Assembly: GCF_019061365.1 (NCBI RefSeq)
Contig: NZ_JAHPPD010000003.1
Span: 1 to 59,962 of the forward strand
Origin: Lentilactobacillus dabitei
GTDB lineage: Bacteria; Bacillota; Bacilli; Lactobacillales; Lactobacillaceae
Reading direction: 5' to 3'
Length of the DNA: 59,962 nt
This document shows, piece after piece, positions 1 through 59,962 of this stretch. The notes under the pieces were generated by a model that saw only the letters and a list, made by a program, of their open reading frames with translations, was not told where the DNA came from and searched no databases. Position 1 is the first letter of the stretch, and every line of letters starts with the position of its first letter. A program made the translations under genes and the position numbers.

Positions 1-63
1 CGTCCCCGTAAATGTCTCGGATGGAAAACGCCTTATGAAATATTCTTTAATGTCGTGTTGCAC

Positions 64-682
64 TTAATTTGACAATTCAAGCCGGTAAAAAATCCAGCCA
101 AAAATTAAGCCTAATGGCAGAACGGTGAATCCATTATTTAACCACCCCATGAGCGACAAATGATCTGCAAAATAAATTGGAAAATGGATTCCTAAAAATA
201 AGATCGATTGGATGATGTTGGCCGTCATGAAGCTATATCAGTCCAGTAAACGATTCATAAAGAATCCTCTAAATACCAATTCTTCCGCCAGCCCAGCAAT
301 AATCGTTACCCCAATGAAGCCGTGATGCTCGCGGGTGAATAAATCCGGACTTATGTAAAGCATGTGATGTTCATATAAGGAAATGCCGAACAGATAGGCA
401 ATAAACACGATCAGCAATATCCAAAAAAGTCGGGGAAAGTTACCGTTATACAAATGCTTGCCACCTCAGCCACAGACGCTTCCTCTCAATGACCAGCCAC
501 CAAATAACCAAGCCGCCCCAAATAATGAGCTTAATCACGGTATTCACAATGAAATCCGCGTAACTGGCGGTAGAAGGCAATTTAACCAATTCACCGTAGC
601 CGTAGTCTTGAACAACTAACCAGATGATCCATAAAATGCCGTACTTAACATACAAATTCGAAAACCAATTTGCTCGTTTCAA
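64..682 (-). pseudogene. CPBP-family intramembrane metalloprotease, broken by a frameshift and an in-frame stop
   Basis: The strand encodes a multi-pass membrane protein with the CPBP (Abi/CAAX protease) motif 1, seen as AEELVFRGF, and after an in-frame TGA at 238-240 a motif-2-like FLGIH followed by more hydrophobic sequence ending at a TAA at 64-66. The N-terminal part (TTG start at 682, segment to 446) lies in a different frame from the part carrying EELVFR, so a frameshift is needed near 446-455. Read through both lesions the gene would be about 205 residues, normal for a small CPBP protein. Such proteins are linked to bacteriocin self-immunity and prenyl-protein processing. As the sequence stands it is not functional. 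Sequencing error is the main alternative. Confidence 0.7.
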
Positions 683-716
683 AATATTACTCTTTTCTTT
701 GATCTTTCAGGCGTCA

Positions 717-1190
717 TTAGAATGGGGAATTAAATTTTTCTAATCGATACAGCCCTTCATCATCAACTTTATCTTGACCATTCTTAAACTTATATCCCAT
801 CTTTTGATAAAATCCTAAGCCCGTGATCGAAGCTGGAATTTCGATCCGCTTAGCCCGTTTAAAATATACATCCTTTTCAAGTGTCTGAATCAGCTTTCGC
901 CCAATTCCCAATCCTTGGTAGGTTGGCAACACAAACATATTAAATAGACTACTTTCATCTTCTTTCCCCCAAAAGGGACCAATTGCACCACAACCTACGA
1001 TTTGATGATGAACTGAGACAACATACATGTGGGTGTACTGTGAATTTTCAATAAAGAAATTTGCATCCCTTTCTGCAATCACTTTAGTTAAATAGGCCTT
1101 TGAGTAGTCCTTTGAATTAGTCGTTAGTAATGTTTTAGCCACTAATTTCGAAACCGTTTGAGCATCTTGATTCTGAAAACGTCTGATCAT
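717..1190 (-). CDS. GNAT family N-acetyltransferase
   Basis: A 157-residue GNAT-fold protein. The acetyl-CoA pyrophosphate-binding segment is visible as LPTYQGLGIGRKLI (Q/RxxGxG/A motif A), preceded by the beta strand ESSLFNMFV and followed by the C-terminal GLGFYQKMGYKFKNG that is typical of the family. I chose the ATG at 1190 (MIRRFQNQD) rather than the longer upstream reading, because the family normally begins with this beta strand and the longer version would overlap the upstream HAD gene. The substrate cannot be told from the sequence. It lies 46 bp downstream of the HAD phosphatase gene on the same strand and may be co-transcribed. Confidence 0.85.
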   Translation of the reverse strand: MIRRFQNQDAQTVSKLVAKTLLTTNSKDYSKAYLTKVIAERDANFFIENSQYTHMYVVSVHHQIVGCGAIGPFWGKEDESSLFNMFVLPTYQGLGIGRKLIQTLEKDVYFKRAKRIEIPASITGLGFYQKMGYKFKNGQDKVDDEGLYRLEKFNSPF

Positions 1191-1236
1191 CACTTTTATC
1201 ACAACTTTCAATTTTATTTTGGGATAGTTTTGAAAC

Positions 1237-2007
1237 CTAGCAACTAGTTTTCGAAGCCATGGTTCCAATCCGCGCCACAGCCTCAATCACACTGGCAATA
1301 TTGCCAGCAAATTGGAAATTCGGCGCCTGCATCCCCACAGGTAACTCATCGCCAATCCACACACTTTTATCAGCGTGAGCCAGCAATTCAACATCGTTGG
1401 CATCATTACAAAAAGCAACATACTTTTCGGCTGGGAAAAGCTTCCGTAGGGTTGTGTATTTATTGATTCCCTGAGCGGTCAGATCTAAATTATGTTCGCT
1501 TGGATCATTAATAATGGCTAAATTCGTATGCTTCTTTAAAGTTGTTGCAATGGCATCTTGCTGTTCTTTAGTTAAATTGAGTAAGATGACCTTAATTGCC
1601 TGATTAATTGCCGTCAAGGCAACTTTGTGAGCCAAATGGTCTGGGTCTAGTTGCCGCAAAATAAAGCTGTTCTGACTCACCCGCGCAGAATAATCCCACT
1701 TACTATCTACAATATAATCAGTATTCCCGGAAGTAATGATTTGCCTAATGAGCCGATAATCTCCGTCGGCAATCGGTGCCACAACCTTAACTTCATTACT
1801 CAAAGAAATAATTACACCATTGCCACCAATTAATGGTGAGGTTGCTAAATCGCCCACCATTGGTAACAAATCTCTGATAGGTCTGGCCGAAGCAAATACA
1901 ATGTCTTGCGGGGTGCCTGGGAGTTTCTTCATTACCTGAATAATTCGTGGATCGATTGATCGGCCATCGAAACTAATCGTGCCATCCACGTCAAAAACAA
2001 ATTTCAT
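1237..2007 (-). CDS. Cof-type HAD superfamily sugar-phosphatase-like hydrolase
   Basis: A 256-residue Cof-type (IIB) HAD phosphatase. Motif I is FDVDGTI at the extreme N-terminus, with the nucleophile and acid/base aspartates, and the C-terminal motif IV region is present as CNDANDVELLAHADKSVWIGDE. The start is the ATG at 2007, because it is preceded by a strong GGAGGTGAT ribosome binding site; a longer reading to 2037 would include that site. Members dephosphorylate sugar phosphates or FMN; the substrate here is unknown. The SSxR-type motif II is seen as FASARP. Confidence 0.88.
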   Translation of the reverse strand: MKFVFDVDGTISFDGRSIDPRIIQVMKKLPGTPQDIVFASARPIRDLLPMVGDLATSPLIGGNGVIISLSNEVKVVAPIADGDYRLIRQIITSGNTDYIVDSKWDYSARVSQNSFILRQLDPDHLAHKVALTAINQAIKVILLNLTKEQQDAIATTLKKHTNLAIINDPSEHNLDLTAQGINKYTTLRKLFPAEKYVAFCNDANDVELLAHADKSVWIGDELPVGMQAPNFQFAGNIASVIEAVARIGTMASKTSC

Positions 2008-2138
2008 CTTAAATATCACCTCCGATTGACTACGCATTCACATTGGTAAATTACTATGACTGATTTTACAACGGTTCTCTTTTGGTGACTAACTTTTTTA
2101 ACAGGCTAACACCCACGATGATCATTATGAAACGTTTT

Positions 2139-2168
2139 TTGATTCATTTAATAATACTATTGTATTTT
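2139..2168 (+). promoter_or_regulatory. Candidate promoter of the padR operon
   Basis: A TTGATT at 2139-2144 and a TATTTT at 2163-2168 are separated by 18 bp. The start point would fall inside or just after the palindrome at 2171-2189, so a bound repressor would block initiation. The assignment rests only on spacing and similarity to the sigma-A consensus. Confidence 0.5.
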
Positions 2169-2170
2169 AG

Positions 2171-2189
2171 TACTATGCGTTGCATAGTA
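2171..2189. promoter_or_regulatory. Palindromic operator, likely PadR autoregulation site
   Basis: A perfect inverted repeat TACTATGC-GTT-GCATAGTA (8-bp arms) sits directly downstream of the candidate -10 and about 21 bp before the padR start codon. PadR-family repressors bind ATG...CAT dyads of this sort and commonly repress their own operons. Binding itself is inferred. Confidence 0.6.
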
Positions 2190-2210
2190 TTATCGAAAGG
2201 AGGGAAAGAG

Positions 2211-2534
2211 ATGAATCCACAATTAAAAAAAGGCTTTTTAGAACATTGTATCTTGGCCGTATTGAACAAAGGCGATTCCTACGGCTACCAAATTATCAAG
2301 GATGTGGAAGCCACCTTCCCTATTTCAGAGTCAACTCTATATCCCATTTTAAAGAGGCTAGAAAAGAACGAATATATTACCAGTCATAACGAAATCTATA
2401 ATAACCGGGTGCGGCGATACTATCATCTGACATCAGCCGGCATCACCCGCAGCAAAAATTTCTTGGCTAATCAGAACCAGATTGAGAGAATCTATCAATT
2501 CGTTAGAGAGGCGTTCGAAAATGAACAAGAATGA
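2211..2534 (+). CDS. PadR family transcriptional regulator
   Basis: A 107-residue winged-helix regulator of the small PadR class. It has the N-terminal recognition region LEHCILAVLNKGDSYGYQI, the characteristic ISESTLYPILKRLEKNEYI, and the wing NRVRRYYHLTSAG, followed by a helical dimerisation tail. The start is the ATG at 2211 behind AAAGGAGGG; the upstream in-frame extension crosses the operator and promoter. The gene overlaps the next one by 14 bp, so the two are translationally coupled. The arrangement PadR plus DUF1700-like membrane protein is common in Firmicutes, where it is often tied to envelope stress. The effector is unknown. Confidence 0.9.
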   Translation: MNPQLKKGFLEHCILAVLNKGDSYGYQIIKDVEATFPISESTLYPILKRLEKNEYITSHNEIYNNRVRRYYHLTSAGITRSKNFLANQNQIERIYQFVREAFENEQE

Positions 2535-3099
2535 ATTTTTAAAACAATTGCGCCATAATTTGAAAAGGTCGCACGTTGTCGATATTAATCGCTACCTACA
2601 GGATTACAATGAACTAATCGCCGATGAAACCGAAGAACGGTCCGTCAGTGAAGACGACGTGGCTAATGGGTTGGACGACCCAACAACAATCGTAAAAAAC
2701 ATTATGAATGAAGATCATCCCAAGACCCATTTTCCAACTATATGGCTGATCTTAATTATCATCGCGCTGGTAATTGGCTCGCCCTTATGGGTTTCACTGC
2801 TGCTCCTGGCTATCATCTTGATTCTCCTTGCTTATTTATTGGTTTGGTTCATCCGAGCAGGCCTAGTCTTAGGGTCAGGACTTGCTTTGGTAATCGGTGC
2901 TTATGGCTTGCCGGCCGGACTTATCGCACTGTTCAAAGTCAGCGTGGCAGTTGGCACAATTGAACTTGGCACTTCGCTATTCAGCTTCGGGTTAGCATTG
3001 TTAATCGGGGTTCTTGCTTGGTGGAGCATCAAATATTTCTCGATTGCCTCAGTTTCTTTTTCAAAATGGTTAATCAGCAAGTTCAAGGAGGCCTACTAA
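2521..3099 (+). CDS. DUF1700-type membrane protein, partner of PadR
   Basis: A 192-residue protein. Residues 1-65 are a soluble helical domain beginning MNKNEFLKQLRHNL and containing the DYNELIADETEE stretch typical of DUF1700/HAAS proteins, then come four or five hydrophobic segments (about 70-180). The start is the ATG at 2521, which overlaps the end of padR. It is probably an accessory membrane protein of the PadR system. The molecular function is not known. Confidence 0.8.
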   Translation: MNKNEFLKQLRHNLKRSHVVDINRYLQDYNELIADETEERSVSEDDVANGLDDPTTIVKNIMNEDHPKTHFPTIWLILIIIALVIGSPLWVSLLLLAIILILLAYLLVWFIRAGLVLGSGLALVIGAYGLPAGLIALFKVSVAVGTIELGTSLFSFGLALLIGVLAWWSIKYFSIASVSFSKWLISKFKEAY

Positions 3100-3100
3100 A

Positions 3101-3271
3101 ATGTTAGTGATTTGGTTGAAAGATAATTATTGGAAGATTGTCGGCTTGTTACTAGTGCTAGGAGCATTGTTATTTGTGATTGGCTTTGCCCTCGGTGGTT
3201 TCAGCTTCAATGTGTTCAACTATCCAGGCAACATTGAATATCGGCCGTGGTACTGGTTCTTGGGATTTTGA
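3101..3271 (+). CDS. Small membrane protein, third gene of the padR operon
   Basis: A 56-residue ORF that starts 2 bp after the stop of the DUF1700 gene, behind an AAGGAGG at 3085-3091. It has one strongly hydrophobic segment (WKIVGLLLVLGALLFVIGFALGG) and an aromatic tail ending WYWFLGF. The tight spacing and perfect ribosome binding site support translation. The position is often occupied by a larger DUF4097-type surface protein in related operons, so this could be a short or truncated equivalent. No function can be assigned. Confidence 0.6.
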   Translation: MLVIWLKDNYWKIVGLLLVLGALLFVIGFALGGFSFNVFNYPGNIEYRPWYWFLGF

Positions 3272-3296
3272 TTCAGTGACTAACAACAACGTAATT

Positions 3297-3336
3297 AAGG
3301 AACGTTCTATCCAAACTTTCTCGATAAACGTTCCTT
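3297..3336 (+). terminator. Rho-independent terminator of the padR operon
   Basis: The arms AAGGAACGTT (3297-3306) and AACGTTCCTT (3327-3336) pair perfectly around a 20-bp loop and are followed by ATTTTGTTC. It lies 26 bp after the third gene of the operon. Confidence 0.75.
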
Positions 3337-3390
3337 ATTTTGTTCCCTAACTTCGCGCATTAGATGCTGTAAAAGATATTTTCGATATAT

Positions 3391-3443
3391 AAAGGCAAGG
3401 CTTTTAAGATGCAATTCAACATCCTAATAGCCCTGCCTTTTTA
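3391..3443. terminator. Imperfect hairpin in a gene-poor stretch
   Basis: AAAGGCAAGGCT near 3391 pairs with AGCCCTGCCTTT near 3430-3441 with one mismatch and is followed by TTAATAA. The region 3272-3730 has no intact gene; besides this hairpin it holds the upstream terminator and a decayed ORF on the minus strand. Confidence 0.4.
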
Positions 3444-3464
3444 ATAAACATCTTTAAATCGTCA

Positions 3465-3710
3465 TTAAGCAACCGGTCTTCGTGCCCGGAAACAGTCAAT
3501 CACCAAATACCCCAGCAGCACCACCGGCCCCAGTAAACCATACACAACTACCAAGGCAAATGTGATCACCGCACCATATTGATCATCTTATTAACATTGT
3601 TGCGTTGAATTATATTCAATATACTCAGCAGCAATCTGTCTGTCAATATGAATCAAAATTGGATCACTCCAGATACCCAGATAAAAGCTGCAACAAATGG
3701 CCGGGATCAA
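3465..3710 (-). pseudogene. Possible remnant of a small two-helix membrane protein
   Basis: The minus frame from a TTG at 3710 reads through a hydrophobic segment (PAICCSFYLGIW), two consecutive in-frame stops TAA TAA at 3588-3593, then a second hydrophobic segment (ITFALVVVYGLLGPVVLLGY) and a basic end before TAA at 3465. Two good membrane segments in one frame flanking a stop pair suggest a decayed gene, but the reading could also be chance in AT-rich DNA. No ribosome binding site stands out. The sequence GGGATCAAAACGCC at its upstream end is shared with a terminator element near 52.9 kb. Confidence 0.3.
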
Positions 3711-3730
3711 AACGCCTATTCCAGTGTCAT

Positions 3731-5053
3731 TTAAACGTTAAAGTAAGCTTGCTTTTCCCAATCAGTTACACTCAACTGGAAGCGCGTCAATTCATCCTGC
3801 TTTACTTGGAGGTACTTAGGAATGACGCTCCCCATTGCTTCGGTCAATGCTTTATCTGCTTGCAGCTTTGCTAACGCTTTTGGTAGTGATGACGGTAGCT
3901 GAACGATCTGAGCAGCTGTCCGCTGTTCTGCGGACATGTCATAAATACTGTCTTCAACGTTCTTGGGTGGCGTCAACTTCTTCTTGATTCCATCCAGCCC
4001 GGCGGCTAAAATTGCGGCAATTGCCAAATAAGGGTTAGCAGCTGGATCGCCACTTCTTAATTCAAAACGAGTTTGCGGTCCTCGGCCATCTGGAACCCGG
4101 ACTAAGGCCGTCCGATTGGCAATTGCCCAAGCAACATAAGTTGGGGCCTCAAAGCCTGGTACTAGGCGTTTATAACTATTAATGGTTGGGTTGGTGATGG
4201 CGGTGAAGGCCTGGGCATGGGTTAAGATGCCGGCTAGATAGTGAGTTGCCAACTCTGATAATCCGTGGTTGCCTTTGGGATCATCAAATAAGTTCTGCGA
4301 GCCATCAAACAAAGAGGTGTTCAGGTGCATCCCTGATCCATTCACGCCAGCTTGTGGTTTTGGCATAAATGTTGCTCGCAACCCATATTTAACCGCAATG
4401 GCTTTCGTCGTTAATTTCAATAATTGAATTCGATCGGCCGTTTTAACCGCGTCAGCATACTTGAAATCAATTTCACATTGCCCTGGCGCTACCTCATGGT
4501 GATCAGCTTCGATCGAAAAGCCCATTGTCTTCAAAGTATTCACCGTTTCTCGGCGACAAGCCTCGCCCCGATCATCTGGATAGACGTCAAAGTATGAAGC
4601 CTGATCATTTAATTGCCCAGTTGGTTGACCAGCATCATCGGCTTTGAATAAGAAATATTCCATCTCGGCACCAACGTTGGCATGACCACAACCAATCTCA
4701 TTTAACGAATCATCCAGCTGTTTTAAAACAAAACGCGGATCGCCTGCAAATGGCGTGCCATCACTATTGTGAACGTCACAAATGAGTGAAGCGGTCTTCC
4801 CGCCAGTCGTGATCCAAGGATAAATGGTCCAGGTATCCAAGTCAGGATACAAGTACATATCAGAGCTTTGAATTGGTAAAAAGCCCGTGATTGATGAACC
4901 ATCAATCTTAATTTGATTATTTAGTGCGACATCCAACAAATCAATTGGGATCTCAACGTTTTTTAGTGCCCCGTTAAGATCGGAAAAAGTCATTCTCAAA
5001 TACGCAATTTCTTCGTCCTTAGCTAACTTACGAATATCATCAGCAGTTTTCAT
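3731..5053 (-). CDS. glnA: Glutamine synthetase, type I-alpha
   Basis: A 440-residue glutamine synthetase forming glutamine from glutamate, ammonia and ATP in the cytoplasm. Visible signatures are DGSSITGF, the metal-ligand strand GAEMEYFLF, HHEVAPGQCEI, NGSGMHLN, NRTALVRVP and RFELRSGDPAANPYLA. There is no adenylylation-type C-terminal extension, consistent with the Gram-positive feedback-inhibited form. The start is the ATG at 5053, placed 6 bp after GGAGG; a TTG immediately upstream is less likely. The usual glnR partner of lactobacilli is not next to it, but a GlnR-type box lies in its promoter. Confidence 0.96.
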   Translation of the reverse strand: MKTADDIRKLAKDEEIAYLRMTFSDLNGALKNVEIPIDLLDVALNNQIKIDGSSITGFLPIQSSDMYLYPDLDTWTIYPWITTGGKTASLICDVHNSDGTPFAGDPRFVLKQLDDSLNEIGCGHANVGAEMEYFLFKADDAGQPTGQLNDQASYFDVYPDDRGEACRRETVNTLKTMGFSIEADHHEVAPGQCEIDFKYADAVKTADRIQLLKLTTKAIAVKYGLRATFMPKPQAGVNGSGMHLNTSLFDGSQNLFDDPKGNHGLSELATHYLAGILTHAQAFTAITNPTINSYKRLVPGFEAPTYVAWAIANRTALVRVPDGRGPQTRFELRSGDPAANPYLAIAAILAAGLDGIKKKLTPPKNVEDSIYDMSAEQRTAAQIVQLPSSLPKALAKLQADKALTEAMGSVIPKYLQVKQDELTRFQLSVTDWEKQAYFNV

Positions 5054-5121
5054 CAAATGCCTCCATAATTGTCGTTTTTTAAGGCCATCCTAAGTTATTT
5101 ATTGGGTTTCCCTTAACCGAT

Positions 5122-5127
5122 ATTATA
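5122..5127 (-). promoter_or_regulatory. glnA promoter -10 element
   Basis: A perfect TATAAT on the minus strand lies about 70 bp before the glnA start. A convincing -35 hexamer is not seen 17 bp upstream; the GlnR-like box occupies the intervening DNA. Confidence 0.6.
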
Positions 5128-5129
5128 CA

Positions 5130-5146
5130 CGTTATATCTTCTAACA
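5130..5146 (-). promoter_or_regulatory. GlnR-type operator upstream of glnA
   Basis: On the minus strand the sequence TGTTAGAAGATATAACG matches the GlnR/TnrA consensus TGTTA-N7-TAACA at all but the last base. It lies immediately upstream of the -10 element, a position in which GlnR represses glnA under nitrogen excess in bacilli and lactobacilli. Control by an unlinked GlnR is inferred. Confidence 0.65.
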
Positions 5147-5290
5147 TCAGATTTTTTGAATTTTTTTGGTAAATTATTAGGAAGGAGGTATCCATTCTTG
5201 AAATAAATTCAGACCCGAATCAACTGATTTGGGCCCGAAAATGACATTTTAGTTATTTTGACTTAGCCCTTGAAGATTGCTCATCGTTTA

Positions 5291-5530
5291 CTATCGAGAA
5301 TTACCAACCCTCAAAATAAAATAGGCCATTATAAAAGCAATGAGTGAGCCAGCAAGAACACAGCTAATATAAATAACCGTCCCGGTCCTGCCAAAGTTAA
5401 ACATTAAAAAGATTGCCGCGATCAAGTCAAAAATTAGAATTCCAACGAGCATTAACGTCTGAATATAAAGCAGAACCGCATCTGCTTTTAATTTTTGAAT
5501 TTGTAAACTTGAATGATCAGACTTATTCAT
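5291..5530 (-). CDS. Small two-TM membrane protein of unknown function
   Basis: A 79-residue protein with a short hydrophilic N-terminus (MNKSDHSSLQIQKLK) and two long hydrophobic segments of about 20-25 residues each, ending in RVGNSR. I chose the ATG at 5530 because GGGGGA precedes it at good spacing; the longer reading to 5563 has no site. It follows another small membrane protein gene by 34 bp, so the pair probably forms an operon. I do not recognise a family. Confidence 0.6.
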   Translation of the reverse strand: MNKSDHSSLQIQKLKADAVLLYIQTLMLVGILIFDLIAAIFLMFNFGRTGTVIYISCVLAGSLIAFIMAYFILRVGNSR

Positions 5531-5564
5531 CTTAGCATCCCCCATTTCCAATTTTGCCAGCAAA

Positions 5565-5783
5565 TTAACGACGTTTTCGTGCCTTAGCTATCCACCAAAC
5601 AATCAATTCAATTACCACGGTCACGGCAGCGAAACCAACCCAAATCATTAAATTAATCAGTTTGATTTCAGGCTTCTGAACCGTCCCTGTAGCATCCGTT
5701 CCCCGCATCAAAATCCATACCGTAACCACAACGAAAATCAACGCTAAAAATAAATTGGTCATTCGCCAACCACTGTTTTTCAC
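5565..5783 (-). CDS. Small two-TM membrane protein of unknown function
   Basis: A 72-residue protein with two hydrophobic helices (NLFLALIFVVVTVWIL and LINLMIWVGFAAVTVVIELIVWWI) and a basic C-terminus KARKRR. The start is the GTG at 5783 behind GGAGGTGATCATC; the earlier GTG at 5792 is part of that ribosome binding site. It is the first gene of a two-gene unit. No function can be assigned. Confidence 0.6.
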   Translation of the reverse strand: MKNSGWRMTNLFLALIFVVVTVWILMRGTDATGTVQKPEIKLINLMIWVGFAAVTVVIELIVWWIAKARKRR

Positions 5784-5858
5784 GATGATCACCTCCGAAA
5801 CTAATGATTACCAAAGCTGAATCTAATTTCACTTACATCATACCCCCAGGGAAGAATT

Positions 5859-5888
5859 TTAACCGCTACTTTGTATTTTGGTTATAAT
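5859..5888 (+). promoter_or_regulatory. Promoter of the yagU-like gene
   Basis: TTAACC at 5859-5864 and a perfect TATAAT at 5883-5888 are 18 bp apart. The predicted start point near 5894 lies downstream of the ATG at 5887 and of the reading frame opening at 5878, which excludes those as start codons and supports the TTG at 5926. Confidence 0.6.
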
Positions 5889-5925
5889 GAAGGCATACAA
5901 TAACTATCAAAGGAGTGTGATTCTT

Positions 5926-6423
5926 TTGAACAAACATATTAATTGGCAGGCTGCCGTCATTGCTGGTGGCGTTGCCGGCATCGTTTCCGGCCTGGTTAAG
6001 CTCGGTTGGGAAAATGTTTTGCCACCACGAACTCCCGCTCGCGATAAAACCAACCCACCACAGCGATTGTTGGAACAATTCGGGGTTCCAAGTCGTCTGA
6101 CACACGCAACATATACTTATTCAGAGCAACAATTACCTTGGGTGAGCTATCTGATTCATTTTGGCTTTTCAACGTCCTTTGCCGTGTTCTACACGGTTGC
6201 CGGCCGTTACGTGCCATTTATTCGCCTTGGTCAGGGAACTTTATTTGGCCTCGGTGTCTGGGGTGCCTTTCATCTTGGGGTAATGCCCGCAATGGGAACT
6301 GTCCCTTCTCCGAAAGACCAACCGGTTGAAGAGCACGTTTCAGAAGCTCTGGGCCATATTGCCTGGATGTGGACTAACCACATTATTAGTGACAAATTGT
6401 ATCAACAACTCACCTCAAAATAA
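5926..6423 (+). CDS. YagU family (DUF1440) membrane protein
   Basis: A 165-residue membrane protein related to Escherichia coli YagU, which has been linked to acid resistance. Hydrophobic segments are seen at about residues 6-25 (AAVIAGGVAGIVSGLVKLGWE), 70-90 (FGFSTSFAVFYTVAGRYV) and 96-118, and the family-typical PPRTPARDKTNPP and the C-terminal HIAWMWTNHII are present. The start is a TTG at 5926 behind AAAGGAG. It is followed after 25 bp by the flavin reductase gene and is probably the first gene of a three-gene operon. Confidence 0.75.
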   Translation: MNKHINWQAAVIAGGVAGIVSGLVKLGWENVLPPRTPARDKTNPPQRLLEQFGVPSRLTHATYTYSEQQLPWVSYLIHFGFSTSFAVFYTVAGRYVPFIRLGQGTLFGLGVWGAFHLGVMPAMGTVPSPKDQPVEEHVSEALGHIAWMWTNHIISDKLYQQLTSK

Positions 6424-6448
6424 ATGGATAAATTGGAGGAATTAGTGA

Positions 6449-7033
6449 ATGGTTAAAATTGGTGTCGTTTTAGGATCGGTCAGAAGTAAGCTCGGTGAAG
6501 CCATTTTTAATTACTTACAGTCAAAATATACCGATACGCCTGATGTGCAGTACGATTGGATCAAATTGGATGACTTTCCATTGGAACCTTATCGTCATGA
6601 GGAGACTCCTTTATCAGAGGGCATTCAAGGTCTCAAAAGTAATGAACGCCGTTGGTTAAGTCAATTAAATGGCGAAGATGGCTATATTTTTCTGACACCG
6701 GAATATGATCACGCCATCCCGGGTTCTTTAAAGAACGCCTTGGATTATGTTGGCCCAGAAGTCAACCGCAAGCCGGTTCAAATTATTTCATATTCATATT
6801 ACAGTGATGGTGGCATGTTAGCAGCTGAATCTTTTGTAGAAATCCTGCAAATGCTCAAAATGATCGTCTTACCGACACCGGTATTATTGTGGAATGCTGA
6901 TGATAACTTTACGCAAACTGGCCAACTGTTACCCGATTCCGCTAACAGTGACCATTTCTCTGAACGATTGGACGAAGCCTTCCATGAAATTAGTTTTTAC
7001 ACGCGGGTGCTGAATGAGAATCCGTTTAAGTAA
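6449..7033 (+). CDS. NADPH-dependent FMN reductase family protein
   Basis: A 194-residue flavodoxin-fold reductase. The N-terminal GVVLGSVRSKLGEAI binds FMN phosphate, and the LTPEYDHAIPGSLKNALDYV segment is the family's second signature. These enzymes reduce flavins, quinones or azo compounds with NAD(P)H. The ATG at 6449 has TTGGAGGAATTAGTGA before it. The following gene starts 11 bp after its stop. Confidence 0.88.
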   Translation: MVKIGVVLGSVRSKLGEAIFNYLQSKYTDTPDVQYDWIKLDDFPLEPYRHEETPLSEGIQGLKSNERRWLSQLNGEDGYIFLTPEYDHAIPGSLKNALDYVGPEVNRKPVQIISYSYYSDGGMLAAESFVEILQMLKMIVLPTPVLLWNADDNFTQTGQLLPDSANSDHFSERLDEAFHEISFYTRVLNENPFK

Positions 7034-7044
7034 GGGGTTCACTG

Positions 7045-7908
7045 ATGCGACCTAACTTACCCAACAAAACAATATTTATCCCCACGCTGCCAATCAATGA
7101 ACATGAAGTTTTCCGCGCCATGCGAACTTATCCCGATAATGTTAAGGTCTATCATCCGCATGGGCGCATTGACGCTACTTCAGTCTTTTGGTTGAATAAG
7201 TTCCAGCCAAATGCGTTGAATTTTGCGGCATTTATTGATCCCAAAGCCGGTGAACCGCTGACACTAGCCAAACGGATTCTGGCCGACATCAACAAGCTCG
7301 CCTGGAAATTTGACGTTGATCGAATAATCACCAGTGATTACGCCCCTCAACACGCCTTTAATAAGTGGCTGCCAACTCAAGGCTTCAAACAAATTGAGAA
7401 AGTAACCGAGCCCCAATTGCGCCTTTCAGAAGTTCAGCTTAAGGCTCCAGGCACTGCCATAACCACGCGGCTCTTAACTTCGGCTGAGCTCGTTAATCAT
7501 CCAGCATTATGGAATGAGGTTGCCACGACTGCCTTAACACATTATCGAAGTGCCCATCAAAATAACCCAGTCAGCGATATTCCGCTGTCAACTTGGCAGG
7601 CTTTGTTGGCAGCCAAGTTGGTGATGCAGGCGCCAGCAGTCCTACTTGACGATCAAGGCAGCCTTGCTAGCTATTGTTTGATTTACCAGCCAACAGCCGA
7701 CCGAGTCACCCTCGATCATTTCGGTGAAACTCAGCCAGGCAATCTGCTTTCACTGACAGCCGCGCAAGTTTGTTGGCTAGAGTCACGATTTCAAACCATT
7801 ACCCTCAATTTGAGCGCCACTGACAAGTCGGGACTACAAATCTATCGGAACTTTCCTTTTAATAAAAGCGCAGTGTATGAAAGCTATCTCAAAATCACTC
7901 AATATTAA
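7045..7908 (+). CDS. GNAT-like acyltransferase family protein, hypothetical
   Basis: A 287-residue cytoplasmic protein whose layout (N-terminal half ending in NKWLPTQGFKQIEKV, C-terminal half ending in SGLQIYRNFPFNKSAVYESYLKI) resembles two GNAT-like halves, but no clear acetyl-CoA loop is seen. The ATG at 7045 is preceded by AAGGGG. It is the last gene of the yagU-like, flavin reductase unit and is followed by a long hairpin. The family assignment is tentative and the substrate is unknown. Confidence 0.55.
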   Translation: MRPNLPNKTIFIPTLPINEHEVFRAMRTYPDNVKVYHPHGRIDATSVFWLNKFQPNALNFAAFIDPKAGEPLTLAKRILADINKLAWKFDVDRIITSDYAPQHAFNKWLPTQGFKQIEKVTEPQLRLSEVQLKAPGTAITTRLLTSAELVNHPALWNEVATTALTHYRSAHQNNPVSDIPLSTWQALLAAKLVMQAPAVLLDDQGSLASYCLIYQPTADRVTLDHFGETQPGNLLSLTAAQVCWLESRFQTITLNLSATDKSGLQIYRNFPFNKSAVYESYLKITQY

Positions 7909-7941
7909 TAACTTATTTATTAAATGCTAGGACGAACAGTG

Positions 7942-8025
7942 TTTTGATCCCAGAATTTAACAAAGCGGACCAACTATTCCAAAAATTTGGAATGGTTGGT
8001 CCGCTTCGTTAAATGCCCCGGATCA
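7942..8025 (+). repeat. Terminator-like element with conserved inverted arms, copy A
   Basis: A long hairpin (arms 7963-7980 and 7989-8006, 18 bp with one G-U pair) is enclosed by outer arms TTTTGATCCCAGAATTTAA (7942-7960) and TTAAATGCCCCGGATCA (8009-8025). The left outer arm is the exact reverse complement of 52913-52931, and the right one matches the other arm of that copy at 15 of 17 positions. It follows the gene ending at 7908 and probably acts as its terminator, although no T-run follows. The gene-free stretch 7909-8298 otherwise holds only a weak candidate promoter (TATACT at 8217-8222). Confidence 0.6.
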
Positions 8026-8298
8026 GTCGTTTAGCGCAAGTTTTATCAATATAAGAATGGAAAGCCAAGTGGCATTTATAAACGCTTTTTCGACTATTCT
8101 TAGATTGTTTTACACAAATTTTACTTGCCTGTCCAGCCTTAGGGCATCAAGCATTAATACCTTTTAAACTAACGCCATCAATTATTTCAGCCATGTTCTA
8201 TATGTAACCAGAGTGATATACTAAAATTATCGTAATAACGGGTACTGAGTGAATCCTCAGTTGCCTTGCTAACATTAGTCATTGGAGAGGATCGTTAT

Positions 8299-9195
8299 AT
8301 GAAGAAATCAATTTTCTTAGTAAGTGCCAGTTTAGCGGCTGTCAGCTTTTTCGCAATCAATCAACCGGTCAGTCACGCAGCAAGCTTTCAAACACTCAAA
8401 ATAAAAAATTATAGCCCGATCGCCTATCATCCCAGCACGTTTAGATCGGTATATTTATATAATTTATCTCATACCGCAAAATTACATAATCTTAAAAACT
8501 ACCCCCGAACGACGTGGTATGTTTCTAAGAAAATTTTGATGCATTCGAGCTTAACTGGTAAAAATTACGCCTACTTCTACGTTACAAATGCCAAGGGCGA
8601 TAAGAGTGGCATCGTTTGGCACGGCTATTTAACCAGAGGGGTCAACCCAAACGCAAACAACGCCAATTCAACGACCGGCTCCGGTACAAATACCGGCAGT
8701 AACAATGGCTCAACGTCCAATGACGACAATTCTGATTCTGCCAACACCTCAGGAACCGTTAATTACGGCAATGATCTCAGTCGCCAACTAGCCAGCTATT
8801 TTGAGGGCGTTAAGCCAAACGCCTACCTGCAAAAAGTGGCCAACAAATTTCAGCAGTATGCCAATATTGAAGATCCTAATAAACCGTGGGTGGCCGCTCA
8901 GGACTTTGAAGATATGGTTACCAGCAATTACCCAGATATCTGGCGGGCAGCCAACGGTAGCTTCAAATACCTTTACGTCCATCAAACAGCAGCTGATTTA
9001 GCCAATTTTAAAGCTGGCAAAACGTCCTTTAAAGACTACGTCAACAAAGCCATCTATGCCGATAATGGTAATTCCAGCTTCCGAGCTTACAAAGGCTACC
9101 AAATTGGCGCCTATGCCTGTCCCAAAGGCAGCAAGGGTTACGGTCAAGGAGTGGTCATTTTAGTAGATGGCGTCATTGATGGTGACGAAGATTAA
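8299..9195 (+). CDS. Secreted protein, paralogue of the next gene
   Basis: A 298-residue exported protein. Residues 1-28 are a signal peptide ending SHAA-S. Residues 30-115 form a beta-rich domain with repeated aromatic positions (TWYVSKKILM, YFYVTNAKGD, IVWHGYLTRGV) of the kind found in Lactobacillus surface proteins. Residues 117-150 are an Asn/Thr/Ser/Gly linker, and 155-298 a C-terminal domain. The ATG at 8299 follows GGAGAGG. Both domains have counterparts in the downstream gene. No LPXTG anchor is seen, so it is probably secreted or loosely bound to the wall. Confidence 0.7.
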   Translation: MKKSIFLVSASLAAVSFFAINQPVSHAASFQTLKIKNYSPIAYHPSTFRSVYLYNLSHTAKLHNLKNYPRTTWYVSKKILMHSSLTGKNYAYFYVTNAKGDKSGIVWHGYLTRGVNPNANNANSTTGSGTNTGSNNGSTSNDDNSDSANTSGTVNYGNDLSRQLASYFEGVKPNAYLQKVANKFQQYANIEDPNKPWVAAQDFEDMVTSNYPDIWRAANGSFKYLYVHQTAADLANFKAGKTSFKDYVNKAIYADNGNSSFRAYKGYQIGAYACPKGSKGYGQGVVILVDGVIDGDED

Positions 9196-9215
9196 CGCTG
9201 CTCATTCAACTTAAT

Positions 9216-10091
9216 ATGGAGGTTCAAACTCGTGAAAAATCACTACTTTTATTAACGTTAGCCGCGGCAGGGACCTTGGGAGCAGCGACGTTATCTAGTC
9301 CTGCACACGCTGCTGGTATTTATCATGCAATTAAAATCAAAACCTATCATCAAACTCCCGTTTACTGGAATGGCGAAAACCGGAATGCCTATCTTTGGAA
9401 CTACCATCTCAATCATAAGCTGCACCGCCTCAACATGCTGGACAACAGCACTTTTTACGCGACCAAAACGCTAAAGATGACCAACGGTAAAAAGACCGGC
9501 ATTTTTTACTACGTCACTGATAATAACGGTATCAAAGGATATGTTTGGCGCGGTTATATGGCTAAAGGGGTCTTGCCCGCTGGGGAGTTTCCTAATCCTG
9601 GTGGTATCCCGAACGCAGACGATGATGAACTGGAGAATCTGCAGGGGCAAAGGGTTGGTAACAGTGTCTACAATGAACAAGTAGCCGCTAGACAGAATAC
9701 CGATGCCTATAGCCTGTTTGGCTTTATTAAGGCTGGCGCCAACCTACCCGAAGCGGCTAAATTATACGCTCAAAATCCAAATGATCCGCTGTTAAAGCAG
9801 GCTCCTTACTCTCATATGAAGTTTATTACCAATTCTAGCGCACCAACCAAACAGCAACGCCAAGCCTTAGTGACCGGCAAGCTTTCCTTTAAGGACTTTG
9901 TCTCGGCTGATTTGAAGAAACAGGGCATTGATCCAAACAAATACAGTACCCGTTCCAATGATAAGTGGTTCATTGGAATCACGAGCTCACCAATTTACCT
10001 CAAGGCCAATCAGACAACGCTCTATCCCAAATTTGGTCAGTATACAATTGCCTTATTAGCACCTCAATACAAGAGTGAAGTTGAAAAATAA
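9216..10091 (+). CDS. Secreted paralogue with an anomalous start region
   Basis: A 291-residue exported protein with the same layout as its upstream neighbour: signal peptide ending AHAA-G, a beta-rich domain (TFYATKTLKM, FYYVTDNNGI, YVWRGYMAKGV), and a C-terminal domain sharing GKLSFKDFV with the neighbour's GKTSFKDYV. As written the ORF starts at ATG 9216, but this ATG sits inside the likely ribosome binding site TGGAGG. The natural start looks like the GTG at 9232, which would give MKKSLLLL if the following A-tract had six bases; it has five (9235-9239), putting GTG out of frame. It may be a frameshift, slippage-controlled or a sequencing error. Confidence 0.65.
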   Translation: MEVQTREKSLLLLTLAAAGTLGAATLSSPAHAAGIYHAIKIKTYHQTPVYWNGENRNAYLWNYHLNHKLHRLNMLDNSTFYATKTLKMTNGKKTGIFYYVTDNNGIKGYVWRGYMAKGVLPAGEFPNPGGIPNADDDELENLQGQRVGNSVYNEQVAARQNTDAYSLFGFIKAGANLPEAAKLYAQNPNDPLLKQAPYSHMKFITNSSAPTKQQRQALVTGKLSFKDFVSADLKKQGIDPNKYSTRSNDKWFIGITSSPIYLKANQTTLYPKFGQYTIALLAPQYKSEVEK

Positions 10092-10192
10092 GGGATCATC
10101 TTTTGCCACGTTGTCGATGCTTGACTTACCCCCACTGACCAGTACACTTAAAGTGATTCTTTTAAGAAAATTGTTTAAGGGAGGTCACTGCG

Positions 10193-10525
10193 ATGAGTTC
10201 AGGTGGAGATGTCTTTGGCAGTAACATCATTGGTTCCCCAGGTTTTGACGTCACTAAATGGTTCACTCAATCAAACAGCCAGGAGTTCGTTTTAAAAAAC
10301 CGGCAAGCGTTTGAAGCCAAGCCATATCAGCTTGGCGATCAACCGACGCCTTTGTATGACGCTGCCATCAATGGCGACAGCGTCATCCTCACCAAAGTTG
10401 GCAATCTCGACGAAACCGGTCGCTATCAAGTGACCAAAGCCATGACCCTCGAGAATCCAATCACTTACGAAACCAGATCCTTTTTATACGTCAATGACCA
10501 TGGCTGGGTGACAAGGTCTCATTAA
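10193..10525 (+). CDS. Hypothetical protein
   Basis: A 110-residue protein with a good ribosome binding site (AAGGGAGGTCACTGCG before the ATG). It has no signal peptide or membrane segment. The C-terminal part (TYETRSFLYVNDHGWV) vaguely resembles the beta-rich strands of the two secreted proteins upstream. I do not recognise a family. It ends just before a bidirectional terminator. Confidence 0.55.
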   Translation: MSSGGDVFGSNIIGSPGFDVTKWFTQSNSQEFVLKNRQAFEAKPYQLGDQPTPLYDAAINGDSVILTKVGNLDETGRYQVTKAMTLENPITYETRSFLYVNDHGWVTRSH

Positions 10526-10598
10526 ATCATGATCCTTTAACTGTCACGCTAGTAATGACGTTGATATAAAGAATGTTCAATATTCTATTAATAAAATA

Positions 10599-10700
10599 TG
10601 GCCCAAAAAGTGATTGTTCTCTGAACATATAAGCCAACTAACTGGATAATGTCTGGCTAGTTGACTTATATGGATGGAACTGCTTTTGGGGCCATTTTTT
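10599..10700. terminator. Nested bidirectional terminator
   Basis: Outer arms TGGCCCAAAAAG (10599-10610) and CTTTTGGGGCCA (10683-10694) enclose an inner hairpin whose arms are 10626-10640 and 10658-10672. TTTTTT follows on the plus strand, and the minus side also ends T-rich. It separates the convergent 10193 gene and the DMT transporter. Confidence 0.8.
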
Positions 10701-10702
10701 AA

Positions 10703-11602
10703 CTATTCTGCATGACTAAAGGTTTCTCGGACAACCACATAACTGCCGGCAATCATCATCAACGTTGCCAATACCAATTGGAATGTCACCCTTTCTCGTA
10801 AGAACATGATGGCAATAAACGTTGATAAAAAGGGCGACAGGGCATAATACGCGCTGGTTCGGGCAGCCCCAATGTACCGCTGAGCTAAAATGTAAAAGAA
10901 AATACTGACGCCAAAAGACAGGAAACCCAGCAACAGTGCAATCCCAACGATCGGTAGAACCGGCCAATTTTTTTGGTCAATCAAAGCAACAATCAGCGTC
11001 CCAAGTCCGACTCCCATTCCCTTCACAATCACAATTTGAATGGGATTCTTGACAGACAGAACCCGGGTAAAATTATTTTCCAGGCCCCAGCAAAAGGTTG
11101 CCAAAATGACGAGAATTGATCCCCAGTTAATGGTTAGATGGCTGACATCAGTGCTCAAGACACAGCTGGCGAGAAATACCAACCCCACCCCGAGCCAAAG
11201 TTGGCGTCCCACTTTTTTATGGAAGAACAAAAATGCCAGAATTGTTGTCGCGACAACCTCGAAATTTCCTAATAACGACGCGCTGGCCGCCGTCGATAAT
11301 TCAATCCCGATATTCATTAAGATTCCTGCCGCGATGTTAACCACAACCACCGCGATTAAGGTCGGGATATCAGTTCTGGCCAACGAGGCTTCCTTTTTCA
11401 TGTCGGGTAATAGCCAGTACACGAATGGCAGAATGATTGCCATGCCCACGCCGGTTCCGATGTACAATAACGCTGACAGCATAATTGGTGAACAGTTGTG
11501 CAACACGACTTTAGCAATTGGTGGGTATAGTGCATATAGAAGTGCGGAAAGAACGGCAATGCCAACTGCCTTTTTAGATTGAGCGGCAGTTAAAGTTTTC
11601 AA
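10703..11602 (-). CDS. EamA/DMT family transporter
   Basis: A 299-residue protein with about ten transmembrane helices arranged as two EamA repeats. The second-repeat signatures CWGLENNFTRVLS and ALSPFLSTFIAIMFLRERVT are visible. Members export or import amino acids, nucleosides or other metabolites; the substrate cannot be read here. The start is a TTG at 11602 with GGAG upstream. It shares its terminator with the convergent gene. Confidence 0.85.
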   Translation of the reverse strand: MKTLTAAQSKKAVGIAVLSALLYALYPPIAKVVLHNCSPIMLSALLYIGTGVGMAIILPFVYWLLPDMKKEASLARTDIPTLIAVVVVNIAAGILMNIGIELSTAASASLLGNFEVVATTILAFLFFHKKVGRQLWLGVGLVFLASCVLSTDVSHLTINWGSILVILATFCWGLENNFTRVLSVKNPIQIVIVKGMGVGLGTLIVALIDQKNWPVLPIVGIALLLGFLSFGVSIFFYILAQRYIGAARTSAYYALSPFLSTFIAIMFLRERVTFQLVLATLMMIAGSYVVVRETFSHAE

Positions 11603-11739
11603 AGCAAAGATCTCCAGTTTGATAAAATAAAGTCATCATCAATCAGTTTTATCCTACCGCAAGAAATCAATAAAATATTACCCTGTCACGCATAATATAT
11701 GAAATATTCGTGTTTAAAATACCATTCCCCAAGAATAAA

Positions 11740-11765
11740 AAAGCAGCCAATCGATCGACTGCTTT
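11740..11765 (-). terminator. Terminator of the flippase gene
   Basis: On the minus strand AAAGCAG pairs with CTGCTTT and is followed by a further run of T. The hairpin begins at the stop codon of the flippase gene. Confidence 0.7.
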
Positions 11766-13371
11766 ACTGGAAATGTTTATATCTGAAATACTTGTAACCG
11801 ATTTTGCGATCAAAGATAATTCCCGACAAGCCGGTATGATTTGCCATAAACAGGTAGATCAGCAAGGTAACCAGGCCAAAGACACAACAGAAAATAAACG
11901 CCATGACTAACCCAGCCGGAACGTACAGTTGGTGAATCCCCATCGCCAACCCAATGACGATTGCAAAGAAAACAATGTTAACCAGAACCGTTACTCTTAA
12001 CTTGCCAAATGGCACATGAAATTCACGACGCACTTCACCATAACTGAGTAAAATGACAAAGCCAAAGCCAATTGCGGTCGACAAAATGGCCCCAAAGCCT
12101 TGCATCAAAATGACCAACGGTGGCTGGAACAAGAGCTTCGCAATGAGTCCAACAAACAAATAATACATTGCCTTTTTACTATAGTGAAGTGCCTGAAGCA
12201 GCGTGAGGCCATTGATTGCAAGGCCAAGAATCAGGCTTTGAATGATATTCCAAAACAGATAATCACCGCCAAGCGTGCTAAAGCTAAAGAAGATCCCATT
12301 AATTTCATAGGATAAACCGCCTAAAACGGCAACAATCGGCAATAACGTGAATAACAACATATTGATATTTTGGAAGATCAGCTTACCAATATCCGGATCG
12401 TGAGCGGCCAAACTATGCGCTAATAGTGGTAACGTCGTCTCAGCCACTGCTAATGCCAGTGAAACAACCACTGTGGTGATCTTCGTTGGATTGGCGGAAA
12501 ACAGGGTATAAATATACTGGGTATAAACCGCCGAATAGTGCTGAACACCTTCCATTACTTGCTTAAAAAACAATTGATCAATTAATTGGCTCAGCGTAAT
12601 TCCCGACCCAACGATGACAAATGGAATTGACTCATAAGCAATCATCTTAAAGATACTTTGAATGCTTGATAGATCGTAGGGCTTACTCTTAGCCGCCATC
12701 TGGACATAGTTAGCCGACTGCTTTTTATAGTAAAGTCCCAAGTACAGATAACTGGCAACCGCCCCAACGAAAGCCGCCATCACGCTTAAATAAACGGCTT
12801 CGATATAGCTTCGATGGAGGACATAAATGACAACGTACGTGGATACTAAAATAAAAACAATTCGAATGAACTGTTCCCAAAGTTGAGACACCCCATATGG
12901 TTTCAAATCCTGGTTTCCTTGGAACCACCCTCTGACACTGCTCATGGATGGCAGAATCACAATTGCCGGAACTAATACGCGAATAGAAGTTACCGCGCTG
13001 CTAGCGGACACCACCGGACTATTTTTAGCAATGATGGGGGCAATAATCCATAAAATAGCGCCACAAAGGATCCCCGACATCAGCATCACAAAAGAGCCAA
13101 CTTTCGCCAATTGTTTGGAATCCAAGAACTTATTTTCACCATTATAAATGGCCACCCGGCGGGCAATTGCGGACGGAAATCCCGCGGTCCCCAAGGCGAT
13201 AAACAAGCCATACGGGTTATACGAAGCATTGAACAGCGCCATTGCAACGCTCTTGTGTTCAGGTGACCCAATCATATACAGCCAGGGAATCAAATACACA
13301 ATTCCCAACACCCGTGAAAAGATACTGCCAAATGACAGCCAGAAGGACCCGGACATGATTTTCTTGTTCAT
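11764..13371 (-). CDS. Oligosaccharide/lipid II flippase family membrane protein (YtgP/SpoVB type)
   Basis: A protein of about 535 residues with roughly fourteen transmembrane segments, of the MOP superfamily group that includes YtgP and SpoVB. The family opening SGSFWLSFGSIFSRVLGIVYLIPW and the GTAGFPSAIARRVA segment are clear. Such proteins flip lipid-linked cell-wall precursors across the membrane. I start it at the ATG at 13371 (MNKKIMSG); a GTG five codons upstream is possible, and neither has an ideal ribosome binding site. It stands alone. Confidence 0.85.
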   Translation of the reverse strand: MNKKIMSGSFWLSFGSIFSRVLGIVYLIPWLYMIGSPEHKSVAMALFNASYNPYGLFIALGTAGFPSAIARRVAIYNGENKFLDSKQLAKVGSFVMLMSGILCGAILWIIAPIIAKNSPVVSASSAVTSIRVLVPAIVILPSMSSVRGWFQGNQDLKPYGVSQLWEQFIRIVFILVSTYVVIYVLHRSYIEAVYLSVMAAFVGAVASYLYLGLYYKKQSANYVQMAAKSKPYDLSSIQSIFKMIAYESIPFVIVGSGITLSQLIDQLFFKQVMEGVQHYSAVYTQYIYTLFSANPTKITTVVVSLALAVAETTLPLLAHSLAAHDPDIGKLIFQNINMLLFTLLPIVAVLGGLSYEINGIFFSFSTLGGDYLFWNIIQSLILGLAINGLTLLQALHYSKKAMYYLFVGLIAKLLFQPPLVILMQGFGAILSTAIGFGFVILLSYGEVRREFHVPFGKLRVTVLVNIVFFAIVIGLAMGIHQLYVPAGLVMAFIFCCVFGLVTLLIYLFMANHTGLSGIIFDRKIGYKYFRYKHFQ

Positions 13372-13505
13372 AGTAACAGTACACACTTTCTAATTGAAGA
13401 ATTCTTGGTTATATTATAGCCGTTTTTAAATGGTCACTGAACCTCATATTGACCCTAATCAATAAATTATATCAGGTATTGTAGTCGGTTGGTGAGTTTA
13501 TTCAA

Positions 13506-14474
13506 TTAAAAATCGGTAAAGGTCGCTGTCCCTTTGGTGGCATCAATCACAGCTTGGGCACCTATCGGAGTTGTGATCATCGGCACGGTGTGGCAACTAT
13601 CATAATCGTAAATGACTGGCATATCTTGACCATCTAGAACTTCTTCCAAAATATCAATTGGTTTTCGCGTACTACCCTCGGAGTCAAACAACGCATGCTT
13701 ACCCAAGATAATGCCTTTAACGCGATCAAACACTCCCGCCACTTTTAACATGGCAAAATTTTTCTCCACCGTTGAGGCATCCTTTTCTGCATCTTCGATA
13801 AACAGTAAGTCATTTTTGCTAAGTTGAGGAAAATAGCCGGAAGCCAGGATTCCATAAAATGTGTTTAAATTGCCACCAACAATTCTCCCAGAGAGAACTG
13901 GTGACCCAATATATTGCCACTGATTAGGCCGCTGTTGCTTAGGCTTTTCAAAGGTATTCCAGTTCAAAGCCTCGTCATCCCAAAACTGCGGGGCATCAAT
14001 CACAACTTCATCGTCTTTATTGGCGGTGATGATTTGATAGAAACGTGTCCAAGTTTCATCCACGAACGGTGACCATTCACCAAAGCCTGCAACTAACGCT
14101 GGGCCATACAGTACCCGACAATTGGGGGCATGGGTTTGAATTGCGAGTAACAATGCTGTCGCATCGGAATAACCAACGAACGTCTTGGGATGATCATTTA
14201 GATAATCATAGTCTACGTAAGGCAAAATTGAATTGGTGTTGGTTCCCCCAATCGTTGTCATAATGATATCCACACGATTGTTACGAATTAATTCGTTAAC
14301 CTCGTCGGCTCTTTGCCGAATTGAACCAGACCGATAAGCATCTCTTTTAGCCGTTAAATTGCCGGCAATCAACTGGATCCCTTTACTGGTCAAAAATTTC
14401 TGCGCTCGTTTAAAACGAATCGGTGAGATTGCAGTAATAGGTGTCGACGGTGAGCAAAAACCAATGGTCGTCAT
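13506..14474 (-). CDS. S66 family LD-carboxypeptidase / MccF-like protein
   Basis: A 322-residue serine peptidase of family S66. The nucleophile elbow is VGYSDATALL (Ser at about residue 116), the acidic position lies in LSGRIVGGNLNTFYGIL and LLFIEDAEKD, and the histidine in the C-terminal PVIYDYDSCHTVPMITTPIGAQA. Family members cleave L,D-peptide bonds of murein tetrapeptides or self-cleave microcin C-type antibiotics (MccF). The ATG at 14474 follows TTGGAGG. The MccF-like group, which gives immunity to peptidyl-nucleotides, is as plausible as a murein role. Confidence 0.88.
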   Translation of the reverse strand: MTTIGFCSPSTPITAISPIRFKRAQKFLTSKGIQLIAGNLTAKRDAYRSGSIRQRADEVNELIRNNRVDIIMTTIGGTNTNSILPYVDYDYLNDHPKTFVGYSDATALLLAIQTHAPNCRVLYGPALVAGFGEWSPFVDETWTRFYQIITANKDDEVVIDAPQFWDDEALNWNTFEKPKQQRPNQWQYIGSPVLSGRIVGGNLNTFYGILASGYFPQLSKNDLLFIEDAEKDASTVEKNFAMLKVAGVFDRVKGIILGKHALFDSEGSTRKPIDILEEVLDGQDMPVIYDYDSCHTVPMITTPIGAQAVIDATKGTATFTDF

Positions 14475-14610
14475 AAAAATGCCTCCAAAAAATAATTGTT
14501 AACGTTATGTTATACCTTAAGAATATTGCTTTCAACTCACTTCATGAGTTTTGCTGAAACTCAATTCTTCTTTGACATTTGTTACTCTGTACTACCTTAT
14601 TGGATATCCA

Positions 14611-14943
14611 TTATTAAACCCACATACATGGGGAATACTCGTTGTAGCACCGACAAAGAGCGGTGCCGTCGGGATCACCCCCACATACGTGGGGAATACA
14701 TCTGAAGTAAGTGTGCCAAAACGAATTCATAGGGATTACCCCCACATACGTGGGGAATACACTAAATCATAGTAGCTTTCTGGACCATACCCGGGATCAC
14801 CCACACACACGTGGGGAATACATGCTGACTTGATCGTCTCACAAACTGTTCTGAGGATCACCCCCACACACGTGGGGAATACTGCGACTTTGTCAGTTTT
14901 AGTTTCAGTCATTAGGGATCACCCCCACACACGTGGGGAATAC
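14611..14943 (-). CRISPR. Type I-E CRISPR array 1 (6 repeats, 5 spacers)
   Basis: 28-bp repeats begin at 14611 (degenerate), 14672, 14733, 14794, 14855 and 14916, each separated by 33 bp. Read on the minus strand the repeat starts GTATTCCCC and ends GGGGGTGATCC, the orientation expected for a type I-E crRNA. The degenerate copy at 14611 marks the trailer end and the leader is at the right. The three leader-proximal repeats share one internal base change (CACACACG instead of CACATACG) relative to older copies, as expected when new repeats are copied from the leader-proximal one. No spacer is shared with array 2. Confidence 0.97.
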
Positions 14944-15000
14944 ACTAAAGGATCCCTGCTATAACGGCATTCTCAAATTTACAAATGGCCTTTTTCAATG
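14944..15000 (-). promoter_or_regulatory. Leader of CRISPR array 1, overlapping the cas2 3' end
   Basis: Next to the last repeat, the sequence ACTAAAGGATCCCT then ACGGCATTCTCAA and ACAAATG is conserved with the leader of array 2 at 24971 onward. The stop codon of cas2-DEDDh (14979-14981) and its last codons lie inside this block, so coding sequence and leader share DNA. Confidence 0.7.
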
Positions 15001-15862
15001 AGTTTGATTGCTAGGTTCAATGTTGCCTTTGCATCTGCCAATGCATGATGCGGCGTTGAATTATCAATTTGATACGCTTTTAAAACGGTATTCAATCGAT
15101 AATTATCAAGAAACTGATTTGATTTTTTTACCATCGGCATTATATCCAGCATCTCATTAGTTAAATCAGATTGATTAGTTTGATGAAAGGCTTCCGAAAG
15201 AAACTCCTGGTCAAACCGCAAATTATATCCGATGACGGTTGAACTGCCAACGAAATCCTTGAGCTTTTGCAAAGCCAAGCTTAAATCGATTCCATCGGTT
15301 GCTAATAGTTCTGAAGAAATATTAGTCAATTCTGTTATTTTCTTCGGAACTTCACAATCAATCTGAATCAATTGATCGAATTGGTCATATTCACCATTCT
15401 TAGTTCTTTTAATCGCACCAATCGAGATAATTTTGTCCTTCATGGCATTCAAACCGGTCGTCTCAAGATCAACTGCAACGAATTGGCGATTCGTCTGATT
15501 AGGTTTATTGGATTTGCGTTTATTCATCATGATTTTAGCCCGATGAAATTTCGCGGCATTACTAAAACCGTGCTTTGGCACTCCAGGGACAACCTTGAGT
15601 CGCATCATCAATGGAATCCCATCAAAATCCACGACTTGGTACTGCTTACGAGTCGTTTTAATCTGGTAACCCAATTCATTATTGGCGTTATAGACCATTG
15701 TGGCCTCACCACTACCAATATTTCGGTTAATTCGATCCCATAGCAAGTCCCGAATCCGGGCACTCACATTGCCAACGTACACGCCCGTTTGGACCTCTTG
15801 ATACCACTTGGTCAAATCTCCCCGTAAAGATTGAGGCACTTTGGTTAGTGTCACGACAATCA

Positions 15863-15863
<1 letters not shown>
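14979..15863 (-). CDS. cas2: Cas2 fused to a DEDDh (DnaQ-like) exonuclease
   Basis: A 294-residue fusion. Residues 1-95 are a Cas2 of type I-E (MIVVTLTKVPQSLRGDLTKW, VYVGNVSARIRDLLW). After a basic linker, residues 126-294 are a DEDDh 3'-5' exonuclease: motif I AVDLETTGL with D132 and E134, motif II GYNLRFDQEF with D218, and motif III HHALADAKATL with H272 and D277. Cas1-Cas2 integrates spacers; the exonuclease part is known in Streptococcus thermophilus to trim prespacer ends. The start overlaps the stop of cas1 by one base. All catalytic residues are intact. Confidence 0.95.
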
Positions 15864-16816
<953 letters not shown>

Positions 16817-17497
16817 TTAGCCTCGAGGAATAACCGTCATCAAGCCCATTCCAAATGCCTTTTCACGACCGATTCCATTTATCAGGGCTTGCTTAAAAGT
16901 GGCAACATCAGCCACTCGCAAAAAACCTTCAAATGTGACCCGACTCAATCGACCGCCTCGACCACCTTGATCGGGCTTTCTGCGGAGAACCGGCCAATCT
17001 CGACTAATCACGTCAAACGCTCGGTTATCCGCAGCTTCGATGTTATTCACCGTCTCTTTTTCAATTAACTGAAAGCCCGATTTTTCGGCTTTCCCCACAA
17101 GCCATTGCCGTTGTTGGGCAATCGTAATATGCGGGACAATCCGGGGCTGCTTCTTCCCTGGTTGCTTAATTGCATATGTGGGATTAGCCGTTAATCGAAA
17201 CTGCATCACTTGTCCTTTTTGAATGCTTGCCAGAAAAGGATCATACGATTTGGTAACTGCCGTCCCAGCTACGCCATACGTCGCGAGTTGGGTTAAATCT
17301 GGCGCTTCCTCACTGAGAACAAGCAAATATTGCTTACCGTTAAGTGGATCAATTCGCCACAAATGGCGCCGTCGTTTGCCCGTCTTTACCTCAGCTGGAA
17401 AGCTTTGTTCAACCCAGTTGTGAAAGGCGCCGAGATGCGTAAGATCTTTTGTTTTTTGGCGATTATTGACGTCAATTTCTACTCTTGATAAATACAT
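16817..17497 (-). CDS. cas6e: CRISPR crRNA endoribonuclease Cas6e (CasE/Cse3)
   Basis: A 226-residue Cas6e that cuts the repeat RNA to form mature crRNAs and stays in Cascade. The N-terminal HLGAFHNWVEQSF holds the likely catalytic histidine, and the glycine-rich loop at the C-terminus is GIGREKAFGMGLMTV. AAAGGAG precedes the ATG. It lies 8 bp after cas5. Confidence 0.95.
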   Translation of the reverse strand: MYLSRVEIDVNNRQKTKDLTHLGAFHNWVEQSFPAEVKTGKRRRHLWRIDPLNGKQYLLVLSEEAPDLTQLATYGVAGTAVTKSYDPFLASIQKGQVMQFRLTANPTYAIKQPGKKQPRIVPHITIAQQRQWLVGKAEKSGFQLIEKETVNNIEAADNRAFDVISRDWPVLRRKPDQGGRGGRLSRVTFEGFLRVADVATFKQALINGIGREKAFGMGLMTVIPRG

Positions 17498-17505
17498 ACT
17501 CCTTT

Positions 17506-18237
17506 CTAGAGAAAACCGAAGATGTCGTGCTTCGTTTCTACGGAATTATCGATCTCTGCTTGTTTGTTTTCAAAACATGGATTTTGCAGATCCACGTAAT
17601 CAGTTGCAACTGCTCGATAGCCATGGCGCCGATTCCGCTGGTCAAAGGATTCAACGCGATCTTTGATCATCTTACTGCGCTTATCAGGTAATAAATTTGC
17701 GTCCGAAATGATTGCAACGTCTTTGACCAATTCATTTCGACGCTTGCGCCACTGGTACCAATGGGACGCTTGCCAAGACATCTTTTTCAAAACGGCAACC
17801 GGTTCACGATCTGAGAATGTGGCTGTCTGTAAAACACCGGCAGGCACGTTTGAGCGGCGTCCCAAAAACAACTGAAATTTCGGGTGCTTTAAGGCAGTTT
17901 CAATTTGTTCAATCAACTGCTCATCTTCACTGCCGAGCGCGGCCATGAACACAGCATCTTGAAAGTAATCCCGGTACGTAATCTTTCTGGTACCCCTTTT
18001 CCATTCAACCGTCTGAAAATCACTCAATGCCTTTCCTGGCTGGTCCACGCGAACAGCAAAAGCCAAATCATTTAACGCCGCGATTCGCGGATCGTCTCGC
18101 TGATATCCGAGCGCCGCAGAAATCATCCCAATAATTGCACTCTTTGAGGGATAACCGTCACTTGTTCGTCGGGAAAACGTTGCCTCATTACCATATGATT
18201 GTAGTGGGGAAGTCAATTTAATTGTTAGTGTTTTCAT
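17506..18237 (-). CDS. cas5e: Cascade subunit Cas5e (CasD)
   Basis: A 243-residue Cas5e which binds the 5' handle of the crRNA in Cascade. The N-terminal SPLQSYGNEATFSRRTSDGYPSKSAIIGMISAALG is the family signature. It overlaps cas7 by 20 bp, indicating translational coupling. Confidence 0.95.
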   Translation of the reverse strand: MKTLTIKLTSPLQSYGNEATFSRRTSDGYPSKSAIIGMISAALGYQRDDPRIAALNDLAFAVRVDQPGKALSDFQTVEWKRGTRKITYRDYFQDAVFMAALGSEDEQLIEQIETALKHPKFQLFLGRRSNVPAGVLQTATFSDREPVAVLKKMSWQASHWYQWRKRRNELVKDVAIISDANLLPDKRSKMIKDRVESFDQRNRRHGYRAVATDYVDLQNPCFENKQAEIDNSVETKHDIFGFL

Positions 18238-19294
18238 CCTGGACCACCTTTGTTAATTCCGTGGTGACTTCATTCAAAAGATCAGCTAAGTTGTCAACCT
18301 GATCAGATTGTTTTGATTCATATTGATGATTAGCCAACACAACAGTTAACGAAGGTTTCGCAACAAAGCTAAGGGTTGCTGAATATTCATCTTCAAGCTT
18401 GTTAATCGATGATTGAACGTAGCCGTTCTTTGAATTAACTGACGCTTCAAACGCTGAAACCAGATTGACTGGTGTATCTGGTCGAATGGTAACCATCACA
18501 TAGTTGGGTAACGTTTTGTTGGCAAAGGTAGTTTGTTTGCCAGTTGGCATTGATAATAAAAATGCTTTGATGAAATCCGTTGCGCCCTTAATCGCGTCCG
18601 AGGAACCAAGGTTGTGAGCTAATTCATTGACGTTTAAATTAGCATACCGATAGAGTGTTGAGGAATTAAACTCAATTGTTCCCAGCATTGCCGCACCAGT
18701 GGTATCTTCAGACTGCAAATCATCCAAGGCTGTGTAGTAATCGAATTCTGGAACAACTTCATGCGTTGAAATGGCATGGGCAACCTGTGCGGAACCTTCC
18801 ACGTTTAGTTCAGGATTATCGGCTACCATTCGCCCGAAGAGTGCCAAGTCAAGAGAATTGTCTGTCTTTAACACCTTTTTGACTTCTTTTTTATCAAGTT
18901 CATCATGATCAACGACATATTGAGCTAACTTTTCAATCTGGCCGGGACTGACTAATAATAACGCACCCGTTTCATTATTCTTATCAAGTTTGATACTGGC
19001 AGCCTTAAAGACTTCACTTGTCTTTGCCAGGGCAGCCTTTTCATCTAAGGAAGAATCCAGAGACATCAACTTGCTGGCCAGTAATTTAGCAGCTTTCTTG
19101 GTTCTCGTGCCGGTATCAACGCCTGATTGTTTAAAGGATACCCGCATCGCCCGTTTCCAACTCTGTGAAGAAACTCGCGAACGGGTAACACCACCATAAA
19201 GAGCAGTCTTAGGTGCGCCCGTATCATCTCGATTGATGTTTGATGAAGGCACTGTTTGCAAGACATTTAGATCGATATATACATTATTAGTCAT
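18218..19294 (-). CDS. cas7e: Cascade backbone subunit Cas7e (CasC/Cse4)
   Basis: A 358-residue Cas7e, present in six copies along the crRNA in Cascade. The start VYIDLNVLQTVPSSNINRDDTG and the RSRVSSQSWKRAMR segment are characteristic. It overlaps cse2 by 8 bp and cas5 by 20 bp. It appears complete. Confidence 0.95.
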   Translation of the reverse strand: MTNNVYIDLNVLQTVPSSNINRDDTGAPKTALYGGVTRSRVSSQSWKRAMRVSFKQSGVDTGTRTKKAAKLLASKLMSLDSSLDEKAALAKTSEVFKAASIKLDKNNETGALLLVSPGQIEKLAQYVVDHDELDKKEVKKVLKTDNSLDLALFGRMVADNPELNVEGSAQVAHAISTHEVVPEFDYYTALDDLQSEDTTGAAMLGTIEFNSSTLYRYANLNVNELAHNLGSSDAIKGATDFIKAFLLSMPTGKQTTFANKTLPNYVMVTIRPDTPVNLVSAFEASVNSKNGYVQSSINKLEDEYSATLSFVAKPSLTVVLANHQYESKQSDQVDNLADLLNEVTTELTKVVQDENTNN

Positions 19295-19955
19295 TAGTTT
19301 TTTCTCCTTCAGCTGTTACTGTTTGTTTGATGAACCGATAGTACTGTTGACCCCAAGCTAAACGGACTTCATTTGCCTGTCGAAACCCAGTCTGGAATAA
19401 ATACAGATCGCCAGCCAACCTAGGATAATCAATTTTTTGATTCGGCATGCTAGCTTTTAAAATTTCAACTAAGTGGGTAATTGAGTTGATCACGCTATTC
19501 ACGTTGGTTGTTCCCAAAAGCGCCTGTACCCGGCGATCTAAGGCAGTCCGAGTCGTCTCATCCCGACGCAAATTAGCAAGCGCTGCAAACAAAGTGAGCC
19601 CATCTGCTGATTCGGCCTTGTATGAGGCTCCAGCGGCAAAAGACTCCTGACCCTGCTGATGAATTGCATAGAGGCGAATGGCTGTATACATTGAGATTTC
19701 AGCCTTCGTGGGTTTCCCATCAGTACTTAATAATTTCTCATGTTTTAATCCCATATCCTGTTCAATTTTGACAAGTCGCTCGATTATAAATGGCCACACT
19801 TTTTGCGCTCTTGGGCTTGCAATTGTCGCGGCACTTCGAACACCAGCTAAAACAGCTTTATTTAAATTTCCATGACCATAAAGTTCTTTAATAATTCCGG
19901 CAGTCCTTTTTTTTAATTTCAGTTGCGATCTTTCTTGCTGATCCCATTGGTTCAC
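19287..19955 (-). CDS. cse2: Cascade small subunit Cse2 (CasB)
   Basis: A 222-residue helical Cse2, two copies of which stabilise the displaced strand in Cascade. The family features are RAGVRSAATIASPRA-like sequence early on, LTLFAALANLRRDETTRTALDRRVQALL in the middle and the C-terminal YYRFI. The start is a GTG at 19955 whose ribosome binding site (AAAGGG) is unusually close, so the exact start is uncertain. Confidence 0.92.
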   Translation of the reverse strand: MNQWDQQERSQLKLKKRTAGIIKELYGHGNLNKAVLAGVRSAATIASPRAQKVWPFIIERLVKIEQDMGLKHEKLLSTDGKPTKAEISMYTAIRLYAIHQQGQESFAAGASYKAESADGLTLFAALANLRRDETTRTALDRRVQALLGTTNVNSVINSITHLVEILKASMPNQKIDYPRLAGDLYLFQTGFRQANEVRLAWGQQYYRFIKQTVTAEGEKTND

Positions 19956-19962
19956 ACCCTTT

Positions 19963-21684
19963 CTATGATTTCAAATCTGCTTGAACCTGATACCGTAGCC
20001 GGTTATTGACGGTAAAGATATTAACCAGGCCCTTGCTTTTATCGACCACGCCATTAACATCAATGAAGCCAGCCATGTCTCGTGGTGAGCTCGATTGAAT
20101 AACCTCATTGGCAGTTTTCAAGACGTAGCTTTTGATCTCTTTCTTCCATTCATTGCTCTTTTTGTCCCGGTCTTCTTCGTTTGTCAAGCTTCGCAACCAC
20201 TTATTAAACGGGCCATTTAGCCCATCATAAAAGGCCGCACTCATTTTGTTGGCAAATGGACGATAATCAAGATTACGAATGTGCGCAATATTCACCGCAA
20301 ACCGCCAGTAATCACTTCCCACCTTTTGGGTTAACTCAATCATGTCTTCGATCCGGATCGGCCAGCGCTGTGCTTTGTCAGGATTCTCATCAAAAAGAAC
20401 ATCCGCATTAATATGCATATCGTCGTAGACTTCGGCAACTGGGGATTGAGAAGTCGCGTTGCCATCACTAATGAGGGCAACGGAGGCTAGGGTTAACAAG
20501 GTACTTTGTGGAATCAGCCCTCTATCTTTAAGCACTCGTAACCATTTAACAATTTCCGGTTCATGCTTATCATTGGCTTCTTCAACTTGGACATACTGTC
20601 CGAAATTCCGCCACATCGCCGTTCCTAGCGATCTCAATCCCTTAACGGCCGGTCTATAATGATCGGTCTTTTTATCAAATCGCCAAACCGTCATTGGTTC
20701 GATAAAGGCATCGTCGCTCTCAAACATTGGCAGCCCAGCACTAAAGATCGTTGGGGTGCCTTGCTCATCCCAATTAATATGAAGTAGTCGGCTCCACGTG
20801 GTGTATAACTCCGCCAAATTATCTGGTAAGTTTTGCTTCTTACGATCTTCGACATACTGAGGAACAGCTTGTTCCCATACTGGCTTTGGAGGATTATATG
20901 GTTTGTCCTCCTCAACCAGAACCAAATTCAACATTAATGTTTGAAAAAGGGTATCACCATCCGCAAATACCGGGCCAAGCTTGTAAAGCCAGCCAGAAGC
21001 AGTTGAGAATTTATCGGGCATCTCAATCTTCGTTTTATCGGTAACACCCGTAAAATTTTGATAGGTAATCAGCCACCGGGCAAGTTCATCCAATTGAATA
21101 TCGTTTTTGAATTCATCAGATTTAGGCGAAAATAATGACGGTGTGTGGCCACTTTCCGAAATCTGCCGGTTAATTTGCTTAATTGCCACCGTTCCCGGCC
21201 CTTCGGCACCAGCAATTTGCTTCTTTTTCGGTACAAAGTGGTTATAGTCATCCTCAGTAACTTGGTAGAAGGGCTGTTCACCAAATAAGTCAAACCGATC
21301 TGCATATCGTTTTAAATACGTGATCACCATTTGAGTAAAGTGACCATTATTGAATAGCTGCTTCCACGTATCAAATAAGTCCTCCTCAATGTTTTCCTGA
21401 TCATCCCTATCCACTTCACCAGTATCTCGCATCGAATCTTCATCAACGGTCACCCAATCATACGGTTCATCGTCTGCATCAAATCGTGAATAAACGGCGG
21501 TCAAAATTGCGAGGAGAAAACGTAAGATCGCCAAATCTTGGGAACGCATTTCTCCAGACAGCGCTCGATAATTTTGAGCATTCTCGAACAATTCAATTAG
21601 GGAAACCATTTGTTCTTGGTTGGTCTGTCTGTCTATTACTTTAATCCAAGAATCAGTTGTTAAGTTAAAGTGTTGCTTTTCCAT
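19963..21684 (-). CDS. cse1: Cascade large subunit Cse1 (CasA)
   Basis: A 573-residue Cse1, which recognises the PAM and recruits Cas3. The start HFNLTTDSWIKVIDRQ and the later MPDKFSTASGW and WRFDKKTDHYRPAVKGLRSLG segments are typical. GGAGG precedes the ATG, and the gene overlaps the end of cas3 by 20 bp. It appears intact. Confidence 0.95.
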   Translation of the reverse strand: MEKQHFNLTTDSWIKVIDRQTNQEQMVSLIELFENAQNYRALSGEMRSQDLAILRFLLAILTAVYSRFDADDEPYDWVTVDEDSMRDTGEVDRDDQENIEEDLFDTWKQLFNNGHFTQMVITYLKRYADRFDLFGEQPFYQVTEDDYNHFVPKKKQIAGAEGPGTVAIKQINRQISESGHTPSLFSPKSDEFKNDIQLDELARWLITYQNFTGVTDKTKIEMPDKFSTASGWLYKLGPVFADGDTLFQTLMLNLVLVEEDKPYNPPKPVWEQAVPQYVEDRKKQNLPDNLAELYTTWSRLLHINWDEQGTPTIFSAGLPMFESDDAFIEPMTVWRFDKKTDHYRPAVKGLRSLGTAMWRNFGQYVQVEEANDKHEPEIVKWLRVLKDRGLIPQSTLLTLASVALISDGNATSQSPVAEVYDDMHINADVLFDENPDKAQRWPIRIEDMIELTQKVGSDYWRFAVNIAHIRNLDYRPFANKMSAAFYDGLNGPFNKWLRSLTNEEDRDKKSNEWKKEIKSYVLKTANEVIQSSSPRDMAGFIDVNGVVDKSKGLVNIFTVNNRLRYQVQADLKS

Positions 21685-24481
21685 TGTCGTCCTCCTTTGA
21701 ATAACTTAAGCCAAATCGGGAAGAATAGTTCAAATGCCAGTCACCTAAATCAGCTGATAGGTTCTTGTCTAGTGGGAGTGCCAGTGCTCCTTTTAACCAA
21801 ACATCGGCTTGCCAATCCGGATAATATTTACTTGTCAACGTTTCCAAGTGCTTAATTGCCCGGTCAATATCTGGCGTGACCGGAGAAGGAATTCTAATAA
21901 CTTGTTGCGCAATCTCTTGAGACGAAATGTTTTGAATTGACTTAGGCTTATCTGATTGAGTATCTGTGACTAAAAAGTCCCCCTCACTCGTGTGTTGTAA
22001 CAAAATGACCTCAAGGGTTTCTTTGATATCCCGAACAGTGGCATTTGCACGCTGCTCATCAGTATCAATGTTTGGCTTGGTTCGATCTAACCAGCCATGA
22101 ATCGTATGCTTTCGGTATCGCGGTGCCCCTACTTGAAATGCTTGCGCTTTATCACGCTCCTTTTTAAGATTGTCATTAAACATTTCTCTTTCCTTGTCGA
22201 GCTCTGGCATCTCGTCAGCCGTTATTTCAGCATCACTTTCCTGATCGTAAACCTTTTGTACTAACACTGAAATGTCACCAGGGATTGCAATTGTCTTACC
22301 CAGGAAATGATCGGTTTTCATGAGTAAATATTTCTGATAAACGGCTTCATTAGCATCCCCATATTCGCCAGGACCACTAATTCCCATCACAAACAGTTGA
22401 GGCGTTTGGAGCTCTTTGGGTCTGGTAATATGATGCCGATGTAAACGGCCAGCCCGCTGAAGAATTAAATCCATCGGGGCAATATCGGTATAAAGAACGT
22501 CAAAATCGATATCAAGTGATTGCTCCAAGACTTGAGTCCAAATGACAATCATCTTAGAAGGTCTTTGACCATTCTTTCCAATGGCTTGTTGAAGCTTTTC
22601 TTCCTGCATCTCTCTAGTAGGGGCCAAAAAGCTTGAGTGGAGGAGCATAAAGTCAATGCTTTGGGGGACAAATTTAGCAAGCGCCTGTGCCCGCTTAACA
22701 GTATTGACGATAATGCCCGCAATCCCACCATTAGCAATTTGGTTTACAACAGCTTGCATCAACTCCTCATCATCCAAATTAATTCTGTTAACTTGCAGCC
22801 CAAATGGTGCCTGATCACTACTGCCGGCAAACTCTGTCACCTGGTTTAATTTCTTGCCATCCAAAACGCTCAACAGCGGATATGCTTCAGTGTCCTGCCA
22901 ATTGGCTGGCGCCTCAAATCCTTTCGGAGACCGTTTACCGTACCTACCCTTTAAATACGAGGTAATGAGCGCATTTCTTTTTTCTTTTGGCAAAGTTGCT
23001 GACAGTATGACAATCGGCACGTGGTACGCACCAAGCCAATTAATGGCTCGATATAAGTATTGGTTCATATACGCATCATAGGCATGGACTTCGTCAATAA
23101 TGACAACTTTACCACTGAGTCCTAAATGTCTTAAAAATAAATGTTTCTGCTTAAGAGCCATTAACAGTAAATTATCAATTGTCCCAACTGTAAACTTGGT
23201 TAATATTGATTTCTTTCCACTGAACCAGGAATTGACCGTCACCGCGCCTAAATTCTTGGGGTCAGCGTCATCAATATTGACTGCATTGGTCAAGTTCTGG
23301 TAATGTTTGTTAAATTGAGCTTTCCCATGCATTAACTTGATTGAGAAATTCTCATCTTGAGATTTCGCAAGTTTCTCCAGCCAATCATTAACTCGATCAA
23401 ACATCGCGTTAGTTGTTGACTGGGTTGGCAGCCCCATAAAAACGCCATCCTCGCCATCAATATAAGCAAGTTGTTCGGCAGCAACAAGGGCAATTTCAGT
23501 TTTTCCTAAACCTGTGGGCGCTTCCACGATGATCATTCCGGGATCACGGGTTTCCGAAATTGCTTTCGTTATCGTATCCTGGACTGGCCGGGCCTTAAAT
23601 CCCCAGCGAGTCTTATAAGGATCGTTGGTTGTTGAAACCTGCTGGGGAACCCACTCTCCGGTAGAGTTCCAATTATTGATTGCATTTTGGAAACGAGTGA
23701 CGGTATCAACGTCCTCACTCGATTCATTTAACGGTATTAACGGAAATAATTCCGCATCTTCATCATTGGTCAGATACTCACTTGACGCTAGCCAGTCAGC
23801 CATAATTAGCAAGCCTTCTAAAATAACTGCTTGTGGCTGGGTAACCATCGGGACTTCTTCCACAGACTGATATCCAGATAGTTTCAAGCCATAATCAAAA
23901 AGTTCTTTTTGAGTCTGCTTCCAGATTTTTTGAATTTCTGCATCGGTGTCACTCAAATAATAATTGGCCGTATAGGTAACAATTTGCTTTCGAGGAGCCT
24001 CCTGAGCTGGCGAACCATGATGCCCACCGATGATCGCCCCAACTGAGTTTGGCACACCATAATGTTCCAGAATTGCTTCGCCAGCAATCGCGTGCGGAGA
24101 TGCCCGTGCAGAAGACAAATCGCTTTCATCTAGTTCAGAAAAACCGCTTCTGATTAATTTCTCCACCAGTTGATCATCTAAATAATCGTCACGGATATAA
24201 GAACGCTTCTTTTGAAATGCAGGAGTTGCCTTGCCAATGTCGTGGGTAAATCCAAGAAACTTGACTAGTTTTTGCACATCCTCATCAGATCTTTCATCAG
24301 TCTCATCAGGCGACGTATATTTCAATAACTGCCTTTAGCTGTCACTGAGCCAATGATTGTACAACCAGTTAATGGTATTCTTCGCATCCGTCAGATGGAT
24401 CACCAAAGGCAGCCAAAGTTGCTCATCATGTTCGAAATTTTTCTTGGCCCATAAAGCGGTTACATTTTTATGCAATTTCAT
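21665..24481 (-). pseudogene. cas3: cas3 helicase-nuclease with an in-frame TAA at codon 49
   Basis: A type I-E cas3 starting at the ATG at 24481 (behind AAGGGA), reading KLHKNVTALWAKKN and WLPLVIHLTDAK, then hitting TAA at 24335-24337 (codon 49) in the same frame that continues as RQLLKYTSPDE. The rest, 886 codons from a TTG at 24325, has the HD-nuclease residues FTHDIG and GGHH, Walker A APTGLGKTE, the DEVH box IIDEVHAYD, SATLP and QRAGRLHR. Translation from the internal TTG would lose histidine 29, the first metal-ligand-like histidine of the HD domain. Unless the stop is suppressed or is a sequencing error, target cleavage should be lost. Confidence 0.85.
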
Positions 24482-24535
24482 TGTTTTAGTTTCCCTTCGT
24501 TTGAGTTCATCTACCCCTAAGCTTCAACTAAATCA

Positions 24536-24541
24536 ATTATA
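24536..24541 (-). promoter_or_regulatory. Candidate -10 element of the cas operon
   Basis: A perfect TATAAT on the minus strand lies about 55 bp before the cas3 start. TTTTCT 16 bp upstream is a weak -35. It would drive cas3 to cas2 and possibly array 1. Confidence 0.45.
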
Positions 24542-24637
24542 ATCTAAATCCTTGTTAAGAAAACTACGATATAATTTATTACTTACTAACAAATAATTAT
24601 CCAAATTCAATAATACTGAATCATGTCCCATATACTA

Positions 24638-24970
24638 ATGAGCACCCGCACACATGGGAAAATACAATTATGAAGGACTTAATGCCCATCGAAGCCTAGA
24701 ATCATCCCTACATATGTGGGGAATACTGTCGACTATTTGGCTGTTTGCTTGCTGGCGCAGGATCACCCCCACATACGTGGGGAATACGGGTTTTGCAAGC
24801 GGTATTCAATACCTTGTTTGGGATCACCCCCACATACGTGGGGAATACTTTCGACTGACCGCTTAAAATCTGAATATCTCAGGATCACCCCCACATACGT
24901 GGGGAATACTTTGGGTCATGCATTTGACCATCTCCTGTCTCAGGATCACCCCCACATACGTGGGGAATAC
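24638..24970 (-). CRISPR. Type I-E CRISPR array 2 (6 repeats, 5 spacers)
   Basis: Repeats begin near 24638 and at 24699 (both degenerate), then at 24760, 24821, 24882 and 24943 (identical to each other), with 33-bp spacers. Repeat sequence and orientation equal array 1. The degenerate copies are at the left, the trailer end, and the leader at the right. The array lies upstream of cas3 in the same direction of transcription. Five spacers are unlike those of array 1. Confidence 0.96.
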
Positions 24971-25025
24971 ACTAAACGATCCCTATTAAATCGGCATTTT
25001 CAATTCGGCAAATGTCTGTTTCCAA
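24971..25025 (-). promoter_or_regulatory. Leader of CRISPR array 2
   Basis: The sequence ACTAAACGATCCCT, then CGGCATTTTCAA and GCAAATG, directly abuts the last repeat and is strongly similar to the leader of array 1. This conserved block is where Cas1-Cas2 would be expected to integrate. Confidence 0.7.
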
Positions 25026-25059
25026 TCACTTTATGATCAACACCCTTACAACTTAACGA

Positions 25060-25131
25060 CATAAAAATAGGCCATGGCAACTTCTTCCTATCAACAAAAA
25101 GCTAACAGGAAGTCTTCACCATGACCCAAAT
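25060..25131 (-). terminator. Terminator of the 25136 gene
   Basis: On the minus strand the arms CATGG...TTCCT and AGGAA...CCATG form an interrupted stem, followed by CCTATTTTTATG. It lies just after the stop of the small gene at 25136. Confidence 0.55.
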
Positions 25132-25135
25132 CAAA

Positions 25136-25399
25136 CTATTCATCACTAACATTGGCACTCTTTTGAATCTCTGGCGACAAATCGTACATCTTTGCCGCCT
25201 CCGTTAATAATGCGTGGTACGCATACGCCCCGTCCCGGTATGGCTCAACAACCACTTCATCAGCAATCTTTGAAAATGGCTTTTTGCCATCCTTTTCTTG
25301 AACGGAGTCTAAATCCGCAATAATCTTCTTCTCAACATCTGAATAACTACCTACGATTTGTTTCGTCTGCAAACTGCCACGAATAGAAATTTTGTTCAT
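25136..25399 (-). CDS. Hypothetical protein
   Basis: An 87-residue soluble, charged protein (MNKISIRGSLQTKQIVGSYSD, then VVVEPYRDGAYAYHALLTEAAKMYDL). The ATG at 25399 has GAGGAA at good spacing. It stands alone between CRISPR array 2 and the ECF operon. I do not recognise a family. Confidence 0.5.
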   Translation of the reverse strand: MNKISIRGSLQTKQIVGSYSDVEKKIIADLDSVQEKDGKKPFSKIADEVVVEPYRDGAYAYHALLTEAAKMYDLSPEIQKSANVSDE

Positions 25400-25660
25400 A
25401 TAAATTCCTCGCAATCCATCGGTTTTATTTGATGCGCGTATATTGCCTCAACACGTTTCCACGCAATATATCTATCTATATGATACCAATTATTTGCTCT
25501 GAATAGCACCTCTATTTTTAAACATTGACAAATTAATCAATCAAACAATTTCAACAGCCAAATAGTGTTAATTAGATAGCAAAAATTCGTCATTGAAACA
25601 GCCAGATATAGCAATTATCTTGTGTGCAATGCAACTATTTTGCAGGGTCCTGGAAGAATA

Positions 25661-25689
25661 TTTACCCCCATATTCTCAAATGGTATACT
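25661..25689 (+). promoter_or_regulatory. Promoter of the ECF/DUF4430 operon
   Basis: TTTACC at 25661-25666 and TATACT at 25684-25689 are 17 bp apart, giving a leader of about 36 nucleotides. The gene-free stretch 25400-25731 shows no cobalamin riboswitch signature and nothing else of note; the leader is too short for one. Confidence 0.6.
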
Positions 25690-25731
25690 GTTGGAAAGGC
25701 TTACGATAGTTCTGGAAAGAGGCTACGATTA

Positions 25732-26628
25732 ATGAAACGGTTACCTTTACAAATGACGTTCTTTTCACAGGTGCATCCAGTAGCCTCGACAATCTACTTT
25801 GCTGAACTGATGGTTTGTCTGCTGCTCTTCAATCACGTGACTGTCGCATTAACAGAAATCGTTGGCCTGATCGTTTGTGGTTTCTATTACTTAGGCAAAG
25901 AATCGATGACTCAGCAATTAAAATTTGCCAGCAGCTTTTTGGTCCTGATTTTATTTTTTAATACTTTGTTAAATCAAAAGTTCCAGCCAATTCTTTGGCA
26001 ATTTCACTGGGGCGTTCTAACTTACAGATTTTCCTACTCGGCATTTCTTTATGGCGTTGCAATGGCGTTGGTTCTCATCTCAATGTTGTTTGTTTTTGCG
26101 TTACTCAATGCTATTCTGACCCCGAATCGCCTCATCTACGTCTTCTCACCGATCACCCCCAGGCTAGCAATGCTAGTATCCATTTCATTTAGCTTAGTGG
26201 CCAACTTTATCTTAAAATTCAAGCGACTCATCACATTACAAAAAACTAGGAATTTAGATGTGTCCAGCGGCTCCTTACTGACAAGGATCAAAAAAGTCCT
26301 GCACATCTTTGAAATCATGCTTCAGGATTCCCTTTCGTCGGCAATGGAAACGGCAAATTTGATGGATGCCCGGGGGTTCGGTGCTACCAAACGCACCCAT
26401 TATCGATCTTACCATTGGCAATCGTCCGATCTTGTTTTTATCTTATTTTCTTTCCTGCTATTATTAATGATTATTTATATCCGATTCCTCAACTTTGGTT
26501 GGAGTCGTTCAGTAGCGAATTTTACCAATATTTTTCACCCGGCGGATCTGTTGCCAATCGGCCTTTTATTAGTCCTCTTTTTATTACCCATTCTTTCTGA
26601 AGGGATCTATCGCGCATGCACAAATTAG
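25732..26628 (+). CDS. ECF transporter transmembrane component EcfT (CbiQ family)
   Basis: A 298-residue membrane protein with about six helices and the coupling region LITLQKTRNLDVSSGSLLTRIKK, followed by ANLMDARGFGATKRTHY, the characteristic Ala-Arg-Gly EcfT signature. EcfT couples the ATPases to the substrate-binding S component. The ATG at 25732 follows AAAGAGG; the upstream extension has no ribosome binding site. It overlaps the ATPase gene by 13 bp. Because it has its own dedicated ATPase and S component this is a group I (dedicated) ECF system. Confidence 0.9.
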   Translation: MKRLPLQMTFFSQVHPVASTIYFAELMVCLLLFNHVTVALTEIVGLIVCGFYYLGKESMTQQLKFASSFLVLILFFNTLLNQKFQPILWQFHWGVLTYRFSYSAFLYGVAMALVLISMLFVFALLNAILTPNRLIYVFSPITPRLAMLVSISFSLVANFILKFKRLITLQKTRNLDVSSGSLLTRIKKVLHIFEIMLQDSLSSAMETANLMDARGFGATKRTHYRSYHWQSSDLVFILFSFLLLLMIIYIRFLNFGWSRSVANFTNIFHPADLLPIGLLLVLFLLPILSEGIYRACTN

Positions 26629-28271
26629 TTTCTGTTCAGGATCTTTCATTCGCATATCCCGATCAGACCGTCAAAGTCTTGGATCACATTAACCTCACAA
26701 TCAACTCAGGTGACTTTCTGCTCATTGCCGGCAACACGGGCAGTGGCAAGACCACCTTGCTGAACCACTTCAAAAAAGAATTGATGCCACTGGGAAATCG
26801 TCAAGGATACATTACGATTGATGGGACCGCAATTGATGACTTAACCAAATTGCAAAGCGCCCAAACTGTCGGCTACGTTGCCCAAGACCCCCAGGTTCAG
26901 CCGGTGATGTCAAGGGTCATCGACGAACTGGCTTTTCCACTGGAAAACATCGGCTGTCCCAGTGACGAAATTGAACGACGAATCACCGAATTGAGTAACT
27001 TTTTAGGGCTGGATCAATCACTAAATCGAGAAATTAATCAACTTTCCGGCGGCCAACTCCAACTAGTTAACTTGGCTTCGGTGCTAATTCTGCGTCCCAA
27101 AATCATCTTGTTAGATGAACCGACCTCTCAATTAGATCCATTAACCGCCCAGAATTTTCTGAATGTATTATATCGTGTTCAGCGTGAATTGGGGATCACA
27201 ATTGTCTTGACAGAACATCGACTTAGCACCATCTCTAGTTTGGTCAATCGCATGATCCTTCTACAACACCAAACAATTACTTTCGATGGCTCACCAACAG
27301 ACGGCATCAAAGAGATGTTTAAAGATGATCGGCTGACCTACTTTATTCCATCAATTCCAAAGTTATTCTTAGCCAATCAAATCACAGTTGGATCCTTGCC
27401 AATTTCTGTCGCTCAGGGACAAGCTGCTATTCAAGCTGCCAACTTAAAATTCATCCCAACTGCTAAACCAACCGTTCACCAATCAAATAGTGAGCAGCAG
27501 CCGCTATTGACCGCCAAAAACATTTCATTTACCTTTGACGGAACCCGCAACGTGGTTGATCATCTGGATCTAACCGTTAATCGAGGGGATTGGTTAGCCA
27601 TCATCGGCAAAAATGGGTCTGGAAAATCCACCTTATTATCCTTACTGATCGGCCTCACAACGCCTCAACATGGCAAAATTAGATTCGAACAGCAGGTTGT
27701 TTGGAAAATCCGGACGGCGGATCGCATTAAGCGAATTTCCTTCCTGTCCCAAACCCCTAGCTTGCAATTTACTGCCGACAGTGTTCGCCAGGAGTTGGAA
27801 GTTCAGGCCAACCAACTCAAGCTGCGTGATCCAGCACAACAAATTAAGCAACTTGTCGCTAAATTCCATTTAGAAAAAATTCTCAATCAAAATCCATTTG
27901 ACATTAGTGGTGGTCAACAGCAGCTGCTCGGCCTGGCAATCGCGTTAATGGCTAAGCCGGACTTGCTTGTCTTGGATGAAGCAACCAAAGGGCTTGATCC
28001 TTATACCAAGGTAATGGTCGGTAATACTTTGAAAGAGGCTCAACAAAACGGCGTTACAATTATCATGGCAAGTCACGATATGGAATTTTGTGCAGCATTC
28101 GCTGATCACTGTACGTTCATGTTTGATGGTCATCTCAACACGTTGTTGCCCACCACGGCATTTTTTGCCAACAACTTCTTCTTCACAACGCCAATCAACC
28201 GAATTGTGAGGGATCAGGTGCCGAACGCTTTGTTGGTTAACGATCTTACTTTAGAATCTGAAGGGAGGTGA
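26616..28271 (+). CDS. ECF transporter ATPase with two fused nucleotide-binding domains
   Basis: A 551-residue fusion of two ABC ATPase domains (EcfA and EcfA'). Domain 1 (1-230) has Walker A AGNTGSGKTTLL, signature LSGGQLQLVNLA and Walker B ILLDEPTSQLDP; domain 2 (about 295-545) has Walker A GKNGSGKSTLL, signature ISGGQQQLLGLA and LLVLDEATKGLDP. It powers import through the EcfT and S components beside it. Such fusions are usual in dedicated ECF systems. Confidence 0.93.
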   Translation: MHKLVSVQDLSFAYPDQTVKVLDHINLTINSGDFLLIAGNTGSGKTTLLNHFKKELMPLGNRQGYITIDGTAIDDLTKLQSAQTVGYVAQDPQVQPVMSRVIDELAFPLENIGCPSDEIERRITELSNFLGLDQSLNREINQLSGGQLQLVNLASVLILRPKIILLDEPTSQLDPLTAQNFLNVLYRVQRELGITIVLTEHRLSTISSLVNRMILLQHQTITFDGSPTDGIKEMFKDDRLTYFIPSIPKLFLANQITVGSLPISVAQGQAAIQAANLKFIPTAKPTVHQSNSEQQPLLTAKNISFTFDGTRNVVDHLDLTVNRGDWLAIIGKNGSGKSTLLSLLIGLTTPQHGKIRFEQQVVWKIRTADRIKRISFLSQTPSLQFTADSVRQELEVQANQLKLRDPAQQIKQLVAKFHLEKILNQNPFDISGGQQQLLGLAIALMAKPDLLVLDEATKGLDPYTKVMVGNTLKEAQQNGVTIIMASHDMEFCAAFADHCTFMFDGHLNTLLPTTAFFANNFFFTTPINRIVRDQVPNALLVNDLTLESEGR

Positions 28272-28278
28272 TCAATGT

Positions 28279-28983
28279 TTGAGAAAAGTGTTGGAGATCA
28301 CCTATGTGTACCGATTGCTGATTGCCGTGCTTCTCATGGCAGCATTTCTAGTTTTGATACTATTGCTTAAAGGTCAACACTACCTGCTATTTATCTTCAT
28401 GATTCTAATATGTAGTATTCTCCCGGCATATTGGCGATTTGAACGAGAAACCATTAGCACCCAGACTTTGATGTTCATTGCTGTCTTAATTGCATTGGGA
28501 GTGGCTGGTCGGGTCCCACTGGCTTCAATTCCAGGGGTTCAAGCCGCCAGCTTCATCATCATTTTAAGCGGCATTAGCTTGGGACCGGAATTAGGATTCA
28601 TCACTGGCGCAACAACCGCCTTAGTTTCAAATATGTTTCTTGGTCAGGGGCCTTGGACGCCTTGGCAAATGGTCGCCTGGGGGCTGATGGGCTTAACTGC
28701 TGGGCTGTTGAGCAATACCAAGCTGAGTCACAGCCTGATATTTATGATTATCTTTGCCTTTATCTGGGGGTTCCTGTTCGGTTGGATTATGGACCTCTGG
28801 TATGCGCTGGCCTATGTCTCACCAATTACCGTCAAGAGTTTCTTTCTAGCATATGCTTCAAGCTTTTTGTTTGATCTTAATCACGCGATTTCAAATGCCG
28901 TCTTAATTGCCCTATTTTATAAAGGGTGGCAGAAGTTGTTCAATCGCTTAGTTAAGAAGTATCGAATTTTACCTACTAAATAA
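28279..28983 (+). CDS. ECF transporter S component, probable cobalamin/corrinoid uptake
   Basis: A 234-residue membrane protein with six to seven helices and the S-component features GPELGFITGATTALVSNMFLGQGPWTPWQMVAWGLMGLTAGLL. The start is a TTG at 28279 behind GGGAGGTG; an ATG four bases earlier is out of frame. The substrate is not readable from sequence, but the operon also encodes barrel-like and DUF4430 proteins and PduV and faces the B12-dependent pdu operon, so a corrinoid is the best inference. Confidence 0.75.
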   Translation: MRKVLEITYVYRLLIAVLLMAAFLVLILLLKGQHYLLFIFMILICSILPAYWRFERETISTQTLMFIAVLIALGVAGRVPLASIPGVQAASFIIILSGISLGPELGFITGATTALVSNMFLGQGPWTPWQMVAWGLMGLTAGLLSNTKLSHSLIFMIIFAFIWGFLFGWIMDLWYALAYVSPITVKSFFLAYASSFLFDLNHAISNAVLIALFYKGWQKLFNRLVKKYRILPTK

Positions 28984-29008
28984 TTCATATAAAAGGAATG
29001 GGTCATTC

Positions 29009-30052
29009 ATGAAATTAACAAGTAAATTATTATTAGTCTCCGCATCTGCTTTATTAACCTTTGGAGCTGTCCGCCCGGCCGTTACTGCCAGTGCTGCCAG
29101 CGTCAAGACTGCCAGCCGCAGTTATCAAAATACCAAGATCAAAGCGAGCTACCGCTATGCTAAAAAGATGCTCGTTAAAAATAAAACTGGTTTGTCCGGA
29201 AAGACTGCTTATATTTTCAGTAAGAAAGCTTACCCAACAACCGGAGCTGCTGGGGGTTACGCAGACTTCCTATTAAGCTTAAAAGGTTGGGGATACAAAT
29301 TCACAACTAACCAAAAGAAACGGGTTGCTTCAAGCCTGGTCTTAAACAGCAAGAGTACCCCAGCCGATTTAGCTAATGCTATTCAAGGGCTCAAGTCAAT
29401 TGGCATGAACCCAACCAAGTTCCGTCGTTCTGGCACTAAAAAGGCCGTCAACTTGGTATCAGTTTTATACCGCAAATCAATGAGTAACCAAACCGTGAAC
29501 GTTAAGAGTCAGGTACTGTTGGCGCTCACAATGAGCTCATCATTCAAACGGCCATCGACTGCCAAGTTTTCAATTAACAGCTTAAGTAATTCTATTGTTA
29601 AGAATCAATTGAGCAACAACGGTTGGGCATACAATAATAAGCTCGACACAGTTGATTCAGATACAACCGCAATGGCTGTCACCGCATTAGTTCACGGCAA
29701 GGCCAATGCGAGTGCTTCAGCGATCACCAAGGGCCAATCATACCTGAAGAGTGCTGTTTACCCATCTGGTGCCTATGGTTACACCTTCAATGGCAAGAAC
29801 ATCCCTAACGGTAACTCAACTGCCGAAGCGATCATTGCATTATCAACCAAGCAAAATACGTTGAAATACGTCAATGGCACCAGCAAGTCAAGCCAAGCTG
29901 CCTCACCATTGTACGCAATGTTCACTTACGTTAATAAGACCGGTTCAATCAAAGGCGCTGCCAGCCAGTTGATCGGCGTCGGCCAGATTAACTTGGCAAC
30001 CGCTGCGTACCGTCAAGCTTTGAATCATAAATCAGTTTATACAATCAAGTAA
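29009..30052 (+). CDS. Secreted alpha/alpha-barrel-like (prenyltransferase/squalene cyclase-like repeat) protein
   Basis: A 347-residue exported protein with a signal peptide (MKLTSKLLLVSASALLTFGA, cleaved near TASAAS). The mature part is built of repeating helix pairs with alternating short turn motifs, for example GAAGGYADFLLSLKGWGY, NNGWAYNNKLDTVDSDTTAMAVTALVHGK and YGYTFNGKNIPNGNSTAEAIIALS, the pattern of alpha6/alpha6 barrels. Human intrinsic factor and transcobalamin have such a barrel as their N-terminal domain. It lies between the S component and the DUF4430 gene. A role in capturing corrinoid at the surface is inferred from fold resemblance and context. Confidence 0.7.
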   Translation: MKLTSKLLLVSASALLTFGAVRPAVTASAASVKTASRSYQNTKIKASYRYAKKMLVKNKTGLSGKTAYIFSKKAYPTTGAAGGYADFLLSLKGWGYKFTTNQKKRVASSLVLNSKSTPADLANAIQGLKSIGMNPTKFRRSGTKKAVNLVSVLYRKSMSNQTVNVKSQVLLALTMSSSFKRPSTAKFSINSLSNSIVKNQLSNNGWAYNNKLDTVDSDTTAMAVTALVHGKANASASAITKGQSYLKSAVYPSGAYGYTFNGKNIPNGNSTAEAIIALSTKQNTLKYVNGTSKSSQAASPLYAMFTYVNKTGSIKGAASQLIGVGQINLATAAYRQALNHKSVYTIK

Positions 30053-30077
30053 TTCTTAAGTGAGAGGAAAAGATTTC

Positions 30078-30830
30078 ATGAAAAAAGGACGCATTGTTGG
30101 CATTATTTTAGCATTTGTCCTGGTCATCGGAATTGGCTTTGGGGTTCAGCAAGTGATCGCTAACCGAGGAGATCATAAGCCGGCAACCGCCCTTTCGTCC
30201 AAGGCGGCCAGCTCGTCTTCACAAAAAGCGGCCAGCCAAAGCTCGAATGCCAAAGCAAATCCTAAGAAGAACAAAGCTAAGGAAAACTCACGTAAGTCTA
30301 AAGCTTCCTCAACATCTGGCAAATTAACTAAGAGCAGCAAATCAGCGAACCACGATACCACTGCGAACAAGAATGCCAATTCCAAATCAGCAACCAGTCA
30401 TTCAGCCGCCACTTCGACTCAATCACAGTCGGCCAAAACTTCGACTCACAAACATGCTGGCAGCAGTGCAAATGCAACCAACGGCCACCATGCAAAAAAA
30501 GCCGCTGCCAAAAACGATTCAATTGGAACAGCGTATATCAAGGTGTCTGGTTACAAAAAGACCTTATACGCCGGTCACATGAACATCAGCAAGTCCGCCA
30601 CCGCATTTTCACTGCTAAAACGGACCCACTTAAAGCTGGTCTATCAAAGTAGTCCCCACGTTTATGTCAGTTCAATCAACGGCTTAAAGCAAAATGACAT
30701 TAAGGTCGGCAGTGGTTGGATGTACTCAGTTAACAGCAAATTCGTTGATAAAGCTGCCGATCAGAAGCGCATTACCCCTGGCGATACCGTTCACTGGTAC
30801 TTCTCAGTAAACGGCCTCAGCGGTAAATAA
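30078..30830 (+). CDS. Surface protein with DUF4430 (transcobalamin C-terminal-like) domain
   Basis: A 250-residue protein with an N-terminal membrane anchor (IVGIILAFVLVIGIGFGVQQV), a long Ser/Lys/Ala/Asn-rich stalk (about 30-150), and a C-terminal DUF4430-type domain (about 155-250) with VYVSSINGL, GSGWMYSVN and ITPGDTVHWYFS. This domain is found as the beta domain of mammalian transcobalamin and intrinsic factor. The stalk would hold it outside the membrane in the cell wall. The ATG at 30078 follows GAGAGG. Binding of corrinoid is inferred, not seen. Confidence 0.78.
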   Translation: MKKGRIVGIILAFVLVIGIGFGVQQVIANRGDHKPATALSSKAASSSSQKAASQSSNAKANPKKNKAKENSRKSKASSTSGKLTKSSKSANHDTTANKNANSKSATSHSAATSTQSQSAKTSTHKHAGSSANATNGHHAKKAAAKNDSIGTAYIKVSGYKKTLYAGHMNISKSATAFSLLKRTHLKLVYQSSPHVYVSSINGLKQNDIKVGSGWMYSVNSKFVDKAADQKRITPGDTVHWYFSVNGLSGK

Positions 30831-30851
30831 TGAATGAAAAGGTGAATTCTT

Positions 30852-31280
30852 GTGAAAAAGGCAATTTTTATTGGTGCAATCGGCTGTGGTAAAACAACGT
30901 TAATTCAGCGCTTGGATAAGTTGAAAATCTCGTACAACAAGACTCAGACCCTTGAGTTCTATTCAAATATTATCGATACGCCTGGTGAATACGTTGAACA
31001 CCGCGCGATGTACTCTAACCTGATGACGTCGGCCATTGATGCCGATGTGGTTGTGTTAATGCAAAGCGCCCTTGATCCCCGAATTGTTTTGCCAACTGGG
31101 TTCAGTACCATGTTTACCAAGCCAACGGTTGGAATCGTCACTAAGATTGATATTGCAACTCCAGATCAGGTTGACCTGGTAAAAGATCGCCTTATCGATG
31201 CTGGCGCTGGTAAAGTGTTTGAGGTGTCAGCCGTGACCGGTAAAAATGTCAGTGAATTCACACAGTATTTGCAAGAGTAG
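30852..31280 (+). CDS. pduV: EutP/PduV family small GTPase
   Basis: A 142-residue Ras-like GTPase of the EutP/PduV family. Walker A is GAIGCGKTT, the switch II region IIDTPGEYVEH, and the guanine-specificity motif TKID. PduV is associated with the outside of the Pdu microcompartment in Salmonella. The start is a GTG at 30852 behind AAAGGTG. It is the last gene of the ECF/DUF4430 operon on the plus strand, not of the pdu operon, which is unusual. Confidence 0.88.
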   Translation: MKKAIFIGAIGCGKTTLIQRLDKLKISYNKTQTLEFYSNIIDTPGEYVEHRAMYSNLMTSAIDADVVVLMQSALDPRIVLPTGFSTMFTKPTVGIVTKIDIATPDQVDLVKDRLIDAGAGKVFEVSAVTGKNVSEFTQYLQE

Positions 31281-31287
31281 CCAAACT

Positions 31288-31337
31288 AAAAAATGCGTTG
31301 ATCCAGAAAAGTCAATTTTCTGAGTCAACGCATTTTT
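31288..31337. terminator. Bidirectional terminator between pduV and the pdu operon
   Basis: Arms AAAAATGCGTTGA (31288-31301 region) and TCAACGCATTTTT (31325-31337) enclose a second stem CAGAAAA/TTTTCTG. T-runs follow on both sides. It ends both the rightward ECF operon and the leftward pdu operon. Confidence 0.85.
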
Positions 31338-31349
31338 ATGATCACTTTT

Positions 31350-32141
31350 TTATTCAAGATATATATTTCTCAATCTTTCGCAATCCGAATCTGACAACCC
31401 AACGATATCCCTTAAATATCCCTGGATACCACCAAATTCATAATTAATCAGGGTCATCGCCTGATCATAATAATCAATCGAAACCGATGATAAGTCCCGT
31501 AGTGATGCCATAAACGATCGGTTCATATGGGCCTTTCTGGCTAATGCAATTCGGTGATTAATTCTGGGAACCGAAAATTCATTGGTTAATAGATAATCAG
31601 CTCGAATCACTTCTTCTGGCACCCCGAGAACATTGAGCAACAGAATCGTCATCATCCCAGTCCGATCTTTCCCTGCTGAACAATGAAAGAGAACGGTCTC
31701 ATTTTCGCCGTGAGTAGACAGATAGGAAAAGAATCGTTGGTAGGCTTGCTGCGGTTGTGGGTTAACTACCAATCGACGGTATGCATAAAGCATCCGCAAA
31801 TACCCACTATGGGGATTGCTCGAATAAGCTTTCTGCAACCGTTCATTAGTTGTCCGGCTCTCAGTCTCGTCATCATCAAACAGTGGCAAATGAAGAAATT
31901 TCATTTGCGTGGGAATTTGATCTGGAAATTGCTTGCGTTCCGCATTTGACCGCAAATCAACATCCACCGTAATACCATAATCAAGCAGGGTTTGCTGGTC
32001 ATCCTCAGACAACTCTGATAAATCCCCCGCCCTGACAAGCTTACGCCACTTGATTTTTCGGCCATCAACAGTTGGGTAACCACCGAGATCACGAATATTG
32101 ACACTATGTGCTACTTCGATATGTCGATTAGTCGCCACCAT
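31350..32141 (-). CDS. Tyrosine-protein phosphatase (Y_phosphatase3 type)
   Basis: A 263-residue phosphatase with the active-site loop FHCSAGKDRTG (catalytic cysteine 154), and NIRDLGGYPTVDGRKIKW near the start, the signature of the LipA/Y_phosphatase3 group that acts on phosphotyrosine or phosphoinositides. The ATG at 32141 follows TGGAGG. It is the last gene of the pdu transcription unit, 24 bp after the flavin oxidoreductase gene. No clear link to diol metabolism is known. Confidence 0.85.
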   Translation of the reverse strand: MVATNRHIEVAHSVNIRDLGGYPTVDGRKIKWRKLVRAGDLSELSEDDQQTLLDYGITVDVDLRSNAERKQFPDQIPTQMKFLHLPLFDDDETESRTTNERLQKAYSSNPHSGYLRMLYAYRRLVVNPQPQQAYQRFFSYLSTHGENETVLFHCSAGKDRTGMMTILLLNVLGVPEEVIRADYLLTNEFSVPRINHRIALARKAHMNRSFMASLRDLSSVSIDYYDQAMTLINYEFGGIQGYLRDIVGLSDSDCERLRNIYLE

Positions 32142-32165
32142 TTTCAGACCTCCAAAAGCTTCAGA

Positions 32166-33221
32166 TTACTTCGGCCAAACATTGCTGTAAGGAACGCCAC
32201 CAGTAATGGGTGCCCCCAAGCGAGATTGACCGGTTACCAATTCTTCAGGCCACATTGGATCCATAAACAGTTTACTGCCAACGGCCAACATGTCCGCGTG
32301 AGCATCTTCCAAATTCTGCTGAGAACTCAATGCACCTGCTACCATTAATGGCAAGTCACCAACAGCTTTTCTGAAGATGTCTGGAATGGCAAAACTTTGC
32401 AGCTTATCACTGGTCAATGTCAATTGATTGTATTGCCGCAATGACAAACTCAAATAATCAATGCCAATTTCTTTTAGAACCATCGCCAGCATCAAATTGT
32501 CTTTGAGGGTCAATCCACCAGCTTCAATTTCTTCAGGTGACAGCCGGTAACCAATAATGAATGGCTTGTCAGCCAACTGTTTGGCAACGGCCTTTACTTG
32601 GTTAACTAGGAAAATTGGAAACTTCATTCGCTTAGCTAAGGAACCACCAAACGAATCTTGCCGCTGGTTCGAAAGCGGCGACATAAATTGCTGGAGCAAA
32701 AATGTATTCGCACCATGTAATTCAATCCCATCAAAACCAGCCTGGATTGCCCGTCTAGTTGCAGCGGCAAATTCATCAATAATGTCACTAATTTCTTCAG
32801 TAGTAAGTTCTTTTGGCATGTCCACGTAACCGTGGGTGGCTTTAATGGCACTTGGCGCCACAACTTCGTGGCCCTGCGTAATGTGCCCATTAGTCATCCG
32901 ACCAGCATGAACTAATTGCAAAATAGCCTTACCGCCACTAACATGGATGGCTTCAGCCAACTTGGTTAGGCCAGGAATCTTCTTATCATCAGCGGCACTC
33001 ACCGAGCCGTAATCCGTATTCCCAGACGGTGAAACATAAGCTGAGCCAACAATATCCATGCCCACTTTCTGAGCATGCTGCTGATGAAAAAGGATATCGT
33101 TAAGACTCACACTGCCATCAAATAAGGATGACTGAATATTCAACGGGGCGAGAACGATCCGATTATTCAATTTGAAATCTTTCTTGATTTGATAATCATT
33201 CAAAATTTGTTGTAATTGCAT
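32166..33221 (-). CDS. Old Yellow Enzyme-family NADH-dependent flavin oxidoreductase
   Basis: A 351-residue FMN-binding TIM-barrel enzyme. Seen are RIVLAPLNIQ, ILQLVHAGR, the active-site segment FDGIELHGANTFLLQQFMSPLSNQRQDSFGGSL and the C-terminal ADMLAVGSKLFMDPMWP. Such enzymes reduce activated C=C bonds of enals and enones. The ATG at 33221 follows GGTGGAG. It starts 17 bp after pduU and so belongs to the pdu transcription unit. Acrolein, which forms from 3-hydroxypropionaldehyde, would be a fitting substrate; this is inference. Confidence 0.85.
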   Translation of the reverse strand: MQLQQILNDYQIKKDFKLNNRIVLAPLNIQSSLFDGSVSLNDILFHQQHAQKVGMDIVGSAYVSPSGNTDYGSVSAADDKKIPGLTKLAEAIHVSGGKAILQLVHAGRMTNGHITQGHEVVAPSAIKATHGYVDMPKELTTEEISDIIDEFAAATRRAIQAGFDGIELHGANTFLLQQFMSPLSNQRQDSFGGSLAKRMKFPIFLVNQVKAVAKQLADKPFIIGYRLSPEEIEAGGLTLKDNLMLAMVLKEIGIDYLSLSLRQYNQLTLTSDKLQSFAIPDIFRKAVGDLPLMVAGALSSQQNLEDAHADMLAVGSKLFMDPMWPEELVTGQSRLGAPITGGVPYSNVWPK

Positions 33222-33238
33222 AATGCTGTTCTCCACCT

Positions 33239-33592
33239 TTATGTTCTTGTGATTTTTGGAATATCAAAATCCAACAGATCGTGAAGCTTTTCAACCACTG
33301 CTTTGAGTGCTGATTCTACTTCTGAAACTTCGCCGATTATGACCACTGAACCACTAAATCGATCAATGAATCCAAGGGTTACATTGCTTGATTTGGTGGC
33401 AATATCACCCGCAATAATTGATGCTTCACTTGGCGTAATTGTCAGAATTCCAATGGCATCCCGATGAGCCTGTAGTCCGAGCTTTTCATAAATATCAGGC
33501 GTAGGATTGGCAACAATGTGGGCCAGGGTCACCTGTTTACCAGGAACGTATTCTTGAATACTCCGTTCAATATCTCTAGCCACTTTTACCAC
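33239..33592 (-). CDS. pduU: Microcompartment shell protein PduU
   Basis: A 117-residue circularly permuted BMC-domain protein closely resembling Salmonella PduU ([35 protein letters not shown], ending ITRT). It forms a hexameric shell tile with a small N-terminal beta-barrel cap. The start is one of two GTG codons (33592 or 33583). It lies between pduW and the flavin oxidoreductase gene. Confidence 0.95.
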
Positions 33593-33613
33593 CCCATCCT
33601 GTTTTTTATCTGT

Positions 33614-34798
33614 TCAGCCGATTACTTTGGCCGTTTCTCGAGCAATAATTAACTCTTCATCGGTTGGAATTACGACAACTTTCACTTTGCTATCTGAAGT
33701 TTGAATTTCAATATCATTTGCTTGATTCTTTGCTTCGTCAATCTTGATGCCTAAATATTCAAGTCCTTCACAAACCCGAGCTCTAATTGGAGCAGAATGT
33801 TCGCCAACCCCAGCGGTGAAGGATAAGACCTTCAAGCCACCAAGATCTGTGGTATAAGCACCAATAAATTGTTGAATTTGATGAACATAGACATCAAGTG
33901 CCAATTTAGCACGCTGATTACCTTCAGCTTCTGCCTTCAAAACATCCCGAATATCGTTAGATACCCCTGAAATTCCTAAGACACCAGATTCGTGGTTCAA
34001 CATGCTCCTGACATCTTCAGAGTCCAGATGCTCCTTTTCTTCAAGAAATGGTAAAATTTCCGGATCAATATCACCTGAACGAGTTCCCATCACCAGTCCA
34101 GCCAGTGGGGTAAAGCCCATTGAAGTGTTGACCGATCGACCATCCCTGATTGCACAGATGCTGGCACCATTTCCTAAATGACAAGAAATAAGCTTGTCAG
34201 CAACTTGTTCGCCAAAACGATCACGAACAACGCTATAAATATATTGATGTGACTGGCCATGGAATCCATAACGCCGGATCCCATATTTTTCAATATATTT
34301 ATACGGTAAGGCGTATGTGTAAGCCTTTGGCGGCATTGTGCTGTGAAACGACGTATCGAATACGGCAACTTCTCGCGCTTCCGGTAACAATTTCTCAAAG
34401 GCTTCAATTCCTAACAAATTAGCCGGATTGTGTAAGGGAGAAAGCACTGACAATTCAGAAATTCGCTTGGCAACATCATCGTTAATCTCAACGGATTGCG
34501 TATAATAACTACCCCCATGAGAAACCCGATGACCAATGCCAACAATTTCCGACTTATCTTTGATTACACCACTTTCATTCAACGCTTGGATAACGAGCTC
34601 AGTTGCTTCCGTGTGATCTTTAACCGATTCGGTGGTGTTGTGCTTAGCGCCATCTGCCGTCTGGTAAGTAAAGACCGCATCAGGATGACCAATTCGATCA
34701 ACCATTCCATGAATTAAGACCTGCTCATCGGGCATCAAATATAGCTTGAACTTCAGCGATGAACTCCCAGCGTTGATTGCAAGAATTTTCTCTACCAT
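33614..34798 (-). CDS. pduW: Propionate/acetate kinase PduW
   Basis: A 394-residue ASKHA-fold kinase that makes ATP from propionyl- or acetyl-phosphate. Signatures: LAINAGSSSLKFKLY at the start, VFDTSFHSTMPPKAYTYALPY, RRYGFHGQSHQYI, SCHLGNGASICAI and MGFTPLAGLVMGTRSGDIDP. Its place after pduQ supports the propionate kinase role. General acetate kinase is the close alternative. Confidence 0.93.
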   Translation of the reverse strand: MVEKILAINAGSSSLKFKLYLMPDEQVLIHGMVDRIGHPDAVFTYQTADGAKHNTTESVKDHTEATELVIQALNESGVIKDKSEIVGIGHRVSHGGSYYTQSVEINDDVAKRISELSVLSPLHNPANLLGIEAFEKLLPEAREVAVFDTSFHSTMPPKAYTYALPYKYIEKYGIRRYGFHGQSHQYIYSVVRDRFGEQVADKLISCHLGNGASICAIRDGRSVNTSMGFTPLAGLVMGTRSGDIDPEILPFLEEKEHLDSEDVRSMLNHESGVLGISGVSNDIRDVLKAEAEGNQRAKLALDVYVHQIQQFIGAYTTDLGGLKVLSFTAGVGEHSAPIRARVCEGLEYLGIKIDEAKNQANDIEIQTSDSKVKVVVIPTDEELIIARETAKVIG

Positions 34799-34827
34799 AC
34801 TGTGCTTCCTCTCTGTCTCTAATTTAA

Positions 34828-35949
34828 TTATTTGATGACTTTATCGTAAATTGCTTTCAAATCATCATCAGTTGGTACGACAGGATTTCCTGGGAAAGTA
34901 CCGTCCTTCTTTGCATCAGCAACCACAACGTCCGTCTTCTTTTCAGCTTCTGCTGGGTCGATTCCGAACGCCCGTAAGGTTTGTGGGCAATCCATTTGAA
35001 CCATCATTTGACGAATCTTAGCAGCAATTCGTTGAACGGCAATTCGATCACTCATCCCTTGGGATACCAAGCCGGTCTTCTTGATGGCAGCACCGTACTT
35101 GTGCAAGGCTTCTTCTGAATGACTGGCATTGTATTCAACAACGTGTGGCAAAAGCATTGCGCAAGCCAAACCATGCGGAACATGGAAGTTAGCACCCAAT
35201 TGATGGGCAAGTGAGTGGCAAATCCCTAAACCGGCATTGTTAAACGCAATTCCAGCAGCACATGATGCTTCGTGAACAACTTTACGAGCTGCTTCATTAT
35301 CACCATGTTTGTAGCATTCTACCAAACAGTGAGTAATAACATCGATTCCCTTTTCAGCTAAAGCATCAGTGATGGTATTAGCATCCCGTGAAACCAGTGA
35401 CTCAAGTGAGTGAGTTAAAACGTCCAATCCCGAGAAGGCTGTGACACTCTTAGGGGCCGTCATCACAAGTTCAGGATCAAGTAACGCAATATCTGGAGTC
35501 AAATGATCTTTAATAATTGGCATCTTGGTATGATTCTTTGTATCAGAAACCACACTGGTGTTAGTTACTTCTGAACCAGTTCCACTCGTTGTTGGAATAG
35601 CAATAAATTCATCAATCGGATGTTGATAAACCTTCTCACCAAAGAAACGAATGGCTTTGCCAGTATCAATAGCTGAACCACCACCGATTCCAATCATCAC
35701 ATTAGGCTTAACTTTACCGAACTGTTCAACGCCTTCCATGATATTATCCAAAGGTGGATCAGGCTTTACGTCAGAAAAGATTGAAACATCATTGTTACCA
35801 TCAACTTCACCCTTAATCTTGTCTAGGGTGGGGGTATTTGGCAAAAACGCGTCACAAACCATTAAAATCTTTTTGCCTTTTAAGGTCTGCAGCCAGTCTA
35901 AGCTGTCATTACCCGAGTAAATTTTAGTTGGAATTTGAATTTCTTCCAT
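34828..35949 (-). CDS. pduQ: 1-propanol dehydrogenase PduQ, iron-type alcohol dehydrogenase
   Basis: A 373-residue group III alcohol dehydrogenase which reduces propionaldehyde to 1-propanol and recycles NADH. The nucleotide-binding IGIGGGSAIDTGKAI, the TTSGTGSEVTNTSVV segment, and the iron ligands in SGLDVLTHSLE and CHSLAHQLGANFHVPHG are present. It follows pduP by 6 bp. The enzyme would also reduce 3-hydroxypropionaldehyde to 1,3-propanediol. Confidence 0.95.
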   Translation of the reverse strand: MEEIQIPTKIYSGNDSLDWLQTLKGKKILMVCDAFLPNTPTLDKIKGEVDGNNDVSIFSDVKPDPPLDNIMEGVEQFGKVKPNVMIGIGGGSAIDTGKAIRFFGEKVYQHPIDEFIAIPTTSGTGSEVTNTSVVSDTKNHTKMPIIKDHLTPDIALLDPELVMTAPKSVTAFSGLDVLTHSLESLVSRDANTITDALAEKGIDVITHCLVECYKHGDNEAARKVVHEASCAAGIAFNNAGLGICHSLAHQLGANFHVPHGLACAMLLPHVVEYNASHSEEALHKYGAAIKKTGLVSQGMSDRIAVQRIAAKIRQMMVQMDCPQTLRAFGIDPAEAEKKTDVVVADAKKDGTFPGNPVVPTDDDLKAIYDKVIK

Positions 35950-35955
35950 CTTATA

Positions 35956-37398
35956 TTAGACCTCCCATGAACGCAATGAGAATCCTTCTGGGCAATTGAA
36001 GCGACGACGGCGAGTAAATGTCTTGGCAGTTGTTGTTCCTTCACCAGTTGGAGTAGCAATCGTTAACGCAGCGTCTCCACTCCAGTAACCATTATCGCCA
36101 ACACCAGTTGCAGCAAATGTTGGGCCGTTAGCAACAAAGATTGACGTATTCATTCGGTGAGCTGCTTTATTAATGTGCGGAATATTTTCTGAGTGAATTG
36201 AGGCAGTATGGTGATTACCCATTTCAACTTCAATTGCGGTCTTCAAAACAGCATCGAATGTTGGGCAGGAAACAATTGGCAATAATGGCATTAACATTTC
36301 AGTCTTTACCAATGGGTGATCTTTATCGGCCTCAAAGATCACAACGGTTGGATGGCCTGTGTAAGATACACCAGCTTCATCCAGGATAAAGGTTGCATCC
36401 TTACCAACAAATTTACGATCAGGGGCACCATTTTCTTGAATCGTCATATGAGCAATTTCATCAATCTTACTCTGATCCGTTAACAAGAAGGCACCATCAT
36501 TTTGCATTTTTTCAATCAGTTGATCCTTAACATCGGCTTGGACAACAACTTCCTTTTCAGCAGTACATAGGATGTTGTTATCAAATCCACATGAAGTGAT
36601 AATATCATGAGCGGCCAAATCAAGATCGGCAGTATCATCAACCATGGCAGGTGGGTTACCAGCGCCGGCACCAATTGCTTTTTTACCACTAATTAATGCT
36701 TGGTGAACAACGGCAGGACCACCAGTTACAGCCAACATGTCAACATCTGGGTGGTGCATCATCTGTTGAACCGATTCAATGGATGGGGTTGCCAACGATA
36801 CAACCAAATTCCGCAGACCGGTTGCTTTGTATACGAATTCATTTAAGTGCTCGATCATCCAACGCGTAATGTTCTTAGCACCTGGATGGGCACCAAAGAA
36901 TAAGACATTGCCACCAGCAAGCATCATGATGGAATTGTTGATAACCGTTTCGCCGGGATTTGTACTTGGGCCAACACCACCGATAACGCCAAATGGTGTG
37001 TACTCATACATGATCATCCCACCATCGCCAGTTTCAACGTCTGGCTTCAAAATCTCAGGGCCAGCAGTGTTGTACAAGGCATTCTTCAGCTTGGTTTCCT
37101 TGGCTTCAACAGTTCCCATTCCGGTTTCATCCCGAGTTGCTTGGGCAATGTAGTGAATCTTTGGACCGAAGCCATCTTTAATTGCTTGAATGACCTTTTC
37201 ACGAAATGCCATAGGTTTGTCAGCGTAAATTTCTTGAGCTTGTTTTGCAGCTGCAATCGCTTCATCAACAGTTTCAAAAATTCCGTTTCCTAAACCTGTG
37301 GGTTGGGCTTCATTATTATCAGAACCAGATTGCGATTGACCGCTTAATTCTTCTTTTAGAATTTTTCTGATTGCTTCTTCAATATTTTGTTCTTGCAT
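35956..37398 (-). CDS. pduP: CoA-acylating propionaldehyde dehydrogenase PduP
   Basis: A 480-residue acylating aldehyde dehydrogenase producing propionyl-CoA. The N-terminal amphipathic helix NIEEAIRKILKEELS is the known encapsulation signal that takes PduP into the shell. The catalytic cysteine lies in CGFDNNILCTAEKEVVV and the cofactor region in TPFGVIGGVGPSTNPGET. It appears full-length. Confidence 0.96.
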   Translation of the reverse strand: MQEQNIEEAIRKILKEELSGQSQSGSDNNEAQPTGLGNGIFETVDEAIAAAKQAQEIYADKPMAFREKVIQAIKDGFGPKIHYIAQATRDETGMGTVEAKETKLKNALYNTAGPEILKPDVETGDGGMIMYEYTPFGVIGGVGPSTNPGETVINNSIMMLAGGNVLFFGAHPGAKNITRWMIEHLNEFVYKATGLRNLVVSLATPSIESVQQMMHHPDVDMLAVTGGPAVVHQALISGKKAIGAGAGNPPAMVDDTADLDLAAHDIITSCGFDNNILCTAEKEVVVQADVKDQLIEKMQNDGAFLLTDQSKIDEIAHMTIQENGAPDRKFVGKDATFILDEAGVSYTGHPTVVIFEADKDHPLVKTEMLMPLLPIVSCPTFDAVLKTAIEVEMGNHHTASIHSENIPHINKAAHRMNTSIFVANGPTFAATGVGDNGYWSGDAALTIATPTGEGTTTAKTFTRRRRFNCPEGFSLRSWEV

Positions 37399-37401
37399 AT
37401 C

Positions 37402-37884
37402 TCACATACGCTCCTTAGAAAATTCTTGAACGGCTGCTTCGCAAATGGCTTGATCTTCTTCGATTAAGCCACCACTACAACCGATAGCACCAATCATCTG
37501 TCCATCCTCGATAAGTGGAATGCCCCCTGGGAATGAGACGAGCTTTCCATCAAGCATCGTTTCCATCTGATATAAAGGACCACCAGGTTGAATATCTTTA
37601 CTAATGTCCTTGGTTGGCTCTTTCATCGCAATGGCAGACCATGCTTTCTTTGGCGCTAATGTGGAGCTAACCAAGTTTGCATTTGGCATATGGTACAACA
37701 TCTGAACGGTTGTCGTGATATCCATAATACAAATTGTGACTCCAACGTGTAATTCGTCTGCCTTAGCAACAGCTGCGTCGATTACTTTTTCCATCTTATG
37801 ACGGTCAAATGCATTTGAAGCGGTTGCATTTGATCCCTTAGATAAAACTTCTTTTACGATTTGATTAATTTGTTCTTTATCCAT
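37402..37884 (-). CDS. PduO C-terminal/GlcG-HbpS-like protein with encapsulation-type helix
   Basis: A 160-residue protein. The C-terminal domain (about 35-160: VTICIMDITTTVQMLYHMPNAN, SFPGGIPLIEDGQMIGAIGCSGG) is the GlcG/HbpS domain that forms the C-terminal half of Salmonella PduO, which binds heme. Here it is a separate gene and carries a short N-terminal helix DKEQINQIVKEVLS of the encapsulation type. I chose the ATG at 37884 as the start because the AGAGGGG site is better spaced for it than for the ATG two codons earlier. It lies between pduO and pduP. Confidence 0.8.
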   Translation of the reverse strand: MDKEQINQIVKEVLSKGSNATASNAFDRHKMEKVIDAAVAKADELHVGVTICIMDITTTVQMLYHMPNANLVSSTLAPKKAWSAIAMKEPTKDISKDIQPGGPLYQMETMLDGKLVSFPGGIPLIEDGQMIGAIGCSGGLIEEDQAICEAAVQEFSKERM

Positions 37885-37890
37885 GGTCAT

Positions 37891-38466
37891 TTACCCCTCT
37901 ATCGCTTTACAGTATCGTTGAACAACTTTCTCGATAACCTTTTCCAGATAGTCCTGATGGTCTTCAGAACGGGCCATAATATACATGAAATCAGAAAGGC
38001 GATTGACATATCTCTCGATTTCCGGTCTTACGGGATTAACCTTCATAAACGCTACCAATTGTCGTTCAGCTCTTCTACATACCGTTCGACAAACATGAAG
38101 TTGAGCACCGGCAAGACTCGAACCCGGTAAAATGAAACTGTTAACTTTAGGCAATTGAGCAGTATAGTCATCAATAATTGACTCAAGATAATGAACATCG
38201 TCATCCGTTATAATTCTGCTTTGGGATCGGAACTTTTCAGCATCTTTAGTGGCAATTTCTCCCTGCAGGAAAAACATTCGGTATTCAACTCGCTGCAAGA
38301 TTTTCTTGTTGCGCTCGCTGATACAAAACTTATCAGCCAGTGAAATGTTGGCATTCAGTTCATCAAACGTTCCATAAGTTGAGACCCGCAAAGAGTCTTT
38401 AGATACTCGCTCGCCGTCAAAAAGGCTTGTTGATCCTTTATCGCCGCCCTTTGTGTAAATGGCCAT
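37891..38466 (-). CDS. pduO: ATP:cob(I)alamin adenosyltransferase PduO
   Basis: A 191-residue PduO-type adenosyltransferase that makes adenosylcobalamin for diol dehydratase. TKGGDKGSTSLFDGERVSKDS is the ATP-binding signature and CRTVCRRAERQLVAF with the following NRLSDFMYIMAR is the corrin-binding region. It lacks the C-terminal HbpS domain of enteric PduO, which is encoded by the next gene. Confidence 0.95.
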   Translation of the reverse strand: MAIYTKGGDKGSTSLFDGERVSKDSLRVSTYGTFDELNANISLADKFCISERNKKILQRVEYRMFFLQGEIATKDAEKFRSQSRIITDDDVHYLESIIDDYTAQLPKVNSFILPGSSLAGAQLHVCRTVCRRAERQLVAFMKVNPVRPEIERYVNRLSDFMYIMARSEDHQDYLEKVIEKVVQRYCKAIEG

Positions 38467-38484
38467 TTAAAATCCCTTCTTTTT

Positions 38485-38754
38485 TCATTTGTCGAATCGA
38501 TCAATAATTCCTACAATCGAACAATCATTTACATCGTTTTGGACTTGACTGACCGTAGCTCGTCTTGCACCGGCACCACGTACTAATAGTACATATTCGC
38601 CAATTCCGGCTCCAACTGTATCAGCAGCGACTTCTTCGGACTTCGTAGGCTTGCCTTCAGAATCCACTGGCTGAACAATCATTAGTTTTCGGCCAACCAA
38701 TGAACGATCTTTTTGGGTAGCTACGACGCTCCCCATTACTCGTGCCATATACAA
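38485..38754 (-). CDS. pduN: Microcompartment vertex protein PduN
   Basis: An 89-residue EutN/CcmL-type pentameric protein that closes the shell vertices. Signatures are ARVMGSVVATQKDRSLVGRKLMIVQP and DTVGAGIGEYVLLVRGAGARR. The start is a TTG at 38754 or the ATG at 38748. It overlaps the end of pduM. Confidence 0.93.
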   Translation of the reverse strand: MYMARVMGSVVATQKDRSLVGRKLMIVQPVDSEGKPTKSEEVAADTVGAGIGEYVLLVRGAGARRATVSQVQNDVNDCSIVGIIDRFDK

Positions 38755-39239
38755 TTTTCATCAGTCCTCATTTGTATTATCATTTGTTTCAGCTGACTAA
38801 TTTGTTCAGCCTCACCAGTAAGCTTTTGATTCGGAGTTACAACAACAATTGATTTATCCGGCAGCGTAGCAAGATCTGAACGACTGATTGCCTTCTGATA
38901 AAATGAAGTGACTGCCCGCTTTTGATCAACGACAAATGATACAGGCCAATCTAACAACATTTTTTTTGGAATAAAGTTGACCATCGATGAACTAATCTGA
39001 AAAGTAAAGTTTACTTGGAAACTAATCCCTTGTAATATCCACTTTGTCCAGGAATCGTCCAGATTCAGCCGGTAGATGTTGGCCAACAGTGGAATTGTCA
39101 CGTTATCAATGGTCACATTGGCATAATCTGTATAAACACCCTGATCGGGCACTAGTCCCTCACTGGAATAATCAACTTCGTAAGATTGGTGTTCGCGCTG
39201 CCTGATTTTAGCCAGTACTTGCTCAACAATATGATCCAT
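38736..39239 (-). CDS. pduM: Microcompartment protein PduM
   Basis: A 167-residue protein of the PduM family, needed for proper microcompartment assembly in Salmonella, function not settled. The N-terminus MDHIVEQVLAKIRQRE is an amphipathic helix of the encapsulation type. I took the ATG at 39239 with GGTGG close upstream; a TTG at 39251 is possible. It overlaps pduN. Confidence 0.85.
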   Translation of the reverse strand: MDHIVEQVLAKIRQREHQSYEVDYSSEGLVPDQGVYTDYANVTIDNVTIPLLANIYRLNLDDSWTKWILQGISFQVNFTFQISSSMVNFIPKKMLLDWPVSFVVDQKRAVTSFYQKAISRSDLATLPDKSIVVVTPNQKLTGEAEQISQLKQMIIQMRTDENCIWHE

Positions 39240-39273
39240 TTTGGCCACCAACCTTTGCTATTTGTTCAAAATC

Positions 39274-39915
39274 TCAACTTTCCTTTGGAAGAATAATGTG
39301 ACCAACCGTGTCACCACGAACATTAGCTGCACTTGCTTCATCAGTATCCAAATGCATTTCTGTGACAAAATCTTTTCTTGGACGACAAACAACATCATCA
39401 TACGTTGTCCGGCGTTCTGGCGAATCGATTCGTACAGAAACAATATCTCCTAGTTTGACACCAAAGCGTTGAGCATCTTCTAAACTCATATGGATGTGGC
39501 GTTTTGCAACAATGACTCCTTGAACCGTTATTTCAGCATCTGGCGTCTTAATTTTAACTGATGGGGCCCCATCGAGGTGACCAGACAAGCGAATGGGCGC
39601 ATCAATTCCAAGTGTAAAACACTCTGAACGGGCAATTTCAACTTGTGAATGTGAACGATTTGGCCCAAGCACACGAACATTTTCAATCTTTCCAGAAGGT
39701 CCAATCAGTGTTGCTGTTTGGTTGGTTGCAAATTCTTCTGGCTGCTTTAATCGTTTTAGTATCGTCATCTTTTGATTTGGAAATAATGTGTTATAGTCCT
39801 CATCGGTTAAATGGATATGATGATTTGATACACCAATTGGAATTCGATAAGGGTCATTTTGCTCATCAATTACTTGACGAATTATTTGTCGAATCTTATC
39901 TTCAGTAATTTCCAT
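39274..39915 (-). CDS. pduL: Phosphate propanoyltransferase PduL
   Basis: A 213-residue PduL phosphotransacylase that converts propionyl-CoA to propionyl-phosphate. The zinc-binding histidine motifs GVSNHHIHL and KRHIHM and the C-terminal TEMHLDTDEASAANV are visible. The N-terminal helix EDKIRQIIRQVIDEQ is the encapsulation peptide. Confidence 0.95.
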   Translation of the reverse strand: MEITEDKIRQIIRQVIDEQNDPYRIPIGVSNHHIHLTDEDYNTLFPNQKMTILKRLKQPEEFATNQTATLIGPSGKIENVRVLGPNRSHSQVEIARSECFTLGIDAPIRLSGHLDGAPSVKIKTPDAEITVQGVIVAKRHIHMSLEDAQRFGVKLGDIVSVRIDSPERRTTYDDVVCRPRKDFVTEMHLDTDEASAANVRGDTVGHIILPKES

Positions 39916-39947
39916 AAATCACTAACCGTCCTTAGATTGAATTTGAA

Positions 39948-40229
39948 TTATTTTTTGTCAATATTTGGCAAGATACCTTCAACTTCTGAATGTGGACGAG
40001 GAATGACGAATGAAGTTAATACTTCACCAACGTTTTCTGCAGCAGAAACTCCTGCGTCAACGGCAGCTTTAACGGCACCAACATCACCACGGACCATAAC
40101 AGTTACCAACCCACTACCAATCTTTTCTTGACCAATTAAAACAACGTTAGCTGCTTTAACCATTGCATCGGCTGCTTCGATAGAGCCAACTAATCCTTTT
40201 GTTTCGATCATTCCAAGTGCGTTATTCAT
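39948..40229 (-). CDS. pduJ: Hexameric microcompartment shell protein PduJ
   Basis: A 93-residue single BMC-domain protein ([43 protein letters not shown]), nearly identical in its core to PduA of this locus. The two probably arose by duplication and form the bulk shell tiles. The good ribosome binding site is AGGAGG. Confidence 0.95.
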
Positions 40230-40250
40230 AATAAATTCCTCCTAATTTGT

Positions 40251-40895
40251 TTACTTCTTAGTTTGTTTTCTAGGTGTTCGTCGAGTATTTGACCGCTTAC
40301 TACGTGCTGCCTGACTCGTAGACTTACTAGTTGTTTTAGAACTAGTGGACTTTGTGGTGGCAGCCCTCGTAGTTGCCGGCTTATTATCTGACTTATCGGC
40401 AGGCTTTGTTGCCGCTTGAGCTGTCGGCTTTGTTTCAGACTTTGACTCATCCTTCTTAGTAGAAGCAGAACCAGGCGTGGTACTTGACCCACCATTAGAA
40501 CCACCACCTTTTGGACCGTCATCTTTTGGATTGGCGTTGGTAGCTGATCCGCCATCCGGTCCATCATCATCTGGGCCATCGTCATCGGAATCATCATATT
40601 CAGTTGCAGCATCAAATTTACTCTTGATGGCATCATTTTTACCTAACTCGCTAATTCCCGGTGCAGGATTGGCAATTACCATCGAGCCAGCAACCCGATC
40701 GCCCATTTCGCCTTTCCCAGCATCAATCGCTGCTTCAACAGCGGCAACATCGCCAGTAACTGAAACGGTAATCCAACCATTACCTTTTGTATTCTCAAGA
40801 AACTTTAATTGAACTTGAGCAGTTTTAAGCATTCTATCAGCAGCAACGATCGCACCAGACAGACCCTCGACTTCTAGATATCCAATTGATTCCAT
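40251..40895 (-). CDS. pduK: Microcompartment shell protein PduK with long low-complexity tail
   Basis: A 214-residue protein. Residues 1-85 are a BMC domain (IGYLEVEGLSGAIVAADRMLK, VSVTGDVAAVEAAIDAG). Residues 95-140 are rich in Asp, Gly and Pro, and 140-214 rich in Ser, Thr, Lys and Arg, ending very basic. The iron-sulphur cysteine motif reported for enteric PduK is absent. The charged tail may touch cargo or the outside of the shell. It is the first gene after pduH. Confidence 0.9.
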   Translation of the reverse strand: MESIGYLEVEGLSGAIVAADRMLKTAQVQLKFLENTKGNGWITVSVTGDVAAVEAAIDAGKGEMGDRVAGSMVIANPAPGISELGKNDAIKSKFDAATEYDDSDDDGPDDDGPDGGSATNANPKDDGPKGGGSNGGSSTTPGSASTKKDESKSETKPTAQAATKPADKSDNKPATTRAATTKSTSSKTTSKSTSQAARSKRSNTRRTPRKQTKK

Positions 40896-40912
40896 AAATC
40901 ACTCACCTGTCC

Positions 40913-41266
40913 TTATTTCTTAAATGGTACTCCTTTGACCAATCTTGCGGCATTGGCACCGATCTTTCTGACATTTGTCGGATTGTCGATAGGAACCACA
41001 AAAAGTGGCTCATTTGGGTTTAAATTTTTGTAATGAACCACAATTTGTTGATCGTCAAACGAGATGCCAACCGATAAACGTGAGGCCACTGCCGCTTGAT
41101 AGGCTCGATCGACAGCTGAACTAGAATCCGCTACCTGTATCATTTGGAAAGGAATTTGCTCCTCTTCGATTCCATGTAGCATTGGTTCCAAATTGCCAGG
41201 AAGTTTGTTATTCAATTTGTCGGATAAAGCTATTAAAATTGCCGGTCTATCATTATCGATTGCCAT
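40913..41266 (-). CDS. pduH: Diol dehydratase reactivase small subunit PduH
   Basis: A 117-residue reactivase beta subunit (RPAILIALSDKLNNKLPGNLEPMLHGIEEEQIPFQ, SSAVDRAYQAAVASRLSVGISF). It works with PduG to exchange damaged cofactor on diol dehydratase. It begins 3 bp after the pduG stop. Confidence 0.94.
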   Translation of the reverse strand: MAIDNDRPAILIALSDKLNNKLPGNLEPMLHGIEEEQIPFQMIQVADSSSAVDRAYQAAVASRLSVGISFDDQQIVVHYKNLNPNEPLFVVPIDNPTNVRKIGANAARLVKGVPFKK

Positions 41267-41269
41267 GTG

Positions 41270-43099
41270 CTATCCTCTTTTCTCGCTTGAATATGAAAGA
41301 ATTAACCCAGTTGCAACGGCGTTTCGTGGGCCTTCAATTGACCGAATGTTTCCACGCCCAGCTACCAAGTTATAATGTGACAATGCATCAGTCACAAGTT
41401 GAGGAATTTCAAAATCAAGAGCAGATCCTCCAACGATCACAACAAACGGAATATCTCGAATGTTTCCTGTTGGACTAACATGTCTCAAAGCCCGGAGTGC
41501 ATTCGTTACAAATACTCGTTTCTTGGCAGTTTGTCGGACAATCTTGACTTTCTCAATACTCAGATTACCCGGAAGTGGCTCATAACCATCTGGCTTAATT
41601 GCAACAACTCTCGCAAACAAATTTGATGGCAAGGGTTTCTCAAAGAATTGAACTGAGCCATCTTCATGTCTCAACTGAAAGAGATTTTCTACTTTAGCAA
41701 GCGGATAACGCTTAATGTCCTCAGCCAAGTAAATATCATCTAGTCCAAGCTCAGAGTTGATTATCATTGTAACCATATCCCCAGCACCAGCAAGATGAAT
41801 TGCGACCTTTTTATCCTCTTTATTAATAATTGATGCGTCAGTAGACCCAGCACCTAAATCTAGGATCGCCATTGGTTTACTGGTACCTGGAGTTGTTAAT
41901 GCGCCTAATATTGCAGCTTCAGCTTCAGCCCCACCAATTTCAACAGGAACGCGCAAATCTTGTTCAATCAAGTTCGCAATAATTTGCATTTGTAAATGAT
42001 CCGATTTAACCATTGCAGCAATTCCAACTGCTTGCTCCATGGAGAACTCGCCGGCAAGTCCGCCAGTAACCTTAACCGGAACGGAGGTATTAACTGCAAG
42101 TAAATCCTGGATAGCAATATCTTGATTTTGCTTGCCGGTCAAATCAGCCATCGTTTGCCGAACCTTTTCAAGCATACCGCCAACGTTAGTTCCTGACTTA
42201 CCAGTGATATCATCAATTGAATCAAACTCATTAACCGCTTTCATAATTGCTTCAGCACCCGCGGCAACATCAACTTGAGCTTTTCCTTTATTACCAGTAA
42301 TATAAACAGTTCCGGCAGGAATTACCCGAGCTTTAACATCACCTTTTGGTGTTTTAATCACAACCGCTGAGCGATTTCCAATCAATGCCCTGGCAACCGG
42401 TACAATGTTTTTCGTTTCTTCAGATGTTAATCCGAATAGAGTCGCAATCCCATACGGATTAGATAATTGAGAAATAACTTTACCCTGTGGGGCAACTTCA
42501 ACAGCTGCTAGCATCCCTAATGGAACTTTATCAATTCGGGCAACTTCATCAACAATCGGAATTTTGTTTTGTAATCGATTATCAACGAGGACACCATCAT
42601 CACTTTGCATAATCGCAGCGGTAATATGGAAGCCCGATGCGACATATGCATCAATTAGCTTTGCCGCATCAGCAAAATCAACATCTTTAGGAATCAAAAC
42701 AATGTAGTTGCGTGAATGATCACTTTCATGAAGTAATTGTAAAAGTTGAACCGTATATCCAGAACCCGTTCCTACACCACCTGGAGTACCAGGATTATGA
42801 CCAATCATCGTTGACTCGGTAATAATCGTTTCAGTAATCGTTTCCATCGCAACATCACCAATAACTGGTGTTGCTTCATTAATTCTTATCAAATTAACTG
42901 ACGACAGATCGGTATGAGTAGAATTCAAAACATTGTCAATTGACTTTTTAACGCCAATCAAATTCTGCTTTGTTCCTTTAATTCCAGTTGTAGCTGCAAT
43001 TCCCGATCCCAGAAATTTAACTTCGCCACTATCAGACACATCAGCGAGGGCAACTTCAGTTGAAGAATTACCAATATCAACACCAATCACACGTGTCAT
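41270..43099 (-). CDS. pduG: Diol dehydratase reactivase large subunit PduG
   Basis: A 609-residue ASKHA-fold ATPase. VIGVDIGNSSTEVAL and LDLGAGSTDASII are its phosphate-binding loops, and GHNPGTPGGVGTGSG is a family signature. It releases damaged cobalamin from PduCDE with ATP. It appears full-length. Confidence 0.96.
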   Translation of the reverse strand: MTRVIGVDIGNSSTEVALADVSDSGEVKFLGSGIAATTGIKGTKQNLIGVKKSIDNVLNSTHTDLSSVNLIRINEATPVIGDVAMETITETIITESTMIGHNPGTPGGVGTGSGYTVQLLQLLHESDHSRNYIVLIPKDVDFADAAKLIDAYVASGFHITAAIMQSDDGVLVDNRLQNKIPIVDEVARIDKVPLGMLAAVEVAPQGKVISQLSNPYGIATLFGLTSEETKNIVPVARALIGNRSAVVIKTPKGDVKARVIPAGTVYITGNKGKAQVDVAAGAEAIMKAVNEFDSIDDITGKSGTNVGGMLEKVRQTMADLTGKQNQDIAIQDLLAVNTSVPVKVTGGLAGEFSMEQAVGIAAMVKSDHLQMQIIANLIEQDLRVPVEIGGAEAEAAILGALTTPGTSKPMAILDLGAGSTDASIINKEDKKVAIHLAGAGDMVTMIINSELGLDDIYLAEDIKRYPLAKVENLFQLRHEDGSVQFFEKPLPSNLFARVVAIKPDGYEPLPGNLSIEKVKIVRQTAKKRVFVTNALRALRHVSPTGNIRDIPFVVIVGGSALDFEIPQLVTDALSHYNLVAGRGNIRSIEGPRNAVATGLILSYSSEKRG

Positions 43100-43120
43100 G
43101 CTAAAACCCCTAACTAGATA

Positions 43121-43642
43121 TTAATTATCACCTTTAAGTTTCTTGTTCTTCTCATAGTTTTCAGCAGCTTCTGCAAACCAATTTGCACAAACAGGTGCAT
43201 TATATTTATCTCGCAGTTCGCTCGACATATCTAATAATTCTTGCTTACTTGAACGATAAGGACGTAAAGCATTATATAGTTGAAGAAGCCGATCATCAGG
43301 AATTTGAGTTAATTCTGCAGCTCTCTGGAAGTTCTTCTGAATTGCAACTCGTCCAGCGCTAGCAGCAATTTGCCCCTGCATACGCAGTGTATCTGGGGTA
43401 ATTCGTAAATCCTTTGGGCCAACAGTGCCATCAACAACATTATCTAGTGTGATGTCATGTAAGCTCTTTCCTGTTGGGGATTTAACCTTATCAGGATGTT
43501 TTTCAAAAAGTGGATAATCATTTCGACCTAGTTCACTATCAGAATTTGTCGGAGTTGAAGTTGATGTTGAACTGGATGCTGATGAGTTTTCATCTTTCAA
43601 CTGACTCATGATTTTATTTACTAATGAATCTACCTCGCTCAT
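43121..43642 (-). CDS. pduE: Propanediol dehydratase small subunit PduE
   Basis: A 173-residue gamma subunit of B12-dependent diol dehydratase. NDYPLFEKHPDKVKSPTGKSLHDITLDNV and PYRSSKQELLDM are conserved. The N-terminal VDSLVNKIMSQLKDE helix resembles an encapsulation sequence, followed by a Ser/Thr linker. Confidence 0.95.
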   Translation of the reverse strand: MSEVDSLVNKIMSQLKDENSSASSSTSTSTPTNSDSELGRNDYPLFEKHPDKVKSPTGKSLHDITLDNVVDGTVGPKDLRITPDTLRMQGQIAASAGRVAIQKNFQRAAELTQIPDDRLLQLYNALRPYRSSKQELLDMSSELRDKYNAPVCANWFAEAAENYEKNKKLKGDN

Positions 43643-43653
43643 ATTGACCCTCC

Positions 43654-44364
43654 TTAATTAAATGATACTTGAATTTCATCGGACGGTTTACCAGGAACTA
43701 CCTGCTTCGTTTCTTGAATATGCATCAAAGCAGACAATGCTTGATATTGCACACGAGCCATCTGATCATTCACAGTAGGAACAGGATTAGGAGACATCCC
43801 TTTTGCATATTGAGCTGCGTTTTTACCAATTGCTCGATACGTATCCAATGTCAGCACCGGTGCCTGTGGGAATAATTCCAAATTACTCAATGGTTCTTGG
43901 TCCTTTTGATGAATGATCGCTGTTCCTTTTGATTGAATCGCAACAGAAATTCCAGAACCTGAAAGTTGATCAGCGTCAACAGAACAGAAAGAAACGTCTG
44001 AGGTACGATAGACTTTTACAACCCGAGCCTTCAAACCTTCCTCTTCAATTCCGGCAATAACCTGACGTAAAACATCCTTATGAGGTAATTTGGTCATTGT
44101 TCGTGTTAATACTTCTGCAAATGCTGGCGCAACCGCGATGACAACTTCATCTTTTGACAATCCTGGTTTGGCTACGCCAACATGTTTGAACCAGTCAACT
44201 GGTTTGATATCAGAAGTCTGACTACTTGAAGGTGCAGCTTGAGTTGCTGTCGCTGCTGAGTTTCCAGAATCATTAAACGAAATTGGTGTATCAGTGTTTT
44301 TCATTTCACCTATAACGTCTTTAATAATACTTCTTAATAATGTTTCATCTATTTCTTGACTCAT
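43654..44364 (-). CDS. pduD: Propanediol dehydratase medium subunit PduD
   Basis: A 236-residue beta subunit carrying the core [47 protein letters not shown] and [19 protein letters not shown], which forms half of the cobalamin pocket. The N-terminal helix [18 protein letters not shown] is the known encapsulation signal of the dehydratase. Confidence 0.95.
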
Positions 44365-44392
44365 CTAAATTTGCCTCCCTTCAAAAGTCGTA

Positions 44393-46069
44393 CTAGAAGT
44401 CCATATGTTGTGGATCCATAGCCCATGGAATATCTTTAATCTTGTCCCATGTGTCTTTATCTTCCCACAAACGGTACCCAGTACCAGGGCCTTGATAATC
44501 GTTAGGATTGTCAATAGCTGAAATGCAGTGCCAATTCTTATCAAAAATGGCAGACGTTTGAAGGTAATCACCACAAACTTTTTGCTGTGCCAAAGCAAGA
44601 ACAGCTTGAGCAACATCGTTAAATCCGTGATCATGAAGTGCCTTAATGATATCTGAAACAGTAATACCACGATCCATTAAGTCTTGTGCTGCCTTCATAT
44701 CCTGAACCATATCTCGCTTAGGCATATCGTCTGAGTTGCTTGCATAAGTTGCAGCTTCAACTTCTTCATCAGTAATTGCTGGTAATCCTAATCCATCAAA
44801 AACAGCTTGAATTGCCTTAGCGGCTTTATTTCTGATCTTAATAGCATCTTCTTCATGGATAGGTAAAATACCACCGTTAACAGCCAAATCACGTTCCATT
44901 GCGCAATAATCATCATAATCTAAAACATCCATGTTAGAACCTGCGAAGGTGTTGTCACGGTTTTCTTCAGCAGCATAACCGGATGAAATGTAGTCAGTTC
45001 CGGCAATGAATTGACCAATCATTCGTTCAGTTCGACGAATATCAGAATGTGAGAATGCTTGATCACAACCAGAAGCACACTCAATATCCATCATCATGCA
45101 CATCAAGTTTTCACCAAGGACTTCACGGATACCACCGGGCACAGCACCTGGGATACCAATACAACTAACACCACCGTTTTGTAATCCTTGAACACCTGAT
45201 GCTTTGGTAATAAAGATACAACGAGCTTCCAAGTACAGCATTGATTTGCCTTCAGTGTAGCCCATCATAACTTCTGAACCAGCACCTGAAGTAAATCGCA
45301 TCTTCAATCCACGAGATGCATAACATGAAGCCAAGAACCCTTTTGACCAAGGTGTATCATCACCATCAGTAAATACTCGGTCGGTTCCATAAACTGAAAT
45401 AGTTTCAGCGTAAGCAGTGAATCCACGCATCCCTAAACTCAATTCTTCAGATTCCTCAACAGAACATTGAGTAATAACACCTGGACGACCTGTTTGTGAC
45501 CCAACCATAATTGAAATGGCATTCATTGGGGCATAACGGGCAATCGCAGTAGTCGTTTCTTGTTCTGGAAATCCTCGAAGAGCAGCTTCAGCAGCATCAG
45601 CAGCGATTTCAACTGGGTTATCCAAAGTGTTAGTAATATGACATTGAGTAGCCGGTGTTCGACGTGGTCGCATCTTTTGAACAGCCACAATCATTTCACC
45701 AAAGTTTAACTTGCTAATAACTTCCTCGGCTTTGGCTGGGGTGATGGCCGTAGTGTATTTAATGATTTCTGAACGCGATACATTAGGATCAACAAGCATG
45801 TGAGCAATCTTTAATGAATCAGTGTTCATTGCCATTTCAGCATTGTCCAAATTAAGACCATATTCTGCAATGTACTTATCAATTAAATCAAAGTCTTCTT
45901 TTTTCTTACCATCAAGTTCAGTAATTTCACCGTTCTCTAATTTGATACTAGGCTTAGGATCGTTCTTACCTTCCAGGGCAACTAATCCTTCGTCATCCCA
46001 CTCTTTAACAAAACCATCCAAATGAACTGGACGTTTCTCTAATTTTTCAAATCTCTTTTGACGTTTCAA
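44393..46069 (-). CDS. pduC: Propanediol (glycerol) dehydratase large subunit PduC
   Basis: A 558-residue alpha subunit of the adenosylcobalamin-dependent diol dehydratase, which converts 1,2-propanediol to propionaldehyde or glycerol to 3-hydroxypropionaldehyde. The barrel segments PTPATQCHITN-like TPATQCHITNTLDNP, SGAGSEVMMGYTEGKSMLYLEARC and GGIREVLGENL are clear. The start is a TTG at 46069 behind AAAGGAGGA. It appears complete. Confidence 0.97.
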   Translation of the reverse strand: MKRQKRFEKLEKRPVHLDGFVKEWDDEGLVALEGKNDPKPSIKLENGEITELDGKKKEDFDLIDKYIAEYGLNLDNAEMAMNTDSLKIAHMLVDPNVSRSEIIKYTTAITPAKAEEVISKLNFGEMIVAVQKMRPRRTPATQCHITNTLDNPVEIAADAAEAALRGFPEQETTTAIARYAPMNAISIMVGSQTGRPGVITQCSVEESEELSLGMRGFTAYAETISVYGTDRVFTDGDDTPWSKGFLASCYASRGLKMRFTSGAGSEVMMGYTEGKSMLYLEARCIFITKASGVQGLQNGGVSCIGIPGAVPGGIREVLGENLMCMMMDIECASGCDQAFSHSDIRRTERMIGQFIAGTDYISSGYAAEENRDNTFAGSNMDVLDYDDYCAMERDLAVNGGILPIHEEDAIKIRNKAAKAIQAVFDGLGLPAITDEEVEAATYASNSDDMPKRDMVQDMKAAQDLMDRGITVSDIIKALHDHGFNDVAQAVLALAQQKVCGDYLQTSAIFDKNWHCISAIDNPNDYQGPGTGYRLWEDKDTWDKIKDIPWAMDPQHMDF

Positions 46070-46087
46070 TTGTGTTCCTCCTTTCGA

Positions 46088-46912
46088 CTACTTAATGTAA
46101 GATGGGAAGTCATTAACGGGCTTCTCACCCATCGCACCAAGTAATTTCAGTCCGACTTCTCGGCCGGCCTTAACGGCTTGTCTTACGGCACCTGAATCAC
46201 CACTAATATGAACCATCCCTTCGTTTGAGAAGCTGGTTCCATGCCCTGGCGATGCAAATGATAAAACATTAACACTAGCCGTTTTAATTGCGGTATCGGC
46301 CATAATGACTCCGATGCCTGAAGGAGCACCACAAATCAAACCGTATGCTTTACCTTCTGGAGCACCAAATGCTGCGTGACAAGCACCTGCTGCCCGAGCA
46401 GTGAATTGTAATTCCAAATGGCCAGCCGCCGAATTATAAACGTCGCCAAAGGTCGTACTCAACGTGTCTAACGCAACCTTAATGGCTGAACGTACATCCG
46501 ATGGGTCATACCCACCAATTAAAATTAAGGAACCATGTCCAGCACCGCCCTTTGTATCACGGGGGAGCTCGATATCGATTACTTCTGTATTGGTTGCTTT
46601 AACTGCTTCATCCATGGCCATAATATGTGGCCCAGCTCCAGAACGAGCACTTAGTACACCCAATACTGAATACCTCTTAGTTACATGAAGTTGATCTAAC
46701 AATAAAGGATCAACACTTGGAATACACATTCCAATGGTGTCACCGATTTTTCGAGTTCCAACTAATTCAGGAACGGCACTAGTAGAGTTTAAGAAATCAT
46801 TCATTTGCTGTCCTCCTGACGACTTTGACTGATCCTCACCCTTAACCGAAATACCTTTTTTCATCATTTCGTTAAGGACTTGCTCAACTAACGCATCATT
46901 ATCTTTATCCAT
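46088..46912 (-). CDS. pduB: Microcompartment shell protein PduB (and shorter PduB')
   Basis: A 274-residue tandem-BMC trimeric shell protein. The N-terminal extension with helix DALVEQVLNEMMKKG (1-36) is the part thought to tie cargo to the shell. An internal ATG at 46804 (MNDFLNSTSAVPELVG) has its own strong ribosome binding site, so a shorter PduB' of 238 residues is predicted, as in Salmonella. It follows pduA by 44 bp. Confidence 0.95.
   Translation of the reverse strand: MDKDNDALVEQVLNEMMKKGISVKGEDQSKSSGGQQMNDFLNSTSAVPELVGTRKIGDTIGMCIPSVDPLLLDQLHVTKRYSVLGVLSARSGAGPHIMAMDEAVKATNTEVIDIELPRDTKGGAGHGSLILIGGYDPSDVRSAIKVALDTLSTTFGDVYNSAAGHLELQFTARAAGACHAAFGAPEGKAYGLICGAPSGIGVIMADTAIKTASVNVLSFASPGHGTSFSNEGMVHISGDSGAVRQAVKAGREVGLKLLGAMGEKPVNDFPSYIK
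46804..46816 (-). promoter_or_regulatory. Internal Shine-Dalgarno and start for PduB'
   Basis: On the minus strand AGGAGGA at 46811-46816 is followed after seven bases by ATG at 46804, in frame with pduB. This site is stronger than that of full-length PduB, whose upstream sequence is only TAGGT. Confidence 0.75.
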
Positions 46913-46956
46913 AATTATTACCTACATAATCATCAAATTTTTTCTAAATTATCAGT

Positions 46957-47259
46957 TTACTTTGAGGCAGCGTTCTTTAAATCATTAGGATCTGGAAGAA
47001 TCTTCTCAACATCCGTGTGTGGACGTGGAATGACATAGTTGGAAACAACTTCGCCGATGTTTTCTGCGGCTGATACACCTGCATCAACAGCTGCTTTAAC
47101 AGCACCAACATCACCACGAACCATCACAGTTACCAATCCGTGACCGATTTTTTCCTGACCAACTAAGTTCACATTGGCTGCTTTAACCATCGCATCGGCA
47201 GCTTCAATGGATGCTACAAGACCTTGAGTCTCAATTAAACCTAAAGCTTCTTGTTCCAT
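46957..47259 (-). CDS. pduA: Hexameric microcompartment shell protein PduA
   Basis: A 100-residue single BMC-domain protein ([54 protein letters not shown]). It forms hexameric tiles whose pores pass diol substrates. It is the first gene of the operon and has a strong TAGGAGGAATTTCAC site before the ATG. Confidence 0.96.
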
Positions 47260-47294
47260 GTGAAATTCCTCCTAAGTGTGTTGAACCAATCTCT

Positions 47295-47316
47295 CGGTTC
47301 GCGAAATTGTGAACCG
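47295..47316 (-). promoter_or_regulatory. Palindrome in the pduA leader, containing a motif shared with the cblT promoter
   Basis: On the minus strand CGGTTC pairs with GAACCG around ten bases (47295-47316). The sequence AACGGTTCACAATT (47305-47318) also occurs, exactly, upstream of cblT at 52759-52772. It lies about 45 bp before pduA. It may be a PocR binding site or another common operator; not proven. Confidence 0.45.
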
Positions 47317-47337
47317 TTGGACTAATTCAATTGTTTT

Positions 47338-47351
47338 TGAAAACACTTTCA
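47338..47351 (-). promoter_or_regulatory. cre-like site 1 in the pdu promoter region
   Basis: TGAAAGTGTTTTCA (minus strand) matches the CcpA consensus TGWAANCGNTNWCA at all but one position (T for C at position 7). It lies just after a TATACT -10-like hexamer. Catabolite repression by CcpA is inferred. Confidence 0.55.
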
Positions 47352-47409
47352 GTATAAGGAATTTGCATTATGATATCTTAAACAAGTTCATCTTTAAAAT
47401 AACAATATT

Positions 47410-47423
47410 TGAAAACAGTTACA
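47410..47423 (-). promoter_or_regulatory. cre-like site 2 in the pdu promoter region
   Basis: TGTAACTGTTTTCA (minus strand) matches the CcpA consensus with the same single mismatch as site 1. Two similar boxes about 70 bp apart in a sugar-repressed operon strengthen the case for CcpA control. Confidence 0.5.
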
Positions 47424-47512
47424 CAACAAAAGATAAAATAACAAGAAAGTACTAACTATTTCAATGATTTATCTTGTAATCGCGATTTGATTATCATAAA
47501 ATTGAATCAAGG

Positions 47513-47526
47513 TGGAAGCGGTTCCA
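47513..47526 (+). promoter_or_regulatory. Palindromic cre-like site 3 next to pocR
   Basis: TGGAAGCGGTTCCA is a near-perfect dyad resembling a cre box (two W positions differ). It overlaps the likely pocR promoter region, directly before a TATACA. The divergent pduA-pocR region 47260-47571 holds only these regulatory signals. Confidence 0.45.
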
Positions 47527-47571
47527 CTATACAATTGTAATTGGCTTCATAAATGACTAGGGGGCACGATA

Positions 47572-48690
47572 ATGATCACCTATTCTCTCAAACAGAAAGA
47601 CTATCAAACGCTAGCTGAAGCAATCAACACTTTTTCTGGGATTACTCAAATTGACACAGCCTTTTATACCTTGGATGGCCAACTTTTGAAAAATGGGAGT
47701 ATTTTCCAACAACCAGAAGATGTCCAGCAAAGTCTCAACGTTTATTCTGACGAGATCTTTTCGATCTTTCCAGTGACAATGAATTACAAACTCTGGGGGC
47801 TCGGTATTTGCAATTCTGTCAACGTCTCACAGCAACGAATATCGTTATCAAGAAACTATTTAGAAAACATTATTGGGCAAATATTTGAATCAGACACTGA
47901 CGTTAACATTTCCGTCTGGGATGCGCTTGGAAGTGAAGGCATCTCTGCACTCCGGAACTTCGACACTTACTTAAGAAATGAAGCGAGCAAAAAGATATCG
48001 TCAACACCGGTTGAGTCAATGCCCGCAATCAATGGCGGAAAAGCCAGTGAAGCTAATTCGCTTGACGATGATGCTTCCGGCAACATCTATCACAGCCTAG
48101 AGGCCTGTCTTAACTACATCAAAAGCAATATTGATCAGACCATCTCACTAGACGAAGTTGCCCAACACGTATTCCTGTCGCCATCGTATTTGAGCCGCAT
48201 ATTCAAAAAAACTATGCACGTGAACTTTATTGATTACATCAATAATCAAAAGATTGCCGTTGCAGGTGAAAAGCTCTGTTTAAGCGAGTCGCCAGTAAGC
48301 CATATTGCCAAACAAATTGGCTTTGCACAAACCAGCTACTTTACCAAAATTTTCAAGCAGCATACCGGTTTAACTCCTTCTGAGTTTAGACAGCGAAACG
48401 CTTCAATCCAGAAGATCGTGACAATCCATCGCGACCTGACATGGAAGGATAGCGACAGCGTCTATGATGTTTCTAAGCAGTATTTTCAAGATCATAATAT
48501 TAGCTATTATTCCCAACCCGTCAATGGGTTCCCGTACATCAACAGTATTGCTGGGTTAGCCGATTCCTCAGGTCAACGCGGATGGATATTCACCGTTGAT
48601 TGCAAGCAGCCCAACGCTTCATCGATGTTAGTCCCAGTGGCAGGCAAGTCGGTTATTCAGTGGATTTATACCGAATATCCGGGTGATTGA
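47572..48690 (+). CDS. pocR: AraC-family regulator PocR with C-terminal DUF4430-like domain
   Basis: A 372-residue activator of the pdu genes, divergent from pduA. Residues 1-130 form a sensory region. Residues about 178-280 are the AraC double helix-turn-helix (SLDEVAQHVFLSPSYLSRIF, then VSHIAKQIGFAQTSYFTKIFKQHTGLTPSEFRQ). An unusual extra C-terminal domain (about 283-372) carries YINSIAGL, RGWIFTVD and VIQWIYT, which line up in order and spacing with VYVSSINGL, GWMYSVN and VHWYFS of the DUF4430 surface protein at 30078. It could sense cobalamin directly; that is inference. Confidence 0.88.
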   Translation: MITYSLKQKDYQTLAEAINTFSGITQIDTAFYTLDGQLLKNGSIFQQPEDVQQSLNVYSDEIFSIFPVTMNYKLWGLGICNSVNVSQQRISLSRNYLENIIGQIFESDTDVNISVWDALGSEGISALRNFDTYLRNEASKKISSTPVESMPAINGGKASEANSLDDDASGNIYHSLEACLNYIKSNIDQTISLDEVAQHVFLSPSYLSRIFKKTMHVNFIDYINNQKIAVAGEKLCLSESPVSHIAKQIGFAQTSYFTKIFKQHTGLTPSEFRQRNASIQKIVTIHRDLTWKDSDSVYDVSKQYFQDHNISYYSQPVNGFPYINSIAGLADSSGQRGWIFTVDCKQPNASSMLVPVAGKSVIQWIYTEYPGD

Positions 48691-48712
48691 CTTTTTTAAT
48701 GACGACAAATAG

Positions 48713-48747
48713 GCCTTTAACAGCATTTTTTGATGGCTGTTGAAGGC
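48713..48747 (+). terminator. Terminator of pocR
   Basis: GCCTTTAACAGC (48713-48724) pairs with GCTGTTGAAGGC (48736-48747) with one G-U pair, followed by TTTTGG. It lies 23 bp after the pocR stop. Confidence 0.8.
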
Positions 48748-48803
48748 TTTTGGTTTTGGGATTATGCGGTTGAAACGGGTTTTAAGAGTTTGACACTTAA
48801 TAT

Positions 48804-48826
48804 CCCCCACTAAAGCCCAAAATCAG
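48804..48826. repeat. Partial duplicate of the downstream hairpin arm
   Basis: These 23 bases (starting CCCCCACTAAAGCCC) equal 48889-48911, the left arm and loop of the perfect hairpin at 48878-48935. No right arm follows here. It is probably a remnant of duplication. Confidence 0.6.
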
Positions 48827-48877
48827 CATTTCCGCCATTACGTTGAGAAAACGTGCCTCAAGAGGCTGACGCTTAAC

Positions 48878-48935
48878 ATATAAGAAGGCCCCCACTAAAG
48901 CCCAAAATCAGGCTTTAGTGGGGGCCTTCTTATAT
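48878..48935. terminator. Perfect 25-bp hairpin between pocR and pduF
   Basis: Arms 48878-48902 and 48911-48935 are perfectly complementary over 25 bp around an eight-base loop. It lies between the convergent pocR and pduF genes. It lacks a long T-run but is likely to end transcription from both sides. Confidence 0.7.
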
Positions 48936-48964
48936 AATCGCGTCAAAGCGCCTCTTTCGGCACT

Positions 48965-49675
48965 CTAACCCTTTAAAGCAAACTGAATCGCTGCGGCCAA
49001 GATTCCACCTGCTAACGGTCCGAACATTGGTACCCATGCATAGCCCCAATAGGCGTTTCCTTTGTTAGGAACCGGCAAAATTGTGTAGGCCAAACGTGGA
49101 CCCCAGTCACGGGCTGGGTTGATGGCGAACCCGGTGGTCGTACCTAATCCAGTACCAATAACGAAGATCAAGAAGCCAACGATAAATGGCTTGAGTCCTT
49201 GCGTAAAGTTACCTAAGTTTAACAAGATGAAGATAAATGCAAATGTGGCAAATAATTCTGAGATGAAATTAAATAATGGCGATTTGATTGCTGGTCTCGT
49301 TGCAAAAATTCCAACTTGGTTTCCTGAAGCTTCATCAGGAGTTGCCTTGAAATGAGGAGCAAATTGAATGATAACCAGTGCTGCCCCAACGAAAGCACCT
49401 AAGAATTGACCTGCCAGATATGGCAAAACCTGACTCCATGGGAAGAAGCCGAAGCAGGCAAATCCAATTGTTACGGCGGGATTCAAATGTCCCATTGATC
49501 CGAGTGATCCAGCCACATAAACACCCATGGCAACGGCCATCCCCCATGACAAGCAGACAAACGTCCAATTAGCCCCCTTAGCATAGGCCTTGTTCAAATT
49601 AAACCCAGCACCGGTACCGGCACCAAGCATAATCAAAATCATGGTGCCAAAAAATTCACCAATAAAACCATCCAT
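48965..49675 (-). CDS. pduF: Propanediol/glycerol diffusion facilitator PduF (MIP family)
   Basis: A 236-residue aquaglyceroporin with six helices and both NPA boxes, HLNPAVT and AINPARDWGPRLAY. The D after the second box (NPARD) is typical of glycerol rather than water channels. Position next to pocR and the pdu operon supports propanediol/glycerol uptake. It has its own transcription unit. Confidence 0.93.
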   Translation of the reverse strand: MDGFIGEFFGTMILIMLGAGTGAGFNLNKAYAKGANWTFVCLSWGMAVAMGVYVAGSLGSMGHLNPAVTIGFACFGFFPWSQVLPYLAGQFLGAFVGAALVIIQFAPHFKATPDEASGNQVGIFATRPAIKSPLFNFISELFATFAFIFILLNLGNFTQGLKPFIVGFLIFVIGTGLGTTTGFAINPARDWGPRLAYTILPVPNKGNAYWGYAWVPMFGPLAGGILAAAIQFALKG

Positions 49676-49740
49676 AATATATCCACCTACCCTTTAATTG
49701 ATAAGCCATAATCGACGCATTAAGAATAGCATAGGTTCAA

Positions 49741-49754
49741 GTGAAAATATTCAC
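49741..49754. promoter_or_regulatory. Dyad in the pduF upstream region
   Basis: GTGAAAATATTCAC is a perfect dyad (5-bp arms) about 65 bp before pduF, near where the promoter must lie. The rest of 49676-49984 contains the cobC terminator and no gene. An operator role is only a possibility. Confidence 0.35.
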
Positions 49755-49899
49755 CTAATTGATTTTGAGTCTGACATTAAATTGGTGATCGGGTACAAAA
49801 TATTGTCATTGCGCAAAATGTTATCAATTGAATTCTAAATAAATATTGAATTAAACTGAGTTCCTTTGGTTAATTTTCCAGAATCCCACCAAAAATAAA

Positions 49900-49932
49900 G
49901 TCACAATCTTGAACTGACTTCAAAATTGTGAC
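49900..49932 (-). terminator. Terminator of the cblT-cobC operon
   Basis: GTCACAAT at 49900-49907 pairs perfectly with ATTGTGAC at 49925-49932, and on the minus strand the hairpin is followed by TTTATTTTT. It lies about 50 bp after the cobC stop. Confidence 0.75.
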
Positions 49933-49984
49933 AGTTAATGATTGTAACAAAACAGTCACGCTTCCAATTATTCTGAAAGGGTTA

Positions 49985-50572
49985 TCAAACATTTAACTGA
50001 ATGAGCTTAACTTCATGCTTGCTGACCTTATATTCTGAATAATCGCCTGCGTTAAAATTCACAGACCACCAATCAACATCAGGATACCAATGATGATGCA
50101 ATGTCCGTAACACGCCCAAATGGGCAACAAGCAGAACTGTGCTATCCGCTGGCAAAGTCTCCAGGTAGTGATCAATAGTTTTAATCACTCGTTTTTCAAA
50201 ATCATGAAAAGGTTCTGCTCCTTCTGGAGTCACATCAAAGGGAGCCTTTAACCACTTTTCCCAGACGTCCGGATAAGCGGCTTCAACCTCGTTGGCATTC
50301 TTGCCCTCCCAATTTCCAAAGGGCATTTCGTCAAATTCCGGTTCAACAATCACCCGAGTAGTCGGATGATTCTTTTCGACCGCATTCAAAGTTTGCTCAG
50401 TTCGTTTCAAATTACTTCGAATTGCAATCGTAATTGGCACATTTTTTAGTTTATCAGCTAATTGATCAGCTTGCTTTAAACCGATATCATCCAATTCAAC
50501 ATCGGCTTTACCATAATATTTTTTCTCGCGGTTATAAGCTGTTTCACCATGGCGACTCAACAATAACTTCAT
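49985..50572 (-). CDS. cobC: Histidine phosphatase, probable alpha-ribazole-5'-phosphate phosphatase CobC
   Basis: A 195-residue histidine phosphatase with the catalytic LSRHGETAYN near the start, a second arginine in RSNLKRTEQT and the C-terminal histidine in VAHLGVLRTL. CobC removes phosphate from alpha-ribazole phosphate or adenosylcobalamin phosphate. It follows cobS directly (TAG then ATG). The family is broad, and the assignment leans on the neighbours. Confidence 0.85.
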   Translation of the reverse strand: MKLLLSRHGETAYNREKKYYGKADVELDDIGLKQADQLADKLKNVPITIAIRSNLKRTEQTLNAVEKNHPTTRVIVEPEFDEMPFGNWEGKNANEVEAAYPDVWEKWLKAPFDVTPEGAEPFHDFEKRVIKTIDHYLETLPADSTVLLVAHLGVLRTLHHHWYPDVDWWSVNFNAGDYSEYKVSKHEVKLIQLNV

Positions 50573-51331
50573 CTAGATCACCTTTACTAACGCTGCCAGT
50601 ACCAGTAGGAAAACAATTTGGCCCAGTTCACCATACGCACCAATTGTGTCACCCGTAAAACCACCAAGCTTACGATTAATGTAGTGACGATAAATCCAGG
50701 CACAGACAATCACCATAACGTAAGCAATTAGACCACTAATGCCCAAAATCAAACCAATCACAATAATTGCAAATAATTGAGCAACGGCAATTCGCCACGG
50801 GGAAACCCCTGTCCATAACGCGCCGAGGCCCTTCGTCTTACCAGCATAAACCATCTTATAAAATAGCAAAACCATACCAGTTTTTGCCACCATCGTCGTC
50901 ACTGCAGTTAACCCAACCATTTGCCACAACTTCAGATACGGTGAGGCCACCACACCAGCCCCCATCACAATTGCATAGAAATAAGTCAATGCCAGGCTGC
51001 CCATAGTACCAATGCGACTGTCCTTCATAATTTCTTTAATGCAGTCAACGGTGCGAGAAGAGTACAGGCCATCCGCTGTATCGGCCAGCGAGTCCAAATG
51101 AAATCCCCCGGTAATCAGGCCGTCAGAAATCCAGTACAGGATCCAAGCAAACCAAATCGGGAAAATTAACGTCATCAGCCAAAAAAATAAGGCTTCAATA
51201 CAGCCGATCAAAAAGCCAAATAGCGTAAAATATTGAATACTCTTCTTAAACCTGCTGGTAGCGTCCTTTATTTCATACGGAACTGGAATTCGAGTAAAAA
51301 ACTGGGTCAGTAAAATCAACGACTTTATCAT
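50573..51331 (-). CDS. cobS: Adenosylcobinamide-GDP ribazoletransferase CobS
   Basis: A 252-residue membrane protein with about six helices. The catalytic aspartate-rich segment ISDGLITGGFHLDSLADTADGLYSSR and the nearby REIMKDSRIGTMG-like KEIMKDSRIGTMGSLAL identify CobS, which joins adenosylcobinamide-GDP to alpha-ribazole in the last stage of B12 assembly. It lies in the cblT-cblS-cobS-cobC cluster. Confidence 0.95.
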   Translation of the reverse strand: MIKSLILLTQFFTRIPVPYEIKDATSRFKKSIQYFTLFGFLIGCIEALFFWLMTLIFPIWFAWILYWISDGLITGGFHLDSLADTADGLYSSRTVDCIKEIMKDSRIGTMGSLALTYFYAIVMGAGVVASPYLKLWQMVGLTAVTTMVAKTGMVLLFYKMVYAGKTKGLGALWTGVSPWRIAVAQLFAIIVIGLILGISGLIAYVMVIVCAWIYRHYINRKLGGFTGDTIGAYGELGQIVFLLVLAALVKVI

Positions 51332-51357
51332 TAACGATCATCCTTAACTACTTCAAT

Positions 51358-52116
51358 TTATGAATCCAAAACTGCTAATCTCGCAATTAATGCCAACTTG
51401 GGGAAAGCTTGTTCAAACTGTTGCTGCTGAATTGGCTTAATCGCGATCAGTACGACCGTTGCAGGTCCAGCAGACTGATTTTTATTAGGAACGCTCAAAT
51501 CTGCAATCGCTTCAATTTTAGCGTGATGGGTTTCGGCCATTTGAACCAGTTCATAGCGAACTCCGCGAGAGCCTACTGGTAACATATCCACAACAGCATC
51601 ATTTGCCCTGATCTTTCGAACCAAATCGTATGAAAAAATTGTGGCTAAATGCTTTTTAACTTCCTCACCAACGTATGGGGTTCCAAGCTGATAAACGAGG
51701 GCTGCTCCAGAAAAGTGAATTGAAGCGACATTGATCTGATGAGCCTTGGCAACAACCGTAACCCCAATTGAGGTTGTCTGAGTCCGCATGTTGTCTTCCG
51801 TACTCCCATTCAGCGGGAGACCAGATAACCCTGCCTTTTTGAGCTCTTGGCGAATGCCCCAAATGACCCGCTCGCCAGTTGGCTGCAATTCATTGCCAAT
51901 TGTATCGACAATCGTGATGGGATCCGCACCAAAACACATCAATTCCATCAGTGGTACTCGCACTGAATAAGCCGCTGTAATTGCTGGATCAATTAACACT
52001 TCGTCAAATTTTTTCTCCCCGATCCCAGCGCTACAATCACAGGCAATCACTAATGTGTTGTGCGCATCAAGTCTAACCAGGGAAAGATCTCGAAATTGTC
52101 CACCATCGCCATTCAT
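51358..52116 (-). CDS. cblS: Alpha-ribazole kinase CblS-like (AIR synthase-related protein)
   Basis: A 252-residue PurM/ThiL-like ATP-binding protein (VIACDCSAGIGEKKFDEV, AAYSVRVPLMELMCFGADPITIVDTIGNE, GSTEDNMRTQTTSIGVTVVA). Its place between a small S component and cobS matches the CblT-CblS pair of Geobacillus and Listeria, in which imported alpha-ribazole is phosphorylated. Assigned on fold plus context. Confidence 0.75.
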   Translation of the reverse strand: MNGDGGQFRDLSLVRLDAHNTLVIACDCSAGIGEKKFDEVLIDPAITAAYSVRVPLMELMCFGADPITIVDTIGNELQPTGERVIWGIRQELKKAGLSGLPLNGSTEDNMRTQTTSIGVTVVAKAHQINVASIHFSGAALVYQLGTPYVGEEVKKHLATIFSYDLVRKIRANDAVVDMLPVGSRGVRYELVQMAETHHAKIEAIADLSVPNKNQSAGPATVVLIAIKPIQQQQFEQAFPKLALIARLAVLDS

Positions 52117-52189
52117 TTGGTGTCTCTCCTTTCACGAAAAGTTGGTGCTAACCGCATGTAACGGTGCGCCTAACAATACCAAAGTCAAG

Positions 52190-52702
52190 TTAGCTATGGA
52201 GCCGCAAAAATGGGGCTCCCTTCACCCGTTTTGGCAGGGCAGCATAAATCACTTCACACACAATCAAATTGAGGATTGTCGCAATTGTCAGTGGCACAAA
52301 GTACACATAGACTGCTTGTTTTAACAAGGGATACATGAACACTAATTCAATTGGGACGTTAATTGCATAACCAACGATATCAGCAATCACCACCCCTTTA
52401 ATGGCTTCTTTGCCAAGCTTTTGACGCAGCCAGCCAAAGACAAACATACAGATTCCCATTGCAACAGCGATGATCAAGTGAATCGGCAAGGTGAGTGGAA
52501 ATCCCGCCAATGCAGCCGACACTAAGTGACCAAATATGCCAAGAAAGCCACCAAATACAGGTCCCAGCAAAATAGCCCCCAAAAATGCCGGTGCTGAATC
52601 AAATGCCACCGATCCCATAATCTTAACGTTGGCGCCAATAACACATAATGCCAACAACATCGCCGCCAAGACCATCCGTTTTAAACGATTTGAACGATTC
52701 AT
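52190..52702 (-). CDS. cblT: ECF-type S component, probable alpha-ribazole transporter CblT
   Basis: A 170-residue membrane protein with five to six helices and the S-component loops FDSAPAFLGAILLGPVFGGFLGIFGH and GYAINVPIELVF. It starts at the ATG at 52702 behind GGAAG. Being the first gene before cblS supports alpha-ribazole as the substrate. No ATPase or EcfT is beside it, so it would use a shared or the 25-28 kb module. Confidence 0.75.
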   Translation of the reverse strand: MNRSNRLKRMVLAAMLLALCVIGANVKIMGSVAFDSAPAFLGAILLGPVFGGFLGIFGHLVSAALAGFPLTLPIHLIIAVAMGICMFVFGWLRQKLGKEAIKGVVIADIVGYAINVPIELVFMYPLLKQAVYVYFVPLTIATILNLIVCEVIYAALPKRVKGAPFLRLHS

Positions 52703-52711
52703 AAAATCCAC

Positions 52712-52790
52712 TTCCTATCATTACTAAATAATTTCTAGTCCAAGAGAATCATAACATTAATTGTGAACCGTTCAACATGACTCACCGGAT
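52712..52790 (-). promoter_or_regulatory. Promoter of the cblT operon with motif shared with pduA
   Basis: On the minus strand TTGAAC and TATGAT are 16 bp apart, and the shared sequence AACGGTTCACAATT (52759-52772) overlaps the -35 and the spacer. No cobalamin riboswitch signature is present. Confidence 0.5.
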
Positions 52791-52848
52791 CAGTCAAGAT
52801 TGTTGTACGCATTGAACAAAAGTGAGGTAATGGGAAGCGACAAACGGC

Positions 52849-52931
52849 TGATCCCGGCCATTTAAGCCAAAAAAATAATGCATTCCAAAACCAAAATGCA
52901 TTACTTTTTCACTTAAATTCTGGGATCAAAA
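52849..52931 (-). repeat. Terminator element with conserved inverted arms, copy B
   Basis: A hairpin TAATGCATT...AATGCATTA, with a T-run on the minus strand, is enclosed by outer arms TGATCCCGGCCATTTAA (52849-52865) and TTAAATTCTGGGATCAAAA (52913-52931). The outer arms match those of copy A at 7942-8025, but the inner hairpins are unrelated. It terminates the secreted-protein gene ending at 52969. Confidence 0.65.
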
Positions 52932-52968
52932 CGCCTTTGGTCCCAATCTCTTGATCAAAATATACTAT

Positions 52969-53448
52969 TTATTCTGATTTTTGATAATAATAGTTAATTT
53001 GTGCTTTTTTGCTGTTCGAGCTGAGATAAGAGTACATTTTCAAGGCCGTCTTACCGTTGTGCTGAACCTTCTTGAAATAAAGTGGACTGTTGACGTTGAT
53101 GAGCGTCAACTTCCAATAACCGTGCTTGTTGACTTTGTTAGCGACTTTAAATAAGTAATTGCTATCCTTGGTATTCGCGTATTTATCAACGTTATCGTAG
53201 AAAGTAATTGCCTGATAGTTTTGGTTCGTGGCCTTGGCGGCTCCCTGCTTGAACGTGTACTTTGTCAGTCGATATTTTACCGCGCTCTTGCCAGTTGTGC
53301 CATCTGAATATTTGCCGTACCAAGTTCCTTGAAGTGCCTGGGGAACTGGATTAGCCATCGTCTTTGCATGAGCAGACTGAGCAGCAGGAACAATTGCTGC
53401 CAAGCCGGCCGTTACTCCGAGAATGGTAAGTGTCTTAGAAATTTGCAT
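52969..53448 (-). CDS. Small secreted protein of unknown function
   Basis: A 159-residue exported protein with a signal peptide (MQISKTLTILGVTAGLAAI, cleaved near AHAK). The mature part starts PVPQALQGTWYGKYSDG and looks like a small beta-barrel domain common in Lactobacillus secreted proteins. The ATG at 53448 follows AAAGGAT; the longer reading has no support. No function is known. Confidence 0.65.
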   Translation of the reverse strand: MQISKTLTILGVTAGLAAIVPAAQSAHAKTMANPVPQALQGTWYGKYSDGTTGKSAVKYRLTKYTFKQGAAKATNQNYQAITFYDNVDKYANTKDSNYLFKVANKVNKHGYWKLTLINVNSPLYFKKVQHNGKTALKMYSYLSSNSKKAQINYYYQKSE

Positions 53449-53523
53449 TAATCTATCCTTTCTTTTACAACCAAACGATTGGAAGTAGTCTAACAGAAAT
53501 GAGCGATTCATGCAAAATTGATT

Positions 53524-54612
53524 CTATTGACGGTGCTGATCATTTTGTAAAAAGTCCGCTTTTTGCAAGGCCTCATCCTTTTCCTTTAAGGCTTCATCTT
53601 TTTCATTGAGGTTAAAGACTTGCCAGCAAATGAGGGCCACACTCCAGGTGATGATAAACAGGCCAACGAGCATAATGCCAAGGATATTGAAGTTCAATGC
53701 CTGTGCCCATTTGATAATAAAGAAATGGGAATGGATATCCGATCCAAAGGCCTGTAAAACATCGACGATGCCGACGAAGAACGCTGCGGTGACTGACAGG
53801 CCAGTGAGCGCTAAATTATAATACACCTTCCGATATGGTGAAGAGAACACCCAGCTGTAGGCAGTGCTCATGAATAAGCCATCACTGGAATCCATTAGGC
53901 ACATCCCCGCCGTAAACAACAATGGGAATGAGAAAACAGCAAACCACGGAATGCCTTTACTGGTTGCAACCGCTGAAGTTGCCAAAACGGCGATTTGAGT
54001 GGCTGTGTCAAATCCCAACCCAAACAGGAAACCAACGCAGATAACCTGCCAATTGTGATTGATCAAATTAATACTCTTTTTGAAAAATCTAAAAATCTTC
54101 GTGTCAGTCGATTGATTTGCCTGCTCAACGTTGCCATTATTGATGGCTTTAAACGACTTCCAAATTCCGACTAAAATCACGAGGTTAATGGTTCCAAGCA
54201 GAATTAACATAAACCCGGCAAATAACGTGCCGAAGATGCCGCCAACGTTTTGTAGTGCGGGCAGCTTTGTCTTTGACCACTCGACAAAGAAAATCGTGAT
54301 GAGGGCCATGATGATGACCACCAGCGAATGACCAAGTGAAAAGTAAAAACCGACCCCATGGGTATTTTTACCATCATTGACCAGCTTTCGAGTCATGTTG
54401 TCAATTGCAGAAATGTGATCAACATCAAAGGCGTGCTGAAGGCCAAACGTAAATGATAAAAACGCCATCCCCAATAACGCAGGGTATCGATTCAGATAAG
54501 AAAATACCAGTACCCAACCAACAACAAAAATTGCTAAAACATATCCACCAAACTTTGCAATATCCGGCTTAAGTGCGTAATGCACCATTGAACCATTTGT
54601 TGAACTTTCCAA
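53524..54612 (-). CDS. Nickel/cobalt permease, NiCoT family (HoxN/NixA)
   Basis: A 362-residue membrane protein with eight helices and the NiCoT signature HAFDVDHISAIDN (HX4DH) in helix II, and LGFDTATQIAVL and LFTAGMCLMDSSDG further on. The start is a TTG at 54612 after GGGAGG; the ORF extends upstream but without a site. Position near B12 genes suggests cobalt, but nickel is equally possible from sequence. The charged repeat LKEKDEALKEKDEAL near the C-terminus is a likely coiled tail. Confidence 0.9.
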   Translation of the reverse strand: MESSTNGSMVHYALKPDIAKFGGYVLAIFVVGWVLVFSYLNRYPALLGMAFLSFTFGLQHAFDVDHISAIDNMTRKLVNDGKNTHGVGFYFSLGHSLVVIIMALITIFFVEWSKTKLPALQNVGGIFGTLFAGFMLILLGTINLVILVGIWKSFKAINNGNVEQANQSTDTKIFRFFKKSINLINHNWQVICVGFLFGLGFDTATQIAVLATSAVATSKGIPWFAVFSFPLLFTAGMCLMDSSDGLFMSTAYSWVFSSPYRKVYYNLALTGLSVTAAFFVGIVDVLQAFGSDIHSHFFIIKWAQALNFNILGIMLVGLFIITWSVALICWQVFNLNEKDEALKEKDEALQKADFLQNDQHRQ

Positions 54613-54702
54613 AGCAATTCCTCCCTGATGACTGCGGTATTCAATCAGGATAAACAATCTGTCGATTATGGTCAGAAGCTGTTTTGATCGTTCATGGTGA
54701 TT

Positions 54703-54736
54703 GTGTATACTTTTACAAGCGCACAAAGTATAGCAC
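54703..54736. promoter_or_regulatory. Palindrome upstream of the NiCoT gene, possible metal-responsive operator
   Basis: TATACTTT and AAAGTATA are separated by 11 bp, with further pairing GTG/CAC outside. The layout resembles NikR-type dyads with an 11-bp spacer, and it lies about 90 bp before the start codon in a promoter-like region. The regulator is unknown. Confidence 0.45.
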
Positions 54737-54842
54737 CAAAGAAAGCGCATTTATTAGCAAATTTTCGTTAAGTTGGCTGAAGGAAACGGAAAAATGTGAC
54801 TATTTTAAGAGTGCGAAACCAAGCGGTTAATAATCGGAGTAG

Positions 54843-55733
54843 TTAACTACATATCCACCTCTCAACACTTGGCCAACTACTAGAGTTAATAATGACTCTT
54901 GGAGTTTGCTTCAAGTTACTTCGATCAGTCACAATGCCATCGTTCAAAGTGAGGACCACCTTTAATTGCCGTTGTTCATCCAGAAACTTTTGAATCTGCG
55001 GGGTCCCACTACCGTATGGGTATGTGAAGATCGGTGAACGATAGCCAATTTTTTCTTTCAGCACATCTTGGCTGGTGGCGTAATCGTGCTTGAAGCGGGT
55101 ATAGTTGCGGGGAAGATTGAACACTGGGGTTCCATTATCCACTAAATAGTGCATTCGATTGGTATGAACACCAAATGTGACCAAGTTACCAGCACGCTTT
55201 TTCATCCGTAAAATTGCCGGCCAGGTTGCGAGCTTTGTGCCTTGCTTATACCACCCAGTATTTCCAGTAATAATTGAATCGGTGAACGGATAATGATGCT
55301 CCAATAATACCGGCAAGGCGTTGCCAATCATCGTTCGGTCAATATCATCGAAGGTAATCGTCACCATCTTTCCCCGAATTGGCTCATGCCGATCAATCTT
55401 TCTGATCAGCTCAGGCATGGAGATTACTTTAATGTGATGGTCTTGGAGATAATTCATCTGCTGCCTGAATTCTGGTAAATTAACATTAAAGTCATGAAAC
55501 TGGCTATTTGGTGACACATCTTCATCAAATTTAACGATTCGGGTATTATCCAAGACTCGATGATAGCAAAAGACCATCACCCCATTCTTAATCTGCTGGT
55601 CGTGAGCTGAAATGGCATAACTAGGGCGATTACCCAGCTCATATTCGATGTTTCGATGGGTGCTGTATGCCAATAAACTCAAAAACAGCACAATAAATCC
55701 GGTTAGGGCCCACTTTCGTTGTGTTTTAGTCAT
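54843..55733 (-). CDS. Polysaccharide deacetylase, PgaB/IcaB-like
   Basis: A 296-residue membrane-anchored enzyme (one helix, about residues 9-25) with a polysaccharide deacetylase domain: GVMVFCYHRVL, TITFDDIDRTM with the catalytic aspartate pair, FGVHTNRMH with the metal histidines, and FTYPYGSGTP. It would partly deacetylate poly-N-acetylglucosamine outside the membrane. It is the last gene of the pga-like operon, and no PgaB-type hydrolase domain is attached. The ATG at 55733 follows GGAGGG. Confidence 0.85.
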   Translation of the reverse strand: MTKTQRKWALTGFIVLFLSLLAYSTHRNIEYELGNRPSYAISAHDQQIKNGVMVFCYHRVLDNTRIVKFDEDVSPNSQFHDFNVNLPEFRQQMNYLQDHHIKVISMPELIRKIDRHEPIRGKMVTITFDDIDRTMIGNALPVLLEHHYPFTDSIITGNTGWYKQGTKLATWPAILRMKKRAGNLVTFGVHTNRMHYLVDNGTPVFNLPRNYTRFKHDYATSQDVLKEKIGYRSPIFTYPYGSGTPQIQKFLDEQRQLKVVLTLNDGIVTDRSNLKQTPRVIINSSSWPSVERWICS

Positions 55734-56031
55734 GGTTTCTCGCCCTCCGTTCCAATCGTCGAATTCGCCACCAACCAAATGCAATCATTAAAATTGCGAC
55801 AGCTAAAACCAACAATGCAAACGACGCGTATGCTCTAAAAGAAAGATTTAACACTAGGTAATCAGAAACCAGAGCATCCGAATAAGCGTTCAAAAGAAAA
55901 CAAACATTAATATAGATGACATAGCCCGTAATAAGCCACAAGATGACTAAAATCAGTGCCCGCCTAACATTTGTTAAAAAGGATGACCGTTTGCGAATGA
56001 TCAAACCTGAAGTTCGTTTGTTTGATTTCAT
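55726..56031 (-). CDS. PgaD/IcaD-like membrane subunit
   Basis: A 101-residue protein with two membrane helices (RALILVILWLITGYVIYIN and ASFALLVLAVAILMIAFGWW). It sits between the synthase and the deacetylase, where PgaD or IcaD is expected, and overlaps the deacetylase gene by 8 bp. The ATG at 56031 has AGGGGG upstream. Sequence similarity to PgaD is weak; the call is mainly positional. Confidence 0.65.
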   Translation of the reverse strand: MKSNKRTSGLIIRKRSSFLTNVRRALILVILWLITGYVIYINVCFLLNAYSDALVSDYLVLNLSFRAYASFALLVLAVAILMIAFGWWRIRRLERRARNHD

Positions 56032-56032
56032 T

Positions 56033-57247
56033 TTAAAGCCCCCTATCTGGGCTGCGCCAACTTCCAACGTGGCGTGGATCCAAGAAAAAAGAGCCAAGAG
56101 CGGTTAAACAGCTGACCAAGTTGATAAACCAATAAAAGATGACGTAGAGCGGTAATAATAACAAGTCATGCCAATTAATGAAATCAGATTTTCTTGAATC
56201 TGCATAGCCAATCAGAAATTGAACCAAGCTAATAAATAATAACAGAAATAAGATCACACCATCCATAATGAGATCACCGGTAAATAGGACTGTGATCAAA
56301 TAAAATAACGTAACAAATGAACAGCTGATGGCCCATAGGTCGGTTAAAATCATATCCATGAGCAGCCATTGCTCACTCAAGCGCCCGGTCACAAACATCC
56401 CCCGGTTACGAAATAAGACTTCAAAGCCGCCCCGTGCCCAGCGTCTTCGCTGGTGGACCAGATCTTTAATGTGCTCGGGAACCAGAATCCAAGCTACCGA
56501 TTGCGGACAATAAACAACCTGCCACTTATGATGATATAGACGCCAAGTCACATCAATATCTTCAGTAATCGCATCGGCATTCCACCAACCGGCATCTGCC
56601 AAAGCCGCTTTTCGATAAGCTACAACGACTCCAGAAACGGTCGTAATGTGGCCGGTCACAAATGCCTGACCGCGTTTGATAATATCGATAACCCCAACGT
56701 ATTCTAACAACTCCAAGCGGCCTAATATGCTGGTTCGATTGCGAACAATCGGCTTGCCAGCAACGGCGCCAACGTGGGGATCGTTGTAAAATTGGGCGAG
56801 CATTGGCTTCAAAGCATCCTTGTCAACGTAACAATCTGCATCCAGACACAGGAGAAACTCGCCCTCAGCTAACTTGGCACCATTATTTAAGGCGTTGGCT
56901 TTCCCTTGATTTCTTTCAATATTAATGATCTTAACCGGAAATCGTTTCGTGTATTCCTCTGCCAGTTCGTGCATCACAGCGAGGGTGTCGTCGTCACTGC
57001 CATCGTTGATTAAAATGAGTTCTAATTTGGAATACGTGATATTGGCGACAGATTCGACAACTTTTTTCAGGGTGTCAGCCTCGTTATGTGCCGGGATCAA
57101 CACCGAAACCAAATCATCAGGTTGGCCAGCATGAAAATTTATGAGTGGCACTCGTCGCTGCTGAATCGAAAAGAATACTGAGCCAATAATCCAAACGGTC
57201 GAAACAATCACTGGATATAAAATCACAAATGAACTAAGTGTGTTCAT
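56033..57247 (-). CDS. pgaC: Poly-beta-1,6-N-acetylglucosamine synthase (PgaC/IcaA, GT2)
   Basis: A 404-residue membrane-bound GT2 glycosyltransferase. VLIPAHNEADTL, LILINDGSDDDT, CLDADCYVD, ITEDIDVTW and the QRRRWARGG motif are the catalytic D, DxD, ED and QxxRW elements. Helices lie at both ends. It polymerises N-acetylglucosamine from UDP-GlcNAc and exports it. It follows the GH20 gene by 28 bp. Confidence 0.92.
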   Translation of the reverse strand: MNTLSSFVILYPVIVSTVWIIGSVFFSIQQRRVPLINFHAGQPDDLVSVLIPAHNEADTLKKVVESVANITYSKLELILINDGSDDDTLAVMHELAEEYTKRFPVKIINIERNQGKANALNNGAKLAEGEFLLCLDADCYVDKDALKPMLAQFYNDPHVGAVAGKPIVRNRTSILGRLELLEYVGVIDIIKRGQAFVTGHITTVSGVVVAYRKAALADAGWWNADAITEDIDVTWRLYHHKWQVVYCPQSVAWILVPEHIKDLVHQRRRWARGGFEVLFRNRGMFVTGRLSEQWLLMDMILTDLWAISCSFVTLFYLITVLFTGDLIMDGVILFLLLFISLVQFLIGYADSRKSDFINWHDLLLLPLYVIFYWFINLVSCLTALGSFFLDPRHVGSWRSPDRGL

Positions 57248-57275
57248 GATCTTCCCCCTTTTCTATCCCCTTCAT

Positions 57276-58415
57276 TCAAGCCGGCTTCCGGGCCAGAACC
57301 AGAAATTCTTTGATAAATTGGTAACCGGCCTGATAAACTTTTTTATCTGAAATTGTGGCGACCGAATCTCCCCAAATTGAGGCACTGCTGCCAACAATCC
57401 CATTGAGTGATTTAAGCTTGGTGGCGTGGTCGGAATGCCAGAGCGTCGGCTTCCAGTATTGCTTCATATCCTTAGTCATATAGGCGACATTTTTAGGCGC
57501 CAGGTTGGCTTTAGTAATGTTGAAATACAAATAATAATCGTTGTAATTCAAAACTTTGAAATGGTGACTGATCAATTTCGGCATCGAGGCCCAGGCTTTT
57601 TTCCGTCGGGCTCCCAGGCTGCCTGACTGATCCGCCGTCCAATTCCAATAGGTGACTTGAATATGCTTATTGAGATCACCCAACTCACTGTTCAGGAACC
57701 CATCATTCCAAGCTTCGGGGATAAACCCAAGTTTTTCAACGTTGGTGCTGGTTGCATTTAAATATTTAACGTAGGCCGGATTTTTGGTGAGCTTATCAGT
57801 AAATTCATCCCCACCCAAATGGAACCGGGCGTTGTTTTGATTATCAAATTCCGTCCCAACTTCATTATCAATATTCTTAACAAAATCAATGCTGGCCTGA
57901 TTCAAATGCAGCTCATCACCATAGCTCCTTGAATACCAGCTGAGTTGCCGGGCGAGTTTCGCCTTGCCATTAGCCTTCATCGTGTCAACCAACCCGTTGA
58001 CGTGGGCTGGAGTATCAATTTCTGGAATCAACGTTACACCACGCTTCTGAGCAATATTAACTAAATAGCGAATCTGGGCCTTGCTGTAAAAGGCCTGCTT
58101 TGTCTGGTTATTGCGCCAAACGCCATCTTTTTTTGTCGCGTGATCCAAGGTCTGGCCAACCGTTTGATTTTCGATAGCAAAATCTCGATCGTCAGTCAGA
58201 TGAAGTTGAACAAAATTGCCATGGTTCGCAGCCACCAAATTGATAAATTTGACTAACGTTGAAAGGTGATAGTGCCGCCGGGAAACGTCCAGAGTTAACC
58301 CGTTAAATTTGCCATTATTGTTTTGAGCCTTATCCTGACTCGACTTTCCTGCGGAACTACACCCCATCAATAACACGAGTAAAGGAACTAAAATTAACCA
58401 CCGTTTAAATCGCAT
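57276..58415 (-). CDS. Dispersin B-like GH20 beta-N-acetylhexosaminidase lipoprotein
   Basis: A 379-residue lipoprotein (signal peptide with LMGCSS lipobox) carrying a GH20 domain resembling dispersin B: GLTLDVSRRHYH, NFVQLHLTDDRDFAIENQ, LIPEIDTPAHV, the catalytic Asp-Glu pair in FHLGGDEF, AWNDGF, VTYWNW, VLNYNDYYLYF and SIWGD. It should cleave poly-N-acetylglucosamine. The ATG at 58415 follows AGGGGG. It heads the pga-like operon and may release or trim the polymer. Confidence 0.88.
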   Translation of the reverse strand: MRFKRWLILVPLLVLLMGCSSAGKSSQDKAQNNNGKFNGLTLDVSRRHYHLSTLVKFINLVAANHGNFVQLHLTDDRDFAIENQTVGQTLDHATKKDGVWRNNQTKQAFYSKAQIRYLVNIAQKRGVTLIPEIDTPAHVNGLVDTMKANGKAKLARQLSWYSRSYGDELHLNQASIDFVKNIDNEVGTEFDNQNNARFHLGGDEFTDKLTKNPAYVKYLNATSTNVEKLGFIPEAWNDGFLNSELGDLNKHIQVTYWNWTADQSGSLGARRKKAWASMPKLISHHFKVLNYNDYYLYFNITKANLAPKNVAYMTKDMKQYWKPTLWHSDHATKLKSLNGIVGSSASIWGDSVATISDKKVYQAGYQFIKEFLVLARKPA

Positions 58416-58521
58416 CTAAAAGCCCCCTATGTATCTGTCACATGATTGAAATATTTCTGTAATACGTTGAAGCAAACCTATCGTAACAAAAAACAATCTC
58501 AATGGAATCAACCAGCACTCA

Positions 58522-58527
58522 ATTATA
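58522..58527 (-). promoter_or_regulatory. -10 element of the pga-like operon
   Basis: A perfect TATAAT on the minus strand lies about 107 bp before the GH20 start, with TTCTTA 18 bp upstream as a weak -35. The leader of about 100 bases is long. The gene-free stretch 58416-58896 shows nothing else I can name. Confidence 0.4.
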
Positions 58528-58896
58528 AGGATTATTAGAATGTCTTAAGAAACTCTGATCGATTATGACAAAAGTGTTAAAGAACCACTTCAAATAATGA
58601 TATACAATTCCTTAATGTTGGGGGTTCTACTAACAATAAGCTATCTCAATTAAGTAAGTTGTTGATGCAGATGACAACGATCAATTATCCAAAAACTAGC
58701 CGGCCATTTCTGCGTATTTAACAATTAGAGGCTCAGCCAATGTTAACCACTTATTCAGAGTCTTATTGCCTTAGCTGACGGGATTGGCAACGGCAAAAGG
58801 ACAAAATCTCAACTTTTGTGGATGATTAACCGTGCTTGGGCCGAAAAACTGCTAAAATGATTAATGGATATCATTAACCAAAGGAGAAAGAATCGA

Positions 58897-59166
58897 ATGC
58901 CGACGTTAAATCAAATGAACCCCAATGTGCAACCCCCGTCCACTGCTGAAATGAAAGTTGCCGAAATCCTGACAACTCTTCGTTCGGAACGAATCAAACG
59001 AGGCATCTCCCAAACAGACCTTGCCGACCAGATTGGCATGAAGCAACCCCAGTTGGCAAGAATCGAACGTTTAGTCGCCACCCCCTCCTTAACGACCATT
59101 GAGCGATATGCCCATGGCCTTGGATTTGAAATTGGCTTATCACTGGTCAAGGGATTAAACAATTAA
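58897..59166 (+). CDS. XRE-family helix-turn-helix protein, antitoxin-like
   Basis: An 89-residue protein with a Cro/C1-type HTH (LRSERIKRGISQTDLADQIGMKQPQLARIERLVATPSLTTIERYAHGLG). Its size and layout match HigA-type antitoxins, but no toxin gene adjoins it. The ATG at 58897 follows AAAGGAGA. It may be a stand-alone regulator. Confidence 0.75.
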   Translation: MPTLNQMNPNVQPPSTAEMKVAEILTTLRSERIKRGISQTDLADQIGMKQPQLARIERLVATPSLTTIERYAHGLGFEIGLSLVKGLNN

Positions 59167-59172
59167 TAAAGC

Positions 59173-59205
59173 AAATCACCTGCAATTACTATACGCAGGT
59201 GATTT
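59173..59205 (+). terminator. Terminator of the HTH gene
   Basis: AAATCACCTGC and GCAGGTGATTT pair perfectly (11 bp). It lies 7 bp after the stop codon. Confidence 0.7.
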
Positions 59206-59232
59206 ATGGCACAACTAACTTAATCATCATAC

Positions 59233-59277
59233 AAAAAATGTTCTGAAACTTTTCCATCGGCTTCAGAACATTTTTTT
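59233..59277. terminator. Bidirectional terminator between the HTH and HIT genes
   Basis: AAAAAATGTTCTGAA pairs with TTCAGAACATTTTTT with T-runs on both strands. Confidence 0.8.
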
Positions 59278-59397
59278 GATACCATTTATAAAATCATTTA
59301 GGACAATTATTCGTCCGCAACCCCATCGTAGGCAAAAAATAGCAGTCATCCATGTAGATCATCACAACCTGCCCAATTTTTAAAGAGAATTGTCAAG

Positions 59398-59853
59398 TTA
59401 CTTTATCGCCGATTTTAACAACTCGGTAATTTGCGCCCGCAATTTTCCATCCCGATCAGGGGCATAAGCATACCGCTCATCAAACCAATGATCGGGGCTA
59501 TATAACCACACCGGCTTTTTTAATCGTTCAGGCGGTTCACTCTGATATCGAGGAAATACGTGGGCGTGTAAGAAGTTATCGGTATTTCCTAAAATATCAT
59601 AGTTAATTCGGATAGCTCCGGTTGCTTGTAGAACCGCATCACCTAGGAGACTCATGTCTGTCAAAAATAACGTCCGCTCAGAAATCGTCAGATCGTTCAA
59701 TGAGGCCACTTCCCGCTTAGGCAATAAAACAGAATAACCAGGCAAAAATTGGGTGTCGCCAAATGCTGCGAATCCACCCGGCATTTCGCTCATTATCATG
59801 GGATTGGTTCCATTGATTGCTGAACCAATACGGTCATCTTGCCAATTAACCAT
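59398..59853 (-). CDS. HIT-family (histidine triad) hydrolase
   Basis: A 151-residue HIT-fold protein. The active-site region is NTDNFLHAHVFPRYQSE, with the HxH of the family, and the substrate loop LPGYSVLLPKREVASLNDL is conserved. Such enzymes hydrolyse dinucleoside polyphosphates or nucleotide phosphoramidates. The ATG at 59853 follows GAGGAG. The region upstream to the end of the window holds no further gene. Confidence 0.85.
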   Translation of the reverse strand: MVNWQDDRIGSAINGTNPMIMSEMPGGFAAFGDTQFLPGYSVLLPKREVASLNDLTISERTLFLTDMSLLGDAVLQATGAIRINYDILGNTDNFLHAHVFPRYQSEPPERLKKPVWLYSPDHWFDERYAYAPDRDGKLRAQITELLKSAIK

Positions 59854-59962
59854 TCTCAATCTCCTCTCAGCACTTTTTTAAAAGCTTGAATTTACACTTT
59901 AAGTGCAACACTAATTAAATAAAGAATGGCCCATGGCCAAATTTCTGTAAAATGATGTTTGC

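Follow-up and report, generated by a model that had tools for sequence, protein, structure and literature searches.

A candidate two-gene, intrinsic-factor-like corrinoid trap encoded with an ECF transporter in Lentilactobacillus dabitei

Gene content of the locus

We analysed a window of 59,962 nucleotides from the genome of Lentilactobacillus dabitei. Six plus-strand open reading frames (ORFs) whose neighbours overlap or nearly abut form an operon (Table 1), and all six were recovered in the order that an earlier note on this DNA had given: EcfT, fused ATPase, S component, toroid protein, DUF4430 protein and PduV. The EcfT-like gene lies within a longer ORF (25624-26628); its start is probably at 25732, because several relatives' alignments begin at residue 36 or 37 of that ORF. 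Its product matched no Pfam or NCBIfam model. The gene order EcfT-EcfAA-EcfS-toroid-DUF4430 was seen repeatedly across Lactobacillaceae and is thus not a chance arrangement. Scans for promoters (18 sites against 11.3 expected) and terminators (5 against 6.4 expected) gave no clear signal.

Table 1 Features of the operon and its surroundings in the window
Feature	Position	Strand	Basis
EcfT-like transmembrane component	25732..26628	+	Relatives' alignment start; plasmid relatives annotated as ECF component T
Fused double ECF ATPase	26616..28271	+	Two ABC_tran stretches (PF00005, 1.5e-60); TIGR04520, 1.1e-94
CbrT-like S component	28279..28983	+	Above cut-offs of S-component families PF07155 and PF12822; closest PDB sequence 6FNP
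Predicted secreted alpha/alpha toroid, proposed alpha half	29009..30052	+	AF2 model; conserved DUF4430 neighbour
Predicted membrane-tethered DUF4430 protein, proposed beta half	30078..30830 (ORF 30060-30830)	+	PF14478, 5.6e-16
PduV/EutP GTPase, last operon gene	30852..31280	+	PF10662, 1.2e-53
pdu microcompartment gene cluster, B12-dependent consumer	33239..47259	-	BMC shell, phosphate propanoyltransferase and adenosyltransferase matches
B12-dependent dehydratase small subunit	43133-43525	-	PF02287
AraC-type PocR-like regulator with C-terminal DUF4430	47572..48690	+	PF12833; PF14478, 3.9e-7
cobC-like, cobS, AIRS-type (CblS-like) and S component (CblT-like) genes	49985..52711	-	PF00300, PF02654, PF00586, PF12822

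As the same note had stated, the importer genes stand beside PduV and a B12-dependent dehydratase locus. The PocR-like regulator beyond it matched the PocR model NF047788 in its HTH region only (104 bits; cut-off 500) and is a possible corrinoid sensor. Among the genes for nucleotide-loop assembly and salvage that follow, the NCBIfam model TIGR00317 scored above its cut-off and TIGR03162 below. Counterparts are present on plasmid pMF1298-5 (78% identity for cobS, 60% for the AIRS-type gene and 81% for the CblT-like S component), where the genes of the salvage operon are named CblT, CblS, CobS and CobC (PMC6722938). Elsewhere the L. dabitei genome encodes a B12-dependent ribonucleotide reductase and, on contig C153, cbiD, so the organism probably makes corrinoids.

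Plasmid pMF1298-5 also has a homologous operon, with a toroid 58% and a DUF4430 protein 53% identical to those of L. dabitei. Its ECF genes are called CbrV, CbrU and CbrT in PMC6722938, and the available part of that paper makes no mention of the toroid and DUF4430 genes; the RefSeq name of the toroid is 'fucose-binding lectin II'. The plasmid carries the operon together with nrdJ, adenosyltransferase, cobS and cobC-like genes, suggesting that lactobacilli can pass on the ability to use B12 as one unit. A megablast search with the window's DNA found no copy of it on plasmids.

Predicted folds of the S component and its two extracellular partners

In a single-sequence search of the PDB the S component matched 6FNP chain A best (3.7e-10), and its profile (E up to 10) retrieved 6FNP (6.1e-18) and one other entry (0.6). 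6FNP is ECF-CbrT, a transporter of cobalamin and cobinamide (PMC5997447). Despite the riboflavin-type label that Pfam gives it, the protein is CbrT-like by sequence and is predicted to transport cobalamin, in keeping with the B12 import assumed earlier. At its N-terminus it is extended by a hydrophobic stretch of about 55 residues, with hydrophobic windows at residues 4-36.

The next gene encodes a protein of 347 residues, none of them cysteine, that has an N-terminus resembling a signal peptide (judged by eye), is strongly basic in its mature form (pI 10.3) and matched no Pfam or NCBIfam model. Its AF2 model (pLDDT 87.4, pTM 0.85) is an alpha/alpha toroid, and structural matches agree with the alpha/alpha barrel anticipated by the earlier note. 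The closest solved structures, by Foldseek and among the best 50 VIA matches, are terpene cyclases, with squalene-hopene cyclases and drimenyl diphosphate synthases at the top of both structure and sequence matches. Transcobalamin first appears at Foldseek rank 24 and intrinsic factor at 47; animal carriers are absent from the best 50 VIA matches listed, which by the tool's own note does not exclude them. As modelled, the toroid is no less similar to terpene cyclases than to transcobalamin. Because its nearest solved relatives are of that kind, we infer corrinoid binding, and its role as the alpha half, from context and not from a fold match.

The DUF4430 protein is encoded by a separate ORF and does not form one chain with the toroid. 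A single N-terminal hydrophobic segment is followed by a Ser/Ala/Lys-rich linker of about 120 residues and then by the DUF4430 domain, which is modelled confidently (pLDDT 90.5) as a transcobalamin-type beta domain. Foldseek ranks 1-19 for this model are taken by transcobalamin, haptocorrin, intrinsic factor and the bacterial structure 3u7z, and VIA Z-scores to the transcobalamin/haptocorrin/intrinsic factor type are 12.3-14.5, against 7.4 for the best other fold. Sequence searches with either half found no solved transcobalamin or intrinsic factor. Human carriers hold B12 between these two folds. The claim that both intrinsic-factor folds are encoded here is supported for the beta half and for the toroid fold as such; a special closeness of this toroid to those of the carriers is not apparent from the matches, in which terpene cyclases rank higher.

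Linkage to B12 genes and riboswitches in relatives

We searched for co-occurrence of the two genes with ECF S components, as the earlier note had proposed, and found them linked in Lactobacillaceae. In a count of 54 toroid genes (>45% identity, 53 named loci), DUF4430 lay within 450 bases downstream of 44 and EcfS within 150 bases upstream of 33. Two of the ten without such a DUF4430 neighbour stand directly behind EcfS. The same count gave a figure of six for fused upstream genes, an undercount because other locus scans show more. Across 251 Lactobacillaceae genomes the toroid query matched 22, six of them by partial matches only (E 1e-6 to 1e-15) inside larger proteins, and all 22 carry DUF4430; 5 have CbiD. 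In a Bacillota sample, a toroid profile (A6) built from toroids adjoining or fused to DUF4430 matched 48 of 239 genomes. All 48 have DUF4430, and in at least 45 it lies within 10 kb on the same strand, distances being taken from the best toroid place per genome to a selection among the DUF4430 places listed, and 'same open frame' meaning equal open-frame length plus proximity.

DUF4430 itself is found in 66 of the 251 genomes and tracks B12 use. It is present in all 46 genomes with a B12-dependent ribonucleotide reductase (RTPR) over the cut-off (49 matched; the 3 below the family cut-off were omitted). Of the 56 genomes that have RTPR or diol dehydratase, 54 carry DUF4430 (p 2e-40), as do 63 of the 72 that have CbrT-like matches (p 2e-45). 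When RTPR places were compared with 25 DUF4430 places picked by hand from those listed, the count was at least 18 of 46, a lower bound because only these 25 were compared. Neither RTPR over the cut-off nor diol dehydratase was found in 4 of the 22 toroid genomes and 12 of the 66 DUF4430 genomes. DUF4430 also occurs in the Lactococcus lactis control genome, which we counted against a corrinoid trap.

In other loci the two halves are fused, with DUF4430 at the C-terminus. A toroid was found in 13 of 13 such proteins (E 1e-22 to 1e-31 for a 13-sequence set) with a profile built without fusions, that is, A6 minus its L048 row, the L. dabitei toroid being among the rows that remained; a profile of L. 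dabitei-type toroids alone (A3) found none in these 13, even with filters off. A cobalamin riboswitch lies upstream of the fused gene in 13 of 13 scanned loci, which are not all independent (L048 and L086 are from one genome, L079 and L083 from another, and L057 and L118 from two strains of one species). Toroid, DUF4430 and ECF genes all stand behind one cobalamin riboswitch in L041 and L042; none was detected in 5 of 7 ECF loci of other genera (L039, L041-L046), in the 8 of 8 direct counterparts of the operon or, at the gathering score, in the window. In L113, no toroid gene adjoins in the stretch seen. A scan near the operon at a loose E-value returned just weak, unrelated matches, mostly to eukaryote-type families, and the single sub-threshold cobalamin riboswitch match in the L. 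dabitei genome (26.2 bits) precedes what by eye is an alcohol dehydrogenase-like ORF.

A proposed corrinoid trap and its relation to known systems

We think it likely that the operon is a corrinoid uptake system in which toroid and DUF4430 protein act as an intrinsic-factor-like binder feeding the CbrT-like S component. The split trap suggested by the earlier note is well supported by the riboswitches of relatives and by co-occurrence with B12 enzymes and CbrT-like proteins. The secreted toroid and the tethered beta domain would enclose a corrinoid on the outer side of the membrane and hand it to the S component, powered by the dedicated EcfT/EcfAA' module; the imported vitamin would supply the pdu dehydratase and the B12-dependent ribonucleotide reductase. 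Points against it are the likeness of the toroid to terpene cyclases and its lack of cysteine, the toroid genes with no DUF4430 close downstream, the genomes that have a toroid or DUF4430 but neither RTPR over the cut-off nor diol dehydratase, the loci in which no cobalamin riboswitch was detected, and cbiD in this genome.

The cargo might instead be a related compound, such as cobinamide, pseudo-B12 or an alpha-ribazole-type lower-ligand precursor. The cobS, cobC-like and CblS/CblT-like genes in the window and beside the plasmid operon speak for this, as does cobinamide transport by ECF-CbrT. We regard it as unlikely: a separate CblT-like S component (52193-52711; naming per PMC6722938) could serve for the lower ligand, and cobinamide or pseudo-B12 as cargo would refine the proposed corrinoid trap and not compete with it.

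The DUF4430 protein could also be the sole corrinoid receptor, with the toroid as a wall-associated helper for peptidoglycan, glycan or another ligand. DUF4430 is more widespread than the toroid (66 genomes against 22), many toroid-free genomes pair it with CbrT-like S components, the high pI of the toroid would suit retention in the wall, several VIA matches are among the many toroid folds that act on glycans, and the beta domain of human transcobalamin binds cobalamin unaided (PMC5599065; structure 5np4). The constant company of DUF4430 in the 48 Bacillota toroid genomes, its proximity in at least 45, the fused proteins of other loci and the joint enclosure of B12 in the human carriers nevertheless make this division of labour rather improbable. 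A further reading, in which the toroid would be a secreted enzyme of the class II terpene cyclase or prenyltransferase-like kind that lies here by accident, is very improbable in spite of its top matches: the protein looks exported, its linkage to DUF4430 and B12 genes would go unexplained, and DxDD, the acid motif of class II terpene cyclases, is not intact, since DSDTT (DLDIT in the toroid profile) aligns where one squalene-hopene cyclase repeat has DVDDT.

A bolder version of the corrinoid trap is a two-part, ligand-gated receptor, which we put forward as a tentative possibility. With its signal-peptide-like start and no visible anchor, the toroid may be diffusible; as a 'corrinophore' it would leave the cell, collect corrinoid and dock on the tethered beta half only when loaded, because the corrinoid would complete the interface. 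In parallel, the beta domain of the PocR-like regulator would signal corrinoid to the pdu cluster, so that a single fold would be used for capturing corrinoid and for sensing it. If true, a secreted protein would be used as siderophores are.

To our knowledge, little is known of how Gram-positive bacteria capture B12 ahead of ECF importers. If the two halves close on a corrinoid, bacteria would have a relative of intrinsic factor that naturally separates, which would open B12 trapping and release by the two folds to experiment. Release would be the puzzle, as the binder of an importer must let go, and human carriers hardly release B12 without proteolysis (PMC5997447).

The idea has a precedent. 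Burroughs et al. (2007; PMC1796856) predicted that SLBB proteins, frequently joined to toroids and encoded beside CbiO/CbiQ-like genes, scavenge B12. Their Gram-positive transcobalamin-like clade includes secreted SLBB proteins, toroid fusions and, in Lactobacillus, AraC-SLBB fusions, and the L. dabitei DUF4430 protein fits it as a predicted exported protein in an operon with CbiO/CbiQ-like genes. Hosts of that clade usually lack key B12 synthesis genes, whereas L. dabitei has cbiD. The available part of that paper describes toroid-SLBB fusions and SLBB pairs but not the two halves as separate neighbours, and the words riboswitch, CbrT and PocR are absent from its text. The two-gene split and the linkage to riboswitches and CbrT are apparently new.

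ECF-CbrT of Lactobacillus delbrueckii, whose S component is homologous to that of L. dabitei, allows uptake in E. coli and in proteoliposomes, and the available text mentions no toroid- or DUF4430-type proteins in this connection (PMC5997447), which also counts against the proposed trap. Its gene order nrdJ-cbrS-cbrT-pduO corresponds to RTPR-DUF4430-S component-adenosyltransferase in the related locus L111, which puts cbrS at the position of DUF4430; cbrS is named once in that paper, and its function is not taken up in the Discussion. The L. dabitei S component differs: it comes with an ECF module of its own and a toroid gene, and it is extended at the N-terminus.

Animal intrinsic factor, transcobalamin and haptocorrin likewise combine an alpha/alpha toroid with a DUF4430-type beta-grasp domain, but as one chain taken up by endocytosis, whereas in L. 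dabitei there are two genes, the beta half is predicted to be tethered to the membrane and the importer is of the ECF type. Transcobalamin has three or four disulfides in its alpha domain (PMC11107200), in contrast to the cysteine-free toroid. The domains of human transcobalamin, when produced separately, assemble once cobalamin is added (PMC5599065).

The operon and its two putative binding halves

The six plus-strand open reading frames that the earlier note had placed in this operon were all present, and its start sites for two of them also fitted: alignments of the EcfT-like protein with its relatives begin at residue 36 or 37 in the longest frame, and the DUF4430 frame holds an in-frame ATG. 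Searches against Pfam and NCBIfam identified the fused double ECF ATPase, the S component, the DUF4430 protein and PduV. Neither collection had a model that matched the EcfT-like ORF or the 29009 product; each has conserved relatives in the same gene order, and the latter is 97% identical to its Lentilactobacillus rapi counterpart, which places the genome close to that species.

Modelling of the 29009 product bore out the proposed alpha/alpha barrel, giving an alpha/alpha toroid (pLDDT 87.4, pTM 0.85). Its top Foldseek matches were terpene cyclases, with rat transcobalamin ranked 24th (E = 1.1e-3) and intrinsic factor 47th; VIA gave a Z of 24 to squalene-hopene cyclase and no animal B12 carrier among the 50 matches listed. 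The proposed fold class thus holds, but B12 carriers do not stand out among the matches. For the DUF4430 domain (pLDDT 90.5), transcobalamin, haptocorrin, intrinsic factor and the bacterial structure 3u7z filled Foldseek ranks 1–19 and reached Z of 12.3–14.5 in VIA, compared with 7.4 for the best other chain. This protein has a single N-terminal hydrophobic segment followed by a linker of about 120 residues; the toroid looks secreted, has a pI of 10.3 and shows no anchor in its sequence.

Coordinates of features in the window and at loci from other contigs or genomes (L numbers)
Feature	Location	Coordinates	Strand	Remarks
CRISPR array	window	24699–24997		short; 5 repeats, 61-base spacing; adjoins minus-strand Cas3 and Cse1 genes
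EcfT-like gene	window	start ~25732	+	
Hydrophobic N-terminal extension of S component	window	28279–28450	+	~55 residues; outside the match to crystallised CbrT
Toroid gene	window	29009–30052	+	
DUF4430 gene	window	30060–30830	+	ATG at 30078
PocR-like AraC regulator	window	47572–48690		adjoins pdu cluster; C-terminal DUF4430 domain
Second AraC–DUF4430 regulator	L002, contig C194, same genome	294–1379		beside EutJ-like ORF (by eye)
AdoCbl riboswitch (RF01482, 79 bits)	L092	10542–10693		downstream of DUF4430 gene, before PduQ-like ORF
Plasmid toroid	L119	7950–9002		'fucose-binding lectin II' in RefSeq; looks like misannotation
Cobalamin riboswitches at fused loci (Rfam)	L048, L057, L075, L077, L079, L083, L086, L087, L098, L100, L105, L113, L118			

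Conservation and linkage to B12

Co-occurrence of the toroid, DUF4430 and S genes, a point raised in the earlier note, proved to be conserved. Matches to the toroid query, chiefly from Lentilactobacillus, Levilactobacillus and Secundilactobacillus, came from 22 of 251 Lactobacillaceae genomes and, among named genomes, from 53 loci; at the named loci, DUF4430 lies at most 450 bases downstream of 44 of 54 toroid genes and an S gene at most 150 bases upstream of 33 of 54. A second locus type encodes a fused toroid–DUF4430 protein of about 700–850 residues, the gene usually followed by a toroid gene and often then by DUF4430. The toroid part was detected in 13 of 13 fused proteins by a profile of other toroids; a profile of window-type toroids alone did not find it in these 13. 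In other genera, a toroid protein with a C-terminal LPXTG-type anchor is encoded upstream of DUF4430 and ECF genes. Across a phylum sample, the toroid profile matched 48 of 239 genomes; all 48 have DUF4430, 45 of them on the same strand within 10 kb, and in 11 the two apparently share one open frame.

A cobalamin riboswitch lies just upstream in all 13 fused loci scanned with Rfam, which are not all independent. At L041 and L042, pduV, toroid, DUF4430 and ECF genes all stand behind one such riboswitch; the Rfam scan found none at L039 or L043–L046, and the window's own operon and 8 of 8 direct counterparts have no riboswitch. The B12-dependent ribonucleotide reductase (RTPR) scored above cut-off in 46 of the 251 Lactobacillaceae genomes, all with DUF4430, which is directly 3' of the RTPR gene in at least 18. 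RTPR or diol dehydratase was found in 56 genomes, 54 of them with DUF4430, compared with 12 of the remaining 195; 18 toroid genomes have either enzyme and 4 have neither. Among 14 control genomes, DUF4430 matched in two (Lactococcus lactis and Methanosarcina acetivorans). The genome of the window encodes cbiD, and adjoining ORFs read by eye as cbiT, cbiE, cbiC and cbiB, so uptake would add to synthesis.

The S component and a proposed corrinoid route

The S component passes the cut-offs of PF07155 (riboflavin-type) and PF12822 in Pfam and scores below that of the NCBIfam FolT subfamily, all three being broad models. Against PDB sequences, the single sequence matched 6FNP chain A best (3.7e-10), and a nine-member S-component profile gave 6.1e-18 for 6FNP and 0.6 for the next match. 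6FNP is ECF-CbrT, an importer of cobalamin and cobinamide (PMC5997447). At L111, RTPR, a DUF4430 protein (lipobox by eye), an S component and a cobalamin adenosyltransferase follow in an order equal to nrdJ-cbrS-cbrT-pduO at the L. delbrueckii ECF-CbrT locus (PMC5997447); by gene position, CbrS would be a DUF4430 protein. The L111 S component matched 72 of 251 Lactobacillaceae genomes, 63 with DUF4430; DUF4430 is at most 6 kb away at 60 of the 77 matching places and at most 300 bases away at 27. Nine genomes without DUF4430 and 17 places without one nearby speak against a strict link. Small, exported-looking DUF4430 genes stand immediately 5' of CbrT-like S components at L108, L111 and L112, and behind the RTPR gene at the first two.

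Human transcobalamin domains produced separately have lowered cobalamin affinity, yet assemble upon cobalamin addition, and the beta domain binds cobalamin alone (PMC5599065). From this assembly, the hydrophobic segment of the DUF4430 protein and the secreted-looking toroid, we propose that a corrinoid, the putative ligand, would unite the toroid and DUF4430 halves at the membrane. It may then pass to the CbrT-like S component. Being split, and so of lowered affinity, such a binder would also let go of its ligand more readily, whereas human carriers scarcely release theirs (PMC5997447). ECF-CbrT restores B12-dependent growth of E. coli and transports in liposomes, the consulted sections of that paper mentioning no accessory protein (PMC5997447). 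This activity counts against the proposal, as do the lack of a riboswitch at the operon and the presence of cbiD.

Plasmid copies, regulators and known systems

A search of 72,556 plasmid records found toroid relatives on 7. In Lactiplantibacillus plantarum, plasmid pMF1298-5 carries the operon next to cobS and the gene of another S component; farther along lie nrdJ and genes for an adenosyltransferase and a histidine phosphatase, with transposase genes between. Genes of this plasmid have been named CblT, CblS, CobS and CobC, and its ECF genes CbrV, CbrU and CbrT (PMC6722938).

The PocR-like regulator in the window is possibly a corrinoid sensor. AraC–SLBB fusions (SLBB is the term of Burroughs et al.) were reported in Lactobacillus in 2007 (PMC1796856), and the regulator is therefore of a published type. 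The 2011 L. reuteri PocR paper names the helix-turn-helix domain, and 'DUF' is not in the consulted part of its text (PMC3162504).

The open-licence literature that we searched yielded neither a description of the two halves as separate genes nor any test of binding by the bacterial proteins. Rodionov et al. 2009 is reportedly the source cited for the Cbr genes. Burroughs et al. 2007 described toroid–SLBB fusions and CbiO/CbiQ operons and predicted B12 scavenging (PMC1796856). Judged on the open-licence literature, the two-gene form appears new relative to that prediction, and the split system is thus a variant within the predicted kind rather than a new category.
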